Assembly (NCBI GenBank): GCA_963681505.1 | Contig: OY811989.1 | Span: forward strand, 5,163,335-5,227,334 | DNA length: 64,000 nt | Reading direction: 5' to 3' | Source: Eunapius fragilis | Lineage: Eukaryota; Porifera; Demospongiae; Spongillida; Spongillidae | Shown here: one piece after another, positions 1 through 64,000 of the stretch | Layout of the letters: each line of letters opens with the position of its first letter | How positions within the stretch are numbered: the first letter of the stretch is position 1 | Position numbers and translations under genes: made by a program | The notes under the pieces: generated by a model | Database searches by the model: none | Told to the model about the DNA's origin: nothing | Seen by the model: only the letters and a program-made list of their open reading frames with translations

Positions 1-205
1 AACAATCCGTCGCAGCGCGCCGAAATGCGCCGAATTGTTACAGATTGATCCCGTGAAAGTGCAGCAATCAGGTTGATCCCGTGAATGTGCAAGAATCGGT
101 CGCACCACGCCGAATGGCGCCGAACTGTTACAGATTGGTCCAGCCGAAGGGCACCAATCCGTCCGTGCGCGCCGAATTACGCCGAATTGTTGCAGATTGA
201 CCCCG
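1..205 (-). repeat. Family A ~61-bp satellite, reverse orientation
   Basis: Tandem monomers of about 61 bp that read, on the - strand, GGATCAATCTGTAACAATTC followed by GGCGCAATTCGGCGCGCTGCG and a GATTGCTGCACTTTC-like linker (pieces given separately). The same monomer forms the spacers inside the hexamer array after 38 kb. The block runs off the left edge of the window, so its full size is unknown. No gene is visible. Confidence 0.85.
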
Positions 206-449
206 CCATCAATATATAACTATTCGGCGCGCTGCAAAGGATTGCTGCACAATCGCCGGATCAATCTGCAACAATTCGGCGCAATTCGGCGCGCTGCGAC
301 CGATTGCTGCACTTTCACGGGTTCAATCTGTAACAATTCAGCGCAATTCGGCGCACTGCGACGGATTGGTTCACTTTAGCGGGATCAATCTACAACAATT
401 CGGCACAATTCGGCACGCTGCGACGGATTGCAGCACCAATCTGTAACTA
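206..449 (+). repeat. Family A ~61-bp satellite, forward orientation
   Basis: About four monomers of the same family as positions 1-205 but on the opposite strand. The switch lies in an AT-rich patch (ATCAATATATAACTATTC, about 205-222). The last monomer is cut short at about 448, where the palindromic family B satellite begins. The small open frame here (197-379) is satellite read-through, not a gene. Confidence 0.85.
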
Positions 450-3400
450 TGCATGACTCCTGCAGGAGTCATTCATAGTGACATACTTGACTCCTGCATG
501 AGTCATGCATGGAGATAATTGTCTCTTGCAGGAGTCATACATATTGACATATTTGACTACTGCAGGAGTCATACATTGAAATACTTGACTCCTGCAGGAG
601 TCATGCAAACATATAGTTGACTCCTGCCGGAGTCATACATACTGACATACTTGACTCCTGCAGGAGTCATAAATATTGAAATACTTGACTCCTGCAGGAG
701 TCATACATTGAAATACTTGACTCCTGCAGGAGTCATAATTGAAATACTTGACTCCTGAAGGAGTCATACATTGAAATAATTCTTAAGTGACATACTTGAC
801 TCCTGCAGGAGTCATACATACTGACATACTTGACTCCTGCAGGAGTCATTAATGGAGATACTTGACTCCTGCAGGAGTCATACATTGAGATACTTGACTC
901 CTACGGGAGTCTTGCATACTGACATACTTGACTCCTGCAGGAGTCATGCAAATATATATTTGACTCCTGCAGGAGTCATACAAACTGACATACTTGACTC
1001 CTGCCGGCAGGATTTATGCATGGAGATACATGACTCCTGGAGGAGTCATACATATTGACATACTTTACTCCTACAGGAGTCATTCATTGAAATATTTCAC
1101 TCCTGCAGGAGTCATGCATACTGACAAACTTGACTCTTATAGGAGTCATACATTGAAATACTTGACTCCTGCAGGAGTCATTCATTGTGAAATATTTGAC
1201 TCCTGCAGCTGTCATCCAATCTGACATACTTGACTCCTGCAGGAGTCATGCAAATATATAGTTGACTCCTGCAGGAGTCATACATATTGACATACTTGAC
1301 TCCTGCAGGACTCATACATTCTGACATACATAACTCCTGCAGGAGTCATACATGGAGATTACTCACTCCTGCAGGAGTCATACAAATTGACTTATGACTC
1401 CTGCAGGAGTCATTGATACTGACATATTTGACTCCTGCAGGAGTCAAGCATGGAGATACTTGACCTTGCAGGAGTCATACATTGAAATACTTGAGTCCTG
1501 CGGGAGTCATACATTGAGATACTTGACTCCTGCAGGAGTCAATGATACTGACATACTTGACTCCTGCAGGTGTCATGTATGGAGATCCTTGACTCCTGCA
1601 AGAGTCATACATATTGATATTCTTGACTCCTGCAGGAGTCATTCATTGAAATACTTCACTCCTGCACGAGTCAAATATTGAAATACGTGACTCCTGCAGG
1701 AGTCATTCATAGTGACATATTTGACTCCTGCAGGAGTCATACATGGAGATTGCTCACTCCTGCCGGAGTCATACATATTGACATATGACTCCTGTAGTAG
1801 TCATTGATACTGACATACTTTACTCCTTCAGGTGTCATACATGGAGATACTTGACTCCTGCAGGAGTCATACATATAGAAATACTTGACTCCTGCAGGAG
1901 TCATACATTGAAATACTTGACTCCTGCAGGAGTCAGACATATTGATATACTTGACTCCTGCAGGAGTCATAATTGAAATAATTGACTTTTGCAGGTGTCA
2001 TACATTGAAATACTTGAGTGACATACTTGACTCCTGCAGGAGTCATACATACTGACATACTTGACTCCTGCAGGAGTCATGGTTGGAGATACTTGACTCC
2101 TGCAGGAGTCATACATTGAGATACTTGACTCCTGCAGGAGTCTTGCATACTGACAAACTTGACTCCTGCGGGAGTCATGCAAATATATGTACGACTCCTG
2201 CAGGAGTCATACATACTAACATACTGACATACTTGACTCCTGCAGGAGTCATGCTTGGAGATACTTGACTCCTGCAGGAGTCATACATTGAGATACTTGA
2301 CTCCTGCAGGAGTCATTCATTGTAACATATTTGACTCCTGCAGCAGGCATACAAACTGGCATACATGACTCCTGCAGGAGTCATGCAAATGTATAGTTGA
2401 CTCCTGCAGGAGTCATACATACTGACATACTTGACTCCTGCAGGAGTCATAAATATTGAAATACTTGTCTCCTGCAGGAGTCATACATTGAAGTACTTGA
2501 CTCCTGCAGGAGTCAGACATATTGACATACTTGACTCCTGCAGGAGACATAATTGAAATACTTGACTCCTGCAGGAGTCATACATTGAAATTCTTGAGTG
2601 ACATACTTGACTCTTGCAGGAGTCATACATAATGACATACTTGACTCCTGCAGGAGTCATGCATGGAGATACTTGACTCCTGCAGGAGTCGTACATTGAG
2701 ATACTTGACTCCTGCAGGAGTCTTGCATACTGACATACTTGACTCCTGCTGGAGTCATGCAAATATATAGTTGACTCATGCAGGAGTCATGTATACTGGC
2801 ATACTTGAAATACTTCACTCCTGCACGAGTCATATATTGAAATACGTGACTCCTGCAGGAGTCATTCATAGTAACATATTTGACTCCTGCAGGAGTCAAG
2901 CATGGAGATACTTGACTCTTGCAGGAGTCATACATTCTGACATATTTGACTCCTGCAGGAGTCATACATTGAAATACTTGAGTCCTGTGGGAGTCATACA
3001 TTGAGATACTTGACTCCTGCAGGAGTCAATGATACTGACATACTTGACTCCTGCAGGTGTCATGTATGGAGATCCTTGACTCCTGCAAGAGTCATACATA
3101 TTGATATTCTTGACTCCTGCAGGAGTCATAATTGAAATAATTTACTCCTGCAGGAGTCGTACATTGAAATACTTGAGTGACATACTTGACTCCTGCAGGA
3201 GTCATACATACTGACATACTTGACTCCTGCAGGAGTCATGCTTGGAGATACTTGACTCCTGCAGGAGTCATACACTGAGATACTTGACTCCTGCAGGAGT
3301 CATTCATTGTAACATATTTGACTCCTGCAGCAGGCATACAAACTGGCATACTTGACTCCTGCAGGAGTCATGCAAATGTATAGTTGACTCCTGCAGGAGT

Positions 3401-3784
3401 CATACATACTGACATACTTGACTCCTGCAGGAGTCATAAGTATTGAAATACTTGTCTCCTGCAGGAGTCATACATTGAAGTACTTGACTCCTGCAGGAGT
3501 CAGACATATTGACATACTTGACTCCTGCAGGAGACATAATTGAAATACTTGACTCCTGCAGGAGTCATACATTGAAAAAGTTGACTCATGCAGGAGTGAT
3601 ATATACTGGCATACTTGAAATACTTCACTCCTGCACGAGTCATATATTGAAATACGTGACTCCTGCAGGAGTCATTCATAGTGACATATTTGACTCCTGC
3701 AGGAGTCATACATGGAGATTGCTCACTCCTGCCGGAGTTATACATATTGACATATGAATCCTGTAGTAGTCATTGATACTGACA
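450..3784 (+). repeat. Family B palindromic satellite, block 1
   Basis: Roughly 100 tandem monomers of 32-34 bp. Each has the 18-bp perfect palindrome TGACTCCTGCAGGAGTCA (or a mutated form, with an internal PstI site CTGCAG) plus a 13-16-bp linker. Common linkers are ACATACTGACATACT, ACATTGAAATACT, GCAAATATATAGT and GCATGGAGATACT. Two monomers span about 22 codons. Because the core is a palindrome, both strands read TPAGV and DSCRS in different frames, which explains the many 60-140-codon open frames. The array is broken at 3784/3785 by a mobile element. Confidence 0.95.
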
Positions 3785-4070
3785 CAAGCAAATAAAAACA
3801 TTCTCTACGAGAAAGTTGGTGGGATATAGGATTGGATTATGACATTGGTGGTGTAAAAAGCAAGGAAACAAGGTCTTATCAGAAGGGAAAATGTCATAGT
3901 CCTATATTTACCACATTTCTAGGACATGTGTTGTTTGTGTGCTAAATATAGGACTATGACATTTACCCTTCTGATAAGACCTTGGTTCCTTGCTTTTTAC
4001 ACCACCAATGTCATAATCAAATCCTATATCCCACCAACTTTCTCGTAGAGAATGGTTTTATTTACTTGCT
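3785..4070. repeat. Terminal fold-back (long inverted repeat) of copy 1
   Basis: Two arms of about 125-130 bp with a few mismatches. The left arm begins CAAGCAAATAAAAACATTCTC and the right arm ends with the complement (TTTATTTACTTGCT). The loop of about 35 nt lies around 3930-3955, between CCTATATTTA and TAAATATAGG. Shared internal blocks with the fold-back at 10984-11266 include GTTGGTGG, GGTGGTGTAAAAAGCAAGG and CATTCTCTA. The outer end coincides with the element boundary in both copies, so it is an integral end rather than a separately inserted MITE. Confidence 0.85.
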
Positions 4071-4111
4071 TTCTTTATTTTTTTTCATACCCATTTAATT
4101 ATACAAGACAT
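4071..4111. other. AT-rich spacer inside copy 1
   Basis: Short AT-rich stretch between the fold-back and the nested MITE. It ends with ACAAGACAT (4103-4111), the left copy of the MITE target duplication. Nothing else is recognised. Confidence 0.6.
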
Positions 4112-4244
4112 TAGTCTCGTACCCAGACCGTCTATGACGTAAGCGATTATCGCTGTAAACAGTATAATCACTACGTCCATACGTATGGACGTAGTGTTTA
4201 CAGCGATAATCGCTTACGTCATAGACGGTCTGGGTACGAGACTA
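4112..4244. mobile_element. 133-bp palindromic MITE with 9-bp target duplication
   Basis: Arms of 50 bp (4112-4161 and 4195-4244) are perfect inverted repeats beginning TAGTCTCGTACCCAGACCG. The centre holds a nested 28-bp perfect palindrome (4169-4196, built on CCATACGTATGG) and an unpaired GTATAAT on the left. It is flanked by the direct repeat ACAAGACAT (4103-4111 and 4245-4253). A 9-bp duplication is typical of Mutator-like (9-11 bp) or Merlin-like (8-9 bp) transposases acting in trans; no transposase is in the window. Confidence 0.9.
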
Positions 4245-4253
4245 ACAAGACAT

Positions 4254-4613
4254 AGGAGGCTGATAGTCGATTGTTTATCAATGTATTATATTATATAAAA
4301 GCGAGTCCTCCAGCCGATTCTGAAGCTATTGGTGAAATTTTCATCGCTTAGAAATGTTTCTGTCCTGAGTTATGCGTGGGCAAGAAGGAGAAGACGACCC
4401 GCCCCTTGTTCCGAGACTGGGTACGAGGACGGGCAGTACACTCTTGTTCTCAACAACCACGCGGTTCAGCGACATGAAACAAACACGAAACTACTCATTT
4501 TTGACTTCTAGATTGATTGCTAAAAGAAGCTACACGACCCGATCGTCGGGAGTGTTGTTACAGACGGGTCGCGTTTTTTTAATGACATTCATAGTCGGGG
4601 TCAAATCCTGTAT
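4254..4613. other. Body of copy 1, related to 9251-9590; eroded open frame
   Basis: About 360 bp that are diverged but alignable with the reverse complement of 9251-9590. On the + strand, frames starting at 4329 (60 codons) and 4372 carry peptide matches to the - strand frame of copy 2: NVSVLSY with NVPVVSY, TGYEDGQ with TGYGRWG, and VFLMTF in both. In copy 1 the matches lie in two frames, so any ancestral frame has shifted. I recognise no protein family. Whether this was coding or is just conserved element sequence is open. Confidence 0.5.
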
Positions 4614-4635
4614 GGAAGTTTCTAACGAAACTTCC
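4614..4635. other. Terminal hairpin of copy 1 (9-bp stem, 4-nt loop)
   Basis: GGAAGTTTC (4614-4622), loop TAAC, then GAAACTTCC (4627-4635): a perfect stem lying two bases from the element end. It matches in position and size the hairpin of copy 2, with three compensated stem differences. Confidence 0.9.
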
Positions 4636-4637
4636 GA

Positions 4638-7600
4638 TACTTGACTCCTTCAGGTGTCATACATGGAGATACTTGACTCCTGCAGGAGTCATACATATTG
4701 AAATACTTGACTCCTGCAGGAGTAATACATTGAAATACTTGACTCCTGCAGGAGTCAGACATATTGATATACTTGACTCCTGCAGGAGTCATAATTGAAA
4801 TAATTGACTCCTGCAGGAGTCACACATTGAAATACTTGAGTGACATACTTGACTCCTGCAGGAGTCATACATACTGACATACTTGATTCCTGCAGAAGTC
4901 ATGCTTGGAGATACTTGACTCCTGCAGGAGTCATACATTGAGATACTTGACTCCTGCAGGAGTCTTGCATACTGACATACTTGACTCCTGCTGGAGTCAT
5001 GCAAATATATGTATGACTCCTGCAGAAGTCATACATACTGACATACTTGACTTCTGCAGGAGTCATACATATTGAAATACTTGACTCCTGCAGGAGTCAT
5101 ACATTGAGATACTTGACTCCTGCAGGAGTCTTGCATACTGACATACTTGACTCCTGCAGGAGTCATGCAAATATACAGTTGACTCATGCAGGAGTCATAC
5201 ATACTGGCATACTTGAAATACTTCACTCCTGCACGAGTCATGTATTGAAATACGTGACTCCTGCAGGAGTCATTCATAGTGACATATTTGACTCCTGCAG
5301 GAGTCATGCATGTAGATACTTGACTCCTGCAGGAGTTATACATTGAGATACTTGACTCCTGCAGGAGTCTTGCATACTGACATACTTGACTCCTGCAGGA
5401 GTCATACATACTGGCATACTTGAAATACTTCACTCCTGCACGAGTCATATATTGAAATACGTGACTCCTTCAGGAGTCATTCATAGTGACATATTTGACT
5501 CCTGCAGGAGTCATACATGGAGATTGCTCACTCCTGCCGGAGTCATACATATTGACATATGACTCCTGTAGTAGTCATTGATACTGACATACTTGACTCC
5601 TTCATACATGGAGATACTTGACTCCTGCAGGAGTCATACATATTGAAATACTTGACTCCTGCAGGAGTTATACATTGAAATACTTGACTCCTGCAGGAGT
5701 CAGACATATTGATATACTTGACTCCTGCAGGAGTCATAATTGAAATAATTGACTCCTGCAGGAGTCATACTTTGAAATACTTGAGTGACATACTTGACTC
5801 CTGCAGGAGTCATACATACTGACATACTTGACTCCTGCAGGAGTCATGGTTGGATATACTTGACTCCTGCAGGAGTCATACATTGAGATACCTGACTCCT
5901 GCAGGAGTCTTGCATACTGACATACTTGACTCCTGCAGGAGTCATGCAAATATATGTATGACTCCTGCAGGAGTCATACATACTGACATACTTGACTTCT
6001 GCAGGAGTCATACAAATTGAAATACTTGACTCCTGCCGGAGTCATACATTGAAATACTTGACTCCTGCAGGAGTCAGACACATTGACATACTTGACTTTT
6101 GCAGGAGTCATAATTTAAGTACTTGACTCCCACAGGAGTCATACATTGAAATTCTTGAGTGACATACTTGACTCCTACAGGAGTCTTACATACTGACATA
6201 CTTGACTCCTGCAGGAGTCATGCATGGAGAAACTTGACTCCTGCACGAGTCATACATTGAGATACTTGACTCCAGCAGGAGTCTTGCATACTGACATACT
6301 TGACTCCTGCAGGAGTCATGCAAATATATAGTTGACTCATGCAGGAGCCATACATACTGGCATACTTGACTCCTGCAGGAGTCATGCACGGAGATAAATG
6401 ACTCCTGGAGGAGTCATACATATTGACATACTTTACTCCTGCATGAGTCATTCATTGAAATATTTGACTCCTGCAGGAGTCATGCATACTGACAAATTTG
6501 ACTCTTGAAGGAGTCATACATTGAAACACTTGACTCCTGCAGGAGTCATTCATTGTAACATATTTGACTCCTACAGCAGTCATACAAACTGATATACTTG
6601 TCTCCTGCAGGAGTCATGCAAATTTATAGTTGACTCCTGCAGGAGTCTTACACACTGACATACTTGACTCCTGCAGGAGTCATAAATATTGAAATACTTG
6701 ACTCCTGCAGGAGTCATACATTGAAGTACTTGACTCCTGCAGGAGTCAGACATATTGACATACTTGACTCCTGCAGGAGTCATAATTGAAATACTTGACT
6801 CCTGCAGGAGTCATACATTGAAATTCTTGAGTGACATATTTGACTCTTGCAGGAGTCATACATAATGACATACTTGACTCCTGCAGGAGTCATGCATGGA
6901 GATACTTGACTCCTGCAGGGGGCGTACATTGAGATACTTGAGTCCTGCAGGAGTCTTGCATACTGACATACTTGACTCCTGCATGAGTCATGCAAATATA
7001 TAGTTGACTCATGCAGGAGTCATATATACTGGCATACTTGAAATACTTCACTCCTGCACGAGTCATATATTGAAATACGTGACTCCTGCAGGAGTCATTC
7101 ATAGTGACATATTTGACTCCAGCAGGAGTCATACATGGAGATTGCTCACTCCTGCCGGAGTCATACATATTGACATATGACTCCTGTAGTAGTCATTGAT
7201 ACTGACATACTTGACTCCTTCAGGTGTCATACATGGAGATACTTGACTCCTGCAGGAGTCATACATATAGAAATACTTGACTCCTGCAGGAGTTATACAT
7301 TGAAATACTTGACTCCTGCAGGAGTCAGACATATTGATATACTTGACTCCTGCAGGAGTCATAATTGAAATAATTGACTCCTGCAGGAGTCATACTTTGA
7401 AATACTTGAGTGACATACTTGACTCCTGCAGGAGTCATACATACTGACATACTTGACTCCTGCAGGAGTCATGGTTGGAGATACTTGACTCCTGCAGGAG
7501 TCATACATTGAGATACTTGACTCCTGCAGGAGTCTTGCATACTGACATACTTGACTCCTGCAGGAGTCATGCAAATATATGTATGACTCCTGCAGGAGTC

Positions 7601-9226
7601 ATACATACTGACATACTTGACTCCTGCAGTAGTCATACATACTGACATACATGACTCCTGCAGGAGTCATGCATGGAGATAAATGACTCCTGGAGGAGTC
7701 AAACATATTGACATACTTTACTCCTGCATGAGTCGTTCATTGAAATATTTGACTCCTGCAGGAGTCATGCATACTGACAAATTTGACTCTTGAAGGAGTC
7801 ATACATTGAAACACTTGACTCCTGCAGGAGTCATTCATTGTAACATATTTGACTCCTGCAGCAGTCATACAAACTGATATACTTGACTCCTGTAGGAGTC
7901 ATGCAAGTATATAGTTGACTTCTGCAGGAGTCATACATACTGACATACTTGACTCCTGCAGGAGTCATAAATATTGAAATACTTGACTCCTGCAGGAGTC
8001 ATACATTGAAGTACTTGACTCCTGCAGGAGTCAGACATATTGACATACTTGACTCCTGCAGGAGTCATAATTGAAATACTTGACTCCTGCAGGAGTCATA
8101 CATTGAAATTCTTGAGTGACATATATGACTCTTGCAGGAGTCATACATACTGACATACTTGATTCCTGCAGAAGTCATGCTTGGAGATACTTGACTCCTG
8201 CAGGAGTCATACATTGAGATACTTGACTCCTGCAGGAGTCTTGCATACTGACATACTTGACTCCTGCTGGAGTCATGCAAATATATGTATGACTCCTGCA
8301 GAAGTCATACATACTGACATACTTGACTTCTGCAGGAGTCATACATATTGAAATACTTGACTCCTGCAGGAGTCATACATTGAGATACTTGACTCCTGCA
8401 GGAGTCTTGCATACTGACATACTTGACTCCTGCAGGAGTCATGCAAATATACAGTTGACTCATGCAGGAGTCATACATACTGGCATACTTGAAATACTTC
8501 ACTCCTGCACGAGTCATGTATTGAAATACGTGACTCCTGCAGGAGTCATTCATAGTGACATATTTGACTCCTGCAGGAGTCATGCATGTAGATACTTGAC
8601 TCCTGCAGGAGTTATACATTGAGATACTTGACTCCTGCAGGAGTCTTGCATACTGACATACTTGACTCCTGCAGGAGTCATACATACTGGCATACTTGAA
8701 ATACTTCACTCCTGCACGAGTCATATATTGAAATACGTGACTCCTTCAGGAGTCATTCATAGTGACATATTTGACTCCTGCAGGAGTCATACATGGAGAT
8801 TGCTCACTCCTGCCGGAGTCATACATATTGACATATGACTCCTGTAGTAGTCATTGATACTGACATACTTGACTCCTTCATACATGGAGATACTTGACTC
8901 CTGCAGGAGTCAAACATATTGAAATACTTGACTCCTGCAGGAGTTATACATTGAAATACTTGACTCCTGCAGGAGTCAGACATATTGATATACTTGACTC
9001 CTGCAGGAGTCATAATTGAAATAATTGACTCCTGCAGGAGTCATACTTTGAAATACTTGAGTGACATACTTGACTCCTGCAGGAGTCATACATACTGACA
9101 TACTTGACTCCTGCAGGAGTCATGGTTGGATATACTTGACTCCTGCAGGAGTCATACATTGAGATACCTGACTCCTGCAGGAGTCTTGCATACTGACATA
9201 CTTGACTCCTGCAGGAGTCATGCAAA
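4638..9226 (+). repeat. Family B palindromic satellite, block 2
   Basis: About 140 monomers continuing the array after copy 1. The block contains all of the first unit of a 3276-bp tandem duplication (about 4861-8136) and the start of the second. It ends at the A^T insertion point of copy 2 (GTCATGCAAA^T). It contains no gene; the frames of up to 139 codons (for example 5029-5448 and 8305-8724, identical translations) are satellite. Confidence 0.95.
4861..8136 (+). repeat. First unit of 3276-bp satellite duplication (carries empty insertion sites)
   Basis: Distinctive variants recur at +3276 up to 9226 (4789-5448 region with 8065-8724; 5734 with 9010), at +5316 from 11267 to 12113 (6186 with 11502; 6580 with 11896) and at +7788 from 14861 to about 15924 (7177 with 14965; 7359 with 15147). 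The unit keeps the uninterrupted sequence at 5950/5951, the empty site of the 2040-bp element, and at 6797-7073, the satellite around the gypsy insertion. The exact junctions are uncertain by some tens of bases. Confidence 0.8.
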
Positions 9227-9228
9227 TC

Positions 9229-9250
9229 GGAACCTACGCGAGTAGGTTCC
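9229..9250. other. Terminal hairpin of copy 2 (9-bp stem, 4-nt loop)
   Basis: GGAACCTAC (9229-9237), loop GCGA, then GTAGGTTCC (9242-9250). It lies two bases from the element start. Compared with copy 1 read in the same orientation (GGAAGTTTC/GAAACTTCC), stem pairs 5, 6 and 8 differ and each change is matched on the other arm. Confidence 0.92.
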
Positions 9251-9590
9251 ATATAGGAATCCAACAGTATCATGAATGTCATTAAAAAAACGTCACTCAC
9301 GTCTAGCGGGACATTTAAGAATCGGGTCACTTTGCTCTTAGTGGCATTCGAGCGATATAAAAAAGGACAACAGTTCTGCGTTGTATTTGTGTCACAAGAC
9401 GGTGTACTTTTAGAGAACAAAAATACTCGTCCCCATCGTCCGTACCCAGTCCCACCTAAAATTTCTCCTCCGTCGGCTTCTTCTTCTTCTTCTTCCTTCC
9501 GGAGAGTATAACTCACGACAGGAACGTTTGTAAAGCACGCCAAGTGTACCAATCGCTTCAGGATGCGTCCGCAGGTTATCTTCGGGGGTC
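9251..9590. other. Conserved body segment of the element, with a - strand open frame
   Basis: The reverse complement aligns with 4254-4613. On the - strand, an open frame starting at 9552 runs about 108 codons through this segment and the hairpin before entering satellite; its satellite tail (9010-9226) is meaningless. The first part has a glutamate run (from a TTC repeat at 9479-9496) and ends near VFLMTF. I recognise no domain. Conservation of short peptides between the copies hints at former coding, but both copies are non-autonomous and this is unproven. Confidence 0.45.
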
Positions 9591-10657
9591 TGTTAGACGC
9601 CTAACTGTTCGGGCAATTAACTAAAGCGAATAGTACCTCATTTGGTATTCGGTTAAAAATACCCAATTACATCAGCTAGCTATTTTTAAATGCAATAATA
9701 GCCACGTGTCGTGGGCGTGATTCAAATTCTTAATATTCCCGCACGCTGTGGAAGAGGTATACGCACTGAATCCAAGAGCCTTTTCGGGTCCCTACGGCTC
9801 CATGTATAAATGTCCAACCATAATGCCAAATGGTTGAGAAACGGAATGGAGCAGCGATAACGTTATAGGAAGGCTCCTGACGAATATTCAAGGTATCATT
9901 TTCTGCATGACGCCTGTGCGTTACTCTCAACTCTTATCATTCGTTACGCAGCTTGAAATGAAAGCCAAAACTACCATACACGTAAGTACCCGACACTATC
10001 GCATATAATTGTTTTGACCGAATTGATTTCTATACTATAGCTTCTTATATAGCATAACTTTCGAATTCTGTCGGTGGAACTACATACGCGATCAGATACT
10101 ACGGTATACAGTCTACAGCAGATAATGTGAAGCAAGAGGCTCCAATTAGAATGTGTCTCCCCCACACCACCGCCCTTACAGAAAAAAAACCCGGCAACAA
10201 CTAGCCACTCGTACACCTACAGATATGCCAAACGAGTGCAATACAAGACACGACAAGGTGTCAAGCGCGCTACTGAAAGGACCATCAAAGCGACCACCCC
10301 GAAGGTGCGTTACACCATGAATGTTGGATCTGGACATAAATTATAGCATGTATAGTGTATCGCTAAAATATTTTATGCAACAGTTACAGCGGAAGATATT
10401 GCATCTCTCTCCGTGCTGTTGTTTGAAATATGTGCACGCTGTTCGCTGACAACAATTTCGTAATAATGTTAATGTGTATTGTGGTGCATAATTTATATCT
10501 AATAGTATCAAAGTTGCTGATGACAACGTATTGTGGTTTATCTGATAATAGCGTGAGATCAGTGGGTACATGTAATCTTTGTCTGATGTATTATATGGCT
10601 TCACTTGCCAGTGGAGGATTTGTTTTAACTAATGGTTGTTTAAATCACCTGTTTCAG
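9591..10657. other. Unassigned single-copy-looking sequence inside copy 2
   Basis: Mixed-composition sequence without tandem structure and without any coding region I can support. Short open frames occur on both strands (for example 9730-9930 and 9971-10216 on -, 10430-10699 on +), but none shows a recognisable motif. If the exon at 10658 is real, at least the 3' part of this stretch would be intron: it ends in a pyrimidine-leaning CACCTGTTTCAG acceptor. Confidence 0.5.
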
Positions 10658-10809
10658 GTCCAGGTCCAGGAGTGGTTCCATTTCCAGCTGCAGGATTAGC
10701 TCCACCTGCTCTACCTGCTATATATCCTGGATATACAGAAGTATATCCTGGTCCAGAATATACAGCAGTATATCCTATACAAGATGACATGCTCCTGGGT
10801 TATAAATGA
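10658..10809 (+). CDS. Partial: putative captured 3'-terminal exon, Pro/Tyr-rich C-terminus
   Basis: Follows a good splice-acceptor sequence (CACCTGTTTCAG, 10646-10657). The exon begins with two bases of a split codon, then reads 49 codons to TGA at 10807-10809. The peptide starts PGPGVVPFPAAGLAPPALPA, has the repeated motif YPGYTEVYPGPEYTAVYP, and ends IQDDMLLGYK. Low-complexity proline/tyrosine tails like this are common at the C-terminus of RNA-binding proteins, but I cannot name the family. An AATAAA follows 89 bp after the stop. No upstream exon or promoter is recognised, so within the element this looks like a captured 3' gene fragment. It lies on the strand that reads from the TC end. 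The open frame 10430-10699 overlaps it in another frame and is probably a shadow. Confidence 0.5.
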
Positions 10810-10897
10810 AATACTTGTACTTATTGTTTAAATAGTAATACTGTGTGTTTTAATGGTACACCCACACCTCAAAAATTGCATGGCCACGAGATTCTAA

Positions 10898-10903
10898 AAT
10901 AAA
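10898..10903 (+). promoter_or_regulatory. Poly(A) signal AATAAA
   Basis: Canonical hexamer in ATTCTAAAATAAAACTGTC, in the right position for the 3' UTR of the exon ending at 10809. It supports a mature gene 3' end rather than random open sequence. Confidence 0.55.
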
Positions 10904-10983
10904 ACTGTCATTTGACATTCTTGCTACATGGTTACTTTTCAAGAACTAAATACAATACTAAATCTACCAAAAAATGTAGGAAA

Positions 10984-11266
10984 CAAGTGATAAAAACATT
11001 CTCTATGCGAGAAGGTTGGTGGTATATAGGAATCAAAGGCGGTGGTGGTGTAAAAAGCAAGGGAACAAGGATTGTGATTGAAAAGGAAAAATGAAATAGA
11101 CCTATATTAGCACACACAGTTAAACATGACGACATGCTGCTAATATAGGTCTATCTCTTTTTTCCTTTTCAATCACAATCCTTGTTCCCTTGCTTTTTAC
11201 ACCACCACCGCCTTTGATTCCTATATACCACCAACCTTCTCGCATAGAGAATGTTTTTATCACTTG
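10984..11266. repeat. Terminal fold-back (long inverted repeat) of copy 2
   Basis: Near-perfect arms of about 125 bp. The left arm begins CAAGTGATAAAAACATTCTC and the right arm ends GAGAATGTTTTTATCACTTG. The loop (CACACACAGTTAAACATGACGACATGCTG in part, around 11111-11139) is flanked by CCTATATTAG and CTAATATAGG. Arms and layout match the fold-back of copy 1, but the loop and inner arm segments differ. Open frames called on both strands here are products of the inverted repeat. Confidence 0.9.
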
Positions 11267-12113
11267 TATATGTATGACTCCTGCAGGAGTCATACATACT
11301 GACATACTTGACTTCTGCAGGAGTCATACAAATTGAAATACTTGACTCCTGCCGGAGTCATACATTGAAATACTTGACTCCTGCAGGAGTCAGACACATT
11401 GACATACTTGACTTTTGCAGGAGTCATAATTTAAGTACTTGACTCCCACAGGAGTCATACATTGAAATTCTTGAGTGACATACTTGACTCCTACAGGAGT
11501 CTTACATACTGACATACTTGACTCCTGCAGGAGTCATGCATGGAGAAACTTGACTCCTGCACGAGTCATACATTGAGATACTTGACTCCAGCAGGAGTCT
11601 TGCATACTGACATACTTGACTCCTGCAGGAGTCATGCAAATATATAGTTGACTCATGCAGGAGCCATACATACTGGCATACTTGACTCCTGCAGGAGTCA
11701 TGCACGGAGATAAATGACTCCTGGAGGAGTCATACATATTGACATACTTTACTCCTGCATGAGTCATTCATTGAAATATTTGACTCCTGCAGGAGTCATG
11801 CATACTGACAAATTTGACTCTTGAAGGAGTCATACATTGAAACACTTGACTCCTGCAGGAGTCATTCATTGTAACATATTTGACTCCTACAGCAGTCATA
11901 CAAACTGATATACTTGTCTCCTGCAGGAGTCATGCAAATTTATAGTTGACTCCTGCAGGAGTCTTACACACTGACATACTTGACTCCTGCAGGAGTCATA
12001 AATATTGAAATACTTGACTCCTGCAGGAGTCATACATTGAAGTACTTGACTCCTGCAGGAGTCAGACATATTGACATACTTGACTCCTGCAGGAGTCATA
12101 ATTGAAATACTTG
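11267..12113 (+). repeat. Family B palindromic satellite, block 3
   Basis: About 26 monomers between copy 2 and the gypsy element. It matches 5951-6797 at a constant offset of 5316 (same variants, for example the frames at 6186 and 11502), so it is the continuation of the second 3276-bp unit. Confidence 0.93.
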
Positions 12114-12276
12114 TGTAGTACTATTGCCGAGAGTCTATAGCAAATCACTGTAATATAAAATTACAAGCAGACTGCCCCTAAAAGGGCAATACAGGGTTTA
12201 AATACATCCACCAGCGCATGCGTGGAGCTGGCCAAGCACTACGCATAGAAGTACAGAATAATATAGCATCACTACA
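12114..12276 (-). repeat. 3' LTR of the gypsy element (163 bp)
   Basis: Bounded by TG and CA with a 6-bp inverted repeat, TGTAGT/ACTACA. The left edge meets satellite (AAATACTTG) exactly and the right edge meets the polypurine tract. Short LTRs of this size are normal for some Ty3/gypsy lineages. It contains a TATA-like box. Only one LTR remains, so no LTR-LTR age estimate is possible. Confidence 0.85.
12197..12204 (-). promoter_or_regulatory. TATA-like box in the LTR
   Basis: TATTTAAA on the - strand, within GATGTATTTAAACCC, at a plausible position for an LTR promoter. No canonical AATAAA is seen in the LTR. Confidence 0.4.
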
Positions 12277-12290
12277 CTACTCCCCTTTTC
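12277..12290 (-). other. Polypurine tract
   Basis: On the - strand GAAAAGGGGAGTAG lies directly before the LTR start TGTAGTGATGC, as expected for plus-strand priming in LTR retrotransposons. Confidence 0.8.
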
Positions 12291-12327
12291 AAAGAGGCAC
12301 TTCCACGATCCGGACGAAGTTTTGACG

Positions 12328-14121
12328 TCACCAAACAGGATTCCAGCCATACCGGGAGGGGGCGTTACGTGTACGTTTGGGGTAGCGGGAGGCCGATTGT
12401 TCCGGTGGCGATTGACGTACTCGTTTCTGATGTCTGGACCTACCAGATTCGTCAGATCTCGACGCCGGGCTTACTGCTGTTTCAGACTCGAGAGCTGCGC
12501 CTTCAGGGTTCACACCAGGAGCCAATTCTGGTGCGGTGTGTGAACGTTCTCTAGGGGCCGGCGGAAGTTCAGCAAGGCCAGACCCATCCGGCTCTTGTTC
12601 CTCATTCCGAGTCCCGGGATCCACCACGACGTCTTGATCGTCTTCTTCAAAAAACTGAAGCTGAATCCCAGGGGGCTGTGCAGGCTCACGACGATCACTG
12701 CTCGCATCAGTATTTTGCACTTCATCGCCTACAGGTTTTATCCGTATATTGTCCGGACAGGGTTTCAACCGATCGAAGTGCACTACAACTCTTTTTCGTG
12801 AGCCAGGGCGTTTATCCTGGATCCTGTACACAACGGGCGATATTTTTTTGATAACCTTGAAGGGCCCAGTCCATGGGCAGTGCAGCTTTCTTGACCTCCC
12901 CCTCGGCACCACCGGGTTGTTCAACCACACCAATTCCCCGACCTGAAACTCCCGCCCATGCACCCTTTTGTTGTACAATTCTTCCGATCTGACAGCTGTT
13001 GCCTTCAGGTGTTCTCGGGCCTTCTCATAAGCGCCCTCCATGGTAGCTTTTAATGTTTTCACATACTGATGAGGCAACACAGGTTCTGTCGGACAAGAAC
13101 CGTACATAATGTCCACCGGGAGTCTAGCAAGGCGACCAAACATTAAGTAGAATGGTGCATAGCCCGTTGACGGATGAACGGATGTATTGTAGGCCATACA
13201 TACCTTCCTGAGATGCTGTTCCCAATTACTCGGGTCTTCCTCCACGGTACTAGCCAGCATGGCCAACATCGTCCGATTAAAACGCTCAACCAGTCCATCC
13301 GATTGGGGATGGTAGGGTGTAGTGCGCGTCTTGTCAATCTGAAGAAGACGACAGACTTCCTGCATCACATTGGCCTCGAACTGTCGCCCTTGGTCCGAAT
13401 GCAGCTGCTCAGGAACTGAAAACCTACAAAAGAACTCATCCACTAATTTATTAGCCACTGTCACCGCCTCTTGATTGGGGATCGCGTAAGCCTCGACCCA
13501 TCGGGTAAAATAATCAGATGCCACCAGGATGTACGTATTTTCAGATTTGGAAGGAGTTAATGGTCCAACTATGTCCACTGCCACCAGCTGCAATGGGTAG
13601 CCTGCTGTCATGCTCTGAAGGGGGGCTCTGCTCTTGTGAGAAGGGTTCTTTCTTGTCACCTCCTCCAGTGGTACCATAACATTTCTGAATTGAAGGGTGT
13701 TCTTTGACAGGTCAATGACGCCTCCATATTTCTTCAGAAAATCTGATCCAACGATGCAATCTACACCGAGCATATCAACAACAACAAAGTCAGACACAAA
13801 AGTTGTACCAGCAATGTCCAATTGCAACGTCGATACACCACATACTGAAACAGGGCTACCTTCCACACCAACCAATTTGTGTCCCTCCCACGGTGCTAGG
13901 CTACAGTTGACTCCCTCCAGCTGGCTCCAAGCCGTCTTCTTAAATAGACTCACTGTGGCGCCAGTGTCAACCATGCATTTAACAATCTTATTTTTCACAC
14001 AGGCTGTTATACAAGGTGATGATGCGGGGTTTATTGCTAAACTACAATGGACCATTGTATTAAGTCCCTCATGCACTTGGTCCCTAGTGGTGAGGGGTTC
14101 TAGTTTCCCTGCTTCGAGCAT
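12328..14121 (-). CDS. pol: Gypsy Pol remnant: protease fused to integrase, RT and RNase H deleted
   Basis: A 597-codon frame without stops. Residues about 35-155 are a retropepsin: active-site DTG at 52-54 in MVDTGATVSLF, with a later hydrophobic CIVGSDFL. Residues about 165 onward are integrase: D183 (AVDIVGPL), D243 (HSDQG) and E279 (LVERFN), giving the DD35E spacing, then a GPF-type C-terminal module (GPFKVIKK, about 419) and a long acidic/proline tail ending with a basic segment. A gypsy Pol would normally carry about 600-700 residues of RT-RNase H plus an HHCC zinc domain between these parts. Here PLEEV (151-155) runs straight into TRKNPSHKSRAPLQ, the sequence just before the integrase core, so the loss is in frame. 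Catalytic residues remain. The frame start overlaps the gag end by 22 bp, suggesting a frameshift arrangement. Confidence 0.92.
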   Translation of the reverse strand: MLEAGKLEPLTTRDQVHEGLNTMVHCSLAINPASSPCITACVKNKIVKCMVDTGATVSLFKKTAWSQLEGVNCSLAPWEGHKLVGVEGSPVSVCGVSTLQLDIAGTTFVSDFVVVDMLGVDCIVGSDFLKKYGGVIDLSKNTLQFRNVMVPLEEVTRKNPSHKSRAPLQSMTAGYPLQLVAVDIVGPLTPSKSENTYILVASDYFTRWVEAYAIPNQEAVTVANKLVDEFFCRFSVPEQLHSDQGRQFEANVMQEVCRLLQIDKTRTTPYHPQSDGLVERFNRTMLAMLASTVEEDPSNWEQHLRKVCMAYNTSVHPSTGYAPFYLMFGRLARLPVDIMYGSCPTEPVLPHQYVKTLKATMEGAYEKAREHLKATAVRSEELYNKRVHGREFQVGELVWLNNPVVPRGRSRKLHCPWTGPFKVIKKISPVVYRIQDKRPGSRKRVVVHFDRLKPCPDNIRIKPVGDEVQNTDASSDRREPAQPPGIQLQFFEEDDQDVVVDPGTRNEEQEPDGSGLAELPPAPRERSHTAPELAPGVNPEGAALESETAVSPASRSDESGRSRHQKRVRQSPPEQSASRYPKRTRNAPSRYGWNPVW

Positions 14122-14860
14122 TTGCCCTCAGCAGCGCAGTTTCTTGCGATATGGCCCACCTGCCCACATCTGTAGCATACAATTCGCTTACTTCCGCCCC
14201 CACCACCTGTACCAGTCGTCCGCATTGGTCTCTTGCCAGCCACCGTTCCCCCTAACGAAGTTTCCAACCTTTCCAGCCGCTCTGCCCAAGGAAAAAAATC
14301 TTGCAAGTTCTGGCATGATTCATGCATGATTTTCGAACCAATCCGTACTCTACCCGTAATCTTTCATGTGCGATGCAAGACGTTGCATGATCATGCATGG
14401 TCATGCATGATTGTCCGAAAATCATGCATGATTCTTGCAAGATTTAGCATGATTCTTTGCAAGATGGCATGCAAGATTTTTTTCCTTGGGTGTTAATGCT
14501 TTCAGCATTTCTACCACCGCGTCCTGTCCGCTACCACTGGAAGACGTGACGGAAATACTGTGGGCTTCTGCTTCCTCTGCGACCGCTGATGCATTGAGCT
14601 CTTGTCGCAATCCCGGGCGGAGATAGGACTGTATCTCCAGCGTCGCGGTGACAGCTTCGTCGATAGTTTTCGGCTCTCGCTGTCGAACAGCAAATGCAAC
14701 CTGAGGGTTATCAAGCTCACCTAGGTATCTCTCGAGAGCAAGCAATTCTTTTGCTTTATCGTCCAGCTCTGGTAAAGCCTTTTCAGCCAGGACTCGTAGC
14801 TCGTCTGCGAAATCACCCCAAGACTCATCTCTCTTGCGTCTCCTGGCCTGAAATTCAACA
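14100..14860 (-). pseudogene. gag: Gag fragment split by an inserted fold-back element
   Basis: The upstream part (14491-14860, - strand) resembles a gypsy capsid C-terminal region: FQARRRKRDESWGDFADELR, ALPELDDKAKELLALERYL and a helical tail ending VVEMLKALT. The downstream part (14100-14284) has AERLERLETSL, a glycine stretch and a CCHC nucleocapsid knuckle CYRCGQVGHIARNC (CX2CX4HX4C), stopping at 14100. Between them 206 bp of fold-back DNA introduce stops. The N-terminus is missing at the satellite junction near 14860; the ATG at 14886 belongs to the satellite, so the apparent start MTPAGV is a chance fusion. Confidence 0.85.
14285..14490. mobile_element. 206-bp fold-back MITE inserted in gag
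   Basis: Perfect 20-bp terminal inverted repeats: CCCAAGGAAAAAAATCTTGC at 14285-14304 and its complement at 14471-14490. The interior is made of short GCATGATT/AATCATGC and TTGCAAGA words in both orientations, and the arms pair further with gaps. No clear target duplication is visible next to the repeats. Its position between capsid and zinc knuckle shows that it came in after the gypsy sequence. Confidence 0.75.
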
Positions 14861-14964
14861 AAATACGTGACTCCTGCAGGAGTCATTCATAGTGACATAT
14901 TTGACTCCAGCAGGAGTCATACATGGAGATTGCTCACTCCTGCCGGAGTCATACATATTGACAT

Positions 14965-17900
14965 ATGACTCCTGTAGTAGTCATTGATACTGACATACTT
15001 GACTCCTTCAGGTGTCATACATGGAGATACTTGACTCCTGCAGGAGTCATACATATAGAAATACTTGACTCCTGCAGGAGTTATACATTGAAATACTTGA
15101 CTCCTGCAGGAGTCAGACATATTGATATACTTGACTCCTGCAGGAGTCATAATTGAAATAATTGACTCCTGCAGGAGTCATACTTTGAAATACTTGAGTG
15201 ACATACTTGACTCCTGCAGGAGTCATACATACTGACATACTTGACTCCTGCAGGAGTCATGGTTGGAGATACTTGACTCCTGCAGGAGTCATACATTGAG
15301 ATACTTGACTCCTGCAGGAGTCTTGCATACTGACATACTTGACTCCTGCAGGAGTCATGCAAATATATGTATGACTCCTGCAGGAGTCATACATACTGAC
15401 ATACTTGACTCCTGCAGTAGTCATACATACTGACATACATGACTCCTGCAGGAGTCATGCATGGAGATAAATGACTCCTGGAGGAGTCAAACATATTGAC
15501 ATACTTTACTCCTGCATGAGTCGTTCATTGAAATATTTGACTCCTGCAGGAGTCATGCATACTGACAAATTTGACTCTTGAAGGAGTCATACATTGAAAC
15601 ACTTGACTCCTGCAGGAGTCATTCATTGTAACATATTTGACTCCTGCAGCAGTCATACAAACTGATATACTTGACTCCTGTAGGAGTCATGCAAGTATAT
15701 AGTTGACTTCTGCAGGAGTCATACATACTGACATACTTGACTCCTGCAGGAGTCATAAATATTGAAATACTTGACTCCTGCAGGAGTCATACATTGAAGT
15801 ACTTGACTCCTGCAGGAGTCAGACATATTGACATACTTGACTCCTGCAGGAGTCATAATTGAAATACTTGACTCCTGCAGGAGTCATACATTGAAATTCT
15901 TGAGTGACATATATGACTCTTGCAGGAGTCATACATAATGACATACTTGACTCCTGCAGGAGTCATGCATGGAGATACTTGACTCCTGCAGGGGTCGTAC
16001 ATTGAGATACTTGACTCCTGCAGGAGTCTTGCATACTGACATACTTGACTCCTGCATGAGTCATGCAAATATATAGTTGACTCATGCAGGAGTCATATAT
16101 ACTGGCATAATTGAAATACTTCACTCCTGCACGAGTCATATATTGAAATACGTGACTCCTGCAGGAGTCATTCATAGTGACATATTTGACTCCAACAGGA
16201 GTCGTACATGGAGATTGCTCACTCCTGCCGGAGTCATACATATTGACATATGACTCCTGTAGTAGTCATTGATACTGACATACTTGACTCCTTCAGGTGT
16301 CATACATGGAGATACTTGACTCCTGTAGGAGTCATACATATAGAATTACTTGACTCCTGCAGGAGTTATACATTGAAATACTTGACTCCTGCAGGAGTCA
16401 GACATATTGATATACTTGACTCCTGCAGGAGTCATAATTGAAATAATTTACTCCTGCAGGAGTCGTACATTGAAATACTTGAGTGACATACTTGACTCCT
16501 GCAGGAGTCATACATACTGACATACTTGACTCCTGCAGGAGTCATGGTTGGAGATACTTGACTCCTGCAGGAGTCATACATTGAGATACTTGACTCCTGC
16601 AGGAGTCTTGCATACTGACATACTTGACTCCTGCAGGAGTCATGCAAATATATGTATGACTCCGGCAGGAGTCATACATACTGACATACTTGACTCCTGC
16701 ATTAGTCATACATACTGACATACTTGACTCCTGCAGGAGTCATGCATGGAGATAAATGACTCCTGGAGGAGTCATACATATTGACATACTTTACTCCTGC
16801 ATGAGTCATTCATTGAAATGTTTGATTCCTGCAGGAGTCATGCATACTGACAAATTTGACTCTTGAAGGAGTCATACATTGAAACACTTGACTCCTGCAG
16901 GAGTCATTCATTGTAACATATTTGACTCCTGCAGCAGTCATACAAACTGATATACTTGACTCCTGCAGGAGTCATGCAAATATATAGTTGACTTCTGCAG
17001 GAGTCATACATACTGACATACTTGACTCCTGCAGGAGTCATAAATATTGAAATACTTGACTCCTGCAGGAGTCACACATTGAAGTACTTGACTCCTGCAG
17101 GAGTCAGACATGTTGACATACTTGACTCCTGCAGGAGTCATAATTGAAATACTTGACTCCTGCAGGAGTCATACATTGAAATTCTTGAGTGACATATTTG
17201 ACTCTTGCAGGAGTCATACATAATGACATACTTGACTCCTGCAGGAGTCATGCATGGAGATAGTTGACTCCTGCAGGGGTCGTACATTGAGATACTTGAC
17301 TCCTGCAGGAGTCTTGCATACTGACATACTTGACTCCTGCATGAGTCATGCAAATATATAGTTGACTCATGCAGGAGTCATATATACCGGCATACTTGAA
17401 ATACTTCACTCCTGCACGAGTCATATATTGAAATACGTGACTCCTGCAGGAGTCATTCATAGTGACATATTTGACTCCAACAGGAGTCATACATGGAGAT
17501 TGCTCACTCCTGCCGGAGTCATACATATTGACATATGACTCCTGTAGTAGTCATTGATACTGACATACTTGACTCCTTCAGGTGTCATACATGGAGATAC
17601 TTGACTCCTGCAGGAGTCATACATACAGAAATACTTGACTCCTGCAGGAGTTATACATTGAAATACTTGACTCCTGCAGGAGTCAGACATATTGATATAC
17701 TTGACTCCTGCAGGAGTCATAATTGAAATAATTTACTCCTGCAGGAGTCGTATATTGAAATACTTGAGTGACATACTTGACTCCTGCAGGAGTCATGCAT
17801 ACTGACATACTTGACTCCTGCAGGAGTCATGCTTGGAGATACTTGACTCCTGCAGGAGTCATACATTGAGATACTTGACTCCTGCAGGAGTCTTGCATAC

Positions 17901-18819
17901 TGACATACTTGACTCCTGGAGGAGTCATGCAAATATATGTATGACTCCTGCAGGAGTCATGCATACTGACATACTTTACTCCTGCAGGAGTCATACATAC
18001 TGACATACTTGACTCCTGCAGGAATCCTGCAGGAGTCATACATTGAAGTACTTGACTCCTGCAGGAGTCAGACATATTGACATACTTGACTCCTGCAGGA
18101 GTCATAATTGAAATACTTGACTCCTGCAGGAGTCATACATTGAATTTCTTGAGTGACATATTTGACTCTTGCAGGAGTCATACATAATGACATACTTGAC
18201 TCCTGCAGGAGTCATGCATGGAGATACTTGACTCCTGCAGGAGTTATACATTGAGATACTTGACTCCTGCAGGAGTCTTGCATACTGACATACTTGACTC
18301 CTGCAGGAGTCATGCAAATATATTGTTGACTCATGCAGGAGTCATACATACTGGCATACTTGATATTCTTCACTCCTGCACGAGTCATATATTGAAATAC
18401 GTGACTCCTGCAGGAGTCATTCATAGTGACATATTTGACTCCTGCAGGAGTCATACAGGGAGACTGCTCAATCCTGCCGGAGTCATACATAATGACATAT
18501 GACTCCTGTAGTAGTCATTGATACTGACATACTTGACTCCTTCAGGTGTCATACATGGAGATACTTGACTCCTGCAGGAGTCATACATGTTGAAATACTT
18601 GACTCCTGCAGGAGTCATATATTGAAATACTTGACTCCTGCAGGAGTCAGACATATTGATATACTTGACTCCTACAGGAGTCATAATTGAAATAATTGAC
18701 TCCGGCAGGAGTCATACATTGAAATACTTGAGTGACATACTTGACTCCTGCAGGAGTCATACATACTGACATACTTGACACCTGCCGGAGTCATGCATGG
18801 AGATACTTGACTCCTGCAG
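14965..18819 (+). repeat. 1285-bp higher-order repeat of family B, three units
   Basis: The marker monomer TGACTCCTGTAGTAGTCATT followed by GATACTGACATACTTGACTC and CTTCAGGTGTC starts at 14965, 16250 and 17535, exactly 1285 bp apart each time. Its neighbours keep the same order of variants. The next marker, at 18499, is only 964 bp on, so about 320 bp (ten monomers) were lost from the third unit. Confidence 0.8.
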
Positions 18820-19699
18820 GAGTCATACATTGAGATACCTGACTCCTGCAGGAGTCTTGCATACTGACATACTTGACTCCTGCAGGAGTCATGCAAATAT
18901 ATGTGTGACTCCTGCAGGAGTCATACATACTGACATACTTGACTTCTGCAGGAGTCATTCATATTGAAATACTTGACTCCTGCAGGAGTCATACATTGAA
19001 ATACTTGACTCCTGCAGGAGTCAGACACATTGACACATACTTGACTTTTGCAGGAGTCATAATTTAAATACTTGACTCCTGCAGGAGTCATACATTGAAA
19101 TTCTTGAGTGACATACTTGACTCCTACAGGAGTATTACATACTGACATACTTGACTCCTGCAGGAGTCATGCATGGAGATACTTGACTCCTGCAGGAGTC
19201 ATACATTGAGATACTTGACTCCAGCAGGAGTCTTGCATACTGACATACTTGACTCCTGCAGGAGTCATGCAAATATATAGTTGACTCATGCAGGAGTCAT
19301 ACACACTGGCATACTTGACTCCTGCAGGAGTCATGCACGGAGGTAAATGACTCCTGGAGGCGTCATAGATATTGACATACTTTACTCCTGCAAGAGTCAT
19401 TCATTGAAATATTTGACTCCTGCAGGAGTCATGCATACTGACAAACTTGACTCTTGTAGGAGTCATACATTGAAATACTAGAATACTGCAGGAGTCTTGC
19501 ATTGTGACATACTTGACTCCTGCATGAGTCATACATTGAGATCCTTGACTCCTGCAGGAGTCATTTATATTGACATACTTGACTCCTGCGTGAGTTATGC
19601 TTTGAAATACTTGACTCCCGCAGGAGTCACATACTGAAATACTTGACTCTCTCAGGAGTCAATCATTTAAATTCTTGACTCCTACAGGAGTCATGCATA

Positions 19700-22600
19700 G
19701 TGACATATTTGACTCCTGCAGCAGTCATCCAATCTGACATACTTGACTCCTGCAGGAGTCATGCAAACATATAGTTGACTCCTGCAGGAGTCATACATAT
19801 TGACATACTTGACTCCTGCAGGACTCATACATTCTGACATACTTGACTCCTGCAGGAGTCATGAATGGAGATACTTGACTCTTGCAGGAGTCATACATAT
19901 TGACATATTTGACTACTGCAGGAGTCATACATTGAAATACTTGACTCCTGCAGGAGTCATACATTGAAATTCTTGAGTGACGTGCTTGAGTCCTGCAGGA
20001 GTCATACATTCTGACATACTTGACTCCTGCAGGAGTCATGCATGGAGATTCTTGACTCCTGCAGGAGTCATGCATTGAAATACTTGACTCCTGCGGGAGT
20101 CATACATTGAAATACTTGACTCCTGCAGGAGGCGTTGATACTGACATACTTGACTCCAGCAGGTGTCATGTAAGGAGATCCTTGAATCCTGCAAGAGTCA
20201 TACATATTGACTTTCTTGACTCCTGCAGGAGTCATTCATTGAAATACTTCACTCCTGCAGGAGTCATATATTGAAATACGTGACTCCTGCAGGAGTCATT
20301 CATAGTGACATATTTGACTCCTGCAGGAGCCATACATGGAGATTGCTCACTCCTGCAGGAGTCATCCATTTTGACATATGACTCCTGTAGTGGTCATTGA
20401 TACTGACATACTTGACTCCTTCAGGACTCATACATGGAGATACATGACTCCAGCAGGAGTCATACATATTGAAATACGTGACTCCTGCAGGAGTCATACA
20501 TTGAAATACTTGACTCCCGCAGGAGTCAGACATATTGACATACAGGACTCCTTCAGGAGTCATAATTGAAATAATTGACTCCTGCAGGAGATATACATTG
20601 AAATACTTGAGTGACATAATAGACTCCTGCAGGAGTCATACATACTGACATACTTGACTCCTGCAGGAGTCATGCATGGAGATACTTGACTCCTGCAGGA
20701 GTCATACATTGAGATACTTGACTCATGCAGGAGTCTTGCATACTGACATACTTGACTCCTGCAGGAGTCATGGAAATATATATTTGACTTCTGCAGGAGT
20801 CATACAGACTGACATACTTGACTCCTGCAGGAGTCATGCATGGAGATACATGACTCCTGGAGGAGTCATACATATTGACATAGTTTACTCCTGCAGGAGT
20901 CCTTCATTGAAATATATGACTCCTGCAGGAGTCATGCAAATATATAGTTGACTCCTGCAGGAGTCATACATACTGACATACTTGACTTGTGCAGGAGTCA
21001 TACATTGAAACACTTGACTCCTGCAGGAGTCATGCAAATATAGAGGTGACTCCTGCAGGAGTCATACATATTGACATATTTGACTCCTGCAGGAGTCATA
21101 CATTGATATACTTGACTCCTGCGGGAGTCATATATTGAAATACTTGACTCCTGCAGGAGTCATTGATACTGACATACTAGACTCCTGCAGGTGTCATGTA
21201 TGCAGATCCTTGACTCCTGCAAGAGTCATACATATTGACATTCTTGACTCCTGCAGGAGTCATAATTGAAATACTTGACTCCTGCAGGAGTCATACATTG
21301 AAATTCTTGAGTGACATACCTGACTCCTGCAGGGGTCATACATACTGACATACTTGACTCCCGCAGGCGTCATGCTTGGAGAAACTTGACTCCTGCAGGA
21401 GTCATACATTGAGATACTTGACTCCTGCAGGAGTCTTGCATAGTGACATACTTGACTCCTGCAGGAGTGATGCAAATATATATTTGACTCGTGCAGGAGT
21501 CACACATACTGACATACTTGGCTCCTGCAGGAGTCATGCATGGAGATACATGACTTCTGGAGGAGTCATACATATTGACATACTTTACTCCTGCAGGAGT
21601 CCTCCATTGAAATATGTGACTCCTGCAGGAGTCATGCATACTGACAAACTTGACTCATGTAGGAGTCATACATTGAAATACTTGACTCCTGCAGGAGTCA
21701 TGCAAATATATAGTTGACTCATGCAGGAGTCATACATACTGGCATACTTGAAATACTTCACTCCTGCACGAGTCATATATTGAAATACGTGACTCCTTCA
21801 GGAGTCATTCATAGTGACATATTTGACTCCTGCAGGAGTCATACATGGAGATTGCTCACTCCTGCCGGAGTCATACATATTGACATATGACTCCTGTAGT
21901 AGTCATTGATACTGACAAACTTGACTCCTTCAGGTGTCATACATGGAGATACTTGACTCCTGCAGGAGTCATACATATTGAAATACTTGACTCCTGCAGG
22001 AGTTATACATTGAAATACTTGACTCCTGCAGGAGTCAGACATATTGATATACTTGACTCCTGCAGGAATCATAATTGAAATAATTGACTCCTGCAGGAGT
22101 CATACATTGAAATACTTGAGTGACATACTTGACTCCTGCAGGAGTCATGCATACTGACATAATTGACTCCTGCAGGAGTCATGCTTGGACATACTTGACT
22201 CCTGCAGGAGTCATACATTGAGATACTTGACTCCTGCAGGAGTCTTGCATACTGATATACTTGACTCCTGCAGGAGTCATGCAAATATATGTATGACTCC
22301 TGCAGAAGTCATACATACTAACATACTTGACTTCTGCAGGAGTCATACATATTGAAATACTTGACTCCTGCAGGAGTCATACATTGAGATACTTCACTCC
22401 TGCAGGAGTCTTGCATACTGACATACTTGACTCCTGCAGGAGTCATGCAAATATAAGTATGACTCCTGCAGGAGTCATACATACTGACATACTTGACTCC
22501 TGCAGGAGTCATACATACTGACATACTTGACTCCTGCAGGAGTCATGGTTGGAGATACTTGACTCCTGCAGGAGTCATACATTGAGATACTTGACTCCTG

Positions 22601-25547
22601 CAGGAGTCTTGCATACTGACATACTTGACTCCTGCAGGAGTCATGCAAATATATGTATGACTCCTGCAGGAGTCATACATACTGACATACTTGACTCCTG
22701 CAGTAGTCATACATACTGACATACATGACTCCTGCAGGAGTCATGCATGGAGATAAATGACTCCTGGAGGAGTCAAACATATTGACATACTTTACTCCTG
22801 CATGAGTCGTTCATTGAAATATTTGACTCCTGCAGGAGTCATGCATACTGACAAATTTGACTCTAGAAGGAGTCATACATTGAAACACTTGACTCCTGCA
22901 GGAGTCATTCATTGTAACATATTTGACTCCTGCAGCAGTCATACAAACTGATATACTTGACTCCTGTAGGAGTCATGCAAGTATATAGTTGACTTCTGCA
23001 GGAGTCATACATACTGACATACTTGACTCCTGCAGGAGTCATAAATATTGAAATACTTGACTCCTGCAGGAGTCATACATTGAAGTACTTGACTCCTGCA
23101 GGAGTCAGACATATTGACATACTTGACTCCTGCAGGAGTCATAATTGAAATACTTGACTCCTGCAGGAGTCATACATTAAAATTCTTGAGTGACATATAT
23201 GACTCTTGCAGGAGTCATACATACTGACATACTTGATTCCTGCAGAAGTCATGCTTGGAGATACTTGACTCCTGCAGGAGTCATACATTGAGATACTTGA
23301 CTCCTGCAGGAGTCTTGCATACTGACATACTTGACTCCTGCTGGAGTCATGCAAATATATGTATGACTCCTGCAGAAGTCATACATACTGACATACTTGA
23401 CTCCTGCAGGAGTCATACATTGAAATACTTGACTCCTGCAGGAGTCATACATATTGACTTTCTTGACTCCTGCAGGAGTCATTCATTGAAATACATTACT
23501 CCTGCAGGAGTCATATATTGAAATACGTGACTCCTGCAGGAGTCATTCATAGTGACATATTTGACTCCTGCAGCAGTCATCCAATCTGACATACTTGACT
23601 CCTGCAGGAGTCATGCAAATATATAGCTGACTCCTGCAGGAGTCATACATATTGACATACTTGACTCCTGCAGGACTCATACATTCTGACATACTTGACT
23701 CTGGCAGGAGTCATGAATGGAGATACTTGACTCTTGCAGGAGTCATACATATTGACATATTTGACTACTGCAGGAGTCATACATTGAAATACTTGACTCC
23801 TGCAGGAGTCATACATTGAAATTCTTGAGTGACGTGCTTGAGTCCTGCAGGAGTCATACATACTGACATACTTGACTCCTGCAGGAGTCATGCATGGAGA
23901 TTCTTGACTCCTGCAGGAGTCATACATTGAAATACTTGACTCCTGCGGGAGTCATACATTGAAATACTTGACTCCTGCAGGAGGCATTGATACTGACATA
24001 CTTGACTCCTGCAGGTGTCATGTAAGGAGATCCTTGAATCCTGCAAGAGTCATACATATTGACTTTCTTGACTCCTGCAGGAGTCATTCATTGAAATACT
24101 TCACTCCTGCAGGAGTCATATATTGAAATACGTGACTCCTGCAGGAGTCATTCATAGTGACATATTTGACTCCTGCAGGAGTCATACATGGAGAATGCTC
24201 ACTCCTGCTGGAGTCATACATTTTGACATATGACTCCTATAGTAGTCATTGATACTGACATACTTGACTCCTTCAGGAGTCATACATGGAGATACTTGAC
24301 TCCAGCAGGAGTCATACATATTGAAATACTTGACTCCTGCAGGAGTCATACATTGAAATACTTGACTCCCGCAGGAGTCAGACATATTGACATACAGGAC
24401 TCCTTCAGGAGTCATAATTGAAATAATTGACTCCTGCAGGAGATATACATTGACATACTTGAGTGACATACTTGACTCCTGCAGGAGTCATACATACTGA
24501 CATACTTGACTCCTGCAGGAGTCATGCATGGAGATACTTGACTCCTGCAGGAGTCATACATTGAGATACTTGACTCATGCAGGAGTCTTGCATACTGACA
24601 TACTTGACTCCTGCAGGAGTCATGGAAATATATATTTGACTTCTGCAGGAGTCATACAGACTGACATACTTGACTCCTGCAGGAGTCATGCATGGAGATG
24701 CATGACTCCTGGAGGAGTCATACATATTGACATACTTTACTCCTGCAGGAGTCCTTCATTGAAATATTTGACTCCTGCAGGAGTCATGCAAATATATAGT
24801 TGACTCCTGCAGGAGTCATACATACTGACATACTTGACTTGTGCAGGAGTCATACATTGAAACACTTGACTCCTGCAGGAGTCATGCAAATATAGAGATG
24901 ACTCCTGCAGGAGTCATACATATTGACATATTTGACTCCTGCAGGAGTCATACATTGATATACTTGACTCCTGCGGGAGCCATACATTGAAATACTTGAC
25001 TCCTGCAGGAGTCATTGATACTGACATACTTGACTCCTGCAGGTGTCATGTATGCAGATCCTTGACTCCTGCAAGAGTCATACATATTGACATTCTTGAC
25101 TCCTGCAGGAGTCATAATTGAAATACTTGACTCCTGCAGGAGTCATACATTGAAATTCTTGAGTGACATACTTGACTCCTGCAGGGGTCATACATACTGA
25201 CATACTTGACTCCTGCAGGAGTCATGCTTGGAGAAACTTGACTCCTGCAGGAGTCATACATTGAGATACTTGACTCCTGCAGGAGTCTTGCATAGTGACA
25301 TACTTGACTCCTGCACGAGTGATGCAAATATATATTTGACTCCTGCAGGAGTCACACATTCTGACATACTTGGCTCCTGCAGGAGTCATGCATGGAGATA
25401 CATGACTCCTGGATGAGTCATACATATTGACATACTTTACTCCTGCAGGAGTTCTTCATTGAAATATTTGACTCCTGCAGGAGTCATGCATACTGACAAA
25501 CTTGACTCTTGTAGGAGTCATACATTGAAATACTTGACTCCTGCAGG
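19700..25547 (+). repeat. 3852-bp duplication within family B
   Basis: Sequence from about 19700 to 21695 recurs at about 23552 to 25547 with a constant offset of 3852 (marker frames 19791/23643, 20378/24230, 20670/24522, 21260/25112). A further partial copy follows at 26288 and 26843 (offsets 2645 and 2613 from the second copy, a one-monomer difference). Between the copies, about 22514-23400 matches 7440-8330 instead. Confidence 0.75.
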
Positions 25548-28370
25548 AGTCATTCATAGTGACATATTTGACTCCTGCAGCTGTCATCCAATCTGACATA
25601 CTTGACTCCTGCAGGAGTCATGCAAATATATAGTTGACTCCTGCAGGAGTCATACATATTGACATACTTGACTCCTGCAGGACTCATACATTGAAATACT
25701 TGACTCCCGTAGGAGTCAGACATATTGACATACAGGACTCCTTCAGGAGTCATAATTGAAATGATTGACTCCTGCAGGCGATATACATTGAAATACTTGA
25801 TTGGCATACTTCACTCCTGCAGGAGTCATACATACTGACATACTTGACTCCTGCAGGAGTCATGCATGGAGATACTTGACTCCTGCAGGAGTCCTACATT
25901 GAGATACTTGACTCATGCAGGAGTCTTGCATACTGACATACTTGACTCCTGCAGGAGTCATGGAATTATATATTTGACTCCTGCAGGAGTCATACAGACT
26001 GACATACTTGGCTCCTGCAGGAGTCATGCATGGAGATACATGACTCCTGGAGGAGTCATACATATTGACATACTTTACTCCTGCAGGAGTCCTTCATTGA
26101 AATATTTGACTCCTGCAGGAGTCATGCATACTGACAAACTTGACTCTTGTAGGAGTCATACATTGTAATACTTGACTCCTGCAGGAGTCATTCATAGTGA
26201 CATATTTGACTCCTGCAACTGTCATCCAATCTGACATACTTGACTCCTGCAGGAGTCATGCAAATATATAGTTGACTCCTGCAGGAGTCATACATATTGA
26301 CATACTTCACTCCTGCAGGACTCATTCATTCTGACATACTTGACTCCTACAGGAGTCATGAATGGAGATACTTGACTCTTGCAGGAGTCATTCATATTGA
26401 CATATTTGACTACTGCAGGAGTCATACATTGAAATACTTGACTCCTGCAGGAGTCATACATTGAAATTCTTGAGTGACATACTTGAGTCCTGCAGGAGTC
26501 ATACATACTGACATACTTGACTCCTGCAGGAGTCATGCATGGAGATTCTTGACTCCTGCAGGAGTCATACATTGAAATACTTGACTCCTGCGGGAGTCAT
26601 ACATTGAAATACTTGACTCCTGCAGGAGGCGTTGATACTGACATACTTGACTCCTGCAGGTGTCATGTAAGGAGATCCTTGAATCCTGCAAGAGTCATAC
26701 ATTTTGACTGTCTTGACTCCTGCATGAGTCATTCATTGAAATACTTCACTCCTGCAGGAGTCATATATTGAAATACGTGACTCCTGCAGGAGTCATTCAT
26801 AGTGACATATATGACTCCTGCAGGAGTCATACATTTTGACATGTGACTCCTGTAGTAGTCATTGATACTGACATACTTGACTCCTTCAGGAGTCATACAT
26901 GGAGATACTTGACTCCTGCAGGAGTCATACATATTGAAATACTTGACTCCTGCAGGAGTCATACATTGAAATACTTGACTCCCGTAGGAGTCAGACATAT
27001 TGACATACAGGACTCTTTCAGGAGTCATAATTGAAATAATTGACTCCTGCAGGAGATATACATTGAAATACTTGAGTGACATACTTCACTCCTGCAGGAG
27101 TCATACATACTGACATACTTGACTCCTGCAGGAGTCATGCATGGAGATACTTGACTCCTGCAGGAGTCATACATTGAGATACTTGACTCATGCAGGAGTC
27201 TTGGATACTGACATACTTGACTCCTGCAGGAGTCATGGAAATATATATTTGACTCCTGCAGGAGTCATACAGACTGACATACTTGACTCCTGCAGGAGTC
27301 ATGCATGGAGATACATGACTCCTGGGTGAGTCATACATATTGACATACTTTATTCCTGCAGGAGTCCTTCATTGAAATATTTGACTCCTGCAGGAGTCAT
27401 GCAAATATATAGTTGACTCCTGCAGGAGTCATACATACTGACATACTTGACTTTTGCGGGAGTCATACATTGAAATACTTGACTCCTGCAGGAGTCATGC
27501 AAATATAGAGTTGACTCCTGCAGGAGTCATACATTGATATACTTGACTCCTGCCGGAGTTATTGATACAGACATACTTGACTACTGCAGGTGTCATGTAT
27601 GCAGATCCTTGACTCCTGCAAGAGTCATACATATTGACATTCTTGACTCCTGCAGGAGTCATAATTGAAATACTTGACTCCTGCAGGAGTCATACATTGA
27701 AATTCTTAAGTGACATACTTGACTCCAGCAGGGGTCATACATACTGACATACTTGACTCCGTCAGGAGTCATGCATGGATATACGTGACTCCTCAGGAGT
27801 CATTCATTGAGATACTTGACTCTTGCAGGAGTCTTGCATACTGACATACTTGACTCCTGCAGGAGTCATGCAAATATATATTTGACTCCTGCAGGAGTCA
27901 TACATACTGACATACTTGACTCCTGCAGGAGTCATGCATGGAGATACATGACTCCTGGAGGAGTCATACATATTGACATACTTTGCACCTGCAGGAGTCC
28001 TACATTGAAATATTTGATTCCTGCAGTAGTCATTCATACTGACAAACTTAACTCTTGTTGGAGCCATACATTGAAATACTTGACTCCTGCAGGAGTCATT
28101 CATAGTGACATATTTGACTACTCCAGAAGTCATCCAATCTGACATACTTGACTCCTGTAGGAGTCATGCTATCATATAGTTGACTCCTGCAGTAGTCTTA
28201 CATATTGACATACTTGACTCCTGCAGGACTCATACATTCTGACATATTTGACTCCTGCCGGAGTCATGCATTGAGATACTTGACTCTTGCAGGAGTCATA
28301 CATATTGACATATTTGACTCCTGCATGAGTCATACATTTCAATACTTGACTCCTGCGGGACTCATACATC

Positions 28371-28803
28371 GAATTACCAATTGCTCCCAATCGCTCCCGC
28401 TGGAGCAATTCGGAGAAATTGGTTAGGAACAATTGCTCCCTCGGGAGCAACTCGGAGCAATTCGTAAAGACCAATTGCTCCCAATTGCTCCCGCGGGAGC
28501 AATTCGGAGCAATTTGTTTGGACCAATTGCTCCCAATTGCTCCAGCTTAAGCAATTCGTAGCAATTCGTTTAGACCAATTGCTCCCAATTGGTCCCACGG
28601 GACCAATTCGGAACCATTTGTTTGGACCAATTGCTCCCAATTGCTCCCGCTTTAGCAATTCGTAGCAATTCGTTTAGACCAATTGCTCCCAATTGGTCCC
28701 ACGGGAGCAATTCGGAACAATTGGTCCAAACGAATTGCTCCGAACTGCTCCCACGGGACAAATTGAGAGCAATTGGTCTAAACGAATTGCTCCGAATCGC
28801 GGA
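28371..28803. repeat. Family C ~53-bp satellite with strand switch
   Basis: About eight monomers of 52-53 bp containing GACCAATTGCTCCCAATTGC and GGGAGCAATTCGGAGCAATT (pieces). Monomers with a GGTCCCACGGGA core alternate with ones carrying GCTCCAGCTTAAGC-like cores, suggesting a dimeric unit. Orientation is forward to about 28710 and reversed from there to 28803. The right edge abuts the 185-bp satellite at a shared GGAG. Confidence 0.85.
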
Positions 28804-31800
28804 GCAGCGATATGTATTCATGGAACGAACAAGTAACCTGTGTTTTTACTCTTAAACATGCCTCCTATATATTCAGACTATTGGTTTGGCTGTACGATGC
28901 AAATAGATTAGTGGTTCCCTCCCATACATTTCTATGGGAGAAAATTGGCTATGTTCCAACCACGGTGTTATTTAAACAAACTAGTACAGTTGCGATATGT
29001 ATTCATGGAACGAACGAGTAACCTGTTTTCTTTCTCTAAATAATGCCTCCTATAAATTCAGCTCATTGGTTTGGCTGTACGATGCTAATAGATTAGTGGT
29101 TCCCTCCCATACATTTCTATGGGAGAAAATTGGCTATGTTCCAACCAAGGTGTTCATTTAACAAACTAGTGGAATTGCGATATGTATTCATGGAACGAAC
29201 GAGTATCCTGTTTTCTTTCTCTAATAAATGCCTCCTATTTTATCAGCATATTGGTTTGGCTGTACGATGCAAATAGATTAGTGGTTCCCTCCCATACATT
29301 TCTATGGGAGAAAATTGGCTATCTTCCCACCAAGGTGTTAATTTAACAAACTAGTGGAGTTGCGATCCTACTTCATGGAACGAACGAGAAACCTGTTTTC
29401 TTTTACAAAATTATGCCTCCTCTATAATCAGCTCATTGGTTAGGCTGTACCATTCAAATAGATTAGTGGTTCCCTCCCATACATTTCTATGGGAGAAAAT
29501 TGGCTATGTTCCAACCAAGGTGTTAATATAACAAACTAGTGGAGTTGCGATATGTATTCATGGAACGAACGAGTAACCTGTTTTCTTTCTCAAAATAATG
29601 CCTCCTATTTATTCAGCATATTGGTTTGGCGGTACAATGCAAATAGATTAGTGGTTCCCTCCCATACATTTCTATGGGAGAAAATTGGCTACGTTCCAAC
29701 GACGGTGTTAATTTAACAAACTAGTGGAGTTGCAATATGTATTCATGGAACGAACGAGTAACCTGTTTTCTTTCTCTAAATAATGCCTCCTATTTATTCA
29801 GCATATTGGTTTGGCGGTACAATCCAAATAGATTAGTGGTTCCCTCCCATACATTTCTATGGGAGAAAATTGGCTATGTTCCAACCAAGGTGTTAATTCA
29901 ACAAACTAGTGGAGTTGCGATATGTATTCACGGAACGAACGAGTAACCTGTTTTCTTTCTCTAAATAATGCCTCCTATATATTCAGCTCATTGGTATGGC
30001 TGTACGATGCTAATAGATTAGTGGTTCCCTCCCATACATTTCTATGGGAGAAAATTGGCTATGTTCCAACCAAGGTGTTCATTTAACAAACTAGTGCAAT
30101 TGCGATATGTATTCATGGAACGAACGAGTAACCTGTTTTCTTTGTCTAAATAATGCCTCCTATTTATTCAGCATATTGGTTTGGCTGTACAATGCAAATA
30201 GATTAGTGGTTCTCTCCCATACATTTCTATGGGAGAAAATTGGCTATGTTCCAACCGCGGTGTTAATTTAACAAACTAGTGGATTTGCGATATGTATTCA
30301 TGGAACGAACGACTAACCTGTTTTCTTTCACTAACAATTGCCTCCGATTTATTCAGCATATTGGTTTGGCTGTACGATGCAAATAGATCAGTGGTTCCCT
30401 CCCATACATTTCTATGGGAGAAAATTGGCTATGTTGCAACCAAGGTGTTAATTGAACAAACTAGTGGAGTTGCAATATGTATTCATGGAACGAACGAGTA
30501 ACGTGTTTTCTTTCTCTAAATAATGCCTCCTATACATTCAGCACATTGGTTTGGCTGTACGATGCAAAAAGATTAGTGGTTCCCTCCCATACATTTCTAT
30601 GGGAGAAAATTGGCTATGTTCCAATAACGGTGTTAATTTATCAAACTAGTGGAGTTGCGATATGTATTCATGGAACAAACGAGTGACCTGTTTTCTTTCT
30701 CTAAATAATGCCTCCTATTTATTCAGCTCATTGGTTTGGCTGTACGATGCAAATAGATTAGTGGTTCCCTCCCATACATTTCTATGGCAGAAAAAAGGCT
30801 ATCTTCCCACCAAGGTGTTAATTTAACAAACGAGTGGAGTTGCGATCCTACTTCATGGAACGAACGAGTAACCTGTTTTCTTTTACAAAATAATGCCTCC
30901 TCTATAATCAGCTCATTCGTTTGGCTGTACCAATCAAATAGATTAGTGGTTCCCTCCCATACATTTCAGTGGGAGAAAATTGGCTATGTTCCCACCAAGG
31001 TGTTAATATAACAAACTAGTGGAGTTGCGATCCAACTTCATGGAACGAACGAGTAACCTGTTTTCTTTTACAAAATAATGCCTCCTATATATTCAGCTCA
31101 TTGGTATGGCTGTACGATGCAAATAGATTAGTGGTTCCCTCCCATACATTTCTGTGGGAGAAAATTGGCTATGTTCCAACCACGGTGTTAATTTAACAAA
31201 CTAGTGGAGTTGCGATCCTACTTCATGGAACGAACGAGTAACCTGTTTTCTTTTTCAAAATAATGCCTCCACTATAATCAGCTGATTGGTTTAGCTGTAC
31301 CATTCAAATAGATTAGTGGTTCTCTCCCATACATTTCTATGGGAGAAAATTGGCTATGTTCCAACCACGGTGTTAATTTAACAAACTAGTGGAGTTGCGA
31401 TATGTATTCATGGAACGAACGAGTAACCTGTTTTCTTTCTCTAAATCATGCCGCCTATATATTCAGCTCATAGGTTTGGCTGTACGATGCAAATAGATTA
31501 GTGGTTCCCTCCCATGCATTTGTATGGGAGAAAATTGGCAATCTTCCCACCAAGGTGTTAATTTAACAAACTAGTGGAGTTGCGATCCTACTTCATGGAA
31601 CGAACGAGTAACCTGTTTTCTTTTACAAAATAATGCCTCCACTATAATCAGCTGATTGGTTTAGCTGTACCATTCAAATAGATTAGTGGTTCCCTCCCAT
31701 ACATTTCTATGGGAGAAAATTGGCTATGTTCCAACCAAGGTGTTAATTTAACAAACTAGTGGAATTGCGATATGTATTCATGGAACGAACGAGTAACCTG

Positions 31801-34800
31801 TTTTCTTTCTCTAAATAATGCCTCCTATTTATTCAGCATATTGGTTTGGCTGTACGATGCAAATAGATTAGTGGTTCCCTCCCATACATTTCTATGGGAG
31901 AAAAGTATCTATGTTCCAACCAAGGTGTTAATTTAACAAACTAGTGGAATTGCGATCCTACTTCATGGAACGAACGAGTAACCTGTTTTCTTTTACAAAA
32001 TAATGCCTCCTCTATAATCAGCTCATTGGTTTGTCTGTTCCATTCAAATAGATTAGTGGTTCCTTCCCATACATTTCTATGGGAGAAAATTGGCTATGTT
32101 CCAACCACGGTGCTAATTTAACAAACTAGTGGAGTTGCGATATGTATTCATGGAACGAACGAGTAACCTGTTTTCTTTCTCTAAATAATGCCTCCTATAT
32201 ATTCAGCTCATTGGTTTGGCTGTACCATTCAAATAGATTAGTGGTTCCCTCCCATACTTTTCTATGGGAGAAAATTGGCTATGTTCCAACCACGGTGTTA
32301 GTTTAACAAACTAGTGGAGTTGCGATATGTATTCATGGAACGAACGAGTAACCTGTTTTCTTTCTCTAAATAATGCCGCCTATATATTCAGCTCATAGGT
32401 TTGGCTGTACAATGCAAATAGATTAGTGGTTCCCTCCCATACATTTGTATGGGAGAATATGGGCTATCTTCCCACTAAGGTGTTAATTTAACAAACTAGT
32501 GGAGTTGCGATCCTACTTCATGGAACGAACGAGCAACCTGTGTTCTTTTACAAAATAATGCCTCCTCTATAATCAGCTCATTGGTTTAGATGTACCATTC
32601 AAATAGATTAGTGGTTCCTTCCCATACATTTCTATGGGAGAAAATTGGCTATGTTCCAACCAAGGTGTTAATTTAACAAACTAGTGGAATTGCGATATGT
32701 ATCCATGGAACGAACGAGTAACCTGTTTTCTTTCTCTAAACAATGCCTGCTATTTATTCAGCATATTGGTTTGGCTGTACGATGCAAATAGATTAGTGGT
32801 TCCATCCCATACATTTCTATTGGAGAAAATTATCTATGTTCCAACCAAGGTGTTAATTTAACAAACTAGTGGAGTTGCGATATGTATTCATGGAACGAAC
32901 GAGTAACCTGTTTTCTTTCTCTAAATAATGCCGCCTATATATTCAGCTCATAGGTTTGGCTGTACGATGCAAGTAGATTAGTGGATCCCTCCCATACATT
33001 TGTATGGGAGAAAATTGGCTATGTTCCAACCAAGGTGTTAATTTAACAAACTAGTGGAATTGCGATCCTACTTCTTGGAACGAACGAGTAACCTGTATTC
33101 TTTTACAAAATAATGCTTCCTCTATAATCAGCTCATTGGTTTGGCTGTACCATTCAAATAGATTAGTGGTTCCCTCCCATACATTTCTACGGGAGAAAAT
33201 TGGCTATGTTCCAAGCACGGTGTTAATTTAACAAACTATTGGAGTTGTGATATGTATTCATGGAACGAACGAGTAACCTGTTTTCTTTCTCTTAATAATG
33301 CCTACTATATATTCAGCACATTGGTTTGGCTCTACGATGCAAATAGATTAGTGGTTCCCTCCCATACATTTCAATGGGAAAAAATTGGCTATGTTCCAAA
33401 CACGGTGTTAATTTAACAAACTAGTGGAGTTGCGAAGTGTATTCACGGAACGAACGAGTAACAAGTTTTCTTTCTCTAAATAATGCCTCCTATATATTCA
33501 GCTCATTGGTTTGGCTGTACGATGCTAATAGATTAGTGGTTCCCTCCCATACATTTCTATGGGAGAAAATTGGCTATGTTCCAACCAAGGTGTTAATTTA
33601 ATAAACTAGTGGAATTGCGATATGTATTCAAGGAACGAACGAGTAACCTGTTTTCTTTCTCAAAATAATGCCTCCTACATATTCAGCTCATTGGTTTTGC
33701 TGTTCAATGCAAATAGATTAGTGGTTCCCTCCCATACATTTCTATGGGAGAAAATTGGCTATGTTCCAACCACGGTGTTAATTTAACAAACTAGTGGAGT
33801 TGCGATATGTATTCATGGAACGAACGAGTAACCTGTTTTCTTATACAAACTAATGCCTCCTCTATAATCAGCTCATTGCTTTGGCTTTACCCTTCCAATA
33901 GATTAGTGGTTCCCTCTCATACATTTCTATGGGAGAAAATTGGCTATGTTCCAACCAAGGTGTTACTTTATCAAACTAGTGGAGTTGTGATATGTATTCG
34001 TGGAACGAACGAGTAACCTGTTTTCTTTCTCTAATAAATGCCTCCTATTTATTCAGCATATTGGTTTGGCTGTACAATGCAAATAGATTAGTGGTTCCCT
34101 CCCATACATTTCTATGGGAGACAGTTGGCTATGTTCCAACCACGGTGTTAATTTAACAAACTAGTGGAGTTGCGATATGTAATCATGGAACGAACGAGTA
34201 ACCTGTTTTCTTTCTCTAAATAATGCCTCCTATATATTCAGCTCATTGGTTTGGCTGTACCATTCAAATAGATTAGTGGTTCCCTCCCATACATTTCAAT
34301 GGGAGAAAATTGACTATGTTCCAACCAAGGTGTTAATTTAACAAACTAGTGGAGTTGCGATATGTATTCATGGAACGAACGAGTAACCTGTTTTCTTTCT
34401 CTAAATAATGCCTCCTATATATTCAGCTCATTGGTTTGGCTGTACGATGCAAATAGATAAGAGGTTCCCTCCCATACATTTCTATGGGAGAAAATTGGCT
34501 ATGTTCCAACCACGGTGTTAATTTAACAAACTAGTGGAGTTGCGATCCAACTTCATGGAACGAACGAGTAACCTGTTTTCTTTTACAAAATAATGCTTCC
34601 TCTATAATCAGCTCATTGGTTTGGCTGTACCATTCAAATAGATAAGTGGTTCCCTCCCATACATATCTATGGGAGAAAATTGGCTATGTTCCAACCAAGG
34701 TGTTAATTTAACAAACTCCTGGAATTGCGATATGTATTCATGGAACGAACGAGTAACCTGTTTTCTTTCTCTAAATAATGCCTCCTATTTATTCAGCATA

Positions 34801-37483
34801 TTGGTTTGGCTGTACGATGCAAATAGATTAGTGGTTCCCTCCCATACATTTCTATGGGAGAAAATTTTCTATGTTCCAACCAAGGTGTTAATTTAACAAA
34901 CTAGTGGAGTTGCGATATGTATTCATGGGAGGAACGAGTAAGCTGTTTTCTTTCTCTAAATAATGCCTCCAATAAATTCAGCAGATTGGTTAGGCTGTAC
35001 GTTGCAAATAGATTAGTGGTTCCCTCGCATACATTTCTATGGGAGAAAATTGGCTATGTTCCAACCACGGTTATAATTTAACAAACTAGTGGAGTTGCGA
35101 TATGTATTCATGGAACGAACGAGTAAACTGTTTTCTTTCTCTAAATAATGCCGCCTATATATTCAGCTCATAGGTTTGGCTGTATGATGCATATAGATTA
35201 GTGGTTCCCTCCCATACATTTCTATGGGAGAAAATTGGCTATGTTACAACCACGGTGTTAATTAAATAAACTAGTGGAGTTGCGATATGTAATCATGGAA
35301 CGAACGAGTAACCTGTTTTCTTTCTCTAAATAATGCCTCCTATATATTCAGCTCATTGGTTTGGCTGTACGATGCAAATAGATTAGTGGTTCCCTCCCAT
35401 ACATTTGTATGGGAGAAATTTGGCTATCTTCCCACTAAGGTGTTAATTTAACAAACTAGTGGAGTTGCGATCCTACTTCATGGAACGAACGAGCAACCTG
35501 TGTTCTTTTACAAAATAATGCCTCCTCTATAATCAGCTCATTGGTTTGGCTGTACTATTCAAATAGATTAGTGGTTCCTTCCCATACATTTCTATGGGAG
35601 AAAATTGGCTATGTTCCAACCACGGTGTTAATTTAACAAACTAGTGGAGTTGCGATATGTAATCATGGAACAAACGAGTAACCTGTTTTCTTTCTCTAAA
35701 TAATGCCTCCTACATATTCAGCATATTGGTTTGGCTGTACGATGCCAATAGATTAGTGGTTCCCTCCCATACATTTCTTTGGGAGAAAATTGGCTATGTT
35801 CCAACCAAGGTGTTAATTTTACATACTTGTGGAGTTGCGATATGTATTCGCGGAACGAACGAGTAACCTGTTTTCTTTCTCTAAATAATGCCTCCAATAA
35901 ATTCAGCAAAATGGTTTGGCTGTACGTTGCAAATAGATTAGTGGTTCCCTCCCATACATTTCTATGGGAGAAAATTGGCTATGTTCCAACCACGGTTATA
36001 ATTTAACAAACTAGTGGAGTTGCGATATGTATTCATGGAACGAACGAGTAAACTGTTTTCTTTCTCTAAATAATGCCGCCTATATATTCAGCTCATAGGT
36101 TTTGCTGTATGATGCATATAGATTAGTGGTTCCCTCCCATACATTTCTATGGGAGAAAATTGGCTATGTTACAACCACGGTGTTAATTTAATAAACTAGT
36201 GGAGTTGCGATATGTAATCATGGAACGAACGAGTAACCTGCTTTCTTTCTCTAAATAATGCCTCCTATATATTCAGCTCATTGGTTTGGCTGTACCATTC
36301 AAATAGATTAGTGGTTCCCTCCCATACATTTCAATGCGAGAAAATTGGCTATGTTCCAACCACGGTGTTAATTTAACAAACTAGTGGAGTTGCGATATGT
36401 ATTCATGGAATGAACGAGTAACCTGTTTTCTTTCTCTAAATAATGCCGCCTATATATTCAGCTCATAGGTTTGGCTGTACGATGCAAATAGATTAGTGGT
36501 TCCCTCCCATACATTTGTATGGGAGAAATTTGGCTATCTTCCCACTAAGGTGTTAATTTAACAAACTAGTGGAGTTGCGATCCTACTTCATGGAACGAAC
36601 GAGCAACCTGTGTTCTTTTACAAAATAATGCCTCCTCTATAATCAGCTCATTGGTTTGGCTGTACTATTCAAATAGATTAGTGGTTCCTTCCCATACATT
36701 TCTATGGGAGAAAATTGGCTATGTTCCAACCAAGGTGTTAATTTAACAAACTAGTGGAGTTGCGATATGTATCTATGGAACGAACGAGTAACCTGTTTTC
36801 TTTCTCTAAACCATGCCTGCTATTTATTCAGCATATTGGTTTGGCTGTACGATGCAAATAGATTAGTGGTTCTATCCCATACATTTCTTTGGGAGAAAAT
36901 TGGCTATGTTCCAACCAAGGTGTTAATTTAACAAACTAGTGGAGTTGCGATATGTATTCATGGAACGAACGAGTAACCTGTTTTCTTTCTCTTAATAATG
37001 CCTCCTATTTATTCAGCATATTGGTTTGGCTGTACGATGCAAATAGATTAGTGGTTCCCTCCCATACATTTCTAAGGGAGAAAATTGGCTATATTCCCAC
37101 TAAGGTGTTAATTAAACAAACTAGTGGAGTTGAGATCCTACTTCATTGAACGAATGAGTAACCTGTTTTCTTTTACAAAATAATGCCTCCTCTATAATCA
37201 GCTCATTGGTTTGGCTGTACCATTCAAATAGATTAGTGGTTCCCTCCCATACATTTCTATGGGAGAAAATTGGCTATGTTCCAACCACGGTGTTAATTTA
37301 ATAAACTAGTGGAGTTGCGATATGTATTCATGGAACGAACGAGTAACCTGTTTTCTTTCTCTAAATAATGCCTCCTATATATTCAGCACATTGGTTTGGC
37401 TGTACCATGCAAATAGATTAGTGGTTCGCTCCCATACATTTCTATGGGAGAGAATTGGCTATGTTCCAACCACGGTGTTAATT
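28804..37483 (+). repeat. Family D 185-bp satellite (about 47 copies)
   Basis: The monomer length is exactly 185 bp where measured (repeat starts at 30292 and 30477; 28812 and 29737 are five units apart). Each monomer contains GGAGTTGCGATATGTATTCA near its start, CTCCCATA/TATGGGAG as an 8-bp stem with a six-base CATTTC loop, and AACAAACTAGT at the end. Two main variants alternate irregularly: type 1 (GATATGTATTCATGG, CTCTAAATAATGCC, GTACGATGC) and type 2 (GATCCTACTTCATGG, TTACAAAATAATGCC, GTACCATTC). Multi-monomer repeats of 5 and 6 units occur around 34.9-36.7 kb. The 69-codon frames starting MYSWNE recur once per monomer and change frame each unit, so they are not genes. Confidence 0.95.
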
Positions 37484-38205
37484 GTGGTAGTGGGATTGGT
37501 AGTGGGATTGGTAGTGGGATTGGTAGTGGGATTGGTAGTGGAACATGGTAGTGGGATTGGTAGTGGGATTGGTAGTGGTAGTGGTAGTGGTAGTGGGATT
37601 GGTAGTGGGATTGGTAGTGGTAGTGGTAGTGGCAGTGGGATTGGTAGTGGGATTGGAAATGGTAGTGGTAGTGGTAGTGGGATTGTTCGTGATAGTGGTA
37701 GAGGTAGTGGGATTGGTAGTGATAATAGTAGTGGGATTGGTAGTGGGATTGGTAGTGGTAGTGGTAGAGGTAGTGGGATTGGTAGTGGTAGTGGTAGTGG
37801 TAGTGGGATTGGTAGTGGGAATGGTACTGAGATTGGAAGTAGTAGTGGTAGTGGTAGTGGGATTGGTAGTGGTAATGGTAGTGGGATTGGTAGTGGGATT
37901 GGTACTGGGATTGGTAGTGGTAATTATAGTGGTAGTGGGATTGCTAGGGGGATTGGTAGTGGTAGTGGCAGTGGGATTGGTAGTGGTAGTGGTAGTGTTT
38001 GTGGGATTTGTAGTGGGATTGGCATTGGGAATGGTAGTGGTAATTGTAGTGGTAGTGGGATTGCTAGGAGGATTGTTAGTGGTAGTGGCAGTGCGATTGG
38101 TAGTGGTAGAGGTAGTGGTAGTGGGATTGGTAGTGGAATTGGTTATTGTAGTGGTAGTGGCAGTGGGATTGGTAGTGGGATTGGTAGTGGTAATTGAAGT
38201 GGGAT
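37484..38205 (+). repeat. Family E hexamer array E1
   Basis: Begins in the middle of a 185-bp monomer (after GGTGTTAATT) and continues as hexamers GGTAGT, GGGATT and variants. It is more degenerate than later arrays (GGAAAT, GGTTAT, GTTTGT words) and ends with the standard array end GGTAATTGAAGTGGGATT before spacer 1. Confidence 0.93.
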
Positions 38206-38450
38206 TGCGGGATCAATCTGTAACAATTCAGCGCAATTCGGCGCGCTGCGACTGATTGGTGCACAATCGCAGGATCAATCTGCAATATGCTATTTGGCAC
38301 AATTCGGCGTGCTGCGACCGATTGCTGAACTTTCATTGGTTCAATCTGCAAAAATTCAGCACAGTTCGGCACGCTGCGACGGATTCCTGCACTTTCGCAG
38401 GATCAATCTGTAACAATTCAGGGCAATTCGGCGCGCCGAGACTGATTGCT
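38206..38450 (+). repeat. Family A spacer 1 (monomers 1-6-7-8)
   Basis: A 245-bp spacer. Using the eight-monomer order of the full spacers, it holds types 1, 6 (with AATATGCTATTTGG), 7 (TTGGTTCAATCTGC) and 8 (ending GAGACTGATTGCT). Types 2-5 are absent. Confidence 0.85.
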
Positions 38451-40019
38451 TAGTGGTAGTGGGATTGGTAGTTGTAGTGGTAGTGGTATTGGTAGTGGTA
38501 TTGGTAGTGGTAGTGGTAGTGGTAGTGGGTTTGGTAGTGGGATTGGTAGTGGGATTGGTGGTGGTAGTGGGATTGGTAGTGGGATTGGTAGTGGGATTGG
38601 TAGTGGGATTGGTAGTGGGATTGGTAGTCGGATTGGTAGTGGTAGTGGTAGTGGTGGTGGGATAGGTAGTGGGATTGGTAGTGGGATTGGTAGTAGGATT
38701 GGTAGTGGTAATTGTAGTGGTAGTGGGATTGCTAGGGAAATTGGTAGTGGTAGTGGTAGTGGGATTGGTAGTGGTAGTGGTAGTGGGATTGGTAGTGGGA
38801 TGGGTAGTGGTAGTGGTAGTGGTAGTGGGATTGGTAGTGGGATTGGTAGTGGGATTGGTAGTGGGATTGGTAGTGGGATTGGTAGTAGGATTCGTAGTGG
38901 TAGTGGGATTGGTAGTGGGATTGGTAGTGGGATTGGTAGTGGGATTGGTAGTGGTATTGGTAGTGGGATTGGTAGAGGTAGTGGTAGAGGTAGTGGGATT
39001 GGTAGTGGGATTGGTAGCGGTAGTGGTAGTGGTAGTGGGATTGGTAGTGGGATTGGTAGTGGGATTGGTAGTGGTAATGGTAGTGGGATTGGTAGTGGTA
39101 GTGGTAGAGGTAGTGGGATTGGTAGTGGTAGTGGTAGTGGGATTGGTAGTGGTAGTGGCTGTGGTAGTGGGATTGTTTGAGGGATTGGTAGTGGGATTGG
39201 TAGTGGGATTGGTAGTGGATATTGTAGTGGTAGTGGGATTGGAAGGGGAATTGGTAGTGGTAGTGGTAGTGGGATTGGTAGAGGTTGTGGTAGTGGGATT
39301 GGTATTGGGATTGTAATGGTAGTGGTAGTGGGATTGGTAGTGGGATTGGTAGTGGTAGTGGTAGTGGTAGTTGTAGTGGTAGTGGGATTGTTAGAGGGAT
39401 TGGTAGTGGGATTGGTAGTGGTAGTGGTAGTGGGATTGGTAGTGGTAGTGGTAGAGGTAGTGGGATTGGTAGTGGGATTGGTAGTGGTAGTGGTAGTGGT
39501 AGTGGGATTGGTAGTGGTAGTGGTAGTGGGATTGGTAGTGGGATTGGTAGTGGGATTGGTAGTGGGATTGGTAATGGTTATGGTAGTGGGATTGGTAGTG
39601 ATAGTGGCAGAGGTAGTAGGATTGGTAGTGGGATTGGTAGTGGTTGTGGTAGTGGTAGTGGGATTGGTAGTGGGATTGGTAGTGGGATTGGTAGAGGGAT
39701 TGGTAGTGGTAATTGTAGTGGTAGTGGGATCGGTAGTGGGATTTGTAGTGGTAGTCGTAGTGGGATTGGTAGTGGCAGTGGTAGTGGGATTGGTAGTGGT
39801 AGTGGTAATGAGATTGGTAGTGGGATTGGTAGTGCAAATTATAGTGGCATTGGGATTAGTAGTGGGATTGGTAGTGGTTGTGGTAGTGGGATTGGAATTG
39901 GTAGTGGTAATGGGATTGGCCGCAGTATTGGTACTGGGATTGGTGGTGGGATTAGTTGTGGTAGTGGTAACGGTAGTGGGATTGGTAGTGGGATTGGTAG
40001 TGGTAATTGTAGTGGGATT
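38451..40019 (+). repeat. Family E hexamer array E2
   Basis: 1569 bp of GGTAGT/GGGATT hexamers. Near the right end it carries the GGCCGC word (GGGATTGGCCGCAGTATTGG, about 39914), the marker seen near the end of most arrays. Confidence 0.93.
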
Positions 40020-40450
40020 GCGGGATCAATCTGTAACAATTCAGCGCAATTCGGCGCGCTGTGACGGATTGGTGCACTTTTGCGGGATCAATCTGTAACA
40101 GTTTGGCGCAATTCGGCGTGCTGCGACGGATGGCTGCACTATCGCCGGATCAATCTGCAACAATTCGGGGCAATTCGGCGCGCTGAGATCGATTGCATCA
40201 CTATGGTGGGATCATTCTGCAACAATTCGACGCAATTCGGCGCGCTGAGACGGATTGCTTCACTTTCGCAGGATCAATCTGCAATATGTTATTCGGCACA
40301 ATTCGGCGCGCTGAGACCGATTGCTGAACTTTCTTTGGTTCAATCTGCAAAAATTCAGAACAATTCGGCGCGCTGCGACGGATTCCTGCACTTTCGCAGG
40401 ATCAATCTGTCACAATTCAGGGCAATTCGGCGCGCCGAGACCGATTGCTT
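40020..40450 (+). repeat. Family A spacer 2 (lacks monomer 3)
   Basis: A 431-bp spacer with types 1, 2, 4, 5, 6, 7 and 8. The short type 3 (CGGCGAGCTACTACGG) is missing and type 2 ends like type 3/4 (GGCTGCACTATCGCC), consistent with a deletion between neighbours. Confidence 0.85.
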
Positions 40451-40639
40451 AGTGGTAGTGGGATTGGTAGTTGTAGTGGTAGTGGGATTGGTAGTGGTAG
40501 TGGTAGTGGAATTGGAAGTGGGAGTGGTAGTGGAATTGGCCGCGGTATTGGTAGTGGGATTGGTAGTGGGATTGGTTGTGGTAGTGGTATTGGTAGTGGG
40601 ATTGGTAGTGGGATTGGTTGTGGTAATTGAAGTGGGAAT
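40451..40639 (+). repeat. Family E hexamer array E3 (189 bp, shortest)
   Basis: Only about 31 hexamers. It is essentially a start segment plus the conserved end cassette (GGAATTGGCCGCGGTATTGG to GGTAATTGAAGTGGG), with the middle lost. Confidence 0.92.
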
Positions 40640-41121
40640 GCGGGATCAATCCGTAACAATTCAGCGCAATTCGGCGCACTGCGACGGATTGGTGCACATT
40701 TGCGGGATCAATCTGTAACAATTTGGCGCAATTCGGCGCGCTGCGATGGATTGCAGCACTTTCACGGAACCATTCGGTAACAATTCGGCGAGCTACTACG
40801 GATTGCTGCACTATCGCCGGATCAATCTGCAACAATTCGCGGCAATTCGGCGCACTGAAACAGATTGCTTCACTATGGCGGGATCAATCTGCAACAATTC
40901 GGCGCTATTCGGTGCGCTGAGACGGATTGCTGCACTTTCGCAGGATCAATCTGCAATATATTATTCGGCACAATTCGGCGCGCTGCGACCGATTGCTGCA
41001 CTTTCTTTGGTTCAATCTGCAAAATTTCAGCACAATTCGGCGCACTGCGACGGATTCCTGCACTTTCGCAGGATCAATCTGTAACAATTCGGGGTAATTC
41101 GGCACGCCGAGACCGACTGCC
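40640..41121 (+). repeat. Family A spacer 3 (full, eight monomers)
   Basis: A full spacer of about 482 bp with types 1 to 8 in order. Variants include GCTATTCGGTGCGC in type 5 and AATATATTATTCGG in type 6. Confidence 0.88.
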
Positions 41122-41940
41122 TAGTGGTAGTGGGATTGGTAGTGGTAGTGGTAGTGGGATTGGTAGTGGTAGTGGTAGTGGTAGTGGTAGTGGGATTGGT
41201 AGTGGGATTGGTAGTGGGATTGGTATTGGGATTGGTAGTGGAAATTGAAGTGTTAGTGGGATTTGTAGGGGGATTGGTAGTGGTAGTGGTAGTGGTAGTG
41301 GTAGTGGGATTGGTAGTGGGATTGGTAGTGGGATTGGTATTGGGATTGGTAGTGGAAATTGAAGTGTTAGTGGGATTTGTAGGGGAATTGGTAGTGGTAG
41401 TGGTAGTGGGATTGGTAGTGGTAGTGGTAGTGGGATTGGTAGTGGGATTGGTAGTGGTAGTGGTAGTGGTAGTGGGATTGGTAGTGGGATTGGTAGTGGA
41501 ATTGGTAGTGGTAGTGGGATTGGTAGTGGGATTGGTAGTGGGATTGGTTGCGGGAATGGTAGTGGGATTGGTAGTGGTAGTGGTAGTTGGATTGGTAGTG
41601 GTAGTGGTAGAGGTAGTGGGATTGGTAGTGGGATTGGTAGTGGTAGTGGTAGTCGGATTGGTAGTGGTAGTGGTAGTGGGATTGGTAGTGGTAGTGGTAG
41701 TGGTAGTGGGATTGTTAGTGGGATTGGTAGTGGGATTGGTAGTGGGATTGGTAGTGGATATTGTAGTGGTAGTGGGATTGGTAGGGGAATTGGTAGTGGT
41801 AGTGGTAGTGGGATTGGTAGTGGTAGTGGTGGTGGAATTGGCCGCGGTATTGGTAGTGGGATTGGTAGTGGGATTGGTTGTGGTAGTGGTATTGGTAGTG
41901 GGATTGGTAGTGGGATTGGTAGTGGTATTTGAAGTGGGAT
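41122..41940 (+). repeat. Family E hexamer array E4
   Basis: 819 bp. It contains a short internal duplication: GGAAATTGAAGTGTTAGTGG appears at about 41241 and 41356, about 117 bp apart. Confidence 0.92.
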
Positions 41941-42423
41941 TGCGGGATCAATCTGTATCAATTCAGAGCAATTCGGCGCGCTGCGACGGATTGGTGCACT
42001 TTTGCGGGATCAATCTGTAACAATTTGGCGCAATTCGGCGCGCTGCGACGGATTGCAGCAGTTTCGCGGAACCAATCGGTAACAATTCGGCGAGCTACTA
42101 CGAATTGCTGCACTATCGCCGGATCAATCTGCAACAATTCGCGGCAATTCGGCGCGATGAGAAAGATTGCTTCACTATGGCGGGATCAATCTGCAACAAT
42201 TCGGCGCAATTCGGCGCGCTGAGACGGATTGCTGCACTTTCGCAGGATCAATCTGCAATATGTTATTCGGTACAATTCGGCGCGCTGCGACCGATTACTG
42301 AACTTTCTTTGGTTCAATCGGCAAAAATTCAGCACAATTCGGCGCGCTGCGACAGATTCCTGCACTTTCGCAGGATCAATCTGTAACAATTCGGGGTAAT
42401 TCGGCACGCCGAGACCGATTGCT
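41941..42423 (+). repeat. Family A spacer 4 (full, eight monomers)
   Basis: All eight types are present. The variant CTGTATCAATTCAGAGC in type 1 recurs in part in spacers 8 and 9, suggesting a closer relation to those. Confidence 0.88.
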
Positions 42424-43200
42424 TAGTGGTAGTGGGATTGGTAGTGGTAGTGGTAGTGGGATTGGTAGTGGGATTGGTAGTGGTAGTGGTAGTGGTAGTG
42501 GGATTGGTAGTGTGATTGGTAGTGGGATTGGTAGTGGTAGTGGGATTGGTAGTGGGATTGGTAGTGGGATTGGTAGTGGGATTGGTAGTGGAAGTGGTAG
42601 TGGGATTCGTAGTGGTAGTGGTAGAGGTAGTGGGATTGGGAGTGGGATTGGTAGTGGTAGTGGTAGTGGTAGTGATATTGGTAGTGGGATTTGTTGTGGG
42701 ATTGGTAGTGGGATTGGTAGTGGTAATAGTAGTGGTAGTGGGATCGGCAGTGGGATTTGTAGTGGTAGTGGTTGTGGGATTGGTAGTGGTAGTGGTAGTG
42801 GGATTGGTAGTGGTAGTGGTAGTCGTAGTGGGATTGTTAGTGGGAATGGTAGTGGGATTGGTAGTGGGATTGGTAGTGGAAATTGTAGTGGTAGTGGGAT
42901 TGGTAGGGGAATTGGTAGTCGTAGTGGTTGTGGGATTGGTAGTGGTAGTGGTATTGGGATTGGTAGTGGGATTGGTAGTGGTAGTGGTAATGGGATTGGT
43001 AGTGGGATTGGTAGTGGTAATTATAGTGGTAGTGGGATTAGTAGTGGGATTGGTAGTGGTAGTGGTAGTGGTATTGGAAGTGGTAGTGGTAGTGGAATTG
43101 GCCGCGGTATTGGTAGTGGGATTGGTAGTGGGATTGGTTGTGGTAGTGGTTTTGGTAGTGGGATTGGTAGTGGGATTGGTAGTGGTAATTGAAGTGGGAT
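42424..43200 (+). repeat. Family E hexamer array E5
   Basis: 777 bp ending in the GGCCGC cassette (about 43100). It includes GGTAATTATAGTGGTAGTGG followed by GATTAGTAGTGG, another recurring landmark near array ends. Confidence 0.92.
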
Positions 43201-43380
43201 TGCGGGATCAATCTGTAACAAATCAGCGCAATTCGGCGCGCTGCGACGGATTGGTGCACTTTTGCGGGATCAATCTGTAACAATTTGGCGCAATTCGACG
43301 CGCTGCGACAGATTGCAGCACTTTCGCAGGATCAATCTGTAACAATTCGGGGTAATTCGGCACGCCGAGACCGATTGCTT
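43201..43380 (+). repeat. Family A spacer 5 (monomers 1-2-8)
   Basis: The shortest spacer, 180 bp. Type 2 runs directly into type 8 at GCAGCACTTTCGCAGGATC, so types 3 to 7 were removed, most simply by unequal exchange between type 2 and type 7. Confidence 0.87.
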
Positions 43381-44264
43381 AGTGGTAGTGGGACTGGTAG
43401 TGGTAGTGGTAGTGGGATTGGTTGTGGGATTGGTAGTGGTACTGGTAGTGGTAGTGGGATTGGTAGTGGGATTGGTAGTGGAATTGGTAGGGGTAGTGGG
43501 ATTGGTAGTGGGATTGGTAGTGGGATTGGTAGTGGGATTGGTAGTGGTAGTGGGATTGGTAGTGGGATTGGTAGTGGGATTGGTAGTGGGATTGGTAGTG
43601 GTAGTGGTAGTGGGATTGGTATTGCTAGAGGTAGAGGTAGTGGGATTGGGAGTGGGATTGGTAGTGGTAGTGGTAGTGGTAGTGGGATTGGTAGTGGGAT
43701 TGGTAATGGGATTGGTAGTGGGATTGGTAGTGGTAGTGGTAGTGGGATTGGTAGTGGTAGTGGTAGAGGTAGTGGGATTGGTAGTGGGATAGGTTGTGGT
43801 AGTGGGATTGGTAGTGGGATCGGTAGTGGGATTTGTAGTGGTAGTGGTAGTGGGAATGGTAGTGGTAGCGGTAGTGGGATTGGTAGTGGTAGTGGGATTG
43901 TTATTGGGATTGGTAGTGGGATTGGTAGTGGGATTGGTAGTGGAAATTGTAGTGGTAGTGGGATTGGTAGGGGAATTGGTAATGGTAGTGGTAGTGGGAT
44001 TGGTAGTGGTAGTGGTAGTGGGACTGGTAGTGGGATTGGTAGTGGTAGTGGTAATGGGATTGGTAGTGGGATTGGTAGTGGTAATTATAGTAGTAGTGGG
44101 ATTAGTAGTGGGATTGGTAGTGGTAGTGGTAGTGGTATTGGAAGTGGTAGTGGTAATGGAATTGGCTGCGGTATTGGTAGTGGGATTGGTAGTGGGATTG
44201 GTTGTGGTATTGGTATTGGTAGTGGGATTGGTAGTGGGATTGGTAGTGGTAATTGAAGTGGGAT
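43381..44264 (+). repeat. Family E hexamer array E6
   Basis: 884 bp. The end cassette is mutated: GGAATTGGCTGCGG replaces GGCCGC (about 44158). Confidence 0.92.
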
Positions 44265-44682
44265 TGCGGGATCAATCTGTAACAATTCAGCGCAATTCGG
44301 CGCGCTGCGACGGATTGGTGCTCTTTTGCGGGATCAATCTGTAACAATTTGGTGCAATTCGGCGCGCTGCGACGGATTGCAGCACTTTCGCGTAAGCAAT
44401 CGATAACATTTCGGCGAGCTACTACGGATTGCTGCACTATCGCCGGATCAATCTGCAACAATTCGCGGCAATTCGGCACGCTGAGACAGATTGCTTCACT
44501 ATGGCGGGATCAATCTGCAACAATTCGGCGCAATTCGGCGCGCTGAGACGGATTGCTGCACTTTCTTTGGTTCAATCTGCAAAAATTCAGCACAATTCGG
44601 CGCGCTGCGACGGATTTCTGCACTTTCGCAGGATCAATCTGTAACAATTCGGGGTAATTCGGCACGCCGAGACCGATTGCTT
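44265..44682 (+). repeat. Family A spacer 6 (lacks monomer 6)
   Basis: A 418-bp spacer. Type 5 joins type 7 at GCTGCACTTTCTTTGGTTC, so the AATATGTTATTC monomer (type 6) is absent. Confidence 0.86.
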
Positions 44683-46100
44683 AGTGGTAGTGGGATTGGT
44701 AGTGGAAGTGGTAGTGGGATTGGTAGTGGGATTGGTAGTGGTAGTGGTAGTGGTAGTGGGATTGGTAGTGGGATTGGTAGTGGGATTGGTAGCGGTAGTG
44801 GGATTGGTAGTGGGATTGGTAGTGGGATTGGTAGTGGAAGTGGTAGTGGTAGAGGGATTGGTAGTGGGATTGGTAGTGGGATTGGTAGTGGGATTGGTAG
44901 TGGAAATTGAAGTGTTAGTGGGATTGGTAGGGGAATTGGTAGTGGTTGTGGTAGTGGGATTGGTAGTGGTAGTGGTAGTGGGATTGGTAGTGTTAGTGGG
45001 ATTGGTAGTGGGATTGGTAGTGGGATTGGTAGTGGGATTGGTAGTGGGATTGGTAGTGGTAGTGGTAGTGGGATTGGTAGTGGTAGTGGTAGAGGTAGTG
45101 GGATTGGTAGTGGGATCGGTAGTGTTGGTGGTAGTGGTAGTGGGATTGGTAGTGGGATTGGTAGTGGGATTGGTAGTGGTAGTGGTAGTGGGATTGGTAG
45201 TGGTAGTGGTAGAGGTAGTGGGATTGGTAGTGGGATAGGTTGTGGTAGTGGTAGTGGTAGTGGGATTGGTAGTGGGATTCGTACTGGGATTGGTAGTGGG
45301 ATTGGTAGTGGGATTGGTAGTGGGATTGGTAGTGGTAGTGGGATTGGTAGTGGGATTGGTAGTGGTACTGGTAGTGGGATTGGTAGTGGTAGTGGTAGAG
45401 GTAGTGGGATTGGTAGTGGGATTGGTAGTGGTAGTGGTAGTGGTAGTGGGATTGGTAGTGGGATTGGTAATGGGATTGGTAGTGGGATTGGTAGTGGTAG
45501 TGGTAGTGGGATTGGTAGTGGTAGTGGTAGATGTAGTGGGATTGGTAGTGGGATAGGTAGTGGTAGTGGTAGTGGGATTGGTAGTGGGATTGGTAGTGGG
45601 ATTGGTAGTGGGAGTGGTAGTGGTAATTGTAGTGGTAGTGGGATCGGTAGTGGAATTTGTAGTGGTAGTGGTAGTCGGAATGGTAGTGGTAGCGGTAGTG
45701 GGATTGGTAGTGGTAGTGGTAGTGGTAGTGGGATTGTTAGTGGGATTGGTAGTGGGATTGGTAGTGGGATTGGTAGTGGAAATTGTAGTGGTAGTGGGAT
45801 TGGTAGGGGAATTGGTAGTGGGAGTGGTAGTGGGATTGGTAATGGTAGTGGTAGTGGGATTGGTAGTGGGATTGGTAGTGGTAGTGGTCATGGGATTGGT
45901 AGTGGGATTGGTAGTGGTAATTATAGTAGTAGTGGGATTAGTAGTGGGATTGGTAGTGGTAGTGGTAGTGGTATTGGAAGTGGTAGTGGTAGTGGAATTG
46001 GCCGCGGTATTGGTAGTGGGATTGGTAGTGGGATTGGTTGTGGTAGTGGTATTGGTAGTGGGATTGGTAGTGGGATTGGTAGTGGTAATTGAAGTGGGAT
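44683..46100 (+). repeat. Family E hexamer array E7
   Basis: 1418 bp. The - strand reads without stops for 434 codons (Thr/Asn/Pro repeats) because the hexamer has no stop in that frame; this is not evidence of a gene. Confidence 0.93.
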
Positions 46101-46583
46101 TGCGGGATCAATCTGTAACAATTCAGCGCAATTCGTCGCGCTGCGACGGATTGGTGCACTTTTGCGGGATCAATCTGTAACAATATGGCGCAATTCGGCG
46201 CGCTGCGACGGATTGCAGCACTTTCGCGGAACCATTCGGTAACAATTCGGCGAGCTATTACGGATTGCTGCACTATCGCTGGATCAATGTGCAACAATTC
46301 GCGGCAATTCGGCGCGCTGAGACAGATTGCTTCACTATGGCGGGATCAATCTGCAACAATTCGGCGCAATTCGGTGCGCTGAGACGGATTTCTGCACTTT
46401 CGCAGGATCAATCTGCAATATGTTATTCGGCACAATTCGGCGCGCTGCGACCGATTGCTGCACTTTCATTGGTTCAATCTGCATAATTTCAGCACAATTC
46501 GGCGCACTGCGACGGATTCCTGCACTTTCGCAGGATCAATCTGTAACAATTCGGGGTAATTCAGCACGCCGAGACCGACTGCT
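46101..46583 (+). repeat. Family A spacer 7 (full, eight monomers)
   Basis: All eight types in order, with CGTCGCGCTGCG in type 1 and ATTGGTTCAATCTGCATAAT in type 7. Confidence 0.88.
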
Positions 46584-47319
46584 TAGTGGTAGTGGGATTG
46601 GTAGTGGGATTGGTAGTGGGATTGGTATTGGGATTGGTAGTGGAAATTGAAGTGTTAGTGGGATTGGTAGGGGAATTGGTAGTGGTAGTGGTAGTGGGAT
46701 TGGTAGTGGTAGTGGTAGTGGGATTGGTAGTGGGATTGGTTGTGGTAGTGGTAGTGGTAGTGGGATTGGTAGTGGGATTGGTAGTGGAATTGGTAGTGGT
46801 AGTGGGATTGGTAGTGGGATTGATAGTGGGATTGGTTGTGGGATTGGTAGTGGTAGTGGTAGTGGGATTGGTAGTGGGATTGGTTGTAGTATTGGTAGTG
46901 GTAGTGGGATTGGTAGTGGGATTGGTAGTGGGATTGGTAGTGGGATTGGTAGTGGTAGTGGTAGTTGGATTGGTAGTGGTAGTGGTAGAGGTAGTGGGAT
47001 TGGTAGTGGGATTGGTAGTGGTAGTGGTATTCGGATTGGTAGTGGTAGTGGTAGTGGGATTGGTAGTGGTAGTGGTAGTGGTAGTGGGATTGTTAGTGGG
47101 ATTGGTAGTGGGATTGGTAGTGGGATTGGTAGTGGAAATTGTAGTGGTAGTGGGAATGGTAGGGAAATTGGTTGTGGTAGTGGTAGTGGGATTGGTAGTG
47201 GTAGTGGTAGTGGAATTGGCCGCGGTATTGGTAGTGGGATTGGTAGTGGGATTGGTTGTGGTAGTGGAATTGGTAGTGGGATTGGTAGTGGGATTGGTAG
47301 TGGTAATTGAAGTGGGATT
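46584..47319 (+). repeat. Family E hexamer array E8
   Basis: 736 bp. From about 46658 onward it is repeated 1326 bp downstream in array E9. Confidence 0.92.
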
Positions 47320-47802
47320 GCGGGATTAATCTGTATCAATTCAGCGCAATTCCTCGTGCTGCGACGGATTGGTGCACTTTTGCGGGATCAATCTGTAACA
47401 ATTTGGCGCAATTCTGCGCTCTGCGACGGATTGCAGCACTTTCGCGGAACCAATCGGTAACAATTCGGCGAGCTACTACGAATTGCTGCACTATCGGCGG
47501 ATCAATCTGCAACAATTCGCGGCAATTCGGGGCGATGAGACAGATTGCTTCAGTATGGCGGGATCAATCTGCAATAATTCGGCGCAATTCGGCGCGCAGA
47601 GACGGATTGCTGCACTTTCGCAGGATCAATCTGCAATATGTTATTCGGTACAATTCGGCGCGCTGCGATTGATTGCTGAACTTTCTTTGGTTCAATCGGC
47701 AAAAATTCAGCACAATTCGGCGCGCTGCGACAGATTCCTGCACTTTCGCAGGATCAATCTGTAACAATTCGGGGTAATTCGGCACGCCGAGACCGATTGC
47801 TT
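47320..47802 (+). repeat. Family A spacer 8 (full)
   Basis: All eight types. It appears identical to spacer 9 (offset 1326), including shared rare variants such as GCGGGATTAATCTGTATC and CCTCGTGCTGCG. Confidence 0.88.
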
Positions 47803-48645
47803 AGTGGCAGTGGGATTGGAAGTGGTAGTGGTAGTGGGATTGGTAGTGGGATTGGTAGTGGTAGTGGTAGTGGTAGTGGCATTGGTAGTGGGATTGGTAG
47901 TGGGATTGGTAGTGGTAGTGGGATTGGTAGTGGGATTGGTAGTGGGATTGGTAGTGGGATTGGTAGTGGAAATTGTAGTGGTAGTGGGATTGGTAGGGGA
48001 ATTGGTAGTGGTAGTGGTAGTGGGATTGGTAGTGGTAGTGGTAGTGGGATTGGTAGTGGGATTGGTTGTGGTAGTGGTAGTGGTAGTGGGATTGGTAGTG
48101 GGATTGGTAGTGGAATTGGTAGTGGTAGTGGGATTGGTAGTGGGATTGATAGTGGGATTGGTTGTGGGATTGGTAGTGGTAGTGGTAGTGGGATTGGTAG
48201 TGGGATTGGTTGTAGTATTGGTAGTGGTAGTGGGATTGGTAGTGGGATTGGTAGTGGGATTGGTAGTGGGATTGGTAGTGGTAGTGGTAGTTGGATTGGT
48301 AGTGGTAGTGGTAGAGGTAGTGGGATTGGTAGTGGGATTGGTAGTGGTAGTGGTATTCGGATTGGTAGTGGTAGTGGTAGTGGGATTGGTAGTGGTAGTG
48401 GTAGTGGTAGTGGGATTGTTAGTGGGATTGGTAGTGGGATTGGTAGTGGGATTGGTAGTGGAAATTGTAGTGGTAGTGGGAATGGTAGGGAAATTGGTTG
48501 TGGTAGTGGTAGTGGGATTGGTAGTGGTAGTGGTAGTGGAATTGGCCGCGGTATTGGTAGTGGGATTGGTAGTGGGATTGGTTGTGGTAGTGGAATTGGT
48601 AGTGGGATTGGTAGTGGGATTGGTAGTGGTAATTGAAGTGGGATT
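47803..48645 (+). repeat. Family E hexamer array E9
   Basis: 843 bp. The left part (to about 47984) matches the start of E10 and the right part matches E8, as expected for a junction in a 1326-bp tandem duplication. Confidence 0.92.
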
Positions 48646-49128
48646 GCGGGATTAATCTGTATCAATTCAGCGCAATTCCTCGTGCTGCGACGGATTGGTG
48701 CACTTTTGCGGGATCAATCTGTAACAATTTGGCGCAATTCTGCGCTCTGCGACGGATTGCAGCACTTTCGCGGAACCAATCGGTAACAATTCGGCGAGCT
48801 ACTACGAATTGCTGCACTATCGGCGGATCAATCTGCAACAATTCGCGGCAATTCGGGGCGATGAGACAGATTGCTTCAGTATGGCGGGATCAATCTGCAA
48901 TAATTCGGCGCAATTCGGCGCGCAGAGACGGATTGCTGCACTTTCGCAGGATCAATCTGCAATATGTTATTCGGTACAATTCGGCGCGCTGCGATTGATT
49001 GCTGAACTTTCTTTGGTTCAATCGGCAAAAATTCAGCACAATTCGGCGCGCTGCGACAGATTCCTGCACTTTCGCAGGATCAATCTGTAACAATTCGGGG
49101 TAATTCGGCACGCCGAGACCGATTGCTT
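48646..49128 (+). repeat. Family A spacer 9 (full, copy of spacer 8)
   Basis: The second member of the 1326-bp duplication; I see no difference from spacer 8. Confidence 0.88.
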
Positions 49129-49592
49129 AGTGGCAGTGGGATTGGAAGTGGTAGTGGTAGTGGGATTGGTAGTGGGATTGGTAGTGGTAGTGGTAGTGGT
49201 AGTGGCATTGGTAGTGGGATTGGTAGTGGGATTGGTAGTGGTAGTGGGATTGGTAGTGGGATTGGTAGTGGGATTGGTAGTGGGATTGGTAGTGGAAATT
49301 GTAGTGGTAGTGGGATTGGTAGGGGAATTGGTAGTGGTAGTGGTAGTGGGATTGGTAGTGGGATTGATAGTGGTAGTGGTAATGTGATTGGTAGTGGGTT
49401 TGGTAATGGTAATTATAGTGGTAGTGGGATTAGTAGTGGGATTGGTAGTGGTTGTGGTAGTAGTATTGGAAGTGGTAGTGGTAGTGGAATGGCCGCGGTA
49501 TTGGTAGTGGGATTGGTAGTGGGATTGGTTGTGGTAGTGGTATTGGGAGTTGGATTGGTAGTGGGATTTGTAGTGGTAATTGAAGTGGGATT
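49129..49592 (+). repeat. Family E hexamer array E10
   Basis: 464 bp. The end cassette has lost bases (GGAATGGCCGCGG, about 49486), which shifts the hexamer phase. Confidence 0.92.
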
Positions 49593-49828
49593 GCGGGATC
49601 AATCTGTAACAATTCAGCGCTATTCGGCGCGCTGCGACGGATTGGTGCACTTTTGCGGGATCTATCTGCAATATGTTATTCGGCACAATTCGGCGCACTG
49701 CGACCGATTTCCTTGGTTCAATCTGCAAAAATTCAGTACAATTCGGGGCGCTGCAACGTATTACTGCACTTTTGCAGGATCAATCTGTAACAGTTCATAG
49801 CAATTCGGCGCGCCGAGAACGATTGCTT
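49593..49828 (+). repeat. Family A spacer 10 (monomers 1-6-7-8)
   Basis: A 236-bp spacer. A short deletion joins types 6 and 7 (CGACCGATTTCCTTGG), and type 8 carries GTTCATAGCAATTCGG, a variant shared with spacer 11. Confidence 0.85.
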
Positions 49829-52800
49829 AGTGGTAGTGGGATTGGTAGTGGTAGTGGTAGTGGGATTGGTAGTGTGATTGGTAGTGGGATTGGTAGTGGG
49901 ATTGGTAGTGGAAATTGTAGTGGTAGTGGGATTGGTAGGGGAATTGGTAGTGGTAGTGGTAGTGGGATTGGTAGTGGTAGTGGTAGTGGGATTGGTAGTG
50001 GGATCGGTAGTGGTAGTGGTAGTGGTAGTGGGATTGGTAGTGGTAGTGGTAGTGGTAGTGGGATTGGTAGTGGGATTGGTAGTGGGATTGGTAGTGGGAT
50101 TGGTAGTGGGATTGGTAGTGGGATTGGTACTGGTAGTGGTAGTGGGATTGGTAGTGGTAGTGGTAGAGGTAGTGGGATTGGTAGTGGGATCGGTAGTGGT
50201 AGTGGTAGTGGTAGTGGGATTGGTAGTGGGATTGGTAGTGGATATTGAAGTGTTAGTGGGATTGGTAGGGGAATTGGTAGTGGTAGTGGTAGTGGGATTG
50301 GTAGTGGTAGTTGTAGTGGGATTGGAAGTGGGATTGGTAGTGGTAGTGGTAGTGGGATCGGTAGTGGGATTGGTAGTGGGATTGGTAGTGGTAGTGGGAT
50401 TGGTAGTGGGATTGGTAGAGGGATTGGTAGTGGGATTGGTAGTGGTAGTGGTAGTGGAAGTGGGATTGGTAGTGGGATTGGTAGTGTGATTGGTAGTGGG
50501 ATTGGTAGTGGTAGTGGTAGTGGTAGTGGTAGAGGGATTGGTAGTGGAAATGGTAGTGGTAGTGGTAGTGGAAGTGGGATTGGTAGTTGGATTGGTAGTG
50601 GGTTTGTAGTGGTAGTGGGATTGGTAGTGGGATTGGTAGTGGGATTGGTAGTGGGATTGGTAGTGGTAGTGGTAGTGGTAGTGGGATTGGTATTGGGATT
50701 GGTAGTGGGATTGGTAGTGGTATTGGTAGTGGAAATAGAAGTGTTAGTGGGATTGGTAGGGGAATTGGTAGTGGTAGTGGTAGTGGGATTGGTAGTGGTA
50801 GTGGTAGTGGGATTGGTAGTGGGATTGGTAGTGGTAGTGGTAGTGGGATTGGTAGTGGAATTGGTAGTGGGATTGGTAGTGGTAGAGGGATTGGTAGTGG
50901 GATTGGTAGTGGGATTCGTAGTGGTAGTGGTAGTGGGATTGGTAGTGGTAGTGGTAGAGGTAGTGGGATTGGTAGTGGGATTGGTAGTGGAAGTGGTAGT
51001 GGTAGTGGGATTGGTAGTGTGATTGGTAGTGGGATTGGTAGTGGGATTGGTAGTGGAAATTGAAGTGTTAGTGGGATTGGTAGGGGAATTGGTAGTGGTA
51101 GTGGTAGTGGGATTGGTAGTGGTAGTGGTAGTGGGATTGGTAGTGGGATTGGTACTGGGATTGGTAGTGGGATTGGTAGAGGGATTGGTAGTGGGATTGG
51201 TAGTGGTAGTGGGATTGGTAGTGGGAGAGGTAGTGGGATTGGTAGTGGGATTGGTAGTGATACTGGTAGTGGGATTGGTAGTGGTAGTGGTAGAGGTAGT
51301 GGGATTGGTAGTGGGATTGGTAGTGGTAGTGGTAGTGGTAGTGGGATTGGTAGTGGGATTGGTAGTGGGATAGGTAGTGGTAGTGGTAGTGGGATTGGTA
51401 GTGGTAGTGGTAGAGGTAGTGGGATTGGTAGTGGGATAAGTAGTGGCAGTGGTAGTGGTAGTGGGATTGGTAGTGGGATTGGTAGTGGGATTGGTAGTGG
51501 GATTGGTAGTGGTAATTGTAGTGGTAGTGGGATCGGTATTGGGATTTGTAGTGGTAGTGGTAGTGGAATTAGTAGTGGTAGTGGTAGTGGTAGTGGGATT
51601 GGTAGTGGGATTGGTAGTGGGATTGGTAGTGGGATTGGTAGTGGGATTGGTAGTGGGATTGGTAGTGGTAGTGGTAGTGGGATTGGTAGTGGTAGTGGTA
51701 GAGGTAGTGGGATTGGTAGTGGGATCGGTAGTTGTAGTGGTAGTGGTAGTGGGATTGGTAGTGGGATTGGTAGTGGAAATTGAAGTGTTAGTGGGATTGG
51801 TAGGGGAATTGGTAGTGGTAGTGGTAGTGGGATTGGTAGTGGTAGTTGTAGTGGGATTGGAAGTGGGATTGGTAGTGGTAGTGGTAGTGGGATCGGCAGT
51901 GGGATTCGTAGTGGGATTGGTAGTGGGATTGGTAGTGGTAGTGGTATTGGTAGTTAGATTGGTAGTGGGCTTGGTAGTGGGATTGGCAGTGGTAGTGGGA
52001 TTGGTAGTGGGATTGGTAGTGGGATTGGTAGTGGGATTGGTAGTGGTAGTGGTAGTGGTAGTGGTAGAGGGATTGGTAGTGGAATTGGTAGTGGTAGTGG
52101 TAGTGGTAGTGGGATTGGTAATGGGATTGGTAGTGGGATTGGTAGTGGTAGTGGGATTGGTAGTGGGATTGGTAGTGGGATTGGTAGTGGGATTGGTAGT
52201 GGTAGTCGTAGTGGTAGTGGGATTGGTAGTGGGATTGGTAGTGGGATTGGTAGTGGGATTGGTAGCGAAAATTGAAGTGTTAGTGGGATTGGGAGGGGAA
52301 TTGGTAGTGGTAGTGGTAGTGGGATTGGTAGTGGTAGTGGTAGTGTGATTGGTAGTGGGATTGGTAGTGGTAGTGGTAGAGGTAGTGGGATTGGTAGTGG
52401 GATAGGTAGTGGTAGTGGTAGTGGTAGTGGGATTGGTAGTGGGATTGGTAGTGGGATTGGTAGTGGGATTGGTAGTGGTAATTGTAGTGGTAGTGGGATC
52501 GGTAGTGGGATTTGTAGTGGTAGTGGTAGTGGGATTGGTAGTGGTAGTGGTAGTGGGATTGGTAGTGGTAGTGGTAGTGGTAGTGGGATTGTTAGTGGGA
52601 TTGGTAGTGGGATTGGTAGTGGGATTGGTAGTGGAAATTGTAGTGGTAGTGCGATTGGTAGGGGAATTGGTAATGGTAGTGGTAGTGGGATTGGTAGTGG
52701 TACTGGTAGTGGGATCGGTAGTGGGATTGGTAGTGGTAGTGGTAATGGGATTGGTAATGGGATTGGTAGTGGTAATTATAGTGGTAGTGGGATTAGTAGT

Positions 52801-52944
52801 GGGATTGGTAGTGGTAGTGGTAGTGGTATTGGAAGTGGTAGTGGTAGTGGAATTGGCCGCGGTATTGGTAGTGGGATTGGTAGTGGGATTGGTTGTGGTA
52901 GTGGTATTGGTAGTGGGATTGGTCGTGGTAATTGAAGTTGGATT
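49829..52944 (+). repeat. Family E hexamer array E11
   Basis: 3116 bp. Much of it (about 50.4 to 52.9 kb) is matched at offsets 7388 to 7617 in array E13. It contains several GGAAATTGAAGTGTTAGTGG interruptions that subdivide it into a few hundred bp each. Confidence 0.93.
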
Positions 52945-53417
52945 GCGGGATCAATCTGTAACAATTCAGCGCAATTCGGCGCGCAGCGACGGATTGGTGC
53001 ACATTTGCGGGATCAATCTGTAACAATTTGGCGCAATTCGGCGCGCTGCGACGGATTGCAGCACTTTCGCGGTACCAATCGGTAACAATTCGGTGAGCTA
53101 CTACGGATTGCTGCACTATCGCCGGATCAAACTGCAACAATTCGCGGCAATTCGGCGCGCTGACACAGATTGCTTCACTATGGCGGGATCAATCTGCAAC
53201 AATTCGCGCAATTTGGCGCGCTGAGACGGATTGCTGCACTTTCGCAGGATCTATCTGCAGTATGTTATGCGGCACAAATCGGCGCACTGCGACCGATTTC
53301 TTTGTTTCAATCTGCAAAAATTCAGCACAATTCGGCGCGCTGCGACGGATTCCTGCACTTTCGCAGGATCAATCTTTAACAGTTCATAGCATTTCGGCGC
53401 GCCGAGACCGATTGCTT
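52945..53417 (+). repeat. Family A spacer 11 (full, with 6/7 deletion)
   Basis: All eight types, but with about ten bases missing between types 6 and 7 (CGACCGATTTCTTTG) and the GTTCATAGCA variant in type 8, linking it to spacer 10. Confidence 0.87.
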
Positions 53418-55714
53418 AGTGGTAGTAAGATTGGTAGTGGTAGTGGTAGTGGGATTGGTAGTGTGATTGGTAGTGGGATTGGTAGTGGGATTGGTAGTGG
53501 AAATTGTAGTGGTAGTGGGATTGGTAGGGGAATTGGTAGTGGTAGTGGTAGTGGGATTGGTAGTGGTAGTGGTAGTGGGATTGGTAGTGGGATCGGTAGT
53601 GGTAGTGGTAGTGGTAGAGGGATTGGTAGTTGTAGTGGTAGTGGTAGTGTGATTGGTAGAGGGATTAGTAGTGGGATTGGTAGTGGGATTGGTAGTGGGA
53701 TTGGTAGTGGGATTGGTAGGGGTAGTGTTAGTGGGATTGGTAGTGGTAGTGGTAGAGGTAGTGGGATTGGTAGTGGGATTGGTAGTGGAAATTGAAGTGT
53801 TAGTGCGATTGGTAGGGGAATTGGTAGTGTTAGTGGTAGTGGGATTGGTAGTGGTAGTGGGATTGGAAGTGGGATTGGTAGTGGTAGTGGTAGTGGGATC
53901 GGTAGTGGGATTGGTAGTGGGATTGGTAGTGGTAGTGGGATTGGTAGTGGGATTGGTAGTGGGATTGGTAGTGGGTTTGGTAGTGGTAGTGGTAGTGGGA
54001 TTGGTAGTGGTAGTGGTAGAGGTAGTGGGATTGGTAGTGGAATTGGTAGTGGTAGTGGTAGTGGTAGTGGGATTGGTAGTGGGATTGGTAGTGGGATTGG
54101 TAGTGGTAGTGGGATTGGTAGTGGGATTGGTAGTGGGATTGGTAGTGGGATTGGTAGTGGTAGTCGTAGTGGTAGTGGGATTGGTAGTGGGATTGGTAGT
54201 GGGATTGGTAGTGGGATTGGTAGAGGAAATTGTAGTGGTAGTGCGATTGTTAGGGGAATTGGTAATGGTAGTGGTAGTGGGATTGGTAGTGGTAGTGGTA
54301 GTGGGATCGGTAGTGGGATTGGTAGTGGTAGTGGCATTGGGATTGGTAGTGGGATTGGTAGTGGTAATTATAGTGGTAGTGGGATTAGTAGTGGGATTGG
54401 TATTGGTAGTGGAGTGGTATTGGAAGTGGTAGTGGTAGTGGAATTGGCCGCGGTATTGGTAGTGGGATTGGTAGTGTGATTGGTAGTGGGATTGGTAGTG
54501 GGATTGGTAGTGGAAATTGTAGTGGTAGTGGGATCGGTAGTGGGATTTGTAGTGGTAGTGGTAGTGGGATTGGTAGTGGTAGTGGTAGTGGTAGTGGGAT
54601 TGGTAGTGGGATTGGTAGTGGGATTGGTAGTGGGATTGGTAGTGGGATTGGTAGTGGGATTGGTAGTGGGATTGGTACTGGGATTGGTAGTGGGACTGGA
54701 AGTCGGATTGGTAGTGGGATTGGTTGTGGTAATGGGATTGGTAGTGGGATTGGTAGTGGGATTGGTAGTGGTACTGGTAGTGGGATTGGTAGTGGTAGTG
54801 GTAGTGGTAGTGGGATTGTAGTGGGATTGGTAGTGGGATTGGTAGTGGGATTGGTAGTGGTAGTGGTAGTGGGATTGGTAATGGTAGTGGTAGAGGTAGT
54901 GGGATTGGTAATGGGATAGGTAGTGGTAGTGGTAGTGGTAGTGGGATTGGTAGTGGGATTGGTAGTGGGATTGGTAGTGGGATTGGTAGTGGTAATTGTA
55001 GTGGTAGTGGGATCGGTAGTGGGATTTGTAGTGGTAGTGGTAGTGGGATTGGTAGTGGTAGTGGTAGTGGTAGTGGGATTGGTAGTGGGATTGGTAGTGG
55101 GATTGGTAGTGGTAGTGGGATTGGTAGTGGGATTGGTAGTGGGATTGGTATTGGGTTTGGTAGTGGTAGTGGTAGTGGGATTGGTAGTGGTAGTGGTAGA
55201 GGTAGTGGGATTGGTAGTGGAATTGGTAGTGGTAGTGGTAGTGGTAGTGGGATTGGTAGTGGGATTGGTAGTGGGATTGGTAGTGGTAGTGGGATTGGTA
55301 GTGGGATTGGTAGTGGGATTGGTAGTGGGATTGGTAGTGGTAGTCGTAGTGGTAGTGGGATTGGTAGTGGGATTGGTAGTGGGATTGGTAGTGGGATTGG
55401 TAGAGGAAATTGTAGTGGTAGTGCGATTGGTAGGGGAATTGGTAATGGTAGTGGTAGTGGGATTGGTAGTGGTAGTGGTAGTGGGATCGGTAGTGGGATT
55501 GGTAGTGGTAGTGGCAATGGGATTGGTAGTGGGATTGGTAGTGGTAATTATAGTGGTAGTGGGATTAGTAGTGGGATTGGTATTGGTAGTGGAGTGGTAT
55601 TGGAAGTGGTAGTGGTAGTGGAATTGGCCGCGGTATTGGTAGTGGGATTGGTAGTGGGATAGGTTGTGGTAGTGGTATTGGTAGTGGGATTGGTAGTGGT
55701 AATTGAAGTTGGAT
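53418..55714 (+). repeat. Family E hexamer array E12
   Basis: 2297 bp with an internal duplication of 1180 bp: the GGAATTGGCCGCGG cassette occurs at 54440 and 55620. Internal cassette copies show that spacer loss has fused arrays. The 713-codon - strand frame is repeat read-through. Confidence 0.93.
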
Positions 55715-56198
55715 TGCGGGATCAATCTGTAACAATTCAGCGCAATTCGGCGCGCAGCGACGGATTGGTGCACATTTGCGGGATCAATCTGTAACAATTT
55801 GGCGCAATTCGGCGCGCTGCGACGGATTGCAGCACTTTCGCGGAACCAATCGGTAGCAATTCGGCGAGCTACTTCGGATTGCTGCACTATCGCCGGATCA
55901 ATCTGCAACAATTCGCGGCAATTCGGCGCGCTGAGACAGATTGCTTCACTATGGCGGGATCAATCTGCAACAATTCGGCGCAATTCGGTGCGCTGAGACG
56001 GATTGCTGCACTATCGCAGGATCAATCTGCAATATGTTATTCTGCACAATTCGGCGCGCTGCGACCGATTGCTGCACCTTTTTTGGTTCATTCTGCAAAA
56101 ATTCATCACATTTCGGCGCGCTGCGACTTATTCCTGCACTTTCGCAGGATCAATCTGTAACAATTCGGGGTAATTCGGCACGCCGAGACCGATTGCTT
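55715..56198 (+). repeat. Family A spacer 12 (full)
   Basis: All eight types. Type 7 is more diverged (CCTTTTTTGGTTCATTC, CATCACATTTCGG). Confidence 0.87.
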
Positions 56199-59100
56199 AG
56201 TGGTAGAGGGATTGGTAGTGGTAGTGGTAGTGGGATTGGTAGTGGGATTGGTAGTGGTAGTGGTAGTGGTAGTGGGATTGGTAGTGGGATTGGTAGTGGG
56301 ATGGTAGTGGTAGTGGGATTGGTAGTGGGATTGGTAGTGGGAATGGTAGTGGGATTGGTAGTGGTAGTGGTAGTGGTAGTGGGATTGGTAGTGGGATTGG
56401 TAGTGGGATTGGTAGTGGGATTGGTAGTGGAAATAGAAGTGTTAGTGGGATTGGTAGGGGAATTGGTAGTGGTAGTGGTAGTGGGATTGGTAGTGGTAGT
56501 GGTAGTGGGATTGGTAGTGGGATTGGTAGTGGTAGTGGTAGTGGGATTGGTAGTGGGATTGGTTGTGGGATTGGTAGTGGTAGAGGGATTGGTAGTGGGA
56601 TTTGTAGTGGGATTGGTAGTGGTAGTGGGAGTGGGATTGGTAGTGGTAGTGGTAGTGGTAGTGGGATTGGTAGTGGGATTGGTAGTGGAAGTGGTAGTGG
56701 TAGTGGGATTGGTAGTGTGATTGGTAGTGGGATTGGTAGTGGGATTGGTAGTAGAAATTGTAGTGGTAGTGGGATCGGTAGTGGGATTTGTAGTGGTAGT
56801 GGTAGTGGGATTGGTAGTGGAAGTGGTAGTGGTAGTGGGATTGGTAGTGGGATTGGTAGTGGGATTGGTAGTGGGATTGGTAGTGGGATTGGTAGTGGGA
56901 TTGGTAGTGGGATTGGTACTGGGATTGGCAGTGGGACTGGAAGTCGGATTGGTAGTGGGATTGGTTGTGGTAGTGGGATTGGTAGTGGGATTGGTAGTGG
57001 GATTGGTAGTGGTACTGGTAGTGGGATTGGTAGTGGTAGTGGTAGTGGTAGTGGGATTGTAGTGGGATTGGTAGTGGGATTGGTAGTGGGATTGGTAGTG
57101 GTAGTGGTAGTGGGATTGGTAATGGTAGTGGTAGAGGTAGTGGGATTGGTAATGGGATAGGTAGTGGTAGTGGTAGTGGTAGTGGGATTGGTAGTGGGAT
57201 TGGTAGTGGGATTGGTAGTGGGATTGGTAGTGGTAATTGTAGTGGTAGTGGGATCGGTAGTGGGATTTGTAGTGGTAGTGGTAGTGGGATTGGTAGTGGT
57301 AGTGGTAGTGGTAGTGGGATTGGCAGTGGGATTGGTAGTGGGATTGGTAGTGGGATTGGTAGTGGGATTGGTAGTGGGATTGGTAGTGGTAGTGGTAGTG
57401 GGATTGGTAGTGGCAGTGGTAGAGGTAGTGGGATTGGTAGTGGGATCGGTAGTTGTAGTGGTAGTGGTAGTGGGATTGGTAGTGGGATTGGTAGTGGAAA
57501 TTGAAGTGTTAGTGGGATTGGTAGGGGAATTGGTAGTGGTAGTGGTAGTGGGATTGGTAGTGGTAGTTGTAGTGGGATTGGAAGTGGGATTGGTAGTGGT
57601 AGTGGTAGTGGGATCGGTAGTGGGATTGGTAGTGGGATTGGTAGTAGTAGTGGGATTGGTAGTGGGATTGATAGTGGGATTGGTAGTGGGATTGGTAGTG
57701 GTAGTGGTAGTGGGATTGGTAGTGGTAGTGGTAGAGGTAGTGGGATTGGTATTGAGATCGGTAGTGGTAGTGGTAGTGGTTGTGGGATTGGTAGTGGGAT
57801 TGGTAGAGGGATTGGTAGTGGGATTGGTAGTGGTAGTGGTAGAGGTAGTGGGATTGGTAGTGGGATTGGTAGTGTGATTGGTAGTGGGATTGGTAGTGGT
57901 AGTGGTAGTGGTAGTGGTAGAGGGATTGGTAGTGGAAATGGTAGTGGTTGTGGTAGTGGAAGTGGGATTGGTAGTTGGATTGGTAGTGGGATTGGTAGTG
58001 GTAGTGGGATTGGTAGTGGGATTGGTAGTGGGATTGGTAGTGGGATTGGTAGTGGTAGTGGTAGTGGTAGTGGGATTGGTATTGGGATTGGTAGTGGGAT
58101 TGGTAGTGGTATTGGTAGTGGAAATAGAAGTGTTAGTGGGATTGGTAGGGGAATTGGTAGTGGTAGTGGTAGTGGGATTGGTAGTGGTAGTGGTAGTGGG
58201 ATTGGTAGTGGGATTGGTAGTGGTAGTGGTAGTGGGATTCGTAGTGGAATTGGTAGTGGGATTGGTAGTGGTAGAGGGATTGGTAGTGGGATTGGTAGTG
58301 GGATTCGTAGTGGTAGTGGTAGTGGGATTGGTAGTGGTAGTGGTAGAGGTAGTGGGATTGGTAGTGGGATTGGTAGTGGAAGTGGTAGTGGTAGTGGGAA
58401 TGGTAGTGTGATTGGTAGTGGGATTGGTAGTGGGATTGGTAGTGGAAATTGATGTGTTAGTGGGATTGGTAGGGGAATTGGTAGTGGTAGTGGTAGTGGG
58501 ATTGGTAGTGGTAGTGGTAGTGGGATTGGTAGTGGGATTGGTACTGGGATTGGTAGTGGGATTCGTAGTGTGATTGGTAGTGGGATTGGTAGTGGTAGTG
58601 GGATTGGTAGTGGGATAGGTAGTGGGATTGGTAGTGGGATTGGTAGTGATACTGGTAGTGGGATTGGTAGTGGTAGTGGTAGAGGTAGTGGGATTGGTAG
58701 TGGGATTGGTAGTGGTAGTGGTAGTGGTAGTGGGATTGGTAGTGGGATTGGTAGTGGGATAGGTAGTGGTAGTTGTAGTGGGATTGGTAGTGGTAGTGGT
58801 AGAGGTAGTGGGATTGGTAGTGGGATAAGTAGTGGCAGTGGTAGTGGTAGTGGGATTGGTAGTGGGATTGGTAGTGGGATTGGTAGTGGGATTGGTAGTG
58901 GTAATTGTAGTGGTAGTGGGATCGGAATTGGGATTTGTAGTGGTAGTGGTAGTGGAATTAGTAGTGGTAGTGGTAGTGGTAGTGGGATTGGTAGTGGGAT
59001 TGGTAGTGGGATTGGTAGTGGGATTGGTAGTGGGATTGGGAGTGGGATTGGTAGTGGTAGTGGTAGTGGGATTGGTAGTGGTAGTGGTAGAGGTAGTGGG

Positions 59101-60560
59101 ATTGGTAGTGGGATCGGTAGTTGTAGTGGTAGTGGTAGTGGGATTGGTAGTGGGATTGGTAGTGGAAATTGAAGTGTTAGTGGGATTGGTAGGGGAATTG
59201 GTAGTGGTAGTGGTAGTGGGATTGGTAGTGGTAGTTGTAGTGGGATTGGAAGTGGGATTGGTAGTGGTAGTGGTAGTGGGATCGGCAGTGGGATTGGTAG
59301 TGGGATTGGTAGTGGTAGTGGGATTGGTAGTGGGATTGATAGTGGGATTTGTAGTGGGATTGGTAGTGGTAGTGGTGGTGGGATTGGTCGTGGTAGGGGT
59401 AGAGGTAGTGGGATTGGTATTGGGATCGGTAGTGGTAGTGGTAGTGGTTGTGGGATTGGTAGTGGGATTGGTAGAGGGATTGGTAGTGGGATTGGAAGTG
59501 GTAGTGGTAGTGGTAGTGGGATTGGTAGTGGGATTGGTAGTGGGATTGGTAGTGGTAGTGGGATTGGTAGTTAGATTGGTAGTGGGCTTGGTAGTGGGAT
59601 TGGCAGTGGTAGTGGGATTGGTAGTGGGATTGGTAGTGGGATTGGTAGTGGGATTGGTAGTGGTAGTGGTAGTGGTAGTGGTAGAGGGATTGGTAGTGGA
59701 ATTGGTAGTGGTAGTGGTAGTGGTAGTGGGATTGGTAGTGGGATTGGTAGTGGGATTGGTAGTGGTAGTGGGATTGGTAGTGGGATTGGTAGTGGGATTG
59801 GTAGTGGGATTGGTAGTGGTAGTCGTAGTGGTAGTGGGATTGGTAGTGGGATTGGTAGTGGGATTGGTAGTGGGATTGGTAGCGGAAATTGAAGTGTTAG
59901 TGGGATTGGGAGGGGAATTGGTAGTGGTAGTGGTAGTGGGATTGGTAGTGGTAGTGGTAGTGTGATTGGTAGTGGGAATGGTAGTGGTAGTGGTAGAGGT
60001 AGTGGGATTGGTAGTGGGATAGGTAGTGGTAGTGGTAGTGGTAGTGGGATTGGTAGTGGGATTGGTAGTGGGATTGGTAGTGGGATTGGTAGTGGTAATT
60101 GTAGTGGTAGTGGGATCGGTAGTGGGATTTGTAGTGGTAGTGGTAGTGGGATTGGTAGTGGTAGTGGTAGTGGGATTGGTAGTGGTAGTGGTAGTGGTAG
60201 TGGGATTGTTAGTGGGATTGGTAGTGGGATTGGTAGTGGGATTGGTAGTGGAAATTGTAGTGGTAGTGCGATTGGTAGGGGAATTGGTAATGGTAGTGGT
60301 AGTGGGATTGGTAGTGGTACTGGTAGTGGGATCGGTAGTGGGATTGGTAGTGGTAGTGGTAATGGGATTGGTAATGGGATTGGTAGTGGTAATTATAGTG
60401 GTAGTGGGATTAGTAGTGGGATTGGTAGTGGTAGTGGTAGTGGTATTGGAAGTGGTAGTGGTAGTGGAATTGGCCGCGGTATTGGTAGTGGGATTGGTAG
60501 TGGGATTGGTTGTGGTAGTGGTATTGGTAGTGGGATTGGTCGTGGTAATTGAAGTTGGAT
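56199..60560 (+). repeat. Family E hexamer array E13 (longest, 4362 bp)
   Basis: Contains the second copies of two duplications: about 54.48-55.1 kb at offset 2241 (left part) and about 50.4-52.9 kb at offsets 7388/7617 (middle and right). A 228-bp difference separates the last two offsets. Confidence 0.93.
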
Positions 60561-61043
60561 TGCGGGATCAATCTGTAACAATTCAGCGCAATTCGGCGCG
60601 CAGCGACGGATTGGTGCACATTTGCGGGATCAATCTGTAACAATTTGGCGCAATTCGGCGCGCTGCGACGGATTGCAGCACTTTCGCGGAACCAATCGGT
60701 AACAATTCGGCGAGCTACTACGGATTGCTGCACTATCGCCGGATCAATCTGCAACAATTCGCGGCAATTTGGCGCGCTGAGACAGATTGCTTCACTATGG
60801 CGGGATCAATCTGCAACAATTCGGCGCAATTCAGCGCGCTGAGACGGATTGCTGCACTTTCGCAGGATCAATCTGCAATATGTTATTCTGCACAATTCGG
60901 CGCGCTGCGACCGATTGCTGCACTTTCTTTGGTTCAATCTGCATAAATTCATCACAATTCGGCGCGCTGCGACGGATTCCTGCACTTTCGCAGGATCAAT
61001 CTGTAACAATTCGGGTAATTCGGCACGCCGAGACTGATTGCTT
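60561..61043 (+). repeat. Family A spacer 13 (full)
   Basis: All eight types. Its left part is the +7617 match of spacer 11, but it lacks the 6/7 deletion of that spacer. Type 8 has one G fewer (CGGGTAATTCGG), as in spacer 14. Confidence 0.87.
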
Positions 61044-62000
61044 AGTGGTAGTGGAATTGGTAGTGGTAGTGGTAGTGGGATTGGTAGTGGGATTTGTAGT
61101 GGTAGTGGTAGTGGTAGTGGGATTGGTAGTGGGATTGTTAGTGGGATTGGTAGTGGTAGTGGGATTGGTAGAGGGATTGGTAGTGGGATTGGTAGTGGGA
61201 TTGGTAGTGGTAGTGGTAGTGGTAGTGGGATTGGTAGTGGGATTGGTAGTGGGATTGGTAGTGGGATTGGTAGTGGGATTGGTAGTGGAAATAGAAGTGT
61301 TAGTGGGATTGGTAGGGGAATTGGTAGTGGTAGTGGTAGTGGGATTGGTAGTGGTAGTGGTAGTGGGATTGGTAGTTGGATTGGTAGTGGTAGTGGTAGT
61401 GGGATTGGTAGTGGGATTGGTAGTGGTAGTGGTAGTGGGATTGGTAGTGGTAGTGGTAGTGGCATTGGTAGTGGGATTGGTAGTGGTAGTGGTAGAGGTA
61501 GTGGGATTGGTAGTGGGATAGGTAATGGTAGTGGTAGTGGTAGTGGGATTGGTAGTGGGATTGGTAGTGGGATTGGTAGTGGGATTGGTAGTGGAAATTG
61601 TAGTGGTAGTGGGATCGGTAGTGGGATTTGTAGTGGTAGTGGTAGTGGGATTGGTAGTGGTAGTGGTAGTGGGATTGGTAGTGGTAGTGGTAGTGGTAGT
61701 GGGATTGTTAGTGGGATTGGTAGTGGGATTGGTAGTGGGATTGGTAGTGGAAATTGTAGTGGTAGTGCGATTGGTAGGGGAATTGGTAATGGTAGTGGTA
61801 GTGCGATTGGTAGTGGTACTGGTAGTGGGATCGGTAGTGGGATTGTTAGTGGTAGTGGTAATGGGATTGGTAGTGGTAATAATAGTGGTAGTGGAATTGG
61901 CCGCGGTATTGGTAGTGGGATTGGTAGTGGGATTGGTTGTGGTAGTGGTATTGGTAGTGGGATTGGTAGTGGGATTGGTCGTGGTAATTGAAGTTGGATT
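61044..62000 (+). repeat. Family E hexamer array E14
   Basis: 957 bp, with a normal start, a GGAAATAGAAGTGTTAGTGG interruption and the GGCCGC cassette at about 61900. Confidence 0.92.
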
Positions 62001-62482
62001 GCGGAATCAATCTGTAACAATTCAGCGCAATTCGGCGCGCAGCGACGGATTGGTGCACATTTGCGGGATCAATCTGTAACAATTTGGCGCAATTCGGCAC
62101 GCTGCGACGGATTGCAGCACTTTTGCGGAACCATTCGGTAACAATTTGGCGAGCTACTACGGATTGCTGCACTATCGCCGGATCAATCTGCAACAATTCG
62201 CGGCAATTTGGCGCGCTGAGACAGATTGCTTCACTATGGCGGGATCAATCTGCAACAATTCGGCGCAATTCGGCGCGCTGAGACGGATTGCTGCACTTTC
62301 GCAGGATCAATCTGAAATATGTTATTCTGCACAATTCGGCGCGCTGCGACCGATTGCTGCACTTTCTTTGGTTCAATCTGCATAAATTCATCACAATTCG
62401 GCGCGCTGCGACGGATTCCTGCACTTTCGCAGGATCAATCTGTAACAATTCGGGTAATTCGGCACGCCGAGACCGATTGCTT
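62001..62482 (+). repeat. Family A spacer 14 (full)
   Basis: All eight types. It shares GCATAAATTCATCAC (type 7) and the one-base-shorter type 8 with spacer 13, so the two are recent relatives. Confidence 0.87.
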
Positions 62483-64000
62483 AGTGGTAGTGGAATTGGT
62501 AGTGGTAGTGGTAGTGGGATTGGTAGTGGGATTGGTAGTGGTAGTGGTAGTGGTAGTGGGATTGGTAGTGGGACAGGTAGTGGGATTGGTAGTGGTAGTG
62601 GGATTGGTAGTGGGATTGGTAGTGGGATTGGTAGTGGGATTGGTAGTGGTAGTGGTAGTGGTTGTGGGTTTGGTAGTGGGATTGGTAGTGGGATTGGTAG
62701 TGGGATTGGTAGTGGAAATAGAAGTGTTAGTGGGATTGGTAGGGGAATTGGTAGTGGTAGTGGTAGTGGGATTGGTAGTGGTAGTGGTATTGGGATTGGT
62801 AGTTGGATTGGTAGTGGAAGTGGTAGTGGGATTGGTAGTGGGATTGGTAGTGGGATTGGAAGTGGTAGAGGGATTGGTAGTGGGATTGGTTGTGGGATTG
62901 GTAGTGGTAGTGGTAGTGGGAATAGTAGTGGTAGTGGTAGAGGTAGTGGGATTGGTAGTGGGATTGGTAGTGGAAGTGGTAGTGGTAGTGGGATTGGTAA
63001 TGGGATTGGTAGTTGGATTGGTAGTGGGATTGGTAGTGGAATTTGAAGTGTTAGTGGGATTGATAAGGGAATTGGTAGTGGTAGTGGTAGTGGGATTGGT
63101 AGAGGTAGTGGTAGTGGGATTGGCAGTGGGATTGGTAGTGGACGTGGTAGTGGTAGTGGGATTGGTAGTGGGATTGGTTGTGGGATTGGTAGTGGGATGG
63201 GTAGTGGAAATTGAAGTGTTAGTGGGATTGATAGGGGAATTGGTAGTGGTAGTGGTAGTGGGATTGGTAGTGGTAGTGGTAGTGGGATTGGAAGTGGGAT
63301 TGGTAGTGGTAGTGGTAGTGGGATCGGTAGTGGGATTGGTAGTGGGATTGGAAGTGGTAGTGGTATTGGTAATGGGATTGGTAGTGGGATTGGTAGAGGG
63401 ATTGGTAGTGGGATTGGTAGTGGTAGTGGTAGTGGTAGTGGGATTGGTAGTGGGATTGGTAGTGGGATTGGTACTGATAGTGGGATTGGTAGTGGGATTG
63501 GTAGTGCGATTGGTAGTGGGATTGGCAGTGGTAGTGGGATTGGTAGTGGGATTGGTAGTGGGATTGGTAGTTGTAATTGTAGTGGGATTGGTAGCGGAAA
63601 TTGAAGTGTTAGTGGTATTGGGAGGGGAATTGGTAGTGGTAGTGGTAGTGGGATTGGTAGTGGTAGTGGTAGTGGGATTGGTAGTGGGATTGGTAGTGGT
63701 AGTGGTAGAGGTAGTGGGATTGGTAGTGGGATAGGTAGTGGTAGTGGTAGTGGTAGTGGGATTGGTAGTGGGATTGGTTGTGGGATTGGTAGTGGGATTG
63801 GTAGTGGAAATTGTAGTGGTAGTGGGATTCGTAGTGGGATTTGTAGTGGTAGTGGGAGTGGGATTGGTAGTGGTAGTGGTAGTGGGATTGGTAGTGGTAG
63901 TGGTAGTGGTAGTGGGATTGTTAGTGGGATTGGTAGTGGGATTGGTAGTGGGAATGGTAGTGGAAATTGTAGTGGTAGTGCGATTGGTAGGGGAATTGGT
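62483..64000 (+). repeat. Family E hexamer array E15 (continues past the window)
   Basis: At least 1518 bp of hexamers running off the right edge, with interruptions of the GGAAATTGAAGTGTTAGTGG type at about 63.05, 63.2 and 63.6 kb. No further spacer is seen. Confidence 0.92.

What the first reader, a model, noticed from the sequence alone, without database searches (positions are those of the whole stretch)
3785..11266. Two copies of an apparently undescribed Helitron-like element family, with an empty site preserved in the same window
The insertions at 3785-4637 (-) and 9227-11266 (+) share both termini (TCGGAA... and ...CTTG) and both sit at A^T with no resolvable target duplication. For the second, the uninterrupted target GTCATGCAAA^TATATGTATG is present at 5941-5960 in a paralogous satellite unit, and unit offsets change by exactly 2040 bp across it. 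TC start, A^T target and no duplication are established Helitron features; CTTG instead of CTRR is not, so this may be a variant class. A one-base A/T duplication would give the same sequence and cannot be excluded.
Basis: partly seen in the sequence, partly recalled or inferred. Interest (0 to 1): 0.82.

Follow-up and report, generated by a model that had tools for sequence, protein, structure and literature searches.

The report
Two rolling-circle transposons in satellite DNA
Two related pieces of mobile DNA, most likely moved by rolling-circle (Helitron-type) transposition, sit cleanly inside a satellite array, and their right end is an unusually long hairpin whose two halves have changed together.

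Summary
Two insertions, 3785-4637 (-) and 9227-11266 (+), share TCGGAA/CTTG ends and sit at A^T without resolvable duplication; empty sites exist for both. Copy 2's joined flanks match 5651-6250 at 600 of 600 bases. A Helitron-like (rolling-circle) reading is well supported, but the reason given for a new class is not: CTTG ends are published for HELPO2 of Pleurotus. (1) A 9-bp hairpin directly follows TC in both copies; 3 of 9 pairs changed on both sides. (2) A 3' hairpin lies 11-12 nt from the end. (3) The two ends share an asymmetric inverted repeat, clear in copy 2 (1 of 5000 shuffles), weak in copy 1 (477 of 5000). This resembles the published Helitron2 end design. (4) Unexpected: the whole right end is a 283-284-bp palindrome. 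Between copies, 21 of 25-26 arm substitutions and 9 of 9 gap columns are mirrored on both arms (chance about 1.8 substitutions), so the arms are copied from each other or strongly constrained. No transposase was found (55 of 55 open stretches); no relatives could be fetched.

The parts
9227..11266 (+). Copy 2, complete element, 2040 bp, TC...CTTG
   Evidence: Ends and empty site 600/600 at 5651-6250
3785..4637 (-). Copy 1, complete element, 853 bp including a nested 133-bp MITE plus its 9-bp duplication
   Evidence: Ends and empty sites
9229..9250 (+). Copy 2 5' terminal hairpin, 9-bp stem, 4-nt loop, starts 2 nt from the end
   Evidence: DNA fold of the left 74 nt, z -3.26, 3 of 200 shuffles as good
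4614..4635 (-). Copy 1 5' terminal hairpin, same geometry, 3 of 9 pairs changed on both sides
   Evidence: DNA fold of the left 74 nt, z -2.43, 2 of 200 shuffles as good; pairs compared by reading
9272..9292 (+). Copy 2 left-end core of 21 nt, identical in copy 1 at the same distance (46-66) from the end
4572..4592 (-). Copy 1 left-end core of 21 nt
9242..9264 (+). Copy 2 left asymmetric inverted repeat
   Evidence: 78% complementary to 11213-11235; 1 of 5000 shuffles reach the left/right-end score
11213..11235 (+). Copy 2 right asymmetric inverted repeat, just upstream of the 3' hairpin and overlapping it by 3 nt
11233..11255 (+). Copy 2 3' hairpin, 11 nt from the CTTG end
   Evidence: Fold of the last 50 nt, z -3.61, 2 of 200 shuffles as good; position
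3797..3817 (-). Copy 1 3' hairpin, 12 nt from the CTTG end
   Evidence: Fold of the last 50 nt, z -2.72, 5 of 200 shuffles as good; position
10984..11266 (+). Copy 2 right-end palindrome, 283 bp, arms 129 nt, 98% complementary, 25-nt centre
   Evidence: z -32.7
3785..4068 (-). Copy 1 right-end palindrome, 284 bp, arms 131 nt, 95% complementary, 22-nt centre
   Evidence: z -31.4
5651..6250 (+). Empty-site paralogue of copy 2 (junction 5950^5951)
6907..7507 (+). One empty-site paralogue of copy 1 with A^T at the junction
10658..10809 (+). Weak: possible captured last exon (acceptor-like ...TTTCAG before it, stop at 10809, AATAAA at 10898)
   Evidence: Read by eye, positions; no Pfam, NCBIfam or PDB match up to E 1

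Best explanation
Both are non-autonomous rolling-circle transposons with Helitron2-type ends, mobilised by a RepHel protein encoded elsewhere in this eukaryotic genome. Shown: precise insertion at one dinucleotide step (one-base ambiguity), shared ends, hairpins at both ends, an asymmetric inverted repeat in copy 2, a long right-end palindrome with mirrored changes. Inferred: the Rep domain nicks before TC, one strand is displaced, and the right-end hairpin marks the stop; the freed strand or circle is joined into an A^T step without target duplication. Pairing of the left and right asymmetric repeats would open the 5' hairpin and mark the end of a replication round, as Bao and Jurka suggest for Helitron2. 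The 130-bp stem is a much enlarged stop structure, kept near-perfect while the element is mobile, most likely because one arm serves as template for the other, and decaying after insertion.
For: Empty sites for both copies. TC start, A^T, no resolvable duplication. 5' hairpins with paired changes. 3' hairpin 11-12 nt from the end, as in Helraiser (11 nt; passages). Asymmetric repeat: copy 2 score 31, 1 of 5000 shuffles; 0 of 326 overlapping interior segments and 0 of 502 segments of the 28.8-64 kb satellites reach it; sum of both copies 2 of 5000. Published Helitron2 and FoHeli end features (passages). Mirrored arm changes: 21, against 25 right-arm and 26 left-arm differences, null mean 1.8, maximum 8 in 10000 trials; 9 of 9 gap columns (4 runs) mirrored. 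Copy 2, the apparently younger one, has 2 stem mismatches, copy 1 has 5, of 122.
Against: No RepHel or other transposase: of all 55 open stretches of at least 32 aa, none passes a Pfam cut-off and none matches a Rep, helicase or transposase model. The asymmetric repeat is weak in copy 1 (477 of 5000 shuffles), and copy 1's right end pairs better with copy 2's left end (score 23) than with its own (18). Only two copies. Helitron2 of Chlamydomonas inserts after TTTT and Helentrons at TT, not A^T. No palindrome of this length appears in the Helitron passages read. The mirrored changes rest on one four-arm alignment of two elements.
Confidence: 0.72

Rival explanations
1. Canonical Helitron1 with a CTTG end (HELPO2-like); the 5' hairpin and asymmetric repeat are incidental.
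For: TC start, A^T, 3' hairpin 11-12 nt from the end, CTTG precedent; the asymmetric repeat is weak in copy 1.
Against: A 9-bp perfect hairpin at the same place in both copies with 3 both-sided changes; asymmetric repeat at 1 of 5000 shuffles in copy 2.
Confidence: 0.2
2. A DDE cut-and-paste element without target duplication (Spy-like).
For: No resolvable duplication; AT-rich target.
Against: Spy inserts within AAATTT (passages); targets here are CAAA^TATA and AGTA^TGTC. No terminal inverted repeat: first 10 bases agree with the reverse-complemented end at 3 (copy 1) and 2 (copy 2) positions.
Confidence: 0.03
3. An unknown HUH or recombinase system with terminal hairpins (Replitron-, IS200/605- or Crypton-like).
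For: Hairpins at both ends and no resolvable duplication.
Against: Replitrons and Cryptons carry short direct repeats at or near the ends (Replitron feature recalled; Crypton feature in a passage); the longest word shared between the first and last 30 bases is 4 nt in both copies and none lies at a terminus.
Confidence: 0.05
4. The palindrome is a separate foldback element that landed beside another insertion.
For: It is a complete 283-284-bp inverted repeat.
Against: In both copies the outer palindrome border is exactly the insertion border, and the joined flanks leave no extra base.
Confidence: 0.02

Closest known systems
Helitron2 (Bao and Jurka 2013, PMC3627910; passages)
   Same: 5' T, 5' terminal hairpin 0-2 nt from the end, 3' hairpin, asymmetric inverted repeat upstream of the 3' hairpin (clear in copy 2 only), compensatory changes between related elements, no target duplication in Helitron-1N1_CRe
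   Different: A^T instead of TTTT^T/C; CTTG end; right-end palindrome of about 284 bp; no RepHel seen
FoHeli1/2 of Fusarium oxysporum (PMC5148889; passages)
   Same: TC directly followed by a hairpin, asymmetric inverted repeat, hairpins at both ends, the same kind of one-base uncertainty at the border
   Different: 3' end ATTTT; target given as TNAT^A in the text and TNAT^T in a legend
Canonical Helitron1, e.g. Helraiser (PMC4778049; passages) and HELPO2 (PMC4289320; passages)
   Same: TC start (T[C/G] for the Pleurotus families), A^T, 3' hairpin (11 nt from the end in Helraiser); CTTG in HELPO2
   Different: Helitron1 is described as lacking a 5' hairpin; its 3' palindrome is 16-20 nt
Proto-Helentron of Phytophthora infestans (PMC4067079; section 11)
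   Same: A^T and no duplication although its RepHel groups with Helentrons
   Different: 5' TT, 3' CTAG, autonomous element of about 14 kb

Membership tests
Helitron2 | 5' terminal hairpin 0-2 nt from the end | tested here: met
   Both copies, 2 nt from the end
Helitron2 | Asymmetric terminal inverted repeats | tested here: inconclusive
   Met in copy 2 (1 of 5000 shuffles), weak in copy 1 (477 of 5000); sum 2 of 5000
Helitron2 | 3' hairpin immediately downstream of the 3' repeat | tested here: met
   Both copies have the hairpin; in copy 2 repeat 11213-11235, hairpin 11233-11255, 3-nt overlap; copy 1 repeat is weak
Helitron2 | Insertion after TTTT, as in the described Chlamydomonas families | tested here: not met
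   A^T in both, with one-base ambiguity; given for particular families, so not taken as defining the group
Helitron2 | RepHel of the Helitron2 clade | not testable with these tools
   No Rep or helicase match in either copy; no genome held to look for an autonomous copy
Helitron1 (canonical) | 5' TC | tested here: met
Helitron1 (canonical) | 3' CTRR | tested here: not met
   CTTG in both; CTTG precedent in HELPO2
Helitron1 (canonical) | A^T target, no duplication | tested here: met
   Empty sites for both; a 1-bp T duplication cannot be excluded
Helitron1 (canonical) | Only one hairpin, at the 3' end | tested here: not met
   5' hairpin in both copies
Helentron / HINE | TT target | tested here: not met
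   A^T; TT target from passages
Spy (PHIS, DDE) | AAATTT target | tested here: not met
   CAAA^TATA and AGTA^TGTC; definition from passages
Spy (PHIS, DDE) | Terminal inverted repeats (recalled for Spy) | tested here: not met
   3 and 2 identities in the first 10 bases

The most novel reading that the evidence does not exclude
A Helitron2-type lineage whose right end is a 130-bp-stem palindrome that is rebuilt from one arm during transposition (fold-back copying at the 3' end), so that most substitutions and the indels appear on both arms. That would be a new way for a rolling-circle transposon to make and renew its 3' end.
Probability: 0.15. Interest if true: 0.72.

Novelty: new variant of a known kind. 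Interest (0 to 1): 0.42.

Why it matters
It joins traits that the papers read describe for separate Helitron groups: Helitron2-type hairpins and asymmetric repeat, with the Helitron1-type TC start and A^T target. The mirrored substitutions and indels of the right-end palindrome, whose outer 108 bases are perfect in the apparently younger copy while mismatches are scattered in the other, point to arm-to-arm copying. That gives a testable handle on how rolling-circle elements stop and renew their 3' end.

Tried and rejected
Own-genome search: no genome is held. Exact-pattern scans with a 20-nt right-end core and a 21-nt left-end core: 0 matches in viral contigs and 0 in genome contigs; these collections are not eukaryotic, so this says little. 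A 29-mer of the 62-bp repeat in viral contigs: 0. Satellite core in the paper library: 0 papers. All 55 translated open stretches of at least 32 aa in the two elements (counted) were scanned against Pfam, 10 and 45: 7 stretches gave 8 matches up to E 1, all below the curated cut-offs (best VWA_CoxE E 0.0018 in an arginine-rich stretch, zf-C3H2C3 0.0061, DUF2688 0.01), taken as chance. Stretches under 32 aa were not scanned. Possible captured exon: no PDB or NCBIfam match. Rfam over 3600-11500: 0 at gathering score.

Rejected: Spy-like DDE element, independent foldback insertion, and the argument that CTTG alone makes a new class. Left open: whether the mirrored arm changes come from gene conversion in the chromosome, copying during transposition, or selection for pairing. 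Mirrored indels speak for copying over stepwise compensation, but two copies cannot settle it.

Literature limits: 10 searches of the open-access library were used. 'Helitron' with 'long palindrom' gave 4 papers. I read passages of two of them (PMC4778049; PMC10797722) and saw only the listing of the other two (PMC4486113, PMC2775673). Passages of PMC6927752 held nothing on end structure. Nothing read describes a long right-end palindrome in a Helitron; that is no proof of absence, and Repbase was not available.

Full report
Observation. The window begins with a short stretch of a 62-bp repeat and then a satellite array built on TGACTCCTGCAGGAGTCA. No whole genome is held for it; that it is eukaryotic is inferred from the satellites and mobile elements. 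Two non-satellite insertions interrupt the array: copy 1, 3785-4637 on the minus strand (853 bp), and copy 2, 9227-11266 on the plus strand (2040 bp). Both begin TCGGAA and end CTTG, with A before and T after. Joined 300-bp flanks of copy 2 match 5651-6250 at 600 of 600 bases; those of copy 1 match seven paralogues at 93-95% over about 600 columns without a gap at the junction. Among the at most 14 matches printed per insertion, 14 of 14 for copy 2 and 13 of 14 for copy 1 read A^T; the exception, A^A in 21617-22217, is the closest full-length paralogue of copy 1, and two of the other rows are out of register. The segment duplication behind the copy 2 empty site has 1 mismatch in 1941 bp, so copy 2 probably inserted recently. 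No third copy was found in the window.

Left end. In both copies a 9-bp stem with a 4-nt loop begins two bases from the end. Folding the left 74 nt as DNA gives z -3.26 and -2.43 (3 and 2 of 200 shuffles fold as well). The two stems share GGAA/TTCC and differ at three of nine pairs, each changed on both sides, none broken (read). A 21-nt core is identical at positions 46-66 in both. An alignment of the first ~340 bp shows further scattered similarity.

Right end. A hairpin lies 11 nt (copy 2) or 12 nt (copy 1) from the end; the last 50 nt give z -3.61 and -2.72 (2 and 5 of 200 shuffles as good). In Helraiser a 19-bp palindrome lies 11 nt from the end (PMC4778049, passages). Here the hairpin is nested in a palindrome of 284 bp (copy 1) or 283 bp (copy 2), arms 131 and 129 nt, 95% and 98% complementary, folding at -135 and -151 kcal/mol (z -31.4 and -32.7). 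The palindrome begins CAAG and ends CTTG, so the element's last bases are the palindrome's last bases in both copies.

Asymmetric inverted repeat. In copy 2, 9242-9264 is 78% complementary to 11213-11235. The left 60 bp against the reverse complement of the last 70 bp scores 31; 1 of 5000 dinucleotide shuffles of the left end reaches this, and neither 326 overlapping interior segments nor 502 segments of the 28.8-64 kb satellites do (repetitive, so not independent). In copy 1 the same test is weak (score 18; 477 of 5000). The sum of both is reached by 2 of 5000. Cross-copy scores are 23 (copy 2 left with copy 1 right; 3 of 500 shuffles) and 12 (copy 1 left with copy 2 right; 428 of 500). So the repeat is established for copy 2 only.

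Mirrored evolution of the palindrome. I aligned the four arms and left out the first 16 columns (centre); 122 ungapped stem columns remain. Between copies the right arms differ at 25 and the left arms at 26; 21 are the same change on both arms. Independent arms would give 1.8 on average (maximum 8 in 10000 trials). All 9 gap columns (4 runs) are mirrored too. Within-copy mismatches are 5 (copy 1) and 2 (copy 2). With the centre left in, the columns were 97 unchanged, 23 both-arm, 11 one-arm, 11 gapped, 3 other and 2 arm-specific but shared between copies. The centres of the two palindromes align, so one ancestral palindrome is likelier than two origins. Mirrored indels are hard to reach by stepwise compensation and favour copying of one arm from the other. 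Arm mismatch in copy 1 (5 of 122, about 4%) is near its flank divergence from the best paralogues (about 5-7%), as expected if the arms were identical at insertion and drifted since; this last step is inference.

What it is. The ends fit Helitron2 as described by Bao and Jurka (PMC3627910, passages): 5' T, 5' hairpin 0-2 nt from the end, asymmetric inverted repeats, 3' hairpin, compensatory changes between relatives. FoHeli elements of Fusarium show the same TC-plus-hairpin left end and a similar one-base uncertainty (PMC5148889, passages). The A^T target fits canonical Helitrons and the proto-Helentron (PMC4067079, passages and sections 5 and 11), not Helitron2 of Chlamydomonas or Helentrons. 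CTTG is published for HELPO2 (PMC4289320, passages).

Mechanism. Shown: precise insertion, hairpins, palindrome and its mirrored changes, asymmetric repeat in copy 2. Inferred: RepHel in trans, nick before TC, strand displacement, stop at the right-end hairpin, joining at A^T. The Helraiser paper reports its 3' hairpin as a transposition terminator whose loss raises read-through (passages); a 130-bp stem could be a stronger stop. None of all 55 open stretches of at least 32 aa passes a Pfam cut-off, so both copies are taken as non-autonomous. A possible captured last exon in copy 2 (10658-10809) is unproven.

Verdict. Real; best read as a Helitron-like element with Helitron2-type ends; new variant of a known kind; the main open point is the long palindrome.

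Noticed in passing
4112-4244: A 133-bp palindromic MITE with TAGTCTCGTACCCAGACC ends is nested in copy 1, flanked by a 9-bp direct repeat ACAAGACAT (4103-4111, 4245-4253), which would suit a Mutator-type element (recalled).
   Followed up: partly
about 12114-14870: A retroelement fragment on the minus strand interrupts the satellite; the 597-aa ORF 12328-14121 has aspartyl protease and integrase matches (rve E 2.4e-14).
   Followed up: partly
14285-14490: A 206-bp element with CCCAAGGAAAAAAATCTTGCA inverted ends sits in the gag-like part of that retroelement, flanked by TG on both sides, perhaps a 2-bp target duplication (frames compared by eye).
   Followed up: partly
28807-64000: A 185-bp satellite (28807-37483) gives way to a G/T-rich array of TGGTAGTGGGAT units with GC skew up to 0.97, broken by islands of a 62-bp CAATTCGGCGC repeat; a related 62-bp repeat also lies near the window start (222-436).
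   Followed up: no
8133-9226 and 11267-12113 against 4857-6797: A near-identical duplication of the satellite (offset 3276 before the insert, 1 mismatch in 1941 bp) suggests recent unequal exchange or segmental copying.
   Followed up: partly
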